From the NCBI GenBank assembly GCA_002737275.1, contig NSIG01000058.1, positions 1 to 42,301 on the forward strand: 42,301 bases of DNA, in the 5' to 3' direction. The translations under genes were made by a program, and so were the position numbers. This stretch comes from Opitutia bacterium (GTDB lineage: Bacteria > Verrucomicrobiota > Verrucomicrobiia > Opitutales > Opitutaceae). Below the pieces are notes generated by a model that was given only the letters and a program-made list of their open reading frames with translations, was not told the DNA's origin and made no database searches. The first letter of the stretch is position 1. The number at the start of each line of letters is the position of its first letter. Shown here one piece after another: positions 1 to 42,301 of this stretch.

Positions 1-153
1 GACTAAGAGCACGAGCGTCCGTTGCACGACGCGTTGGCGTACGGCTTCGGCAGCATCGAGGCGGATATCCATCTGGTCGAAGGACATCTTTGGGTGGCCC
101 ACGACCGAAAATCCGAAAAGCCTGAGCGCACCCTCGAGGTGCTCTACCGCTTG
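1..153 (+). pseudogene. Fragment of a glycerophosphodiester phosphodiesterase-like protein
   Basis: Reading frame 1 gives D-stop-EHERPLHDALAYGFGSIEAD and continues to a VAHDR motif and then ERTLEVLY. This matches the N-terminal part of the PI-PLC/glycerophosphodiester phosphodiesterase-like family, which typically has HNDYEH, a GF-S-EAD segment and VAHD. The TAA at 4-6 stands where the family has Tyr (TAC), so it reads as a nonsense change. Recognisable homology stops near base 153, after which the frame runs into unrelated sequence and the sigma factor start at 191. It is therefore a remnant, broken at both ends as seen here. The part upstream of the window is not visible, so a live upstream portion cannot be excluded. 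Confidence 0.6.
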
Positions 154-190
154 CGAAACCGCTCTCCGCCACCAAGCATAATCCACGAGC

Positions 191-829
191 ATGCGCCCAC
201 CGGCCACCGAACCTTCCGCCGCCTCTTTCGACTTCGGCGCGCTCTACCGCGACACGGTCACGCCGCTCCGCCGCTACCTCTCGCGCATCATGGGCGACCG
301 CGACGAGGCGCAGGACATCGCGCAGGACGCGTTTTTCCTCACCTACCAGGCGATGCAGAAGCAGCCGGTGGAGAAACCCCGCGCGTTCCTCTTCACCACC
401 GCCCGCCGGCTCGCGAGCAACTTCCGCCTGCGCCGCAGCGAACGGATGCGGCCGACCGAGGCCGCGTTTTTCGAGAGCCAGACCGATGCCGCGCCCGACG
501 CCACCCAATCCACCATCGCCCGCCAGGACGAAGAATCCTTCGACCGCGCCGTCCTCGCCCTGCCCCCCGGTTGCCAACAAATTCTCGTTCTCCGTCTGCA
601 TCACGAGATGAGCCAGCGCGAGATCGCCGCCACCCTCGGCCTCGCGCCCAGCACCGTCGGCAACCAACTCGCCCGCGCCATCCGCCTGCTGCGCGCCGAC
701 CCGACTCTCGCCGAACGCCGCGAACCGCCGCCGGCCAACTCCGCCGCCGCCGCCGATAACAACTTCTCAACGGAGCAGTCGTTTTTTCTGACCCGTCGCG
801 TGTCTTCATCAGACGAGTGCTCCCCATGA
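191..829 (+). CDS. ECF-family RNA polymerase sigma factor (FecI-like)
   Basis: A 212-residue protein with the two-domain layout of ECF (extracytoplasmic function) sigma factors. Region 2 is at about residues 17-85 and includes RDEAQDIAQDAFF, the acidic recognition helix of sigma-70 region 2. Region 4 is at about 118-170, with ALPPGCQQIL and the helix-turn-helix segment SQREIAATLGLAPSTVGNQL. It would direct core polymerase to a few target promoters, most likely the receptor operon downstream. The stop TGA at 827-829 overlaps the ATG at 826 of the FecR gene, so the pair is translationally coupled. The C-terminal tail of about 40 residues after region 4 is low in complexity and not conserved in the family. 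FecI-like assignment rests on the adjacent FecR and STN-receptor genes. Confidence 0.92.
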   Translation: MRPPATEPSAASFDFGALYRDTVTPLRRYLSRIMGDRDEAQDIAQDAFFLTYQAMQKQPVEKPRAFLFTTARRLASNFRLRRSERMRPTEAAFFESQTDAAPDATQSTIARQDEESFDRAVLALPPGCQQILVLRLHHEMSQREIAATLGLAPSTVGNQLARAIRLLRADPTLAERREPPPANSAAAADNNFSTEQSFFLTRRVSSSDECSP

Positions 830-1830
830 AACCGAACTCTGTCCGTCCCGAAGACCATTCCACCTCCGCCGATGCCGAGGCGGCTCGATGGGCCTCCCGC
901 CTCGACGCCGGGCCGCTCACCTCCGTCGAGTCCGGAGAGTTACAACGGTGGCTGGCCCAAGCCCCACTGCATCATTGCCGCCTCGACGACAGCCGGCGCG
1001 TATTGAGCCGTCTCGGCCGCACCGTTCCGCTGCTCGTCGAAGCCCGACGGCTCTCCGATCCGCTCGATCAGCCCGCCCGCCGGATCGTGCGCCCCTCGCC
1101 TGCAATTTTCCTCCGCCGGTCCATCGCCGCCGTCACCGTTGCCGCCGCTTTAGTGGTAGCCGCGCTTCTATGGACCGGGCGCCCGCAGCTGCTCGAAACT
1201 GCTGCCGCCCATCGGCAGGCGATCACGTTGGCCGACGGCTCCAACGTCGATCTCAACGCCCGCACCCAGCTCGCCGTATCGCTTGGCCGCGCGGAACGCC
1301 ACGTCACCTTGAGCCGTGGTGAGGCGTATTTCTCCGTCGCCAAAGACCCCGGCCGGCCCTTCATTATCGACACTGCGGCCGGCTCCGTGCGCGTCACCGG
1401 CACCGCGTTCAACGTCCGCTACACCGCGCCCGACCGCATCGAGGTCACCGTCCTCGAAGGCGCCGTCACCGTTACCCCTGGGGACGGCGCCGGCGACACC
1501 GCTACTCGGCGGCTCACCCCAAAAGACCAACTCACCCTCGGCCCGGCCGGCCCCGCCCTCGTCCGACTCACCGAGCGCGCGGCGCAAGATCTCACCGCGT
1601 GGCGCGAAGGAAAATTGATCGTCGAAAACGCCCGCCTCGACGCCGTCGTCGACCACTTTGCGCGCTACCATGACCGGACGATCACCGTCGCGCCCGAGAT
1701 CGCCGCGCTGCGCCTCGGCGGCCGGTTCCGCCTCGATGAATTGGACGCGTTCATTCGCGACCTCCCCTCCGCGTTGCCCGTGCAATCCCTCCGCGGCGAC
1801 GACGGCCGCATCCGCATCCTTGCCCGCTGA
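826..1830 (+). CDS. FecR-family transmembrane anti-sigma factor/sensor
   Basis: A 334-residue inner-membrane regulator. The cytoplasmic N-terminus carries the DUF4880-like segment (AARWASRLDAGPLTSVESGELQ) expected to hold the sigma factor. One transmembrane helix lies at about 99-117 (SIAAVTVAAALVVAALLW). The periplasmic part has the FecR domain (DGSNVDLNARTQL, GEAYFSV, RPFIIDTAAGSVRVTGTAFNV) and a short C-terminal domain of the DUF4974 kind (ENARLDAVVDHFARYHDR). I chose the ATG at 826 because it forms an ATGA overlap with the sigma-factor stop; a GTG at 817 is possible. In the Fec model the C-terminal domain contacts the STN domain of an occupied outer-membrane receptor, here presumably the next gene. 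Confidence 0.92.
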   Translation: MKPNSVRPEDHSTSADAEAARWASRLDAGPLTSVESGELQRWLAQAPLHHCRLDDSRRVLSRLGRTVPLLVEARRLSDPLDQPARRIVRPSPAIFLRRSIAAVTVAAALVVAALLWTGRPQLLETAAAHRQAITLADGSNVDLNARTQLAVSLGRAERHVTLSRGEAYFSVAKDPGRPFIIDTAAGSVRVTGTAFNVRYTAPDRIEVTVLEGAVTVTPGDGAGDTATRRLTPKDQLTLGPAGPALVRLTERAAQDLTAWREGKLIVENARLDAVVDHFARYHDRTITVAPEIAALRLGGRFRLDELDAFIRDLPSALPVQSLRGDDGRIRILAR

Positions 1831-1947
1831 TCCCTGCCCGCTGCGTTCGCTGCAAAAAATCACCCGGCCGATGGTAATTCACTGCCGGTTGTGTGTCTTT
1901 TGGGTAACGCCCGACCGTCTGCCGCGCGGACCACTTTTTTTAACACC

Positions 1948-4900
1948 ATGCTGACTCAACTCTTCTGCAGGCTCCCGCGCCCGCTCCGAATCGTCGTCGC
2001 CACATCCTTCGCGCTCCTCGCCATCGCGCAGCCGGCCCACGGCGCTCCGGCGAAGTTCGACGTGCCCGCGCAACCGGCCCTCGCCGCTGTCCAACTCTTT
2101 GGGCAACAGGCCGGCGTCGAGGTTCTCTACTCCGCCGCCGATCTCCAGGCCCGCACCGCCAGCGCCGTCAAAGGCGAGTTGGAGCCGCTCACCGCGCTGC
2201 AAAGTCTCCTCGCCGGCACCGGCCTCGGCGCGCAGCAAACCGGCCCGAGCCGCTTCGTCGTCCTCGCCGCGCCCGACGGCCGCCCCGGCTCCATCGAAGG
2301 CGTCGTGCGCCGCGCCGATTCCAGCCAAGGCGTCGAAAACGCCCGCATCATCGTCACCGGCACCGGCCGCTCCGTCGTCGCCGATCCGCGCGGCCGATTC
2401 CTCATCACCGATGTCCCCGCCGGCATGCACACGCTCGACATCACCGCCGAGAAAATGGTCAACACCCAGCTTACCGACGTCACCGTCAACCCTAGCCGCC
2501 GCACTCTCGTGAGCGCCATCGAAATGCCCGCGCAAAAAGAAGGCGTCGTCCAGATGGCCCCCTACGTCGCGAGCGAAAAACGCCGCGACGGCGTGCTCGC
2601 CCTCGAAGCCCTCGAGGTCACCGAAGGCCGCCCGAAAGCCTTCACGACCGCCAACCTCGACCTGCCCCGCACGCGCGACGACTCGCTGCCGTTCACGACG
2701 TTTAGCAGCGCCGAGATTCAGGCCTCTGGCTCCCCCGGCCTCCAAGATTTCCTGCAAAACCGCCTCGCGCAGAATTTCAATTCCGACATCCCGAGCGAGC
2801 TCGACGGCTTGGGCAACAACCCGACCCTGCGCATGAGCCGCGTGAACCTCCGCGGCTGGGGCGAAACCGAAACCGTCTTTTTGCTCAACGGTCGCCGCAT
2901 GGTCCCTCAATATCAGGGCACCGAAATCGATTCGTCCAACGCCACGCCAAATCTCCAGGGCATCCCGATCGGTTCCGTCGAGCGCATCGAGATTCTCTCT
3001 TCCGCCGCCGGTGCCATCTACGGCGCCAACGCAACCGGCGGCGTCATCAACATCATCACGCGCCTCGATTATCACGGCGGCCAGCTCAGCTTTAACTTCG
3101 AGTCGCCCAGCGATGTATTCGCCCCGCGCCGCGGCGTCGACCTCACCTACAACCGCCCGATCCCATTCGGATTCACGCTTCGCGTTTCCGCCGGCTACAG
3201 CGCCAGCGATCCGCTGCGTTCCCGCGACCGGGCCGATGTCAGCATCGAACGCTGGCGCGGCCTCGTGGTGGAGCGCGATCCCACCCGCCTGCTCAGCCGC
3301 ACCATCGGTGCGCCGAGCGGGGCCACCCCCAACATCCGCACCGTCACCACGGTCGCCACCGCCGGCCTCTTTGGCCCGGGCACCGCCAATTTCACCTCCG
3401 TCCCCGCCGGCTCTAATGGCCGCGTCGGTCTCTCGGCCTACGCGCCCGGCGTCTACAATCTTGCGCTTTCCGAAGGCGAATCCGGTTCGGCCCTTCAAGC
3501 CAAGGACTCCCGCATTGGCGTTGAAGCTATTGACACCGTATTCAACCTCGGCCTCGACCGGAAGCTCGGCGAAAACTGGAGGCTCTCACTGGACTACCGC
3601 TACTCCCAGAACGACGGGGTCGGCAGCACGCCGACGGCTTTCAACTTTATTCTCGCCGGTCCGTTCGGCGCGACGCCCCGCGTCCCTGCCGCCGCGCCTT
3701 CCAACCCCTTCGGCCAGAATGTATTCGTCAATCTCATCGACCCAAAAACCAACCGTCCCGAGCTGAACAACGATCCGCTTAACACGGTTACCGAACTCAC
3801 CGGCACCTTGCGCGGCCGCCTCGGCGAGTGGCGCGGCTACCTTGATTTCAACTACGCCCGCAACCGCAGCATTCTTCCCAGCGAGCAGTTCTTCGAACCC
3901 TACGGCGGCTGGACCAACGCCTTCCTCAACGGCACCTACAACCCCTTCGTCGATCCCCGCGTCACCCCGTTTGCCGCGCCCTCGTTCTACGAAAACTACA
4001 TCGCCCTGCGCGGCATTCTCGACAGTGCAACCCGCCACTATCAAGCCGGCTTCAAGGCCTCCGGGCCGCTCTTCCGTCTGCCTACCGGGCTCGTCGAACT
4101 CACCGCCGGCGTGGAATGGACCCGTTCCGACCGATACTACAGCCGCACCTTCCAGCAGTTCCAAGACGCCGCGACCGGCGAGCCCCGCATCCCGACTGGC
4201 GGCACGACCTCGGTTAATACCGCGCTCATCGCTATCGACAATCCCGTCCGTCAATTCGTTTTCGACAACTACGCCGTCTACGCCGAGACCGCCGTCCCTG
4301 TCCTTTCCGAAAAACAACGCGTGCCGCTGGTCCGCTCGCTCGAGTTCACCCTCGCCGGCCGTCTCGCCGACGAGGAACGCAACGGCTTCACCGCCGCCGG
4401 CGTGCCGGTCGAATACCGCTCCCAACCCTACCTCTACTCGGCCGGCGCAAAACACATCGTGTTCGAAGGCGTCACTCTTCGCGCCTCGCGGAGCATCGGC
4501 TTCAAGCCGCCCACGCTCGCGCAAGTCACCGAGTCTGCGCTGCCCACGACACCATTCCCCAACGCCGTCACCGACCCTCGGCGCAACCAAACCCAGACCC
4601 TCGCCGCCAACCAGTATCGCACCGGTGGCAACCCCGACCTCGACCCCGAGAGCACCCGGTCCGACAACATCGGCCTCATCCTCAACCCCAAATGGCTGCG
4701 CGGCCTCCGGCTCTCAGTTGACTACATCCGCAGCGTCCGCGACAACGCGATCTCCGGCATCGCCCCGCAAGCCGCCATCGACCTCGAAGCCGATCTCCCC
4801 GGCCGCATCACGCGCGGCGCCCCCGACGGCCACCCCAGCGGGGTCGGCCCCATCACCTTCGTCGATGCCCGTGGCGTGAATTTCCGCCAGATCAGTTCCA

Positions 4901-5409
4901 AGAGTCTCGACCTCTCCGCCGAGCACACCCTGCGCGACGTGCGCGGCGGCAACCTCATCTTGACCCTCACCGCGACCCGCAACTTCAGCTACAAAGTGCA
5001 GGCCACCGCCAGCTCCACCGCCGACGAGCAAGTCGGCAATCCCTTGGCGAGCGCCGCGCAACAACTCGAATGGAACGGCAACGCCCAAGCCCGCTGGGAA
5101 GGCCGCCGCTACACCTTTGGGTGGAGCGGCCGCTACTTCGACGACATCCTCGCCCGCCCCACCGACTACGCTCTGCAAGGCAGCGACCGCGCCGAGTGGG
5201 CAATTAACCACGATCTCTTCGTCGGCTACCGCTTCACGGGTGCCGGCCGCTGGTCCCACCTGCTCGACGGCACCTCGCTCACGTTCGGGGTGAGAAACGT
5301 CCTCGACCGTGCGCCCCGTTTTTGGGCCGCCAGCGCCGACCGCGGCATCGCCCCCTTCGACAGCCTCGCCGGCCGCACCATCTGGCTCCAACTCCGCCGC
5401 AATTTCTAA
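1948..5409 (+). CDS. TonB-dependent outer-membrane receptor with STN signalling domain
   Basis: A 1153-residue outer-membrane transporter. A signal peptide covers about residues 1-32 (ending PAHG). An STN (secretin/TonB N-terminal signalling) domain follows at about 35-108, containing KFDVPAQPALAAVQLFGQQA. A carboxypeptidase-regulatory-like beta domain is at about 113-190 and contains GSIEGVVRR and PRGRFLITDVPAG. The plug contains VNLRGWGETETVFLLNGRR and GAIYGANATGGVINI. The beta-barrel ends in a C-terminal Phe (LQLRRNF), as outer-membrane barrels do. The frame is open upstream to 1891, but the ATG at 1948 directly precedes the signal peptide. STN domains signal substrate occupancy to FecR, so this receptor is likely autoregulated with the two genes upstream. 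Substrate is not visible; iron chelates or a protein are both possible given the M16 protease downstream. Confidence 0.93.
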   Translation: MLTQLFCRLPRPLRIVVATSFALLAIAQPAHGAPAKFDVPAQPALAAVQLFGQQAGVEVLYSAADLQARTASAVKGELEPLTALQSLLAGTGLGAQQTGPSRFVVLAAPDGRPGSIEGVVRRADSSQGVENARIIVTGTGRSVVADPRGRFLITDVPAGMHTLDITAEKMVNTQLTDVTVNPSRRTLVSAIEMPAQKEGVVQMAPYVASEKRRDGVLALEALEVTEGRPKAFTTANLDLPRTRDDSLPFTTFSSAEIQASGSPGLQDFLQNRLAQNFNSDIPSELDGLGNNPTLRMSRVNLRGWGETETVFLLNGRRMVPQYQGTEIDSSNATPNLQGIPIGSVERIEILSSAAGAIYGANATGGVINIITRLDYHGGQLSFNFESPSDVFAPRRGVDLTYNRPIPFGFTLRVSAGYSASDPLRSRDRADVSIERWRGLVVERDPTRLLSRTIGAPSGATPNIRTVTTVATAGLFGPGTANFTSVPAGSNGRVGLSAYAPGVYNLALSEGESGSALQAKDSRIGVEAIDTVFNLGLDRKLGENWRLSLDYRYSQNDGVGSTPTAFNFILAGPFGATPRVPAAAPSNPFGQNVFVNLIDPKTNRPELNNDPLNTVTELTGTLRGRLGEWRGYLDFNYARNRSILPSEQFFEPYGGWTNAFLNGTYNPFVDPRVTPFAAPSFYENYIALRGILDSATRHYQAGFKASGPLFRLPTGLVELTAGVEWTRSDRYYSRTFQQFQDAATGEPRIPTGGTTSVNTALIAIDNPVRQFVFDNYAVYAETAVPVLSEKQRVPLVRSLEFTLAGRLADEERNGFTAAGVPVEYRSQPYLYSAGAKHIVFEGVTLRASRSIGFKPPTLAQVTESALPTTPFPNAVTDPRRNQTQTLAANQYRTGGNPDLDPESTRSDNIGLILNPKWLRGLRLSVDYIRSVRDNAISGIAPQAAIDLEADLPGRITRGAPDGHPSGVGPITFVDARGVNFRQISSKSLDLSAEHTLRDVRGGNLILTLTATRNFSYKVQATASSTADEQVGNPLASAAQQLEWNGNAQARWEGRRYTFGWSGRYFDDILARPTDYALQGSDRAEWAINHDLFVGYRFTGAGRWSHLLDGTSLTFGVRNVLDRAPRFWAASADRGIAPFDSLAGRTIWLQLRRNF

Positions 5410-5421
5410 ACCAAGTAGAGC

Positions 5422-5436
5422 CGGGTCTCCGACCCG
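5422..5436. repeat. Short perfect hairpin after the STN receptor
   Basis: CGGGTC-TCC-GACCCG forms a perfect 6-bp stem 12 bases after the receptor stop. No T-run follows, so a classical intrinsic terminator is unlikely. It resembles the other compact GC-rich palindromes in this window, with 6-9 bp stems and 2-4 nt loops. It could attenuate transcription between the receptor and protease genes. The rest of 5437-5578 shows nothing recognisable. Confidence 0.5.
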
Positions 5437-5578
5437 CCCCCGGCCGCCCCGAGCTCGCCCGCCACCGGCCGCTGCTCACGAAAACGTCGCCCGCCCACCC
5501 CCACGCCTTTCCGGCCTAATTTCGCCGTTCTTACGCTTTGTGACTTTGCTCAACCGGCCTCTCTTAAACGTTCATCTT

Positions 5579-8449
5579 ATGCCCAACCTCCGCTCCTGCG
5601 TCTCCCGGCTGTGCTCGCTGGCGTTTCTTGCCGGCCCCGCCCACGCCGCCCCATCCCTGCCCCCGCCGCAGATCGCTCAATTCGCCCACGTCACCAGCGA
5701 CCTCAAGCCCGACCCCGCCGTCCGCTACGGCACGTTGCCCAACGGCCTCCGCTACGCCTTACTCCGCAACGCCGAGCCGAAAAACCGTGCCTCACTCCAC
5801 CTCCAGGTCGCCGCCGGCTCCTTCCATGAGACCGAGGCCCAGCGCGGCGTCGCCCACTTCCTCGAACACATGGCCTTTAACGGCAGTATGAAGTTCCCGC
5901 CCGGCTCCCTGCTCGAGGTCCTTCAACGCCTCGGCATGGGCTTCGGCAACGACCTCAACGCCTTCACTTCTTTCGACCGCACCGTCTACAAGCTCGAGCT
6001 CCCCAAGACCGACCCTGCCACCCTCGACCAGGGTCTGCGAGTCTTCACCGACTATGCCGGCGGCCTCCTCCTTCGCAACGACGAGATCGACAAGGAGCGC
6101 GGCATTATCATCAGCGAAAAACGCGACCGCGACACCATCGGCTTTCGCACGCGGGTTGCCGCTTGGGAGTTCAACCTCCCTGCCACGCTCATCCCCAAGC
6201 GTATCCCGATCGGTCTCACCTCGGTCATCGAAGGTGCCCCGCGCGAGCGGTTCGTTGAATTCTACAACACCTGGTATCGTCCCGAAAAAATCACCGTGAT
6301 CGCGGTTGGCGACTTCGACGTCGATGCCTTTGAAAAACAACTCGTCGACGCGTTCTCGCCGTTCGTCGCCCGCGCCCCCGTCCGCCCCGAGCCCGACCGC
6401 GGCACCGTTGCCGCCACCTCCGGCCTCCGCACCTACTACCACCCTGAAGTCGAGGCGCCCGCGACCGCGGTCGCCATCATGACTCTCACCCCTCAAGGAT
6501 TCGAGGCCGACACCGTCGCCAATCGACTCAAGGACCTTCCCCGCACGCTCGCCAACGCCATCATTAGCCGCCGCCTCTCCACCCTCGCCAAAAAAGAAAA
6601 CGCCCCGTTTTCCTCGGGCTCCACCTCTGTGGACGACAACTTCGACGTCTTTCGTGAAGCCTATATCGAGCTCACCTGCAAAGCCGACCAATGGTCCGCC
6701 GCCCTCGCCGTCGCCGACCAGGAACTCCGCCGCGCCCTCGCCCACGGCTTCTCTGTCGCCGAACTCCGCGAAGTCACCGCTACCTTTATCAACTCCGTCG
6801 AGCAGTCCGTGAAAGCCGCCGCCACCCGCCGCTCCGGCTCTCTCGCCACCGCCCTCGCCTCTGCGATCAACGGTGAAAACGTCTTCACCCATCCCTCCGT
6901 CGACCTCGATCTCTACCGCCCCGCCCTCGAAAAAATTACACCCGCCGACTGCCTCGCCGCACTCCGCGCCGCTTGGGCTTCCACCGGCCGTATCGTCTCC
7001 GTCACCGGCAACGCAAAAATCTCCGTCGCCGAAGCCCCCGCCCTGCTCGCCGCCGCCTATGAGAAATCCGCCGCCGTCCCTGTCGCCGCCCCCGCCGCCG
7101 AGGCTGAAGCCGTCTGGGCCTACACCGATTTCGGCGCACCCGGCACCATCACCGCTCGCACCACGGTCGAGGACCTCGGCATTACCCTCGTCACCTTCGC
7201 CAACGGCGTCCGCGTCAATCTCAAGCCCACCCCGTTCGAAGCCAGCCGCATCATCTTAAGCGCTCGTATCGGCGACGGTATCCTCACCCAACCTCTCACG
7301 CAACCCGGCCTCACCACCTACGCCAACATGACCTTGAACGCCGGCGGCCTCGGCCGCCATAGCACGGACGACCTTCGCCGCCTCCTCGCCGGCAAGACCG
7401 CGGGCGCCGCCCTTAACGTCGCGGGCGACGCGCTCGTAGTCACGGGCACCACCAATCCCGCCGATTTGCTGCTGCAACTCCAGTTGATGGCCGCCAAAAT
7501 CACCGACCCCGGCTACCGCGCCGAGGCCGCCCGCCAAGCCGAAAAAAGCCTCGAGCAGACCTACCTCCAATTTGCCCGGGTCCCTAGCGGCCCGCTCAGC
7601 CTCGAATTCGGCCGTCTGCTCGCCAACGGCGACGTTCGCTTCGGCCTCCCGCCCAAAGCCATTATGGACCAACGCACCGTCGCCGAGGTCCGCACCTGGC
7701 TCGCACCTCAGTTGGCCACCGGAGCCATTGAACTCGCGGTCGTCGGTGATTTCAAACTCGAGCCCACCCTCGCCGCTATCGCCCAGACCTTCGGCGCCCT
7801 GCCGACCCGCTCCCCCAAACCCGACCTCGCCGCTCAGCGCAAAGTCACGATGCCCGCCGAGCCGCTGACGAAGTCCTACACCGTCGAAACTGATATTCCC
7901 AAGGGCCTCATCGGCCTCTATTGGCCCTCGACCGACGCGATGGATTTCAAGCGCACCCAAAGGCTCTCAATGCTCGCTAAAGTCCTCAGCGACCGCCTGC
8001 GCGTCAAAGTCCGCGAGGAACTCGGCGGTGCTTACAGCCCCACTGCCGGCAGCTCGCTGAGCGATGTTTATCCCGGCTACGGCTTCTTCGTCGCGCAAGT
8101 CAGCGTCGACCCCGCTAAAGCGCAGGAGATCGCCGATGTCGTCGTGGCGCTCGCCGCCGACCTCGCCGAGAAAGGCGTCACCGCTGAAGAACTCGAACGC
8201 TCCAAGCAACCCGTCCTTACCTCGAGCCGCGAAAACATCCGCACCAACGGCTACTGGCTCGGCGCCGTCCTGAGCCGCGCGCAAGAGAAACCCGAGCGCC
8301 TGGAGTGGGCGCGCACCCGCATCGCCGACATTGAAGCGATCACCGCCGAAGAATTGTCCGCTCTGGCCAAACAATACCTTCCCGCCGCGCGCGTCTCCCG
8401 GGTCACCGTCCTCCCCGCCCCCAAGCCTGGCCCCAAACCCACCGAGTAG
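5579..8449 (+). CDS. Periplasmic M16-family zinc metalloprotease (PqqL/FusC-like)
   Basis: A 956-residue protein with a signal peptide (about residues 1-24, ending AHAA). The inverted zinc motif HxxEH is HFLEH at 93-97, and the third ligand is Glu173, exactly 76 residues after His97 (DKERGII), so the catalytic site is complete. Two M16 domain pairs follow in one chain; a non-catalytic half contains the R/Y-type segment RLRVKVREELGGAYSPTAG. Length is close to the single-chain PqqL/FusC group. I chose the ATG at 5579 because the upstream frame is proline-rich non-coding sequence. Position directly after an STN-type TonB receptor, in the same direction 169 bp downstream, suggests it degrades a peptide or protein imported by that receptor. 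That role is inference from the Fus ferredoxin-import model. Confidence 0.93.
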   Translation: MPNLRSCVSRLCSLAFLAGPAHAAPSLPPPQIAQFAHVTSDLKPDPAVRYGTLPNGLRYALLRNAEPKNRASLHLQVAAGSFHETEAQRGVAHFLEHMAFNGSMKFPPGSLLEVLQRLGMGFGNDLNAFTSFDRTVYKLELPKTDPATLDQGLRVFTDYAGGLLLRNDEIDKERGIIISEKRDRDTIGFRTRVAAWEFNLPATLIPKRIPIGLTSVIEGAPRERFVEFYNTWYRPEKITVIAVGDFDVDAFEKQLVDAFSPFVARAPVRPEPDRGTVAATSGLRTYYHPEVEAPATAVAIMTLTPQGFEADTVANRLKDLPRTLANAIISRRLSTLAKKENAPFSSGSTSVDDNFDVFREAYIELTCKADQWSAALAVADQELRRALAHGFSVAELREVTATFINSVEQSVKAAATRRSGSLATALASAINGENVFTHPSVDLDLYRPALEKITPADCLAALRAAWASTGRIVSVTGNAKISVAEAPALLAAAYEKSAAVPVAAPAAEAEAVWAYTDFGAPGTITARTTVEDLGITLVTFANGVRVNLKPTPFEASRIILSARIGDGILTQPLTQPGLTTYANMTLNAGGLGRHSTDDLRRLLAGKTAGAALNVAGDALVVTGTTNPADLLLQLQLMAAKITDPGYRAEAARQAEKSLEQTYLQFARVPSGPLSLEFGRLLANGDVRFGLPPKAIMDQRTVAEVRTWLAPQLATGAIELAVVGDFKLEPTLAAIAQTFGALPTRSPKPDLAAQRKVTMPAEPLTKSYTVETDIPKGLIGLYWPSTDAMDFKRTQRLSMLAKVLSDRLRVKVREELGGAYSPTAGSSLSDVYPGYGFFVAQVSVDPAKAQEIADVVVALAADLAEKGVTAEELERSKQPVLTSSRENIRTNGYWLGAVLSRAQEKPERLEWARTRIADIEAITAEELSALAKQYLPAARVSRVTVLPAPKPGPKPTE

Positions 8450-8472
8450 CAACACCGCGCCCTCCAAAGTGG

Positions 8473-8540
8473 CACGGGCATCTTGCCCGTGGATTCGATT
8501 TCATGCAGCCCCGGGTGGAGCCCGATGTCCCCATCGGGCT
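8473..8540. repeat. Pair of palindromic (REP-like) elements
   Basis: Two perfect hairpins lie 27 bases apart downstream of the protease. The first is CACGGGCA-TCT-TGCCCGTG (8473-8491). The second is AGCCCGATG-TCCC-CATCGGGCT (8519-8540). Both have 8-9 bp stems and tiny loops and neither has a T-run. They may act as bidirectional transcription barriers between the convergent protease and glgB genes, or as copies of a dispersed intergenic repeat. The second directly abuts the truncated transposase sequence on its right. Confidence 0.65.
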
Positions 8541-8623
8541 TTCCGAGTCGCACCGCTTTTGCCGCCATCGGCTTCCCGCAATATGCGGATCTTCTGTTCG
8601 GTCGTGGGTCTTTTGCCTTTCAT
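8501..8623 (-). pseudogene. Truncated N-terminus of an IS3-family transposase OrfA
   Basis: On the minus strand an ATG at 8623 opens with MKGKRPTTEQKIRILREAD, followed by GGKS. This is the hallmark start of IS3-type OrfA proteins (K/R-rich start, TTEQKIRILREAD, GGKS before the helix-turn-helix). Homology ends after about 23 residues, near 8555. The frame then runs into the palindromic element and stops at 8501-8503. A complete OrfA would be about 90-100 residues, and no OrfB is present. It is a decayed insertion-sequence remnant. The left end of the element probably lay somewhere in 8624-8690, but I could not identify its terminal repeat. Confidence 0.7.
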
Positions 8624-8765
8624 AATCTGGGTTCCTTTTAAGGCCGCAGACTAACATCACAAGTGGCCCAGATTTCGGGGAATCACCGCAGTACGGGCGT
8701 GATCGAAATCAAAAATTCCGAACCGATGCGCGTATTTCACCTCCCCAACTCCAGCGCTGCATCAA

Positions 8766-8781
8766 CCCGGTCTTGACCGGG
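8766..8781. repeat. Perfect hairpin before the glgB 3' end
   Basis: CCCGGTC-TT-GACCGGG has a perfect 7-bp stem with a 2-nt loop, 37 bases past the glgB stop on the minus strand. An A-run follows at 8791-8795 on the plus strand, so it could contribute to ending transcripts from either convergent gene. The remainder of the 8450-8817 gap holds only the palindromes and the IS3 remnant. Confidence 0.45.
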
Positions 8782-8817
8782 CCGGCGCCCAAAAAGACCG
8801 ATCAAAAAATAGATCGC

Positions 8818-11031
8818 TCAACCGGCCGACCACCGGAAGACGCTCGTCGAAAGTGGAGCCAGCTTGACGTTTACCGACTGCGCAAATCCGTCCCGCTCAA
8901 TCGCCGAGGCCTCGAGGCCACCCTCATTGCCCAGTCCGGTTCCTCCGTAATACTCGCTGTTTGAATTGATCACTTCCCGCCAGAAGCCACGACGCGGCAC
9001 CCCCACCGAATAAGAGCGGGTCGCTCCGCCGAAGTGGGCCACGATCAGGAAGAGCGTTTGCTCGAAGACATCCATTCTCAGGTAAGCGATCAGGTTCGCA
9101 TCGGCGTCGTGACAAGTGACCCAACGGAAACCGTTAGGATTGTAATCATTTCGGCTGAGCACCGGCTCGTTGACGTAGAGCTTATTCAAATCCCGCACCA
9201 GACGCCGCACCCCCTCATGATCCGGATATAGGCAAAGGTGCCAATCCAGACTGGTCGAATGATTCCACTCCCGTGACTGCGCAAACTCACCGCCCATAAA
9301 GAGAAGTTTTTTTCCGGGGTAACACCACATGTGGGCATACAAAGAGCGCAGATTTGCGGCCTTCTCGGGAATGTGCCACCCGCCCATCTTGAAAAGCATC
9401 GAGGCCTTCCCGTGCACCACTTCATCATGCGAAAACACGGTCACAAAGTTTTCCGCATACTGGTAGAGCATCCCGAAGGTAAGGTCGCTTTGGTGCCAGC
9501 GACGGTGCACCGGTTCTTTCGCAAAATATCGGAGTGTATCGTTCATCCAGCCCATGTTCCATTTATAATCGAAGCCCAAGCCGCCGTCGCCGGTCGGACG
9601 GGTCACTTGGGGGAATGACGTGCTCTCCTCCGCGATCATCATCACGCCGGGGTGGTAGTGATGAACCAAATCGTTCACCTGCTTCAGAAACTCGATCGCC
9701 TCCAAATTTTCCCGACCACCGTGCTTGTTCGGAATCCACTCCCCTTCCGTACGCGAGTAATCGAGATAGAGCATCGACGCCACGGCATCCACGCGCAGGC
9801 CGTCGAGGTGATACCGCTCCAGCCAGGCCAAGGCGCTCGCAATCAGGAAACACCGCACTTCGTTGCGTCCATAGTTGAAGATCAGCGTGCCCCAGTCCAT
9901 GTGCGCCCCTTGGCGAGGATCGGCGTGTTCGTAGAGGTGACTCCCGTCAAACTCCGCCAAGGCGAACGCGTCGCGAGGAAAGTGAGCCGGCACCCAGTCC
10001 AAAATGACCCCGATTCCCCGTTGATGCAGGTGGTCGACGAACCAGGCGAAATCCTCCGGGGTTCCGAATCGTTGAGTCGGAGCGAAAAAGCCGGTGACTT
10101 GATAGCCCCATGAACCATCGAACGGATGCTCGGCGATCGGCATGATCTCAACGTGGGTGAACCCCATCTCGACCACATAGTCGGCGAGTTCCGGGGCGAG
10201 CTCGCGATAGGTGAGCGGGCGGTTGTTGTCCTCCGGCTTTCGCTTCCATGAACCAAGGTGCAACTCGTAAGCGGAGATCGGGCGATCCAGCTGGTTCGCC
10301 TCCGCTTTCCGCCGATCCATCCAGTCCCGGTCACTCCATTTAAATTCATTCGTCGCACAAACGATCGCCGCGTTCCCCGGCGGTGCTTCGAAAAAAGTTC
10401 CGTAAGGATCTGACTTCACACTCACCCTGCCCGACTGGGTGCGAATCGCAAACTTGTAGAGCTCGCCGGCCCCAAGCCCGGGCACAAACAATTCCCACAC
10501 GCCTGAAGCGCCCAAGGGCCGCATGGGAAAGAACCGTCCATCCCAACGATTGAAATCTCCCACGACGGAGACGCGGGCAGCAGACGGTGCCCAAACGGAA
10601 AAGGCCACCCCGGGAACACCTCCGATCTCCCGCGGATGCGCTCCGAGCTTTTCGAAAACACGGTGCTCGTTGCCCTCATTGAACAGGTAGAGATCCTGCG
10701 CGCTCAATGTCGGCAGAAAGCTGTAAGGATCGAAAAACTGCCGGGTCTCACCGTTGGGAAAAGTGGCGCGCAACTGATACCGAAAAATCTCGGGACGTTT
10801 GGCGATGAAACCTTCGAAAAAACCTTCGTCCGTCAGCCGCTTCAACGCATGCACCGACTGAACTTTTGCATCGAGCTCGACGACCGAACAGCTCACCGCA
10901 TCGCATACCAGAGCCCTGACCACCACACCTTGGCTTCGACCGCGCTGGTGGGGGTGCATCCCAAGCACCCCATGGGGCGCCGCGTGAGTTGCGCTGAGCA
11001 AAGCCGCCAGATCAGATTTAGAAGTTATCAC
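8818..11031 (-). CDS. glgB: 1,4-alpha-glucan branching enzyme
   Basis: Transfers alpha-1,4 glucan segments to alpha-1,6 positions during cytoplasmic glycogen synthesis. From the GTG at 11031 it is 737 residues. An N-terminal domain contains GVLGMHPH. A CBM48-like domain is at about 135-220 (FSVWAPSAARVSVVGDFNRWDG). The GH13 barrel follows. The catalytic residues are Asp415 (DGLRVDAV), Glu468 (IAEEST) and Asp536 (FSHDEVVHG). Their spacings of 53 and 68 residues equal those of the E. coli enzyme. The frame is open to a GTG at 11106, which would add 25 residues with no family resemblance, so I prefer 11031; neither start has an ideal ribosome site. It lies just downstream of ppc on the same strand and may be cotranscribed. 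No other glycogen gene is present. Confidence 0.95.
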   Translation of the reverse strand: MITSKSDLAALLSATHAAPHGVLGMHPHQRGRSQGVVVRALVCDAVSCSVVELDAKVQSVHALKRLTDEGFFEGFIAKRPEIFRYQLRATFPNGETRQFFDPYSFLPTLSAQDLYLFNEGNEHRVFEKLGAHPREIGGVPGVAFSVWAPSAARVSVVGDFNRWDGRFFPMRPLGASGVWELFVPGLGAGELYKFAIRTQSGRVSVKSDPYGTFFEAPPGNAAIVCATNEFKWSDRDWMDRRKAEANQLDRPISAYELHLGSWKRKPEDNNRPLTYRELAPELADYVVEMGFTHVEIMPIAEHPFDGSWGYQVTGFFAPTQRFGTPEDFAWFVDHLHQRGIGVILDWVPAHFPRDAFALAEFDGSHLYEHADPRQGAHMDWGTLIFNYGRNEVRCFLIASALAWLERYHLDGLRVDAVASMLYLDYSRTEGEWIPNKHGGRENLEAIEFLKQVNDLVHHYHPGVMMIAEESTSFPQVTRPTGDGGLGFDYKWNMGWMNDTLRYFAKEPVHRRWHQSDLTFGMLYQYAENFVTVFSHDEVVHGKASMLFKMGGWHIPEKAANLRSLYAHMWCYPGKKLLFMGGEFAQSREWNHSTSLDWHLCLYPDHEGVRRLVRDLNKLYVNEPVLSRNDYNPNGFRWVTCHDADANLIAYLRMDVFEQTLFLIVAHFGGATRSYSVGVPRRGFWREVINSNSEYYGGTGLGNEGGLEASAIERDGFAQSVNVKLAPLSTSVFRWSAG

Positions 11032-11115
11032 GATGGAAACACCGCGACCGTGACTCCTGCCACCCCTCTCGTCTAGTCGCGAATACTGACCGATCTGTGT
11101 TCTCACCCACGGGGC

Positions 11116-13890
11116 CTAACCCGTGTTCTTCAGCCCCCCCGATATTCCATTGATCGTCAACTCCACTACGGCCCGCGCCGCTTCGGCGTCCCCCGAGGAG
11201 AGTTTCTTGCCCGCCGCCTGAATCCGAAGACGGCGCAGCATGTCGACCTGGATGTAGTTGAGGGGATCGATATAAGGATTCCTCAGTTGCACCGACTTCA
11301 AAAGCACCGGTTCCCGCGCCAACATCTGCCGCTCGCCCGTGACCGCGAGAATCGTTCGCGCCGTTCGCTCAAACTCAACCGTGAGCCGGCCAAGAATTCG
11401 CTTCCGAATCTTGGGGTCGTCGACCAACTCGGCGTAAAGGGACGCGATTCCCATGTCCGCCTTGTGCATCGTGAGTTGGGCATTGTTGATCATGGTCTGA
11501 AAAAACGGCCACTCCTGGTGCATGGTCCTCAACAGCTTTTTGCCCGCAGGGCCCCGTTGCAAAATCGCCTCGAGGGCCGAGCCCAAACCAAACCACCCGG
11601 GGAAATTGAAACGACTCTGCATCCAGGAAAACACCCAGGGAATCGCCCGGAGATCTTCGACGCTGGTCGTCGCCCGCCGGAAGGTCGGCCGCGATCCAAA
11701 CTTCAGATTGCTGATTTCGTCGATCGGCGTCGCCTGCTTCCAAAAGACGAGAAACTCCGGATCGTCGTGCACAATGGCCTTGTAGGCGGCGAAGCCCGCT
11801 GAGCTCATCGCCGCCATCGCTTCGCGCCATTCCGCCGGCACCTCGGCCTTGGTTTCCGCCGCATGCGCTCCAAGCATTACGCCATAGGCCATCTGCTCGA
11901 GAATACGATGCGCCAGATCGGGATCATGATACCGCGTGGAAAGCACCTCGCCTTGCTCGGTTACGCGGATTCCTCCGTCGCGTAGGCCGGCCGGCTGGGC
12001 CAGAATCGCCTTGGCCGCCGGGCCGCCGCCCCGCGCGATACTGCCGCCCCGGCCGTGGAAAAGCGTGATCTTCACTCCCTGTTCAAGTCCCACGCGCGCG
12101 ATGGCCGCTTGCGCCTCAAACAGCGCCCAATTCGCGGTCACGTAGCCGCAGTCTTTGTTGCTGTCCGAATATCCTAGCATCACATGCTGGTGCGACGGTT
12201 TCTCCCGCCCGGGCAACGTAAAGAGCGTCGCCAAAATATCCGGCGCCCGCTCCAAATCATTCAACGTCTCAAACAGCGGGGCCATCGGAAGCGCCGCGCC
12301 GGTGAGTTTCTGCAAGAGCTCCAACTCCAGCACATCCGACACTCCGTCCGTCATGCTGATGATCGCGACGCCCAGCGCCTCGGCGCCAAACCGCTCCACC
12401 GCCCGCGCCGCAAGCGCGAGCGGATCCAACACGTGCCTCGTGCCTGCCGAGTAATTCGCCACCGTCGCCGCCGGCAAAACCGTGGCTTTAGCTAGCTCGG
12501 CCAAAAGCAGAGTCTGTTTCTCCACTTCAGTCAGCGCCCCATAGTCACCGCGCCGGAGAATCTCAGCCACCGCCGCTTCGTGCTGCGATGAATGCTGACG
12601 GATATCCAACCTGGCGGTGTGCAGGCCAAACACCTCGAACTGCTCGCCCATTACCTTCAAATCGCCCTCGACCAACATCGCCCCCTTCCCCGCGGCTAGG
12701 CTCACTCGGATTGTCTCGAGCGTTTCCTCCACCGTCGATCGGTCGAGATACCCGCCGACCAACGAGTCCGAAGAGAGCACGCTTCCGTCCCGTACTTCGT
12801 TCACCGCCTGCGCCAGCCGCGCGCGCAGCACACCCAAGACGAGTCGATACGGCTCGTGCGGATAGCGTTTGCTCAACTCCTCGACGTGCTTCGAAAGATG
12901 CAAGTTTTCCCGCAGCTCTCGCTTCAACGCCGGCACCACCGAATCTCTCCGGTCGCTCACCGTGAGTGAGCGCGCCAGATCCCTCGACGCCAGGCGCAGC
13001 TTCTCGATCGCGAGTCGCCGATGCAGCAAGAGGACTTCCGCCGTCACCGCCCCCGTTACCCCGGGGTTGCCGTCGCGGTCTCCACCGATCCACGAACCAA
13101 ACGCCAGCCAACGCCGCGGCGGCTTGACCGTGGGATAATGCCGCCCGAGCGCACGCTTCATGTCGGCGTGCAAACGCGGCAGGGTTTCGAACAGCGTCGT
13201 GTCAAAATACCACAGCCCCGTCTTCGCTTCATCCGTCACCTCCGGCCGGGCCGCGCGGCTACGATCGGTCAACCATAGCGAGGCGATCTCCCGCTCAACA
13301 CATTCGGCCTCCAGCAACGCGGGATCGGTCAACAGCGCGGGCTGCGAGCGCAACCGCAAGATCTCGCCCAGTCGGCGCAACTTCGTGAGCAAGGTTCGCC
13401 GCTTCGACTCCGTCGGGTGTGCCGTAAACACGAGCTCGATCATGAGCCGGTCCAGCAAGGCCTGCAGTGCGGCCGCACCCACTCCGCGTCGTTTCAACTC
13501 GATCACCGCCGCTTCGATTGATTCACGCATCGGCGGGCTCGCCGCACCTTCTTTGCCGCGCGCAGCGCGCCTTTGACGCAACAGCATGATTCGGAAATTC
13601 TCTTCGGCGAGATTCACCAACTCGAAATAGAGCGTGAACGCCATCGCTTGGTTAAACGCCTCAACCGGACTCAACTCTGCGATCCGCGCCGCTAAACCAC
13701 GCGCCGCTTTCTCGTCACCCGCACGCCGCGCCTTGGCCAACTGTCGCAAGGCCTCGACAGTGGTAAAGGTCTCCGGACCCTCCAATCGAGTGATCACGCG
13801 GCCAAGCGCGCTGCCGAGCGCACGCACCTCGGCTCGGAGCGAGGCGACTTCATTGGGAGGGACCGGGAGCGGCGTCGTTGTTTTTGGCAT
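11116..13890 (-). CDS. ppc: Phosphoenolpyruvate carboxylase
   Basis: Carboxylates phosphoenolpyruvate to oxaloacetate, refilling the citric-acid cycle. The protein is 924 residues, typical for bacterial PEPC. The first active-site signature is VFTAHPTESKRR with His158, and the second is GYSDSNKDCGY with its Lys. The glycine-rich HGRGGSIARGGGP segment is present, and the chain ends in the conserved C-terminal NTG (GGLKNTG), so it is complete. The ATG at 13890 is the only sensible start. It precedes glgB in the same direction and is divergent from the LptD-like gene, with about 110 bp of shared upstream sequence (13891-14000) that must hold both promoters; no box stands out there. Confidence 0.97.
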   Translation of the reverse strand: MPKTTTPLPVPPNEVASLRAEVRALGSALGRVITRLEGPETFTTVEALRQLAKARRAGDEKAARGLAARIAELSPVEAFNQAMAFTLYFELVNLAEENFRIMLLRQRRAARGKEGAASPPMRESIEAAVIELKRRGVGAAALQALLDRLMIELVFTAHPTESKRRTLLTKLRRLGEILRLRSQPALLTDPALLEAECVEREIASLWLTDRSRAARPEVTDEAKTGLWYFDTTLFETLPRLHADMKRALGRHYPTVKPPRRWLAFGSWIGGDRDGNPGVTGAVTAEVLLLHRRLAIEKLRLASRDLARSLTVSDRRDSVVPALKRELRENLHLSKHVEELSKRYPHEPYRLVLGVLRARLAQAVNEVRDGSVLSSDSLVGGYLDRSTVEETLETIRVSLAAGKGAMLVEGDLKVMGEQFEVFGLHTARLDIRQHSSQHEAAVAEILRRGDYGALTEVEKQTLLLAELAKATVLPAATVANYSAGTRHVLDPLALAARAVERFGAEALGVAIISMTDGVSDVLELELLQKLTGAALPMAPLFETLNDLERAPDILATLFTLPGREKPSHQHVMLGYSDSNKDCGYVTANWALFEAQAAIARVGLEQGVKITLFHGRGGSIARGGGPAAKAILAQPAGLRDGGIRVTEQGEVLSTRYHDPDLAHRILEQMAYGVMLGAHAAETKAEVPAEWREAMAAMSSAGFAAYKAIVHDDPEFLVFWKQATPIDEISNLKFGSRPTFRRATTSVEDLRAIPWVFSWMQSRFNFPGWFGLGSALEAILQRGPAGKKLLRTMHQEWPFFQTMINNAQLTMHKADMGIASLYAELVDDPKIRKRILGRLTVEFERTARTILAVTGERQMLAREPVLLKSVQLRNPYIDPLNYIQVDMLRRLRIQAAGKKLSSGDAEAARAVVELTINGISGGLKNTG

Positions 13891-14000
13891 GAACTCGGCG
13901 CACCATGAGGCGCGCCGGAACCCGGCAAAAGCTAAAACTACGCCAGCCTGCCGCCCGTTCCCGTAGGCTTGCTTGCGCCGTAGGCGACTCCTTTGCTCAC

Positions 14001-16100
14001 TTGGTGCTTCGTCGTCTCATTTTCGTCTCCATCGCTTTGCTCGCTGCCTACCCGCACGCCACCGGGCAGACGCCCAATGCTCAACCCGAGGTCCAATACG
14101 AGAGCTTCACGATAGACGCCACCACGGGAGACACCGTCTTCACCAAGGCCAGCCTCAGCGATGGTCCCTCGCTTCTCACGGCCGACGAGATCCGCTACAA
14201 CCTCAAGACCAACGTCGCCACCGCCACCGGGAATGTCACCCTAACCCGCGGTCCCCAGCGGCTCATCGCCCAAAAATTGGTCTACCAACGGCGCACCGCG
14301 GCTTTTACCGCTGAATCGATCCGCGTCGGCTCCTATCCATTCTACGTTTCCGGTGCCACGGCCTCCGGCACCGTTGATGAACTCAGCGTCTCTTCCGCCA
14401 CCGTCACGTTTCGCGAGCCCGGCCGGTGGCAGCCGACGGTTCAATCCGGTCGTCTGCTTTATGCGCACGGTCGCGATCTTCGCAGCGAAGACACCCGCTT
14501 CGGTCTGGGTCGGAACCAGCCGATTCCTCTACCCAAGATTCAACAAAACCTGAACGAACCTCTCATTTCCTACGTTTCCGCCACCGCCGGCTATCGACAG
14601 TTCCTCGGCGCTTATCTCGAGGCCGGGCTTCGCGTCCCCGTCGCTGCCGGGGTAAAACTCGGAGCCGATATCGGCTTCTACACGGCGCGCGGCTTCATGA
14701 CCGGTCCTTCCGCCAGCTACCTCGGCGAAAACAACGGCCAAAACCTCCGCGGTCTCTTTCGTTCCGGTTACATTCGCGACTCCGGTGGGAAACTCACCGA
14801 TGTGCTCCGTCGCCCCGTCCCTGAAGACCGCAGTCATGCCGAATGGCAACACACCCAGCACTTCACCGAAAACCTCACGCTTGCGGCTCATTTTAACCTG
14901 TGGAGCGATTCCGAGGTTATTCGCGATTTTCGCCCCAGGACCTTCCTCCCCGTCCAGTCCCCCAATAACTTCATCGAGTCGCTTTACACCGGTCACAACT
15001 ACTCGATCTCACTCTTCGCCCGTCTCCAGCCCAATTCCTTTGAGTCCGTGCAAGAGCGCCTCCCCGAGTTGCGCTACGACCTGTTCCCCACCGCAATCGG
15101 TCACGGCATTTATCAACGCGCCCAAGCCAGCGTCGTGTCCCTCCGCGAGCGCCCTCCCGGGGCGATTGCCCCCCGCCTCGCCAGCGATCGCGCCGACGCC
15201 TACTACGCGCTGACCCGGCCGTTTACGCCCCGCGAATGGCTCACCGTTACGCCCACCGCCGGCGCCCGAGTAACCCACTATTCGAACCCCGCCGGTGCTT
15301 CCGAGGCCAGCCGCCGCTACACTCGCGCCCTCGGTGAGGTCGGCGTCGACGCAGCTCTCCGGGCCAGCGCCACCTACGCCTACACAAACCCCCGGTGGAA
15401 AATAGACGGCCTGCGCCATCTCGTGACCCCAAAGTTGAGCTACCGTTACATTCCGCAAGGCGACCTCGGCCGCCGCTTCATTCCCGAAATCGACCGCCGC
15501 GAGCCTCTCACCAGTTACCTGCGTCCTCTCGGCCTCGGCGAGCAGCGTAGCATCGACGATCTCCGCGCCACCAACACCCTGCGTCTCGGCCTCGACAACA
15601 CCCTCCAGACCCGCGACGCCACCTACGGCTCGCGCGACCTGCTCGTCTTCAACAACGCCGTCGATTTCCGGTTTCACCGCGGCCCGGGCGAACGCGACTT
15701 CTCCGCGGTCCATACCGAAATTGCCCTGATGCCGGCCCCGTGGCTTCAATTCGACCTCTACGAGAGCTTCACGCCGCGCACCGGCACACTCCAGGAGCTC
15801 AACACCGGTATCACGCTCCGCGACGGCGATGCTTGGTCGCTCCGCTTTGCCACCAATTTTCTTCGCCGCGAGAGCGAAGACTACCGCATCGAGGGACGCA
15901 TCCATCTGAACGAAACCTACGACGCGCTCGCCCGCTTCGAATACGACGCCCGCGAACGCCGCCTCAACGAACAGGCCTACGGTCTCGCCCAGAATCTCGA
16001 TAACACTTGGCTCATCGAATACGTCGTTTCCGTCTACTCAGGTCGTCGCCGCGAAAACGGCTTCGGCTTCAACGTCCAAGTCGCGGCCCGCAATTTCTGA
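14001..16100 (+). CDS. lptD: LptD-like (OstA) outer-membrane LPS-assembly protein
   Basis: Predicted to form the outer-membrane barrel that inserts lipopolysaccharide. From the TTG at 14001 (or GTG at 14004) it is about 699 residues with a signal peptide (LIFVSIALLAAYPHATGQ). The N-terminal part shows the repeating beta-jellyroll style of LptA/OstA domains (LLTADEIRYNLKTNVATATGNVTLTRG). The rest alternates aromatic and charged residues as in a large beta-barrel and ends in Phe (VQVAARNF). The frame is open back to 13905, but that extension is basic and lies within the divergent promoter gap. The family call rests on the OstA domain plus barrel; the cysteine pattern of E. coli LptD is not evident. 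A generic LPS/organic-solvent-tolerance barrel is the alternative. Confidence 0.65.
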   Translation: MVLRRLIFVSIALLAAYPHATGQTPNAQPEVQYESFTIDATTGDTVFTKASLSDGPSLLTADEIRYNLKTNVATATGNVTLTRGPQRLIAQKLVYQRRTAAFTAESIRVGSYPFYVSGATASGTVDELSVSSATVTFREPGRWQPTVQSGRLLYAHGRDLRSEDTRFGLGRNQPIPLPKIQQNLNEPLISYVSATAGYRQFLGAYLEAGLRVPVAAGVKLGADIGFYTARGFMTGPSASYLGENNGQNLRGLFRSGYIRDSGGKLTDVLRRPVPEDRSHAEWQHTQHFTENLTLAAHFNLWSDSEVIRDFRPRTFLPVQSPNNFIESLYTGHNYSISLFARLQPNSFESVQERLPELRYDLFPTAIGHGIYQRAQASVVSLRERPPGAIAPRLASDRADAYYALTRPFTPREWLTVTPTAGARVTHYSNPAGASEASRRYTRALGEVGVDAALRASATYAYTNPRWKIDGLRHLVTPKLSYRYIPQGDLGRRFIPEIDRREPLTSYLRPLGLGEQRSIDDLRATNTLRLGLDNTLQTRDATYGSRDLLVFNNAVDFRFHRGPGERDFSAVHTEIALMPAPWLQFDLYESFTPRTGTLQELNTGITLRDGDAWSLRFATNFLRRESEDYRIEGRIHLNETYDALARFEYDARERRLNEQAYGLAQNLDNTWLIEYVVSVYSGRRRENGFGFNVQVAARNF

Positions 16101-16125
16101 ACCACCTGCTCTGATCCGACGTGGG

Positions 16126-16141
16126 CGCCCGCTTGCGGGCG
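16126..16141. repeat. Perfect hairpin between lptD and the methyltransferase gene
   Basis: CGCCCGC-TT-GCGGGCG is a perfect 7-bp stem with a 2-nt loop, 25 bases after the LptD-like stop. It is followed by ATTTCTG rather than a strong T-run. It may be a weak terminator or another member of the compact palindromes seen at 5422, 8473, 8519 and 8766. Confidence 0.5.
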
Positions 16142-16194
16142 ATTTCTGCTCCGCGCCGCCAAAACTTTCTATCTTCAACTCCCAATCGCCCACC

Positions 16195-17409
16195 ATGTCC
16201 CTTTTCGGCAGCCAACAAAAAGTATTCCTCCGCCTCCTCTCCGTGCTGCGCCCGCACTGGAACACGGACCCATCGTTGCCCCTGCGAATTCAACAGGAGT
16301 TCGCCGCCAATCGCTCCTTCGGCTCCCGCGACCGGAAACTTTACCGCGAGCTCATCTACACGACGCTGCGCTACCTCCCGTGGATTGAGCCGCTGCTCGA
16401 CACCGATCCCGCCCGCGCCTCCACGATCGTGGCTTGGCTAGCCGCCGATCTTCCCGCCACCAAAGCCTACCGCACCGGCACCAGTGGCGACTGGCCTCGT
16501 TGCCCTGCTTCCATCGCGTCTCGAGCTGCCCACCTCCACCTCGACCCGTCGCTGCTCCTACCCGCGTGGCTGGCCCGTCATTGCCCCGCCGCCGGCGTCG
16601 CGCCCGACCTCGACGCCCTGCACGCTCGCGCCGCCGTCTGGCTCCGCCTGCAAACGCCCGACCCTGCACCCGTGCTCGCCGAATTCGCGAGCCTCGGCTG
16701 GGCCACCCGTCCTGCCGCCGTCCAACCCGGCGCGCTCGAGCTGCTCTCTGATGCCGATATCACCAAAACCAGCTCCTTTCTCTCCGGCCTCGTCGAAGTC
16801 CAGGATCTCGGTTCGCAACTGATTCTCGCCTCCGCTGCGATCTCCCCCGGCGGACGATGGCTCGACGCCTGCGCCGGCGCCGGCGGCAAAGCCCTGCAAC
16901 TCGCCGCAATCCTCGGCCCCAACGGCCACATCGACGCCTACGACATCCGCGCCAGCGCCCTCAAAGAACTTCAAATCCGCGCCACCCGCGCCCGGCTCAA
17001 CAATATCGCAATCCTCCCAGCCGCGCCCACTGCGCTTTACGATGGGGTCCTCGTCGACGCCCCGTGCAGCGGCACCGGCACGTGGCGCCGGTCTCCTCAC
17101 CTCAAGTGGACCACGACGCCCGCCCAAGTCACCGCGGCCGCCGAGCAACAGCTCGCGCTCCTCACTCATTACGCGGCCTTTGTTCGACCCGGCGGCCAGC
17201 TCATCTATGCCACCTGCTCACTCAGCCACTTTGAAAACGAAGATGTGATCCGGGCGTTTCTTACCGCCAACTCCTCGTTTGCCCCGGAGCTCCCGGCGCC
17301 CGACCGGGCTTTTGGCTTCACCGCCGACGCCGCGACCGGCGGCCTCACCATTCTCCCCGCCCACCACAATACCGACGGCTTCTTCGTCGCCACCCTGCAC
17401 CGGCAGTAA
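16195..17409 (+). CDS. RsmB/NOP2-type rRNA cytosine-C5 methyltransferase
   Basis: A 404-residue SAM-dependent enzyme predicted to methylate a cytosine in rRNA. The N-terminal NusB-like RNA-binding part includes FGSRDRKLYRELIYTTLRYLPWI. The SAM-binding motif is DACAGAGGKALQLA. Two catalytic-site cysteines are visible: Cys291 in VDAPCSGTGTWRRSP and Cys341 in IYATCSLS. Their 50-residue spacing matches that of RsmB. The ATG at 16195 is the natural start. It is followed by scpA after 65 bp. The exact target base cannot be read from sequence, so I leave the symbol blank. Confidence 0.92.
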   Translation: MSLFGSQQKVFLRLLSVLRPHWNTDPSLPLRIQQEFAANRSFGSRDRKLYRELIYTTLRYLPWIEPLLDTDPARASTIVAWLAADLPATKAYRTGTSGDWPRCPASIASRAAHLHLDPSLLLPAWLARHCPAAGVAPDLDALHARAAVWLRLQTPDPAPVLAEFASLGWATRPAAVQPGALELLSDADITKTSSFLSGLVEVQDLGSQLILASAAISPGGRWLDACAGAGGKALQLAAILGPNGHIDAYDIRASALKELQIRATRARLNNIAILPAAPTALYDGVLVDAPCSGTGTWRRSPHLKWTTTPAQVTAAAEQQLALLTHYAAFVRPGGQLIYATCSLSHFENEDVIRAFLTANSSFAPELPAPDRAFGFTADAATGGLTILPAHHNTDGFFVATLHRQ

Positions 17410-17474
17410 CCGAATCGCCTTCGGCGCGCGTTTTTATTTGCCGCGCCCCATCGCCGCCCAAACCTCTCCGCACC

Positions 17475-18257
17475 GTGGCTCCCGAAACCGATTACCGCAT
17501 CAAACTTCAGGTCTTCGAAGGCCCGCTTGATCTGCTGCTTTTTCTCATCCGCAAGAGCGAGATCGACATCTACGATATCCCGATCGAGTCGGTCACGAAG
17601 CAATACCTCGAAGCCCTTCGGGCGATGCAATCACTCGACCTCGACGTCGCCGGCGAATTCTTTGTCATGGCCGCTACGTTGATGGAGATAAAGAGCCGGC
17701 TCCTCCTGCCCAAAGGCCTCCACGCGATCGACCCCAACGCCAACCCGGACGACGACATCGACCCTCGCTGGGAGCTCGTCCACCAGCTGCTCCAATACAA
17801 AAAATTCAAGGAAGCCGCCGGCGAACTTGCCGCGATCATTCGCCGTCAACAGGACCTGATGGAGCGTCACGTTTCGTCGCTCTCCGCCGAGCTCAGCGAG
17901 CGCCCCCTGCAAGCAGTCGGCCGGATCGACCTTTGGAACACCTTCAATATCGTCCTTCGCCGGCTCGCCGAGAAACTCGTCGTCGGCGAAATTCACGACG
18001 AAACGATCACCGTCTCCGATCAGATGGAGTGGCTGCTCGCCCGCATTCGGACCGAGAAGTCGTTCATCTTTTCCGAACTATTCCCCGGCGGCACGACTCT
18101 CCGCCAACTCGTCGCCACCTTTCTGGCCGTGCTCGAACTTACGCGCCTCGGAAAATTTCACCTCACCCAGCACGAGGCCTTCACCGACATCGTCTGCACC
18201 GCGCGCGAAGAAAACCCGCTTGAAACTGCGGCCGCCCCAAGCACGTTGCTCGCGTGA
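17475..18257 (+). CDS. scpA: Segregation and condensation protein A
   Basis: The kleisin subunit that bridges SMC dimers during chromosome condensation. The 260-residue protein begins with the hallmark LQVFEGPLDLLLFLIRKSEIDIYDIPI and continues with YLEAL, the FFVMAATLMEIKSRLLLP segment, and a C-terminal winged-helix part (FLAVLELTRLGKFHLTQHEAF). The start is GTG at 17475. ScpB, the usual partner often encoded next to it, is not here; instead a small gene overlaps its stop (GTGA at 18254-18257). Confidence 0.95.
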   Translation: MAPETDYRIKLQVFEGPLDLLLFLIRKSEIDIYDIPIESVTKQYLEALRAMQSLDLDVAGEFFVMAATLMEIKSRLLLPKGLHAIDPNANPDDDIDPRWELVHQLLQYKKFKEAAGELAAIIRRQQDLMERHVSSLSAELSERPLQAVGRIDLWNTFNIVLRRLAEKLVVGEIHDETITVSDQMEWLLARIRTEKSFIFSELFPGGTTLRQLVATFLAVLELTRLGKFHLTQHEAFTDIVCTAREENPLETAAAPSTLLA

Positions 18258-18505
18258 CCAAAAAGCGAAAACCTCCCGCGCCCAAAGCCGGCCTCCTCGG
18301 GCTCGGATTGGATAACAACGATGGCCACAAACGGCTCACCACCGGCGAGCAATTCGCCATCGTCGGCGGCTCCGCCGAGACTCACGACCGGATGACGGAG
18401 ACCGTAGTAAAAACTTTCGAGGAACTAAAAACCCGCGGAAAACCGCTGCATAAGATCGATCCGAACGAACTCGCCGAGATTCTCCAAAAATCTACCCCGC
18501 GCTAG
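18254..18505 (+). CDS. Small conserved-looking protein coupled to scpA
   Basis: An 83-residue protein starting at GTG 18254, which overlaps the scpA stop by four bases (GTGA), so it is probably translated by re-initiation. It begins with a basic stretch (TKKRKPPAPKAG), then a predicted amphipathic region (ETHDRMTETVVKTFEELKTRGKPLHKIDPNELAEILQ). There is no signal peptide, membrane helix or known motif. I do not recognise the family. Coupling to scpA suggests, but does not show, a role with the condensin complex. Codon use looks like its neighbours, which favours a real gene. Confidence 0.75.
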   Translation: MTKKRKPPAPKAGLLGLGLDNNDGHKRLTTGEQFAIVGGSAETHDRMTETVVKTFEELKTRGKPLHKIDPNELAEILQKSTPR

Positions 18506-18575
18506 CCCGCAGCCCCGAGCCGCCACTTGCCTTTCGCCCTATTCCCCACCTCCTTCCTTTGACGCCCATTCCACC

Positions 18576-18902
18576 ATGTCCGAAAAAATTGCCGATCTCA
18601 CCACCGCCGACTTTAAAACCACCGTCGCCTCCGCGACCACTCCCCTGCTTGTAGACTTTTGGGCTCCTTGGTGCGGACCGTGCAAAGCCATCGCGCCGAT
18701 CCTTGAGGAGATTGCGACCGAGATGGACGGCCAAGTGAAAATTGCCAAGGTCAACATCGACGATCACGACACGATCGCCGCCGAATATGGCATCCGCGCC
18801 ATCCCGACCATGCTCCTTTTCAAAGGCGGCAAAGTCGTCGAGCAAATCGTCGGCATGATGCCCAAGGCCGCCCTCAAGGCCAAACTCACCGCCCAGCTCT
18901 AA
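18576..18902 (+). CDS. trxA: Thioredoxin
   Basis: A 108-residue cytoplasmic disulfide reductase with the active site WCGPC (Cys33, Cys36) in VDFWAPWCGPCKAIAPILEE. It also has the cis-proline segment IRAIPTMLLFKGGK and the C-terminal helix typical of TrxA. Length and sequence are normal for the family. A strong intrinsic terminator follows at once. It lies 70 bp after the small scpA-linked gene and could have its own promoter. Confidence 0.97.
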   Translation: MSEKIADLTTADFKTTVASATTPLLVDFWAPWCGPCKAIAPILEEIATEMDGQVKIAKVNIDDHDTIAAEYGIRAIPTMLLFKGGKVVEQIVGMMPKAALKAKLTAQL

Positions 18903-18925
18903 CCGAGCTCTTGGCCAACCCTCCA

Positions 18926-18954
18926 GCCCCGACGCCCACGTCGGGGCTTTTTTG
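18926..18954 (+). terminator. Intrinsic terminator of trxA
   Basis: AGCCCCGACG-CCCA-CGTCGGGGCT forms a perfect 10-bp stem followed by a run of six T. It lies 23 bases after the trxA stop and is the clearest Rho-independent terminator in the window. Confidence 0.93.
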
Positions 18955-18966
18955 TAAACCTCCACC

Positions 18967-19672
18967 ATGAGTTTCCGCCTCCCCACATTTTTGTTCACCG
19001 CGCTCGGCGCTGCCTTCGGACTGAGCGCCACCCCCTCCGCCTTCGGCTTTGCCCAGCTCTGAAAGGAGCGCGACCTCATCATCTAAGAGCACCCGCGGTT
19101 CCATTCGACTTTCCCTTCGGTGGTGCGAAGCCCGAGCGGGGAATTCCTACTCGCTTTTCGCCGCGCGCCTAACCGGAAAGCCTTCGGCGAAGAAAAGAAC
19201 AACCACGTCGATTCCAACCGCCAACTCATGCTCGTGCGCGCCCACGATGGCGTGAGCTGGACGCCGCCCACCCTCATCTATGCTCACGCGATCGGAGGGT
19301 CGCAGGATCCCTGCCTACTGCAGATCAGTGACGGCACCTTGCTCTGCCTGAGCTACGGCTGGACTTTTCTCCGCCCGGCGGAGTCAAGAACCTCAAGCCA
19401 CCTTTCCGACAAAACTACCCGGGCTCTATCTTCACCGGGGGCTATTTTCTACGCTCGGTTGACCGCGCCTAAACGTGGCTAGGCCCGTTTTACCCACCCA
19501 TTTTGCCACCGCCCCCGAAATCATCGTTCGCGTCGACGGCACCACCACCGATCTCGGCTATCCGTGGACCGTGCAACTCGACCCCCGGCACATCCTTGTC
19601 ACCTACTCCCTCAAAGCCGACAGCAAAACTCAGCCTATCGCCGGCGCGATTCTGCGATTGGACTGCGGCCGC
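18967..19672 (+). pseudogene. Sialidase-family (BNR/Asp-box) exported protein, degraded
   Basis: An ATG at 18967 begins a signal peptide (MSFRLPTFLFTALGAAFGLS). In the same frame come a TGA at 19060, then KERDLII, a TAA at 19084 where Tyr is expected, and EHPRFHSTFPSVVRSPSGEF. Sialidase hallmarks follow: the FRRAP motif, SQDPCLLQISDGTLLCLSYGW, and an Asp box SVDR..TWLGPF. The frame shifts near 19380 (into GVKNLKPPFRQNYPGSIF), a TAA at 19470-19472 interrupts the Asp box, and it shifts again near 19490 (into HFATAPEIIVRVDGTTTDLGYP). The remnant ends at the 3' end of menA. Three in-frame stops and two frameshifts make it non-functional. The original was probably a secreted glycan-processing protein of roughly 230 or more residues as preserved. 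Confidence 0.78.
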
Positions 19673-20557
19673 TCAAAACCAGAGCCCGCCGCTCAACAAA
19701 ACCGCATATCCCGCCACCAGTTTTCCCGTGTCGCCCAGCAAGGCGATCAACTCCGCCGGCGTCTCGCTCGCCTTCAATCTCCGCGCCTGTCGCCAAGCGA
19801 CGGGTGCCAGTACCAGCGGTGCCAAGACCCACGGAGAAAATCCTCGAGCCCAGAAAACAAGGGGCAGCGCAAACGCCACCACCAAGGAGGCGTCAAACTG
19901 CGCCCGGGCCGCACCGCGCCCGAAACGTACGACCAACGTCCGCTTCCCCGCCGCTCGATCGGTCTCAACGTCGCGATAGTTGTTCACGACCAAAATATTT
20001 GCCGCCAACAATCCGATCGGGATCGCCGCCAAAATCGCGTTCACCGTCATCTCACCGGCTTGAACAAAAAAAGTCGCGCCGACCGCGACCAGCCCGAAAA
20101 AAATAAATACAAATAGGTCGCCGAGTCCGTTGTATCCCAGTGGAAACGGCCCGCCGGTATACGCCACCCCGCAGGCAATACTCGCCACGCCAATCACGAT
20201 CAGGCCCGGTCCGCCCCACGCGATCAATCCCAGCCCCACCGCAAAAGCCAAAGCAAAGACCGCGACCATCGCCCGCTTCATCACCGCCGGCCGCACCAAA
20301 CCGGCCGCCACCGCCCGTCTCGGCCCCACCCGACTCGCCGAATCGGCTCCTTGAATAAAGTCGTAGTAGTCGTTCGCGAAATTCGTGCCGATCTGGATCA
20401 GGAGCGCAAAGAGCAGACACAAGCCCGCCGCCGCGTAATCGGCGCTGCCCCCGTGAGCCGCCAACGCCGTCCCGACCAGTACCGGAGCCACCGCCGCCGG
20501 CAACGTTTTCGGCCGCGTCGCCTCAATCCAGATCGACCACACCGGTGATTTTTCCAT
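19673..20557 (-). CDS. menA: 1,4-dihydroxy-2-naphthoate polyprenyltransferase
   Basis: A UbiA-superfamily integral membrane prenyltransferase for menaquinone synthesis. It starts MEKSPVWSIWIEATRPKTLPA, matching the usual MenA N-terminus (WIEAxRPxTLPAA). The two prenyl-diphosphate/Mg sites are NFANDYYDFIQGAD and NNYRDVETDRAAGKRT. About eight or nine membrane helices follow. The ATG at 20557 fits the family; a GTG at 20579-20581 would add eight residues and overlap the preceding gene by 11 bases. It is the last gene of the overlapping minus-strand operon. Other men genes are absent from the window. Confidence 0.92.
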   Translation of the reverse strand: MEKSPVWSIWIEATRPKTLPAAVAPVLVGTALAAHGGSADYAAAGLCLLFALLIQIGTNFANDYYDFIQGADSASRVGPRRAVAAGLVRPAVMKRAMVAVFALAFAVGLGLIAWGGPGLIVIGVASIACGVAYTGGPFPLGYNGLGDLFVFIFFGLVAVGATFFVQAGEMTVNAILAAIPIGLLAANILVVNNYRDVETDRAAGKRTLVVRFGRGAARAQFDASLVVAFALPLVFWARGFSPWVLAPLVLAPVAWRQARRLKASETPAELIALLGDTGKLVAGYAVLLSGGLWF

Positions 20558-20570
20558 CGGCTGAAAGACC

Positions 20571-21134
20571 TCAACACCCACGATTAAAAAGCATCACCTG
20601 CTTTCTCGCGAGCAGACTGATCAGCACCGGCAGAAAAAAGGCGAAGAACCCGACAACGACAAACCCGGTGCTCGGCCCATCGAACAAAATCCCAAAGGGC
20701 ACAATCAACGCGGCGTGAATCCCATTAAACGCCGCCGGATCCGGTAGCCCCAGATTCAACGCCCAAATCAGGCCAAGGGCCAAGGCCACCCGCGAGAAAC
20801 CGCCGCGTCCGAACGTCAGACCGTTGACGAAAAAAACCGGGGCAAAAAGAGTCGTTCGTCGGTCGTAACGGATCCACTGCACCCACAGCGCACCCAACAC
20901 GATCGCGGCCTTCAGCCCGATCAACCGTCGCCGGCTGGAATCGAATTCATTTTTGTCCGCATTCTTCAATTGCCGCTCACTCTTGAGCGTCCGCTCGCGC
21001 CCCCCGCTCATCCACTGCCGGGGGAAATAAAGCAGGCTCAGCCCCATCAATAATAGGACGTAATCGATCGTACATGAGGCCACCTCCGCCATCGAGAAAT
21101 CTACCCGCCTCGATGTCAAAGCTGCACTCGTCAC
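20571..21134 (-). CDS. Multi-pass membrane protein of unknown function
   Basis: A 187-residue protein with a hydrophobic segment near the N-terminus (YVLLLMGLSLLYF), a charged cytoplasmic-like stretch (GGRERTLKSERQLKNADKNEFDSSRRR), then about four more hydrophobic segments (AAIVLGALWVQWI, VALALGLIWALNLGL, ALIVPFGILF, FVVVGFFAFFLPVLISLL). No motif that I recognise. Its ATG overlaps the upstream gene's stop (21131-21134, ATGA) and its stop lies beside the menA start, so it belongs to the same operon. A role with the ABC transporter or in the membrane near MenA is possible but unsupported. Confidence 0.8.
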   Translation of the reverse strand: MTSAALTSRRVDFSMAEVASCTIDYVLLLMGLSLLYFPRQWMSGGRERTLKSERQLKNADKNEFDSSRRRLIGLKAAIVLGALWVQWIRYDRRTTLFAPVFFVNGLTFGRGGFSRVALALGLIWALNLGLPDPAAFNGIHAALIVPFGILFDGPSTGFVVVGFFAFFLPVLISLLARKQVMLFNRGC

Positions 21135-21886
21135 TTCGCCCGGTAGCGCTGCTCGGCCGGCACCGCCAACACGTTTTCCAACTCCCGCAACCGCGCCAGC
21201 ACTAGGGGCGCATCCGCCGCGTCATCCTCGGCCGGCAACTGGGGATGCAGCTCTCGCAACCAGGCATAAGCCTCCGCGTTCTTCCCCTGCCTTCGGAGCA
21301 ATTCCCCATAAATGCGCGCCGCATAATACGGTCCCCGCGGTTCCGCCCAAGCGCGGCGATAGCTCTCTGCCGCCGCCGCTAAATCTCCGAGCTTGTTAAG
21401 CTCGATGTTCGCCTGCTCAACCCAGAGCGCAGCCTGTCCCGCCTGCACCCGCCGCGCCGCCTGAATGTGCCTGATTGCCATCTGCGCGTGCTCGACTTCG
21501 AGCCCACGCCGCCGCGTCGCCGATACGACTTCGTAGCCACCTTCCGCCGCGATCCGCCACACCGGCAGGTCGTAGGCGAGAATGCGGGCTCCGTTCAGCC
21601 AGAAATAAACCGGCCGGGGATCCACCGCCACCACCGCGCGGATCAGGGTCTGCGTGCCGGGCAAATCGCGATCCTCCCATCCCGCATACATCCGCAGCCA
21701 AAGAAAATCCGCCGCCAGCGCCTTAAAGCCGCCCAACCAGCCAAACAGCGCCCCGGCCCCCGGCGACTCTGTCATCGTCTCGTTCACCCGAACCTCCTTC
21801 GTCGCCCCGAGCGCATAACGCAGCCCGCCCCCCGCCGCGGCCAGCACCACCAAAACCATCGCCAGCAAATAGACCTTAGACTTCAC
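21131..21886 (-). CDS. Membrane-anchored TPR-like protein
   Basis: From the GTG at 21886 it is 251 residues with an N-terminal membrane anchor (VYLLAMVLVVLAAAGGGL). The body contains KALAADFLWLRMYAGWEDRDLPGTQ and helix pairs reminiscent of tetratricopeptide repeats (GDLAAAAESYRRAWAEPRGPYYAARIYGELL is the clearest, followed by GKNAEAYAWLREL). The chosen start lies 11 bases inside the permease gene, just ahead of its stop, fitting translational coupling; the longer frame would extend inside the permease gene. It is probably an accessory factor of the upstream ABC exporter, by position only. Confidence 0.8.
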   Translation of the reverse strand: MKSKVYLLAMVLVVLAAAGGGLRYALGATKEVRVNETMTESPGAGALFGWLGGFKALAADFLWLRMYAGWEDRDLPGTQTLIRAVVAVDPRPVYFWLNGARILAYDLPVWRIAAEGGYEVVSATRRRGLEVEHAQMAIRHIQAARRVQAGQAALWVEQANIELNKLGDLAAAAESYRRAWAEPRGPYYAARIYGELLRRQGKNAEAYAWLRELHPQLPAEDDAADAPLVLARLRELENVLAVPAEQRYRAK

Positions 21887-22700
21887 GTCGTCGGAAAACG
21901 TAAACCGCCAGCCCCAAAGCCACCGCCGTGTAGCCCGCCGCATAAATCGTCAGGAGCCCCAGCCCTAGCGCTGACACGTCCCCGGCCGCTTCGCCCGCGA
22001 ACCGTTGGAAATCGGGAAAAATCCAGTGGATCAACTTCACCGGCATCAGCATCACACTGGCCCCGCTCCGCTCGTAAGCCCCATGGGCGAAGCCCTGCAA
22101 ATGGCAGATCACGAAACCGGCAAAACCCATCATCACAGCGTAAATCTGCGTCTGGGCGAAGCTCGCCACCAACAAAGTCCCCGCCGCCAACAGCATCAAC
22201 TTGAGCGCGTGCAGCCACGCCGCGACGACTAAGGCGCTATAGTTCACCGCTCCGCCCATGGCAAAGGCCTCGGGCTGCTCCAGTCGCAACCCGGCTTCAC
22301 GCTGCCCTAGCACGACGGCCAACGTCGCGGTCAACGTCCCGCAAAACGTCACCAGCACCACGGCCACGCCGATAAATTTGCCCAACAAAAACTCTGTCCG
22401 CCACACCGGCTTGGCGAGCAGGGTGAGCGCGGTGCGATTCTCAATCTCACTGAAGAAGAGCTGCGCCGTCAGCACGATCGCCAGCACCGCCCCAAACCCC
22501 GCGATCGCCCCATCCCCGAAATCCGCGATGAACTTCAGCTCCGGCGCGCCGAAATTAAAATCCTGCAACCCCCGCACACCCACGACCAAGCCCGCAGCCA
22601 TCAGCACCAACAAACCCACGAGCTTTTGCCGCAGCGCCTCGCGCAACGTGACGGCGGCAATCAATCCCGTGCGTCCCAGTGAAAACGGCACCTTTTTCAA
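21876..22700 (-). CDS. ABC-2-type transporter permease
   Basis: A 274-residue membrane subunit with about six hydrophobic segments. It carries features of ABC-2 permeases: an N-terminal amphipathic TLREALRQKLVGLLVLMAAG, then FFSEIENRTALTLLAKPVWRTEFLLGKFIGV, the usual cytoplasmic-loop signature. I chose TTG 22700 because it forms a TTGA overlap with the ATPase stop and has a strong ribosome site (GGAGG at 22712-22708, 7-nt spacer). An open frame extends to 22817 but that part overlaps the ATPase gene. Together with the ATPase it forms an exporter of unknown substrate. Confidence 0.9.
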   Translation of the reverse strand: MKKVPFSLGRTGLIAAVTLREALRQKLVGLLVLMAAGLVVGVRGLQDFNFGAPELKFIADFGDGAIAGFGAVLAIVLTAQLFFSEIENRTALTLLAKPVWRTEFLLGKFIGVAVVLVTFCGTLTATLAVVLGQREAGLRLEQPEAFAMGGAVNYSALVVAAWLHALKLMLLAAGTLLVASFAQTQIYAVMMGFAGFVICHLQGFAHGAYERSGASVMLMPVKLIHWIFPDFQRFAGEAAGDVSALGLGLLTIYAAGYTAVALGLAVYVFRRREV

Positions 22701-23569
22701 GCGCTTTCCTCCCTTTCGTTCGGCCGATTCCGCGCCACCTGTTCGATAAAAATCTGATCCAGCCGAGTTGATTGGGCCGAGAGTGCCGTCGGCGATTTCC
22801 CCCGGGCGGCCAGCCATTGGTTCAATTCCTCCCGTTCCGCCCCGCTCATGCGATCAGGTCCGCCGCCCTTCGGCATCGTCAGTTCGGCCACCGTTCCGCT
22901 CACCAACAACCGGCCCCGATCCAGAATAGCCACGCGGTCGCAGACCTCCTCGATCTGAGCCAAGAGATGGGAGGTAATCAGCACCGTCTTGCCTTGGGCC
23001 TTTAAGCCGCGAATGAGCGTCGTTATCGCCGCCGTGCCGATCGGATCAACCCCCGCCGTCGGTTCATCAAGGATCACCAGTCTTGGATCGTGCACCAGCG
23101 CCTGCGCCAAACCGATGCGTTGCAGCATCCCCTTCGAATAAGTCCCGACGCGCCGCTCTGCCGCCTCCGTCAGCCCGACCCACGCGATCACCTCCGCCAC
23201 CCGGGCCACCAATTTCGCTCCGCTCAAGCCGCAAATCCGCCCGTAAAACGCCACCAACTCCCGCCCGCTGAGAAAGCGATAAAAGTTCGGCGCTTCGGGC
23301 AGATAGCCTACCGCCACTCGCGATTCCACCCGGTCACTCGGCACGCCAAAAACCCGGCACGCTCCGGCCGTTGGCGCCAACAAACCCAAAATGACCTTGA
23401 TGGTCGTGCTCTTGCCCGAGCCGTTGGGCCCGAGCAGGCCGAACACTTCACCCCCGCCGATGCGCAGGCTCAAGTGGTCCACCGCCCGCAATCGCACCCC
23501 GCGCAGCCCGGTCGCAAAATCCTTGGTCAGCCCTTCCAGCTCCACGGCCGATTCGGTCCCGTCCGTCAT
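22697..23569 (-). CDS. ABC transporter ATP-binding protein
   Basis: A 290-residue ATPase with Walker A GLLGPNGSGKST, Q-loop region GYLPEAPNFYRFLSGRELV, signature TYSKGMLQRIGLAQAL, Walker B RLVILDEPTAGVDP and switch His in ITSHLL. The architecture is that of ABC-2 exporter ATPases (CcmA/DrrA/GldA class). The C-terminal extension after about 225 is variable in this class. Its ATG overlaps the acylphosphatase stop (23566-23569), and its stop overlaps the permease TTG start. Confidence 0.95.
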   Translation of the reverse strand: MTDGTESAVELEGLTKDFATGLRGVRLRAVDHLSLRIGGGEVFGLLGPNGSGKSTTIKVILGLLAPTAGACRVFGVPSDRVESRVAVGYLPEAPNFYRFLSGRELVAFYGRICGLSGAKLVARVAEVIAWVGLTEAAERRVGTYSKGMLQRIGLAQALVHDPRLVILDEPTAGVDPIGTAAITTLIRGLKAQGKTVLITSHLLAQIEEVCDRVAILDRGRLLVSGTVAELTMPKGGGPDRMSGAEREELNQWLAARGKSPTALSAQSTRLDQIFIEQVARNRPNEREESA

Positions 23570-23841
23570 AGCATCTTAAATCCGTTGAATTGACCGGCGC
23601 GAAGTCCGTGACTGCGCTCTGCCTTGCGCACATAGCCGTGCATCCGATCCTCAACCGCAGCGGTAAACGCCTTCACTTCCGCCTCCGCCCCCTCCGCCTC
23701 AAGCTGCACCCGTCCGTCGGCCAGATTAGCGACCACTACCGCCACCTCATACTCCTTCGCGACCTGCAACACGGCATAGCGAAAACCCACGCCTTGGACG
23801 TGGCCTGAAAAGAAAACGTTCTCGTGGTAAACGACTCCCAT
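23566..23841 (-). CDS. acyP: Acylphosphatase
   Basis: A 91-residue enzyme hydrolysing acyl phosphates. It has the family motif FFSGHVQGVGFRY with catalytic Arg21, and Asn39 in VANLADGRVQLEAEG; the 18-residue gap between them is that of the family. The ATG at 23841 gives the normal size; the frame is open to 23898 but those extra residues are not family-like. It is the first gene of the minus-strand overlapping operon leading to menA. Confidence 0.92.
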   Translation of the reverse strand: MGVVYHENVFFSGHVQGVGFRYAVLQVAKEYEVAVVVANLADGRVQLEAEGAEAEVKAFTAAVEDRMHGYVRKAERSHGLRAGQFNGFKML

Positions 23842-23957
23842 GGCCTGCGAACCTAGGCGCCGCCCGGCCCACGATTCAATCCGCAAAACATCGGTCACGG
23901 GACGGGGATTTTTGTTTGCATTCGCCCGGCTCGGCCCCTCCTTTTCTTCACAACCAG

Positions 23958-24665
23958 ATGAGTAACTCTGATTCTGACGGCCCCTCCAACAATGAGTGGG
24001 AAGATCGCGGCGAAGTGGCTTGGAACGAATTCGATTGGGAACGCTACCTGCGCGAGCAGGACGCCTCGATCGCCCGTTACCGCAAACTTTACGAGGCCAA
24101 CGCCGAAAGCCCCAACCGGATAGATAAGGTCGCCGAGCAGATGGGTTGGAGTATCGAAGATTGGACGGAAGAAGGCGGCGAGATTCCGGATTCGGATGAG
24201 GATGACGACGAGGCGGAAGACGACGTGGACTTCGACGCCGAAGACGACGTCTACACGCTGCACAAAAATCCCATTTTCATTTCGACCAAGGCCATCATCG
24301 GCGGCCTGCAGGAAAAGTGGCTGGAGAGCGCGAGCCTCGCCAAGCTTCCCGTTCCGGTTTCCATGGCGCTGCTGAATTCGCTGCACCGCAGCGAAGACCA
24401 ATCCGCGCAGGCAATCCATGCGCTGGACTTTGGCGATTACGCGATGGCGATCAGCCTCTTCAAGCGCGCGCTCAACCTCGTGAACAGCACGTTCGCCCTG
24501 CTGAATTCAGCGGAGACCGCGACGATCCCCGCGGTTGTGGCCTTTCGGGAGCACGCCCAACCCGCGCTCTTTGATCTCCGCGAAATTTGGCTTCGCGTCA
24601 TCAGCGAATGCCGCGAAGAGATTGACCGTCCGCAGGAAGCCGATGAAGACGACGACAAACCATAA
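23958..24665 (+). CDS. Acidic protein of unknown function
   Basis: A 235-residue soluble protein starting at ATG 23958 (MSNSDSDGPSNNEWEDR). It has a strongly acidic linker at about 80-105 (DSDEDDDEAEDDVDFDAEDD) and another acidic tail (EADEDDDKP). The C-terminal half is predicted helical, with a TPR-like pair (DFGDYAMAISLFKRALNLVNS). No signal peptide or membrane segment. I do not recognise the family. It is divergent from acyP, with an approximately 116-bp shared upstream gap. The upstream in-frame ATG at 23916 is less likely because the extra residues lack the style of the rest. Confidence 0.78.
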   Translation: MSNSDSDGPSNNEWEDRGEVAWNEFDWERYLREQDASIARYRKLYEANAESPNRIDKVAEQMGWSIEDWTEEGGEIPDSDEDDDEAEDDVDFDAEDDVYTLHKNPIFISTKAIIGGLQEKWLESASLAKLPVPVSMALLNSLHRSEDQSAQAIHALDFGDYAMAISLFKRALNLVNSTFALLNSAETATIPAVVAFREHAQPALFDLREIWLRVISECREEIDRPQEADEDDDKP

Positions 24666-24749
24666 GGCGGTGTTTTGCGGGGCCAATCGAGGTTTCGCAG
24701 AAACACCTTGCTCTTCGCGGGAACGATTTGTTCGCTAGTAAATTAAGTG

Positions 24750-24841
<92 letters not shown>

Positions 24842-24850
24842 AATTCGAAC

Positions 24851-24878
24851 AAAAGCCCCTGTTAACCAGGGGTTTTTG
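24851..24878 (+). terminator. Intrinsic terminator of tRNA-Ser
   Basis: CCCCTG-TTAAC-CAGGGG (24856-24872) is a 6-bp stem preceded by AAAAG and followed by TTTTT. It lies 14 bases after the tRNA and fits a Rho-independent terminator. Confidence 0.85.
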
Positions 24879-25057
24879 ATTTTAGAGACGGCGAGGTTTT
24901 GATGGGATTCGGCGGAACGGCTAAGTCATCTAATCGGCACAAAGGCCAAGGTTTTTGTTTACTGCGTGTTTACCTGTGCTCCCCAATATTTATCAGACCG
25001 CCCACCCGAGCACCCCTTGGCTCGTGGTTTTCACCAACCCGGCGAGAAAAATGCCTA

Positions 25058-25085
25058 GGGTCAGCAATCCTCCCCCTCTCCGCCA
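25058..25085 (+). repeat. Imperfect copy of the tRNA-Ser 3' end (possible att site)
   Basis: CCCCCTCTCCGCCA at 25072-25085 repeats exactly the last 14 bases of the tRNA gene (24828-24841). The preceding bases (GGGTCAGCAATCCT) are a degenerate version of the T-arm (GGGTTCGAATCC). A partial tRNA 3' duplication downstream of a tRNA gene is the usual footprint of site-specific integration. The stretch 24879-25128 holds no gene and otherwise shows nothing recognisable. No integrase gene is visible in the window. Confidence 0.6.
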
Positions 25086-25128
25086 GTTTTCCGACATCAG
25101 GAACCTCGTGATGTGGAATTAATGGTTT

Positions 25129-26646
25129 CTAATGTTTGGAATACTCGAAGCGATCTATGACTTTTCCGGTGTCGTAGAGCAGAGTTTTCGGATAATACGC
25201 CTCATCAAACGGGCGTGGCCGCGTCGGCCCGCCCCACGTTGACCCTGGCCGGCTTCCCCAATGCCGGCGCGCCCAATGCGGCCCCCGCAAGGGATCCCGG
25301 GTGCGGTTCATCCAAGCCAGTAATTCATCGAGTAATCGTTCCCGTTCAGGGGTGAGCGCCGGATCGTTGACCCGGTTCTGGAGCTCGAGGGGATCGGCCG
25401 CCAAATCGTAGAATTCATCGGTATCGAGCAGGTTGATGACCAGTTTGTAGCGTCCGTCAAAGACACTGCGCATCGGCGCGAACGCGCCAAAACCGTCGTG
25501 GTCAATCTCAAACCGATTGAATTCCATGAAGACAAAATCATTGGTACGCTGGGCCGGATTACGCATCTGGGGCAGTAGCGATCGTCCTTGGAGGATCGAC
25601 GGAGCGGCCATCCCGAAGTAGTCGAGCAGCGTTGGCACCAGATCGATGTGCGATACCGGAGCCTTGGAAACTGAGCCCGCGGGTGACATGCCGGGCCATC
25701 GGACGATGAACGGGATGCGGACAATTTCCTCATACATGCACGGACCTTTGCCAAAGAGACCGTGACCGCCGAACATGTCCCCGTGGTCGCTGGTATGGAT
25801 GACGAGGGCCCCGGGTGTTTCGGCATCGATTGCCTCCATCACCCGACCGACCTGGGAGTCGCAAAAACTGTTGCACGCAAAATGGTGCGGGTGGCGCAAG
25901 TGCGCCTTGCCTCCGATGCGAGCCAATTGGGTCTGATGGGACTCGGTATGCCGGGCCCATTCTTTTTGTGAGAGCGGTTTGTCCGAGAGTGAATCGTCCG
26001 CATTGGGCACGGGAAAGAGGAACTCGTCGAATGCGCTGGCGTAGGGTTCCGGCGCAATGAACGGGTGGTGCGGTTCGTCAATCGACACGACTAAGAGGAA
26101 ATCCCGATCCCGGTGGGCGCGGATGAATTCCCTCGCCCGTTCGGCTATCCGCCAGGCATGGGTGAATTCGGCGGTGATCCCGTGCGCGGCCACGTCTTTG
26201 GGATCCAACACGCGTCGAGAAAGCGCACGCGCTTCGTCATTGGGCAATGACTCGAGGTAGTTTCGTCCATCCAGCCAATAGGCCGGGTCCCAGCCGGGAG
26301 GACAGCGTCCGTCCCCAAAGTAGTCGCTGCCGTCGAGATGCCATTTACCGATGTAACCGGTCGCAAATCCGGCGTCGCTCAGGCGCTGACCGAGGGTGGG
26401 CAGATCGAGGTGGGGCGCCATGTCGTTTCCGAGGACCCCGTTGCTGTGCGGATAAAGCCCCGTAAACAGAGCCGAGCGCGCGGGCCCACAGACCGGCGAG
26501 CACGTGTAGGCACCGTTGAACCGCACACCCTCGGACGCGAGTCGATCGATGTTCGGAGTGCCCAACGCCAACTCCGGGCGGTAGCAACCGACGCAATTGG
26601 CACCCTGAGTGTCGATGAGGAAGAGAACGGTCTGTCGTGTAGCCAT
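25129..26646 (-). CDS. Sulfatase (S1 family), predicted cytoplasmic
   Basis: A 505-residue type I sulfatase that would hydrolyse a sulfate ester from a sugar. The Cys that matures to formylglycine is Cys53 in CGPAR (53-57, the C-x-P-x-R signature), followed by SALFTG. N-terminal metal site residues are in FLIDTQGANCVGCY (a DTQ variant rather than DDQ). The second metal-binding segment is HTSDHGDMFGGHG, and YIGKWH is present. There is no signal peptide, unlike the other two sulfatases here, so it likely acts on imported oligo- or monosaccharides. It is the last gene of the minus-strand arm, 102 bp after the AraC gene. The exact substrate cannot be read from sequence. Confidence 0.95.
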   Translation of the reverse strand: MATRQTVLFLIDTQGANCVGCYRPELALGTPNIDRLASEGVRFNGAYTCSPVCGPARSALFTGLYPHSNGVLGNDMAPHLDLPTLGQRLSDAGFATGYIGKWHLDGSDYFGDGRCPPGWDPAYWLDGRNYLESLPNDEARALSRRVLDPKDVAAHGITAEFTHAWRIAERAREFIRAHRDRDFLLVVSIDEPHHPFIAPEPYASAFDEFLFPVPNADDSLSDKPLSQKEWARHTESHQTQLARIGGKAHLRHPHHFACNSFCDSQVGRVMEAIDAETPGALVIHTSDHGDMFGGHGLFGKGPCMYEEIVRIPFIVRWPGMSPAGSVSKAPVSHIDLVPTLLDYFGMAAPSILQGRSLLPQMRNPAQRTNDFVFMEFNRFEIDHDGFGAFAPMRSVFDGRYKLVINLLDTDEFYDLAADPLELQNRVNDPALTPERERLLDELLAWMNRTRDPLRGPHWARRHWGSRPGSTWGGPTRPRPFDEAYYPKTLLYDTGKVIDRFEYSKH

Positions 26647-26748
26647 AGGAAAAATTTTGATGGGTCAGCGGTGTTTGCCCATCGCACCGCTCGGAAACCT
26701 CGCCACCTGGGGACTCATTAACTCGAACGAATCTGGAGTTGCCGCGCT

Positions 26749-27831
26749 TCACTCATGGCGTGGGTCCGGTTCGCCCGCTGCGGCGGACGTTTTGCGGAAC
26801 GACTGGCGATACATGGTCGGAGTCCGTTGCGTGATGCGCTTGAACAAGCGGCAGAAATAAAACGGGTCCTCAAAGCCGACTAGGTGGGCGATGCTTTCCA
26901 CCTTGGCGTCGGTTTCGGCGAGGTATTCACACGCCTTGGCTATCTTCTGTCGGTTGAAAAAAATTCGCGGGCTTTGACCAGTGTGCTTGCGGAACTGTTG
27001 GGTGAAATAGGCGTGGGACATACCGGTGCCGGCCGCCAACTCGTGGATACTCACGTGCGCGCGGAGGTTTTTGCGCATCATTGTGAGCGTGCGCTCGATC
27101 CGAGTCGCCGTTGATTCCTGCACGGCCGGGCGCCGGCACACTTGTCCGAAGAGATCGCCGAGCAGTTGATGCATCGCCGAGGAGGCCTGCACGAGATCCT
27201 TGTAGGCTTGGCCTGCGTGGTAGATCCCGAGAATTTTTTCGAAGGTCTCGACGAAACGGAGATCCGATTGAACTGCGATACAGGTGTTTTTTCCTCCCGT
27301 GGTCAGAACATCGTAATATTGCTGGGCGACCGTGCCGTTGAAATGAATCCAATAGTAGGACCAAGGATCGCCCGGATCGGCTGCGTAGGCGTGAAATTCA
27401 AACGGCCGCAGGAGCGCGATGGTGCCTCGTGTGATCCGGTGCGTGCCTTGGCTGAGATCGAGCGTGCCCACTCCATCGAGGCAGTAGAGCAGCGTAAAGG
27501 CCCAATCCCCATTTGCTCGGGAAACTTTTTGTCCCTTGGCCCGGGGGAAGTAGCCGAGACGGCAAGGCAGCAAGGCTGCCGTCAGCGCCTGCCGGTTGGC
27601 CGATTCCACGACTTTGGTGGGAAGCTTGAAAATCCGTTCACCCGGAAAGTCTTCACGACCGAGCACCGAGACGAGCTTGCGGCCATTGAAACTGAACACG
27701 CGCGTCTTGTCGTCCGCCATGTAGCCCTCCAGCGAGAAAGCCTTCGGATCCAAGGGCGGCAACACGCGGTTGCGCGGTTTGGCCGGCGCGGCGCTAGGAC
27801 GTTTGCCTTCGGTTGGCTTGCTCATGAACAT
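26749..27831 (-). CDS. AraC-family transcriptional regulator
   Basis: A 360-residue regulator. An N-terminal cupin-type sensor domain (AraC_binding) covers about 80-200, with LGYFPRAKGQKV, then RITRGTIALLRPFEFHAYAADP and WSYYWIHFNG. The C-terminal pair of helix-turn-helix motifs is SIHELAAGTGMSHAYFTQQF and VESIAHLVGFEDPFYFCRLF. AraC proteins with this build bind two direct half-sites and sense a sugar. The start ATG at 27831 lies 5 bp after the symporter stop (27825 is an alternative), so the two are cotranscribed. The longer open frame to 28185 lies inside the symporter gene. It is the prime candidate for binding the three 33-bp elements at 32511, 32977 and 33104. Confidence 0.95.
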   Translation of the reverse strand: MFMSKPTEGKRPSAAPAKPRNRVLPPLDPKAFSLEGYMADDKTRVFSFNGRKLVSVLGREDFPGERIFKLPTKVVESANRQALTAALLPCRLGYFPRAKGQKVSRANGDWAFTLLYCLDGVGTLDLSQGTHRITRGTIALLRPFEFHAYAADPGDPWSYYWIHFNGTVAQQYYDVLTTGGKNTCIAVQSDLRFVETFEKILGIYHAGQAYKDLVQASSAMHQLLGDLFGQVCRRPAVQESTATRIERTLTMMRKNLRAHVSIHELAAGTGMSHAYFTQQFRKHTGQSPRIFFNRQKIAKACEYLAETDAKVESIAHLVGFEDPFYFCRLFKRITQRTPTMYRQSFRKTSAAAGEPDPRHE

Positions 27832-27836
27832 CGGTC

Positions 27837-29492
27837 TTAGCCGGAATGGGCGAGACGCCACAGGGAAAAATAGAGCACGACCGCGAGCACGGAGACCACC
27901 ACCGAGGCCACGCGCAGGCCACGCCAGGGCGTGAGATCCACCGCGACGTCGGACGGCAGGCCGTCCCGCTTCGCGCTTGCGGCGGCGGGCGCAGCGGGGG
28001 CGAACCAACCGACGATCAACATGAATCCGCAGAGCAACAGGGTGTTGAGGGCGGCGAGATGGAGCCAGTGGATGTGCAACGAGGAAACGTCGAAGCGCCC
28101 CAACCCGAGGAAACCAACGCCCCACAGGCAGTTCAGCAAAATCGACGTGAATACGCCGAGGATCATCGACACATTGGCCGCCCAAGCAGGCACCCGTCGG
28201 CTGAGCATGCCGGTGACGACCACGGCGAGCAGGGGCAGCTTAAAGGCGGACATCACCTGCTTCATCATCGTGAAAATTCCCTCGGAAGAGCTGCCCAGCA
28301 GGTTGGTGGTGAAAACGGCGACGAACATGATCACGACGCAGAAGAGTTTGCCCGCTCGAACCATCTCGCGATCCGAAGCCCCCGGCCGGAGCCAGCCTCG
28401 ATAGAGATCCAGACTGAACATGGTCGAAACACTGTGCAGTCCACCGTTAAAAGAGCTGATCACGGAGCCGAGGAAAACCGCGGCGAACAAACCCACCAGA
28501 TAGGGCGGCAGCACGGCGTCAACCAGCAGCGAATAAGCGAGGTCGCCGTTGCCAATCGCGGCGGCGCCGAACATTTCCGCCGCCATGATTCCAGGGATCA
28601 CGAGGAAGAACGGTCCAAGCAGCTTGAGGCCGGCGGTGGCGAGAATTCCCTTTTGAGCCTCGGCGAAGCTCTTCGCGCCGAATGAGCGCTGCACGATCAT
28701 CTGGTTGGTGCACCAGTAGAAGAGATTGATGAAAAGCATACCCGTGAAGAGCGTGTCGAACGGCACGTTTGAGCCTGGCCCACCTACCGGATCGATCTTC
28801 GCAGCTTGATGCTGCAACATGCGGTTCATACCCGCGAGGAAGTCGCCATCACCCAACTTAAAAAGCGCGAGCACCGGGATGAGGAGACCGCACACGAGCA
28901 GGCCGGCACCGTAGAGCGTGTCGGAAAGCGCCACGGCCTTCATGCCACCAAAGAGCACGTAGCAGGTGCCGATAATCCCGATGCTCCACGCCATCAGTCG
29001 AAAAGAGGCGCCCTCGGAAATACCGAGTTGGGTGTGCACATGGAAGATCGTGCTCATCGCCAGACCACCGGAATAGAGGACAAACGGCAGGATGTTGAGC
29101 GCGATCGTGATGATAAACACGATGCCCATGATCCGACGCGCCGTCGCGTCGAAGCGCTGTTCGAGGAACTGGGGCACCGTGGTGATATTGCCGGACCAGT
29201 AGCGGGGCAGAAAATACCACGCCATCGCGATCAATGCGAACACTGGCACGACCTCCCACGCCATCACCACCGCGCCATGGATGGACGCCGCCCCGTTCAG
29301 ACCGATGAGCTGCTCGGTGGAAAGGTTGGTCAGCAACAGCGCCCCGGCCACTTGGATCCACGGTAATTTTCGGCCGGCGAGGAAGTAGGTTTGCGCGTCG
29401 CTATTGTCCTCGCGGCGGGTCTGCCACCACGAAACCAACGCCACCACGACGGTGAAAAAAAGAAATGAGCCGATGGCGAGCGGAAGATTCAT
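27837..29492 (-). CDS. Sodium/solute symporter (SSS family)
   Basis: A 551-residue inner-membrane carrier with about 13-14 hydrophobic helices. Features of the SSS (SLC5-like) family include an early SWWQTRREDNSDAQTYFLAGR segment followed by LPWIQVAGALLLTNLSTEQLIGLNG, and later GLFAAVFLGSVISSFNGGLHSVSTMFSLDLY, the family's conserved helix. Members import sugars, sialic acid, carboxylates or amino acids with Na+. Here, between a TonB receptor and an AraC regulator, it likely takes up the monosaccharide or oligosaccharide product. It lies 66 bp after the receptor stop. Confidence 0.94.
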   Translation of the reverse strand: MNLPLAIGSFLFFTVVVALVSWWQTRREDNSDAQTYFLAGRKLPWIQVAGALLLTNLSTEQLIGLNGAASIHGAVVMAWEVVPVFALIAMAWYFLPRYWSGNITTVPQFLEQRFDATARRIMGIVFIITIALNILPFVLYSGGLAMSTIFHVHTQLGISEGASFRLMAWSIGIIGTCYVLFGGMKAVALSDTLYGAGLLVCGLLIPVLALFKLGDGDFLAGMNRMLQHQAAKIDPVGGPGSNVPFDTLFTGMLFINLFYWCTNQMIVQRSFGAKSFAEAQKGILATAGLKLLGPFFLVIPGIMAAEMFGAAAIGNGDLAYSLLVDAVLPPYLVGLFAAVFLGSVISSFNGGLHSVSTMFSLDLYRGWLRPGASDREMVRAGKLFCVVIMFVAVFTTNLLGSSSEGIFTMMKQVMSAFKLPLLAVVVTGMLSRRVPAWAANVSMILGVFTSILLNCLWGVGFLGLGRFDVSSLHIHWLHLAALNTLLLCGFMLIVGWFAPAAPAAASAKRDGLPSDVAVDLTPWRGLRVASVVVSVLAVVLYFSLWRLAHSG

Positions 29493-29558
29493 AGTTAGGA
29501 ATTCTGACCGGGCCCCCGGCGGCCGGCCAGCGTCAGGTATTCTACAGGGGGTTACGCA

Positions 29559-32441
29559 TCAGAAACTGAACTTGGTCGTGATCATCCACTCAAGGGGAGG
29601 ATTGAACCGATAGGCCGTCAACACGCCGTCCCGAGCGGTGTTGATCCGAATGAAGGCATCATTGTTGAGCGCATTATTAATGTTCGTCTGCAGAGACCAG
29701 GCGACGGATTTACCCATGATCTTAAGCTTGCGGCGGTAGGCCGCGTTGAGGTCGAGAAACACTTGCTCCGATCCATAAGAAACGGTGCTCGTCACGGCTC
29801 CGCCCGGAGTTCCGGTGGCACGATAACCATTGATCGGCTTGCCGGTGTAGCGCACGCCGCCGCCGACGGTGATGCCCTTCAAGGCTCCTCGGGAGAACTC
29901 ATAATTCGATACGAGATTCAGCTTGTGCTCCATCTGGCCGAGCGCGGGCCGCCCATTGGCGAGCGTAAAGTCGGTGAACGTCCGGACATCGAGCGCCGCG
30001 AGCTGCGTGGCGATGGTGCCGACGCCGGTGCTCAGGGGCAGTGCCGCATTAGCCGCCCAAGTCGGGCGCCAAAAGGCGATGTAAGCAAAATCCTCTTGCC
30101 CGATGTTGGTTTGAGCGGACTTCGATTGGCTGTAGTTGAGAAATACCCGCCAATACGCCGTGGGGTTGGCCGTGAGTTCCACCTCGTAGCCTTGGGTGCG
30201 GTTGTCAAAGGTCCTACCGGTGCCGCTTTGCACGGTGCCGCTCGGAACTTTTCCGGCCAAAGCGAGGGCGCTCCAGATCGGATTGATCGACGAAGCGATG
30301 TTTCCGAAATCGAAATCCCGACCGGCGCTGGTTTGAAAATACTGGGCCGTGACAAACAGCCGGTTCTTGAACAGATCCAGTTTAAATCCGATGTCCTGGC
30401 TCTTGCCTTTCGGGGTGGGCGGACGAGAGAACGCGGCCACGTCTGAATTGGGGACATTCAGCCGTCCCCCAAAACTGGGCAGGCCGCTGTTGCCGGCTTG
30501 GCTGTAGGTCAGACCGAGCCAATCGGTGGCCTGCAGCACTCCGCTGAAGGAAACACTGGTGGCGACCGTATTAATCGGCGTCTGGCTGCGCACAGGGCCC
30601 GGAATGCCGGAAGCAAAGCCGGCCACAGGCGTTAGCACCGACGTGGAGGCGTAGTCGTTGCGATCATCACGGCTGGTGCCAATGATGGTCTTGATCCGAT
30701 TTTTCCAGAACGAGCTTTGCAGCATTCCGATCATCGTCTGGCTGTCGAAACTGTTGAGGATCCCATTGACGTTAAACGGCACCAAAGCGCTGGTGTAAGT
30801 TCTGCCGCTCAAGGTTTCCGTGATCGTGCCCAAGGCCTGCCGGTTGTAAGGCGCCATCACGATGTTGCGGCTTGGGCCAGCGAGGTCGACATAGGTGCGG
30901 CGGAAGATGCGATTGTTGGCGTTGATGGCGCTGGTTAAGTTCGGCGCGTTGGGTGAGATGATTTGTTCGCGGACCGCGATTTGAGACAGCTTCGTGAAAT
31001 CATATTGATAGACCCCGGCCAACGTGTGTTTGCCCCAGCGGCCAAAGTCTCTCGCGTAGGAAAGCACCGTTCGCACTGAATCGCTACGAGTGTCACTAAA
31101 TCCGATCTGAGGCAGGCCCTCGACGTAGGTTTTGCCGACATTGGGGTTAACGGCGCCGGAAGGCAGGGTCGGGTTGGTGTCGACGATGATGGCCCGGGTG
31201 TTAGCGGTCTGTGGGTCCGAGTTCTCCGTATGGCTGTCGGTGCGCATGCCGGCGATTTCCAGATTAAGGTTGGGGGTAAACGAGTGGGTCAGATAGGCCC
31301 CGAGACGGGCGTATTTCGTGTCGAGACCAAAACCCGGCCCATAAACCGACGTCTCCTTGGGCAACACGTTGAAATTAGACATGGGAACATTTTCGCCATC
31401 AATCGCCGTCCAAAGCGTGCTCCGGGTTTTGTTGACCCAATTGGTCACGGCGCCCGAGGCCGTGTCCAAAACCAAGTAGGGCGTGTTGTTGGCCGCGACC
31501 CCCGAGATTTGCTGCGCGGCATTGATGGCGCCGACATTGCGGCCGGCTGCCGCCCAGCGGGTGTAGGCATCATAGGCCGTGATGGAACGGATGGTCCGCT
31601 TATTGAGGTCCGCCTTCTCCAGATCGAAATTGAACTCGGTTTTCTGCCCCACGCGCCATTTCCCGGTGAGGTAGGCACGTTCCGAGTCGCTAAACTCATA
31701 ATTGCGCCAACTGCCGCGTTGTTCCTTCACTGCAGCAACCCGGAGCGAAATGTGTTCGCCGATGGCCTGGTTGTAGTCGGCCTCTTCGCGTAGGCCCCCC
31801 TCCGAACGACCCTGCACGGCGGCCGAGAAAGCGTTCTTGCCCAGCATCGCCCGCTTGTTCGTCACATTGATGAGACCTCCGGGTGAACCGATGCCGAACA
31901 GAATCGAATTCGGGCCGCGGGCTTGGTCAATACGCTCCGTGCTAAAGGTGTCGGCCGGAAAATCGGATTTGAAAAAATTCACCGCGATGGTGCCGCCTGA
32001 AAGACCCCTCATGCGCAGTTGTCGCGTGCTGTTACTCGCAAGAAAGTTCTGCCCCGGTCCGGCATTCTCACCGAAGTCATACTCGGTGCTGAGCATGTAG
32101 CGCGCAAGATCGTCGGTGTTCGTGATGCCGACATCGTTGAGAAATTCTGCGGTGAAGGTGGTGGTGGGTGCGGCGACGTCCTTGAGATTTGTCCTCAGGC
32201 GACTGCCACCCAAGGTCGATTGCGCTTGGTAGCCACGATCCAACGTCGACGTGACGGTGAACGGAGTGAGCTCCACCACTTCCGCAGCGGTGACATTTTT
32301 GGGATCATCCGTCGGCGAGGCCGGAGCGGAGGAATTCGCGACCGCTTGGGCGCAGGCGACGGAGGCTAACCCAGGCAAACAAAGCAGAAGCGCTAACGGG
32401 AACCGACGCGGGATGACAGGTATCGAGGAACAAATCAGCAT
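29559..32441 (-). CDS. TonB-dependent outer-membrane receptor (minus arm)
   Basis: A 960-residue outer-membrane transporter. A signal peptide (FPLALLLCLPGLASVACAQA) is followed by the N-terminal motif ELTPFTVTSTLDRGYQAQST, characteristic of Opitutaceae-type receptors. The plug (RQLRMRGLSGGTIAVNFFKS, RGPNSILFGIGSPGGLINV) precedes a barrel ending in Phe (ITTKFSF). I chose ATG 32441 although the frame is open to 32531, because the longer version would begin upstream of the proposed promoter (-10 at 32489-32484) and include the operator. No STN domain, so it is not of the FecA signalling type. It leads the minus arm: receptor - symporter - AraC - sulfatase. Substrate inferred to be a sulfated glycan fragment from context. 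Confidence 0.95.
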   Translation of the reverse strand: MLICSSIPVIPRRFPLALLLCLPGLASVACAQAVANSSAPASPTDDPKNVTAAEVVELTPFTVTSTLDRGYQAQSTLGGSRLRTNLKDVAAPTTTFTAEFLNDVGITNTDDLARYMLSTEYDFGENAGPGQNFLASNSTRQLRMRGLSGGTIAVNFFKSDFPADTFSTERIDQARGPNSILFGIGSPGGLINVTNKRAMLGKNAFSAAVQGRSEGGLREEADYNQAIGEHISLRVAAVKEQRGSWRNYEFSDSERAYLTGKWRVGQKTEFNFDLEKADLNKRTIRSITAYDAYTRWAAAGRNVGAINAAQQISGVAANNTPYLVLDTASGAVTNWVNKTRSTLWTAIDGENVPMSNFNVLPKETSVYGPGFGLDTKYARLGAYLTHSFTPNLNLEIAGMRTDSHTENSDPQTANTRAIIVDTNPTLPSGAVNPNVGKTYVEGLPQIGFSDTRSDSVRTVLSYARDFGRWGKHTLAGVYQYDFTKLSQIAVREQIISPNAPNLTSAINANNRIFRRTYVDLAGPSRNIVMAPYNRQALGTITETLSGRTYTSALVPFNVNGILNSFDSQTMIGMLQSSFWKNRIKTIIGTSRDDRNDYASTSVLTPVAGFASGIPGPVRSQTPINTVATSVSFSGVLQATDWLGLTYSQAGNSGLPSFGGRLNVPNSDVAAFSRPPTPKGKSQDIGFKLDLFKNRLFVTAQYFQTSAGRDFDFGNIASSINPIWSALALAGKVPSGTVQSGTGRTFDNRTQGYEVELTANPTAYWRVFLNYSQSKSAQTNIGQEDFAYIAFWRPTWAANAALPLSTGVGTIATQLAALDVRTFTDFTLANGRPALGQMEHKLNLVSNYEFSRGALKGITVGGGVRYTGKPINGYRATGTPGGAVTSTVSYGSEQVFLDLNAAYRRKLKIMGKSVAWSLQTNINNALNNDAFIRINTARDGVLTAYRFNPPLEWMITTKFSF

Positions 32442-32483
32442 GGCAGCAGGGGGGTTGGCGAAACGGGGGACAGAGGCCAGTAG

Positions 32484-32543
32484 AAGATACGCACTGACCA
32501 ACGCATCGGACATAGATGAATTTCGCATCAATCTAGACTTTTT
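32484..32543 (-). promoter_or_regulatory. Promoter with AraC-type direct-repeat site (copy a)
   Basis: Read on the minus strand: AAAAAGTCTAG (32543-32533), 15 nt, then ATCTATG (32517-32511), then 21 nt, then TATCTT (32489-32484) as -10. The two half-sites GTCTA and ATCTA start 21 bp apart. The second would overlap a -35 placed 17 bp ahead of the -10. A start of transcription would fall about 35 bases before the receptor ATG at 32441. Over 42 positions the sequence is about three-quarters identical to copy c. Confidence 0.72.
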
Positions 32544-32550
32544 GAACTAT

Positions 32551-32863
32551 GCCCGGCGGTCTCGGTGTTGGCCGTGTAGACAAGGAGACTCGCGCTGTCC
32601 GTGGCGTTCACATCCTTCATAAAATCGGAGGTAACGACCGAAATTGAGTTGGCGATATCCCTCAGGTCAGTGCGGATGCGCGTGCCGGCGAGCGAAGAGG
32701 TGGCGGCATAACCGCGGTCGGCTTCGGCGGTCGTGACGAAAGGCGAAAGCTCGAGCACCTTACCGTCCTTGGCGGGCAGACCAACAGGGGGCACGGCTTG
32801 GGCATGGAGTTGCGGCGCAAGGAGGGCGACCACAAGGGCGGCAAGCAGGGGGGGGATTTCATG
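32551..32863 (-). pseudogene. Truncated TonB-dependent receptor, N-terminus only
   Basis: The minus-strand ATG at 32863 starts a signal peptide that reads correctly only if one base is added to a run of eight C (32845-32854 region): MKSPP, then LLAALVVALLAPQLHAQA. After the shift, the open frame carries VLELSPFVTTAEADRGYAATSSLAG, RIRTDLRDIANSISVVTSDFMKDV and LLVYTANTETAG. This is the start of the same receptor type as the neighbour at 29559. Homology stops near 32551, where the sequence passes directly into regulatory copy a. Everything after the first plug residues is missing, so it cannot make a receptor. Its own promoter (copy b) looks intact. Confidence 0.8.
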
Positions 32864-32949
32864 AGTTTGGAGGGAACGCGAGGCACGGGTTAGGGAAATA
32901 CAGCGGAGTAAGAATTGCGCGGCAGGGGTGGCCGAGGTTTGTTGTGAGC

Positions 32950-33009
32950 ACGATAATTTCTCCGCTCTCCCGCGCCCATAAACATTCCGCGTGTATTACT
33001 AGACTTTTT
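32950..33009 (-). promoter_or_regulatory. Promoter with AraC-type direct-repeat site (copy b)
   Basis: Minus strand: AAAAAGTCTAG (33009-32999), 15 nt, GTTTATG (32983-32977), 21 nt, then TATCGT (32955-32950) as -10. Same 33-bp geometry as copies a and c. It points at the truncated receptor (ATG 32863) and, because of the deletion, its transcript could continue into the intact receptor operon at 32441. Confidence 0.7.
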
Positions 33010-33014
33010 GTAAA

Positions 33015-33030
33015 GAGCGCTTCGGCGCTC
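33015..33030. repeat. Hairpin with TTCG loop
   Basis: GAGCGC-TTCG-GCGCTC is a perfect 6-bp stem with a stable TTCG tetraloop. It lies between regulatory copies b and c, that is, between the two divergent operons. It has no T-run. It could act as a weak transcription barrier; nothing shows a specific role. Confidence 0.45.
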
Positions 33031-33103
33031 ACCCATTCCGGCGTCACCGGAGCGATCCCATGGCCAAGGAATTTTCGGCAAGAAGCAGTTCCGAGATAGA
33101 CTA

Positions 33104-33162
33104 AAAAAGTCTAGATTTAGGCCGAATTCGTCTATGTCGAATTCGCAGGTATCGCGTATGGT
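33104..33162 (+). promoter_or_regulatory. Promoter with AraC-type direct-repeat site (copy c)
   Basis: Plus strand: AAAAAGTCTAG (33104-33114), 15 nt, GTCTATG (33130-33136), 20 nt, then TATGGT (33157-33162) as -10. The two GTCTA half-sites begin exactly 21 bp apart. The first half also sits in a palindrome, AGACTAAAAAAGTCT (33098-33112). It points at the receptor gene at 33365, leaving a leader of about 195 bases. Confidence 0.72.
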
Positions 33163-33260
33163 TTGCAACGTTCGGTTTCCACGTTTCGTTCAACCACAAA
33201 CCCCAACTGCGACCACGCACGGATCTTTCCGCACCCTCTAATTCTGATCGCGCGTCTAGC

Positions 33261-33282
33261 CTATCCGATCGTACACGGATAG
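33261..33282. promoter_or_regulatory. Inverted repeat in the leader of the plus-arm receptor
   Basis: CTATCCG-ATCGTACA-CGGATAG is a perfect 7-bp inverted repeat with an 8-bp spacer, 83 bp before the receptor ATG at 33365. It lies downstream of the proposed start of copy c, so it could be a repressor operator or an RNA hairpin in the leader. No matching copy was seen in the minus arm. Confidence 0.4.
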
Positions 33283-33364
33283 TTTCACCAATTCGGCGGT
33301 TTTTGACCTCGGCCGCATCCCGTGTGAATGACTTTCTCCCTAACCCGATAACGCCTCCCCTATC

Positions 33365-36304
33365 ATGAATCATTACTCCGCTCACTCCCTGCGCTGCCTT
33401 CGACCGCTCTTTTTCTACCTCTCTCTTTTCTGCCTTCTATCCCTTTCAGCTGCCCCCGCCGCCACCCTCACCGGCAACGTCTCTAACGTCGCTACCCGCA
33501 ATCTCCTTGAGGGCGCACGGGTCGAAGTCCCCGCCCTCGGTCTCACGGCTCTGACCGATAATACGGGCCGCTACGTGCTCGCGGCTATCCCCGCGGGCAC
33601 GCACGAAGTCGTCGTGACCTACGTCGGTCTCGATTCGGCCCGCACTACCGTCATCGTCGCCGACTCGGCCAGCACCACGCGTGACTTCAATCTGACCAGC
33701 GTCGTCTACAAACTCGACGCCTTCAAAGTCACCGGTGAGCGCGAGGGCGGTGCCGCCGCGATCACCGCCCAGCGCAACGCCGAGAACGTGAAGAACATTG
33801 TCGCGATGGATTCGTTCGGAAACCTGCCGAACATGAATGCCGCCGAGGTTGCCATCCGCCTGCCCGGCGTCGCCGGTAATCTCTCGGACGAAAACCTCGT
33901 CGACGGATTCACGATCCGTGGCATTGGCCCGGGCCTCAACACCGTGACTCTCGATGGCTCGCCGCTCACCAGCCAAGGCGCCCTCAACCGCGCCACGAAC
34001 ATGAACAACCTCACGGGTTCCATGTTCGATCAAATGGAACTCACGAAGGGCCACATGCCCGACAAAGAGGCCGGCTCCATCGGCGGCACCATCAATCTCA
34101 AGAGCCGTTCCCCTCTTTCCATGAGCGAGCGCCACCGTCTCACCTACAGCGCCGGTGTGCGCTACGCCCCGCCGTTCACCCAGCAAACTCCGACGCGCGA
34201 AAAACATCGCGCGCATCCGCTCTTCAACGTCGGCTGGCAAGAGCTCTTCGACGTCTTCGGTAGCGAGCGCAACTTGGGCGTGTCGCTCAATGTGTTCTAC
34301 TCCGAAAACGCCGTCGGCGGTTTCCGGACCACGCGCGATTTCGAAAACACCACCACCCAGCCCGCCTACCTCTGGGACTACCGCACTTGGGACAACTACA
34401 ACAACCGCAAGCAGGCCAGCGTCAGCCTCAAAGCCGACTACCGTCTCTCGCCGTCCACCAAGCTCTCAATCAACACCGTCGCGAGCGACGCCCTAGAGAC
34501 GTTTCGCCGCCAATACGAGACGCGGGCCTTCACCACGCAACAGGTCGGCACCACCGGCACGGCCGGCATTCTGCCCGGCTACACCGATCAAATCACGCAA
34601 GTCCGTGCCGCCGCCGGCTCGACTATCGACCAGACGTCCACCGGCCCGGGCAATTTCGCCAATCGCATGCGCCGCCTCGACCTCGGCGCCGAACACGTTT
34701 TCGGCGCCCTCCAGGTCGATTACAACGCCATCTACACCCAGTCCAATATCAACGGCGGCGGCGGCGGGCGCGGCGGGATCTTGGTGAACCGCATTACCGC
34801 GGTCGGCTGGCGGCTTGATCGCACGGGCTCTGATCTCCATCCGCGTTTCACGCAAACCGAAGGCCCCGATTTCACCAATCCCGCCAACTACCGCCCCACT
34901 ACCTACAATAACTCGATCCTCCAGAACGACGATCAGATCAAAGAAGTCCGCGCCAACCTCCGTTACACGCTGCCGGTTTCCTTCCCGCTCTCGCTCAAAT
35001 CCGGCGCGGTCTGGCGCGAGCACTACGCGAGCGCCGAGAGCGTCGCGCGCCGTTGGAACTACGCCGGCCTCACCGCCCTCCCCGCCGATCCGTCGATCAT
35101 CACCTTCGATTCCGTGAAAACCGGCCGCCGCATTCCGCAGTGGGAGCCGGTCCAGTTTTTCGCCGACCGCCAGCCGGTCACACCCGCGCTCTGGCGCGAG
35201 GACCTCTACTTTTCCGAGCAAAACAAATACACCGCCAACCGCGCCGTCACCGAAACCATCACGGCCGGCTACGCGATGGCGTCCGGCCGCGTGGGCCGCA
35301 CTGGCCTCGTCGCCGGCGTGCGCACCGAGCGCACCGAAACATCGAGCTGGGGCTGGGTGCGCACGCGCACCGGCAGCACCGTGGCCCAGCAGACCGCCGA
35401 TCCCGTCGGCTCCGCCACCCGCGACTATGCCGGCACTCGGCGCGATCTTAGCGGGAGCTACACGAAGTCCTTTCCCAGCGCCCATCTCACGCACGATCTC
35501 ACCTCCAACCTCAAGGCCCGGCTGAGTTGGTCCACCAGCTTCGGCCGGCCACCGTTGAACAATGCCCTCCCCAACGAAACCATCTCCGAGACGAACCAAA
35601 CCCTCACGGTCAACAACCCGAGCCTGCTCCCGCAGACCGCCGCCACGTGGGACGCCACGCTTGAGTATTACTTCGAACCCGTCGGCACGCTTTCCATCGG
35701 CTGGTTCAACAAAACCATCGAAGACTACATCGTCACCGGCACCAACGCGGGCACGATCGGCACTGGCTCCGACAACGGCTACAACGGCGAATACCCCGGC
35801 TTCACGCGCCTGACTTCGTCGAACGCCGGCACGGCCAAGGTCCAGGGTTGGGAGTTCAACTATCAGCAACAGTTCACGTTTCTCCCCGGCCTGTTCAAGG
35901 GCTTCGGGGCCTCGGCCAACTACACGCTGATCAGCACGAGCGGAGATTTTGGCGGCACGACCTCACGCAGCACCAACGAGGTCCCCGGTTTCATTCCGCG
36001 CACCGGCAACGCCACGCTCTCTTGGCGCTACCGCAAATTTAGCACGCGCATCCTCTACAATTTCGCCGGCAGCCACATCACGGCCTTCACCGCCGCGACG
36101 CCCGGCCGGAATCTTTACCGTTTCGACTACGCTTCCGTGAACGCGGGCATGGCGTATCAGATTCGTCCCGATCTCCAGCTCACACTCGACGCCGCCAACC
36201 TCACCAACGAGCCCCAGGCCTTCTACCGCAGCGTCCGCTCCCAGATGCAGAACACCATTATCAACGGCACGACGCTCACCTTCGGTGTCAACGGACGCTT
36301 CTAG
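33365..36304 (+). CDS. TonB-dependent outer-membrane receptor (plus arm)
   Basis: A 979-residue outer-membrane transporter. A signal peptide (LFFYLSLFCLLSLSAAPAA) is followed by a carboxypeptidase-regulatory-like domain at about 33-118, containing LTGNVSNVATRNLLEGARV and DNTGRYVLAAIPAG. The plug (ENLVDGFTIRGIGPGLNTVTLDG, then KEAGSIGGTINLKSRS) leads into a long barrel ending in Phe (TFGVNGRF). The layout is that of the large TonB receptors used for complex carbohydrates, distinct from the minus-arm receptor, which lacks the extra beta domain. It is followed after 13 bp by a sulfatase gene and heads a five-gene plus-strand arm. Confidence 0.95.
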   Translation: MNHYSAHSLRCLRPLFFYLSLFCLLSLSAAPAATLTGNVSNVATRNLLEGARVEVPALGLTALTDNTGRYVLAAIPAGTHEVVVTYVGLDSARTTVIVADSASTTRDFNLTSVVYKLDAFKVTGEREGGAAAITAQRNAENVKNIVAMDSFGNLPNMNAAEVAIRLPGVAGNLSDENLVDGFTIRGIGPGLNTVTLDGSPLTSQGALNRATNMNNLTGSMFDQMELTKGHMPDKEAGSIGGTINLKSRSPLSMSERHRLTYSAGVRYAPPFTQQTPTREKHRAHPLFNVGWQELFDVFGSERNLGVSLNVFYSENAVGGFRTTRDFENTTTQPAYLWDYRTWDNYNNRKQASVSLKADYRLSPSTKLSINTVASDALETFRRQYETRAFTTQQVGTTGTAGILPGYTDQITQVRAAAGSTIDQTSTGPGNFANRMRRLDLGAEHVFGALQVDYNAIYTQSNINGGGGGRGGILVNRITAVGWRLDRTGSDLHPRFTQTEGPDFTNPANYRPTTYNNSILQNDDQIKEVRANLRYTLPVSFPLSLKSGAVWREHYASAESVARRWNYAGLTALPADPSIITFDSVKTGRRIPQWEPVQFFADRQPVTPALWREDLYFSEQNKYTANRAVTETITAGYAMASGRVGRTGLVAGVRTERTETSSWGWVRTRTGSTVAQQTADPVGSATRDYAGTRRDLSGSYTKSFPSAHLTHDLTSNLKARLSWSTSFGRPPLNNALPNETISETNQTLTVNNPSLLPQTAATWDATLEYYFEPVGTLSIGWFNKTIEDYIVTGTNAGTIGTGSDNGYNGEYPGFTRLTSSNAGTAKVQGWEFNYQQQFTFLPGLFKGFGASANYTLISTSGDFGGTTSRSTNEVPGFIPRTGNATLSWRYRKFSTRILYNFAGSHITAFTAATPGRNLYRFDYASVNAGMAYQIRPDLQLTLDAANLTNEPQAFYRSVRSQMQNTIINGTTLTFGVNGRF

Positions 36305-36317
36305 CGGCACTCATGGC

Positions 36318-37823
36318 ATGACGAAGAGACTCCAGTCGCGCCGCACTCATCCCGCGCTCGACTGCACCGCCGCCAGAGGTCTCGGCATAAAGACGATCTT
36401 GCTCCTACTCGCCGCCCTATTACTGGCCCCGTTGGTTCGGCTCGTCGCCGCCGAGGCGAAACCGAACGTCCTGCTTATCCTCTCCGACGATCATAGCTAC
36501 CCGCACGTCGGCTGTTACGGGAACAAGGATATCATGACGCCGAACCTCGACCGGTTCGCCGCCGAGGGCATGCGCTTCGACCGTGCCTATGTGACCAGCC
36601 CGCAATGCGTGCCGTCGCGCGCGAGCATCTTCACCGGGCGCTCGCCGGTGGCCATCGCGATGTCGCGCTTCTCTTCGCCCCTGCCGCGCGAGATCAAGAC
36701 ATATCCCGAGGCGTTGCGGGCGGCCGGCTGGCTCACCGGGGTCGCGGGGCGGATGTATCACATGGACGGCGCGAACGTGAACGTGGCGGAATCGCAGGCC
36801 GTTTTTGATCAACATAAACTTGTTACGTTTCCCGACCGCCTCGACTACGTGAAGACGGGCAGCGGCAGTGAGGTCGGCCTCGCGCAGTTTCGTGAATTCC
36901 TCGATCTAAAGCCCGCCGCGAAGCCGTTCTTCCTCCAACTCTGTTCCAATGATCCGCACCGCCCCCTGAATACCCAGGGCCCGGTGAAACATGATCCGAC
37001 GAAGATCACACTTCCCGCGCACTACCCGGACACTCCGCTGGTGCGCGAGGACTTTGCGCGCTACTATGACGAGATCGCGCACTTCGATGTGTTCTTCGGC
37101 GAAGTCATGGCGGAGCTGGAAAAGCGCGGTCTCGCCGCGAACACCCTCGTCGCCTTTATGGGGGACAACGGCGCGTCTCAATTCCGCGGCAAAGGCACAC
37201 TTTACGAGTTTGGCATCCGCGTTCCGTTGCTCGTGCGCTGGCCCGGCAAGGTGCAGCCGGGCTCGGCGTCTTCGGAATTGATCAGCGGCGAAGACCTAGC
37301 GCCCACGTTCCTTCACGCCGCCGGTCTTTCCGCGCCGCCGGAGATGACCGGGAAAAGTTTCGCAAAGATCCTGCGAGGTGAGCCGTTCGCCGGACGGCAG
37401 TTCGTCTTCTCTGAGCGCGGCGCGCATGGCACCAATCTGCCGGGCAACAGCGCGGATTTTGACCTCGGACGCGTCGTCGTAAGCAAGACGCACAAGCTCA
37501 TCTACAATGCGCTCGGCGCGCTGCCGTATTGGCCCGTCGATTTCGCGAGCACCGCTTTTTGGCAGGAACTCGTGCAACTGCACGAAGCAGGGAAACTCGC
37601 CGCCAAATTCACCAAGATCTATTTCGCCACGCCGCGCCCCAGGTTCGAACTCTACGATCTCGAACAGGACCCCGGGGAATTCAACAACCTCGCGGGCACA
37701 AATGAGGCGACCAACTTGGAACGCGAACTTAAGGCTGCGCTTCAGGAGTGGATGATTCTCGAGCGCGATTTTTTGCCCTTGCCCGTGCCGCCTTCGAGAG
37801 GCGGAAACCGCGGTGGAAAATAG
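36318..37823 (+). CDS. Exported sulfatase (S1 family)
   Basis: A 501-residue type I sulfatase with an N-terminal hydrophobic export segment (TILLLLAALLLAPLVRLVAA). The metal site PNVLLILSDDHSYPHVGCYG and the maturation signature CVPSR (Cys97-Arg101, followed by ASIFTG) are intact. A second metal-site segment reads FMGDNGASQFRGKGTLYEFG. The organisation (RMYHMDGANVN, later DLEQDPGEFNNLAG) resembles arylsulfatase/N-sulfoglucosamine sulfohydrolase-like enzymes, but the sugar and sulfate position cannot be read. The first in-frame ATG after the receptor stop is 36318. A Cys-type sulfatase needs formylglycine maturation by an enzyme not encoded here. Confidence 0.94.
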   Translation: MTKRLQSRRTHPALDCTAARGLGIKTILLLLAALLLAPLVRLVAAEAKPNVLLILSDDHSYPHVGCYGNKDIMTPNLDRFAAEGMRFDRAYVTSPQCVPSRASIFTGRSPVAIAMSRFSSPLPREIKTYPEALRAAGWLTGVAGRMYHMDGANVNVAESQAVFDQHKLVTFPDRLDYVKTGSGSEVGLAQFREFLDLKPAAKPFFLQLCSNDPHRPLNTQGPVKHDPTKITLPAHYPDTPLVREDFARYYDEIAHFDVFFGEVMAELEKRGLAANTLVAFMGDNGASQFRGKGTLYEFGIRVPLLVRWPGKVQPGSASSELISGEDLAPTFLHAAGLSAPPEMTGKSFAKILRGEPFAGRQFVFSERGAHGTNLPGNSADFDLGRVVVSKTHKLIYNALGALPYWPVDFASTAFWQELVQLHEAGKLAAKFTKIYFATPRPRFELYDLEQDPGEFNNLAGTNEATNLERELKAALQEWMILERDFLPLPVPPSRGGNRGGK

Positions 37824-37917
37824 CCCATTGCTCACGTCTAAAACCCATCACGACACGGATCTTCGTCGCGCCACTGGATCCAAGACCCAGTTGATCGCTC
37901 CACTCAAAAAACAAAAA

Positions 37918-39345
37918 ATGAAGACCACGACCCCGTGCTCCCGTCGGAATTTCATCAAAAAATCCGCCGCCTCAGCCTTAGGATTTACCTTTCTTCCGGC
38001 TTATCTCACCGCCGCCCGCGCGGCCAACAATCCGACCCTACCGCCCAGCCGGCGAATCAATCTGGGCTGTATCGGCGTGGGAGGTCGGGCCGCCGGGGCT
38101 ATCCCGAGCCTGACCAGCGATGGTCACGCGGTGCCGGTGGCCTTTTGCGATGTCGATTTTGAAGGTTCGAGAAAGATCGAGGGTAATCTAAAAACTTGGC
38201 CCGACGTGCCCCGCTTTCAGGACTTCCGGGTAATGCTGGACAAGATGGGGCAGGATATCGACGCGGTGAGCGTCGTGATCCCCGACCACACCCATTTTGT
38301 GGCGGCCATCCACGCCATGTCGCTGGGCAAACACGTTTATGTCGAGAAACCGCTAACGCATACGTTTGCGGAAGCCGAAATGCTCATGCGGGCCGAAAAG
38401 AAATTCAAGGTGGTGACGCAAATGGGAAACCAGGGTCATACCTCCTCCGGTGCCGCGCAATTCAAGCAAATGGTGGCGGCCGGGCTAACCGCCGATGTCT
38501 ACAAGATCGACGCGTGGAAGGAGCCTTCCCTTTGGTTCATGCAGCCCAAAAAACGCATTTCCGCTTTTCCGCCTGAGGAGAAGCTGCCGGAAACGTTTTC
38601 CGATTGGAACGTATGGTGCGGGCCTCAGCCCGTGGCGCCGTTTAACTCGCTCTATCACCCTTTTGGTTGGCGCGCCTTTCACCAATACGGCTGCGGCATG
38701 TTCGGAGATTGGGGCTGCCACATTATTGATTTTGTCCACCACTACTTAAACTTGGGCCTGCCCACGGCGATTTCACCGGTCCGTTTGGATGACTACAACA
38801 AAGTCATTTTTCCACTGACCTCCCATATTCGGTTTCAGTTTCCGGAAAGAGGCCCCGGCTCTCCGGCCGTGGAGCTGATGTGGAAAGCGGGGGCCGATTG
38901 CCATCCCGCGTTCGACGAGAAATTTGGCGATCTGCAGGAGGACAAATCGATCAAACTGCCCGCGTTGGGTGAGGCCGGAACTCTCTTACACCGAAAACAA
39001 GGCGACTATGTGATCATGCGCGGCCACCATGGCGAAGCGTCGCGGATTCATCCGCGGAAAGTCATGCTGGAAAAATGGGACGCCGTCAAAGCGCCGAAGC
39101 CGGAATACACGCATGGCACCAGTTTCATTCAGGCCTGCATGGGCAAAACCACGACCACCTCACCTTTCAGTGTGAGCGGCGAACTGACTCAGGTGCTGAA
39201 CCTGGGCATGATCGCGGAATACTTGAACGTAGAACTGCAATTCGATCCGAAGACCAAACGGTTCGTCGGCAACGATGAGGCGAACTTTCTCCTCGCCGGC
39301 GCGAAACCACGCACTGAGTGGGCCCATTACTACACGCTGGCATAA
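37918..39345 (+). CDS. Tat-exported Gfo/Idh/MocA-family oxidoreductase
   Basis: A 475-residue NAD(P)-dependent sugar dehydrogenase-like enzyme. The N-terminus carries a Tat signal (SRRNFIKKSAASALGFTF), indicating export of the folded, cofactor-loaded protein. The nucleotide-binding loop is LGCIGVGGRAAGA (about 49-61). The conserved EKPL lies at 143-146 (KHVYVEKPLTH). The C-terminal substrate domain contains FGDWGCHIIDFVHH. I chose ATG 37918 because it directly precedes the Tat motif; the upstream frame overlaps the sulfatase end. Members near DUF1080 proteins oxidise the C3 hydroxyl of glycosides. Here it likely works on a desulfated sugar in the periplasm; the order of steps is inference. 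Confidence 0.93.
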   Translation: MKTTTPCSRRNFIKKSAASALGFTFLPAYLTAARAANNPTLPPSRRINLGCIGVGGRAAGAIPSLTSDGHAVPVAFCDVDFEGSRKIEGNLKTWPDVPRFQDFRVMLDKMGQDIDAVSVVIPDHTHFVAAIHAMSLGKHVYVEKPLTHTFAEAEMLMRAEKKFKVVTQMGNQGHTSSGAAQFKQMVAAGLTADVYKIDAWKEPSLWFMQPKKRISAFPPEEKLPETFSDWNVWCGPQPVAPFNSLYHPFGWRAFHQYGCGMFGDWGCHIIDFVHHYLNLGLPTAISPVRLDDYNKVIFPLTSHIRFQFPERGPGSPAVELMWKAGADCHPAFDEKFGDLQEDKSIKLPALGEAGTLLHRKQGDYVIMRGHHGEASRIHPRKVMLEKWDAVKAPKPEYTHGTSFIQACMGKTTTTSPFSVSGELTQVLNLGMIAEYLNVELQFDPKTKRFVGNDEANFLLAGAKPRTEWAHYYTLA

Positions 39346-39367
39346 CTTCACTCCACGACCTTACCCG

Positions 39368-40417
39368 ATGAATCGAATTCGCCTTGGGGCTCTCGCGATG
39401 GGCTTGTCCCTCGTTTCAATTTTGCACGCGGCTGAATTCGGAGCCATCCCAGACCCTTATATCGGCAACTGGGCTGGAACCTTGAAGTCCAAGACGAAGG
39501 AAGCGCCGGTGCATGCGAGCGTGATCGCTTACAAGAATCGGTATGAGGTCACGCTTCGCACGGAGCCGGACACCAGAAAGCCAGCGATCGTTGTATTCAA
39601 CGGCAAGGTGCAGATGGACCAACTGGTCTTGGAGCAGGATCCTTCCCCGGCGATTCCTGTGCAGCAGAATGAGCGCGCGTCGAATGCCGTGCGGTGGAGC
39701 GGGCAGGCCAAAGGCGATGAGATGACCGGGGCGTTTACGGCCGGCGAAACCAGCGCATTCTCGTTGAAGAGAATCCCCTTCCAGCCGTCACCAACCTTGG
39801 GGGATAAAGCTCCCGTCGGGGCTTTGGTGCTGTTCGATGGAAAGCACATCAACGCATGGGAATCCAAGCAGGCTTCGGCCGACGCCATCCAGTGGATCGT
39901 CACAGAGTCGGGAGCCCTTGAGGTAGTGTCCCAGCGTGCGGGGAAACGGAACAAGCAAGACCTGCGGACGAAGGAAAACTTTGGGGACTATCGTCTGCAT
40001 CTGGAATTCAAGCTCGCCCACAAACCGGAAGCGACCGGTCAGGGCCGATCCAACAGTGGCATCATCCATCTTGGTGTTTATGAGACGCAGATTTTGGACA
40101 GTTTCGGTCTCTACGGCCGGGACAATGAATGCGGCGGCATCTACAAGACCCGCGAACCAGATCGAAACGTCGGCTACCCCGCCGGCCTCTGGCAAACCTA
40201 TGACATCGAGTTCAAGGCCCCTCGCTTTTCAGGCGAGGGCAAGAAGACCGCGGATGCCCGGATGAGTGTCCGCCTCAATGGCGCTCTCATTCACCATGAT
40301 GTCACCGTGCCCAACCCGACCGGCGGCGGGAAAGAAACAGCCCGGGGGCCGATTGTTTTGCAAGACCACGGGAACCCGGTGCAGTTCAGAAATATCTGGG
40401 CGGTTAAACTGGATTGA
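39368..40417 (+). CDS. Exported DUF1080 (3-keto-disaccharide hydrolase family) protein
   Basis: A 349-residue secreted protein with a signal peptide (ALAMGLSLVSILHAA). An N-terminal beta-type domain of unknown role covers about 24-140. The DUF1080/PF06439 jellyroll lies at about 151-349, with VLFDGKHINAWESK, RSNSGIIHLGVYETQILDS and GPIVLQDHGNPVQFRNIWA. Family members cleave glycosides whose sugar has been oxidised at C3. It follows the Gfo/Idh/MocA gene by 22 bp, which is the expected partner. The extra N-terminal domain is longer than in single-domain members. The frame upstream of 39368 lies within the preceding gene. Confidence 0.93.
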   Translation: MNRIRLGALAMGLSLVSILHAAEFGAIPDPYIGNWAGTLKSKTKEAPVHASVIAYKNRYEVTLRTEPDTRKPAIVVFNGKVQMDQLVLEQDPSPAIPVQQNERASNAVRWSGQAKGDEMTGAFTAGETSAFSLKRIPFQPSPTLGDKAPVGALVLFDGKHINAWESKQASADAIQWIVTESGALEVVSQRAGKRNKQDLRTKENFGDYRLHLEFKLAHKPEATGQGRSNSGIIHLGVYETQILDSFGLYGRDNECGGIYKTREPDRNVGYPAGLWQTYDIEFKAPRFSGEGKKTADARMSVRLNGALIHHDVTVPNPTGGGKETARGPIVLQDHGNPVQFRNIWAVKLD

Positions 40418-40447
40418 TCGGGATCGGCGAAATCTGAACCAACAACC

Positions 40448-42025
40448 ATGGCCTATAAAATATTTCTATCCCTGCTCATCGCGCTGTTCGGTCTCGGCCC
40501 GAGTCTGAGTGCCGGCTCACCGCCTAATATCCTGATCATTTTGGTGGATGACATGGGCTATTCGGATCTCGGCTGTTATGGAGGCGAGATCCGCACGCCG
40601 AACATCGACCGGCTCGCCGCCAACGGGATGAAGTTTTCTTCGATGTATAACACGGCCAAGTGTTATCCCACCCGGGCAAGCTTGTTGACCGGGGTCTATT
40701 TCCAGCGGACGGACCGTGACTTTTCTCACACCGCCACCTTGGGAGAGGTGCTGCGCCCGGTCGGTTACACCACGCTGTGGTCGGGCAAGCACCATGCGAA
40801 ATTTAATCCCGTGACGCGGGGATTTGACCGCTACTATGGCATGATCGGTGGCGCGCAAAACCACTTCAATCCGGGCAGCAAAGCCGCCCCGGGGCAGCCC
40901 GCGCCGGCGTCCAAAAACGACGGGAACCGCTGGTCGCTCGACGGTGAGGAAGTGAAGGAATTCATTCCGCAGGATCCCAAGTTCTATGACACCGACGCGT
41001 TCACCGATCGCGCACTGACTTGGCTGAACGAATATGAGAAAAAAGATAAACCCTTTCTGCTCTATGTGGCTTACACGGCCCCGCATTGGCCGCTGCAGGC
41101 CTGGCCGGAGGATATCGCCAAATACAAAGGCGTGTATGACGGCGGTTATGAGTCCGTGCGTCAGGCCCGCTACCAACGCCAAATAAATCTGGGGCTCATT
41201 GATCCGAAAACTTCGCCTCTGCCGCCGATGGAATTTGGCAGGAAGAGCCAGAAGAAATGGGACGACCTCTCGTCGGACGAGCGCAGGCAAGAAGCGACGC
41301 GGATGGAGCTTTACGCCGCGATGGTGGATCGCGTGGACCAGAACATCGGTCGGCTGCTGAAGCGATTGGAAGAGCAGGGCAAACTCGACAACACCCTGAT
41401 CCTATTTCTGGCTGATAACGGCGCGTGCGCGGAAACCCCGAAGGTAAATAACGTCGATCCCGATGCACCGATGGGCAGCGTGGCGAGCTATGTGAGCTAC
41501 GGCCAAAACTGGGCATCGGTGGGCAACACGCCTTTGCGCAAGTGGAAGCAAGACAGCTTCGAGGGAGGGATTAACACGCCAATGGTCGCGCACTGGCCGG
41601 CGGGCATCAAGCCGCAGACCGGCTGGAACCGCGAACCCACCCACGTCATCGACATCATGCCCACCGTGCTCACAGTGAGCGGGGCGCACTATCCGGGTGC
41701 CTCGAAGCAAGCCAAGATTCCTCCGCCGGACGGTGTGAGCCTGCTTCCCGCCTTCAAAGGCGAGCCGAACCCACGAACGAAACCTTTGTTCTTTCAGTTC
41801 GGCCGAGGCTCCGCCGTGCGCGATGGGCTGTGGAAGCTCGTGCGCATGGGTGCGAAATGGGAGCTGTATGACTTGGCGGCTGATCGCAACGAGATGCACG
41901 ACCTCGCGGCGAAGCGGCCCGAACTGGTCAAGCAAATGGACGCCGCATGGCTGGCCTGGTGGAAGGAATCCACGGGCAGCGAGTGGACGGGCAAAAACAC
42001 GAAAGAACGCGAACTTGAGGAGTGA
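40448..42025 (+). CDS. Exported sulfatase (arylsulfatase A-like)
   Basis: A 525-residue type I sulfatase with a signal peptide (IFLSLLIALFGLGPSLSAG). The metal site is PNILIILVDDMGYSDLGCYGG, the maturation signature CYPTR is at 72-76 (Cys72) followed by ASLLTG, and LWSGKHHAKF supplies the catalytic Lys/His segment. LFLADNGACAET and RKWKQDSFEGGINTPMVAHWP complete the fold. Its organisation is that of arylsulfatase A-like enzymes. It is unlike the other two sulfatases in this locus, so the three probably remove different sulfate groups. It lies 30 bp after the DUF1080 gene and is the last gene seen in the plus arm. Confidence 0.95.
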   Translation: MAYKIFLSLLIALFGLGPSLSAGSPPNILIILVDDMGYSDLGCYGGEIRTPNIDRLAANGMKFSSMYNTAKCYPTRASLLTGVYFQRTDRDFSHTATLGEVLRPVGYTTLWSGKHHAKFNPVTRGFDRYYGMIGGAQNHFNPGSKAAPGQPAPASKNDGNRWSLDGEEVKEFIPQDPKFYDTDAFTDRALTWLNEYEKKDKPFLLYVAYTAPHWPLQAWPEDIAKYKGVYDGGYESVRQARYQRQINLGLIDPKTSPLPPMEFGRKSQKKWDDLSSDERRQEATRMELYAAMVDRVDQNIGRLLKRLEEQGKLDNTLILFLADNGACAETPKVNNVDPDAPMGSVASYVSYGQNWASVGNTPLRKWKQDSFEGGINTPMVAHWPAGIKPQTGWNREPTHVIDIMPTVLTVSGAHYPGASKQAKIPPPDGVSLLPAFKGEPNPRTKPLFFQFGRGSAVRDGLWKLVRMGAKWELYDLAADRNEMHDLAAKRPELVKQMDAAWLAWWKESTGSEWTGKNTKERELEE

Positions 42026-42301
42026 GAGGGGAGTCGATTGGTGAAGTCGCCTTACGATGAGGAGAGATTGGCGCCCAACATTTAACCTGCGGCCCTACGC
42101 CGGAATCATTCGAGCGGCGACGATGGGCTTGCGTGAAAGCGGCGGTTGGGCGCGAAGGAGCCCGCGGCCGAAATGGCGCAAATCCGCACTGCAATCTCCC
42201 GCTAGCGGAGCCCAGCGATGCCAAAGTCGCTGTTGTCACGGCGCCCACTCGACAGAAGTTTGCCGCGTAACTCCTCTCTAAAAAACACTTATTAACGCCA
42301 C
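42026..42301. other. Gene-free right edge of the window
   Basis: I see no gene, RNA or terminator here. The short open frames on both strands lack recognisable protein features and have no ribosome site. A small palindrome, CCGCTAGCGG, lies near 42200. The arm may continue beyond the window. Confidence 0.5.

Follow-up and report, generated by a model that had tools for sequence, protein, structure and literature searches.

The window, by which we mean the whole stretch of 42,301 nucleotides analysed here (contig 44 of a 2.65 Mb draft genome that is 68% complete), holds two sets of genes on opposite strands and, between them, three copies of a 33-bp element. Leftward of copy 1 the genes come in the order TBDR1, SSF symporter, AraC regulator and sulfatase, while rightward of copy 3 the order is TBDR2, sulfatase, Gfo/Idh oxidoreductase, 3-keto-disaccharide hydrolase family protein and sulfatase. 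TBDR1 has matches in six relatives, with 97, 94, 89, 88, 51 and 49% identity. The features are listed below by position.

25129..26646, minus strand: sulfatase downstream of the AraC gene (Pfam PF00884)
26749..27831, minus strand: AraC-family regulator with an AraC_binding sensor domain and a double helix-turn-helix C-terminal domain (Pfam PF02311, PF12833, PF00165)
27837..29492, minus strand: sodium:solute symporter, SSF (Pfam PF00474)
29559..32441, minus strand: TBDR1, TonB-dependent receptor (Pfam Plug, barely over the cut-off; the frame opens at 32531, with an ATG at 32441)
32484..32489, minus strand: predicted -10 box TATCTT of copy 1 (TANNNT offset test on 59 sites)
32511..32543, minus strand: candidate operator copy 1, exact motif, upstream of the TBDR1-SSF-AraC-sulfatase operon
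32546..32854, minus strand: what is left of a third TonB receptor (TBDR-B), truncated after the signal peptide and the beginning of the plug
32549..32553, no strand: fusion junction of two loci that are separate in the relative G010 (alignments to its contigs C19 and C9)
32950..32955, minus strand: predicted -10 box TATCGT of copy 2 (TANNNT offset test on 59 sites)
32977..33009, minus strand: candidate operator copy 2, exact motif, now before the truncated TonB-receptor remnant
33104..33136, plus strand: candidate operator copy 3, exact motif, upstream of the TBDR2-sulfatase-Gfo/Idh-DUF1080-sulfatase operon
33157..33162, plus strand: predicted -10 box TATGGT of copy 3 (TANNNT offset test; offset 52)
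33365..36304, plus strand: TBDR2, TonB-dependent receptor with a carboxypeptidase-regulatory-like N-terminal domain (Pfam PF00593, PF07715, PF13715)
36285..37823, plus strand: sulfatase (Pfam PF00884)
37813..39345, plus strand: Gfo/Idh/MocA oxidoreductase (Pfam PF01408)
39275..40417, plus strand: 3-keto-disaccharide hydrolase family protein (Pfam PF06439)
40448..42025, plus strand: sulfatase (Pfam PF00884)

A sequence-only reading of this DNA had described the element as two half-sites starting 21 bp apart, followed in the three copies by the hexamers TATCTT, TATCGT and TATGGT. The sequence agrees on each point: the pattern AAAAAGTCTAG-N15-RTYTATG matches exactly at all three positions listed, the half-site spacing is 21 bp and the hexamers lie where they were described. 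The same pattern was absent from 100 dinucleotide-preserving shuffles, and in the organism's own draft genome its only exact matches are the three copies in the window, with none for the reversed control pattern. When up to three mismatches were allowed, the own genome gave 2 further matches against 5 for the reversed control, which is chance level by number, and neither of the two (L004 and L005, with 2 and 3 mismatches) was counted as an additional site. L005 lies inside a frame. L004 (L004:1501-1533, minus strand; G000:C92:19054-19086) is a two-mismatch match some 130 bp ahead of a frame with weak receptor similarity (25%, 5e-8); it may be a weak fourth site, with TANNNT absent at offset 53 ±1. 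The five closest TBDR1 orthologs (in G010, G005, G009, G008 and G019) are each preceded by two divergent sites that depart from the strict pattern by 0-4 mismatches. Copy 3 has a counterpart before the TBDR2 ortholog of G010, and G005 has one there that differs by one mismatch.

It had also been claimed that each copy drives a TonB-receptor gene. This fails for copy 2, which fronts a truncated remnant and not a working receptor gene. The remnant lies on the minus strand between copies 1 and 2 and consists of about a hundred codons of the start of a receptor; it shares 43% identity over 67 aa with TBDR1, and 98% over 98 aa with an open receptor frame on contig C9 of G010; a further comparison gave 96% over 103 aa. 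Its leader is out of frame with its ATG, while in G010 the two are in frame, and since the remnant's own frame is open for 155 codons another start is possible. A run of eight C lies near this ATG. Positions 32553-33500 of the window align to G010:C9 at 87% and positions 32300-32549 to G010:C19 at 88%, which places the junction six to ten bases upstream of copy 1. On G010:C9 the counterparts of copies 2 and 3 are both present, and that of the remnant is the open receptor frame, which runs off the contig end. On G010:C19 copy 1 has a divergent partner of its own, before a glycosidase-like gene (Pfam match below the cut-off) and two sulfatases. Because its two parts align to these two contigs, the window appears to join loci that are separate in G010, with the body of the third receptor lost. 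In G005 the order is AraC, SSF, TBDR1, a divergent pair, a gene without Pfam match, two sulfatases, a one-mismatch site and TBDR2, with no third receptor frame between TBDR1 and TBDR2. The junction and remnant may be the product of a deletion or locus fusion, or of an assembly error. A search of the own genome for the glycosidase-like protein that adjoins TBDR1 in G010 gave no match, which proves little given the completeness of the draft. We considered copy 2 as a tandem upstream promoter of TBDR1 and set this aside, because the remnant and the alignment to G010:C9 show it to be the promoter of the lost receptor gene; possibly it reads through into TBDR1. The remnant is a warning that an operator copy need not imply a working target gene.

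According to Pfam, the AraC-family protein is the sole DNA-binding regulator among the ten window proteins scanned. Its C-terminal part carries the double helix-turn-helix of the AraC/XylS family (PF12833, 7e-20; PF00165, 3.1e-16), and its profile matches the DNA-binding domains of the solved AraC, MarA, SoxS and Rob structures. The N-terminal part matches AraC_binding (PF02311, 7.4e-17), the sensor and dimerisation domain of the carbon-source branch of that family, and dimerisation is thus predicted. We aligned 18 orthologs of the protein. In a collection of named genomes, 16 of the 22 loci with relatives of the regulator belong to Opitutae, Opitutaceae or Verrucomicrobiota metagenome-assembled genomes, several of them, by a reading of the isolate names, from lakes and reservoirs; the other 6 are from Buttiauxella and, at 24-26% identity over 103-120 residues, are not orthologs.

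For the anatomy of the site we collected matches with at most two mismatches in 32 loci. There were 71, against a single match (with 2 mismatches) for the reversed pattern on the same loci, and 59 of them, from 19 genomes, were kept; the 12 dropped (2 exact, 1 one-mismatch, 9 two-mismatch) lie in frames or before unlabelled genes, and the -10 position played no part in the choice. In these loci, 523,586 bases in total, we counted 43 pairs of halves separated by N15 and none separated by N5-14 or N16-26; this is a local control, as the loci were largely chosen by N15. Two of the 43 exact matches lie inside frames (L114, amid oppositely facing receptor-like genes, and L123). Weighted for similarity, the 59 sites count as about 33 effective sequences. 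Conservation is seen in the columns RAAAARTCYAG, WTYRTCYATG from position 22, and the T, A and T of TANNNT at positions 53, 54 and 58. The repeat of one half-site by the other is direct, with T/T in columns 5/26 and A/A in columns 8/29 in 97-100% (weighted) of the sites. TANNNT is found at offset 53 ±1 in 55 of the 59 sites (weighted 0.91), exactly at 53 in 43, and the remaining 4 sites have none at the expected place. Elsewhere its weighted frequency does not exceed 0.12 (offsets 56-99) or 0.04 (offsets 33-50); offsets 51 and 55, which overlap the box, give 0.16 and 0.11. Since no column between 32 and 52 exceeds 0.45 bits, there is no conserved -35 box, as expected of AraC-type class II promoters, in which the proximal half-site of the activator lies at the -35. 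The overlap of the second half-site with the -35, as claimed earlier, holds at its edge: if a 17-bp spacer is assumed upstream of the -10 box at 53-58, the -35 place falls at 30-35 and touches the last two bases of the half-site, which ends at 31. As predicted from these sites, the layout is that of class II activator geometry. Examples of AraC-family half-sites are given in PMC4514859.

The association of element and regulator was examined across genomes with a relaxed motif, AAARTCYAG-N15-RTYYATG. In a set of 57 genomes, the own one included, it occurs in 7, and the same 7, and no others, encode an AraC ortholog (identity 63% or higher); the AraC matches in this set that score next-best have 31-33%. 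Family-wide, 24 of 252 genomes contain relaxed sites (49 sites in all), while the reversed control gives 3 hits in the 252. The ortholog is present in 18 genomes of the family, and the motif was found in 17 of these 18 versus 7 of the 234 others (Fisher 6e-20, a statistic that ignores kinship; such P values overstate, because related genomes are not independent). The same contrast is seen within genera, where sites occur in holders of the ortholog versus non-holders in 6/6 versus 0/7 genomes of g1, 3/4 versus 1/23 of g7, 4/4 versus 0/5 of g52 and 4/4 versus 0/6 of g8; in g7 alone (27 genomes) the Fisher test gives P 0.005. The eighteenth genome with an ortholog, G120, has no exact relaxed site and carries a one-mismatch site before its receptor. 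Six single motif matches in genomes without the ortholog were considered as a wider regulon and rejected as chance: all are inside predicted frames, and the reversed control itself gives 3 in 252. Receptor and site can part: G018 has a relative of TBDR1 (49%) without a regulator ortholog, and even with 4 mismatches allowed no site is seen at its locus L012. The sequence-only reading had named in advance a motif scattered at random as the outcome that would count against it; in relatives, where genes were taken from simple ORF calls without a gene finder, the sites instead precede receptor, sulfatase and symporter operons.

Sorted by script according to the next gene, the 59 sites precede receptors (21), sulfatases (11), SSF symporters (4), glycosidase-like genes of three kinds (8 + 8 + 3, labelled by Pfam matches below cut-off or absent) and an unlabelled gene (1), with no gene on the contig in 3 cases. 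This tally is rough and, given the 12 matches dropped, partly selected; copy 2 was entered under receptor since the next full frame is TBDR1, and the G120 site, which is enclosed by a receptor frame, was entered under a glycosidase-like gene. In relatives, then, many sites precede sulfatase, glycosidase-like or symporter genes and not a receptor, which does not support the idea that each site drives a receptor gene.

Upstream of the araC operon a same-strand site is found in 17 of the 17 readable loci, that is, those with operon start and araC on one stretch (G012, split over contigs, was excluded), at a distance of 1.8-6.8 kb. In none of the 17 does an opposing frame of at least 200 residues lie wholly between site and araC. 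In G008 and G009 these sites have two mismatches; in L110 the operon site is at 8239, and a nearer two-mismatch match lies inside the receptor. Because a site heads the araC operon in every readable locus, we infer that positive autoregulation is general.

How could one protein serve both arms of the locus? The earlier proposal, binding of the element by the AraC protein encoded at 26749-27831 and joint control of the two arms through class II-type promoters, is strongly supported at the level of sequence by the co-occurrence of site and regulator, the conservation of the half-sites, the fixed -10 and the placement before receptor, sulfatase and symporter operons. Very probably the three elements are operators of this protein, with class II activation of both arms and copy 2 as a leftover. 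An AraC dimer would occupy the direct half-sites AAAARTCYAG and WTYRTCYATG, which are spaced by 21 bp and lie on one face of the helix, with the promoter-proximal half-site abutting the -35 place of a promoter with a TANNNT -10 box. The bound dimer would recruit RNA polymerase, and we propose that this replaces the -35 contact, because the promoter has no recognisable -35 box. From copy 1 it would activate TBDR1-SSF-AraC-sulfatase, so that the regulator raises its own level, and from copy 3 TBDR2 and its sulfatase operon. Copy 2 would be left over from a receptor gene now reduced to a remnant, its promoter at most reading through into TBDR1. Because of the many sulfatase genes the substrate is perhaps a sulfated glycan, and the gene content suggests that the inducer is probably a breakdown product of it.

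Most of the sites are arranged divergently: the curated set of 59 includes 24 divergent pairs (48 sites), whose gaps measure 86-100 bp (16 pairs), 129-134 bp (4) or 166-172 bp (4), and copies 2 and 3 of the window are such a pair, 98 bp apart. This raises the question whether the AraC protein binds the sites but mainly represses, or switches by bridging the two members of a pair; E. coli AraC does switch between repression and activation by looping between sites. The three groups of gaps would suit such bridging. However, a proximal half-site that abuts the -35 place of promoters without a -35 box is an activator-dependent layout, and 11 of the 59 sites are unpaired, some merely because the contig ends. 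We therefore regard repression or bridging as unlikely and favour class II activation by the AraC protein. The gap classes, at about 90, 132 and 170 bp, are themselves some 40 bp apart (for example L062:7246-7398, L065:4181-4375 and L121:15734-15967).

A regulator encoded elsewhere might also bind the element, the AraC gene being merely linked to the same operons; as the operons travel as blocks, any gene of a block would co-occur with the motif. Linkage of this kind does not account for sites on contigs other than that of araC, which are seen in G008, G009, G010, G126, G143, G264 and G271, although these drafts are fragmentary. In G264, C4 (172,883 bp) carries a site while araC is found on C49 (174,954 bp); with both contigs longer than 170 kb, the regulator of this genome probably acts in trans. 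Sites of a generally distributed regulator would moreover be expected in the 234 genomes that lack the ortholog, of which only G119 has well-placed ones (three sites, in L108 and L109, with no regulator ortholog found in a draft that is 80% complete). Finally, a 21-bp direct repeat preceding the -35 place is typical of the AraC family. Another regulator is thus very improbable, and the AraC protein of the locus remains the favoured one. That the three copies are footprints of duplicated receptor promoters, kept by shared ancestry with no regulatory selection, is hardly credible: copies 1 and 3 are indeed 79% identical over 47 nt, and each of the three precedes a receptor gene or the remnant, but half-sites and -10 are conserved while most of the spacer and flanks have diverged among the effectively 33 or so sequences, and sites also precede unrelated genes (sulfatases, glycosidase-like genes, SSF).

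The comparison of G010, from the genus of the window, with G145 of genus g52 suggests that regulator and targets moved together, because araC is near-identical across the genera despite an rpoB identity of about 82%: at the DNA level the two genomes share 81.7% in rpoB, 96.3% in araC and 97.0% in SSF (loci L061 on G010:C19 and L119 on G145:C107). Between G145 and its genus mate G143 the values are 87.2% for rpoB and 77.9% for araC. The rpoB gene was found in 13 of the 18 genomes, and 12 were used, a partial copy in G008 being left out. A recent horizontal transfer of the regulon, as a module that crosses genera with its operators, is therefore probable from these sequences. Misbinned contigs are a less likely source of this identity, because not only G145 but also G137 and G139 of g52 hold the form (96, 95 and 94% in protein, respectively). 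An IS605-type OrfB/TnpB-like frame (PF07282, PF01385) lies beside an operator-fronted TonB-receptor gene in L068 (2-595, minus strand; G009:C136); it is a possible agent of locus movement.

At araBAD (araI1-I2), E. coli AraC binds a direct repeat whose half-sites are spaced by about 21 bp, with the promoter-proximal half-site located at the -35. The system described here shares this arrangement, as well as the AraC_binding domain and the C-terminal double helix-turn-helix. The TCCATA part of the E. coli site resembles RTCYATG, while the half-site otherwise differs and no TAGC box is among the conserved columns. The targets here are instead TonB receptors and sulfatases, and looping, a feature of the E. 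coli system, is hypothetical here. Similar in layout is MtlR of Pseudomonas fluorescens, a carbon-source activator, which according to PMC4514859 recognizes at PmtlE direct repeats upstream of the -35 (15-bp blocks at -72 to -58 and -50 to -36, 22 bp apart) with an A-tract beside the first; sequence, targets and phylum are different. PMC5698469 describes a positive regulator of the AraC family; when it is deleted, growth on a sulfated glycan is slower. Sulfatase genes lie in the regulator's cluster, and a TonB receptor encoded elsewhere in the genome is co-induced. That system is from Bacteroidota and co-induces a SusD-like gene, whereas no match to the SusD family was found among the 30 proteins scanned here (window and relatives' loci); the term "binding motif" is absent from its main text. 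PMC5615132 reports many sulfatase genes in the majority of its freshwater Verrucomicrobia drafts, two of which have more than 20 TonB-receptor genes. Within the single literature collection searched, none of the titles listed concerns this motif or AraC operators in Opitutae, and no description of an operator for Verrucomicrobia sulfatase or TonB-receptor genes turned up.

Comparative sequence evidence thus gives good support to an AraC-type regulon of a familiar kind, including its operator and the layout of its promoters. On this evidence a single regulator is connected with a single operator, with a -10 box of known position and, across 18 genomes, with target operons. As a tentative extension, possible but not one we would yet call probable, regulator and operator may form a portable, self-amplifying module of the Opitutae that spreads between genera with its target operons, and unlinked receptor, sulfatase or glycosidase-like operons may join by way of the same two-half-site promoter; the divergent pairs with their three classes of gap might add a further, unrecognised coupling of promoters. 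With the operator defined, membership of the regulon becomes predictable from DNA in uncultured bacteria, and a promoter is available for testing.
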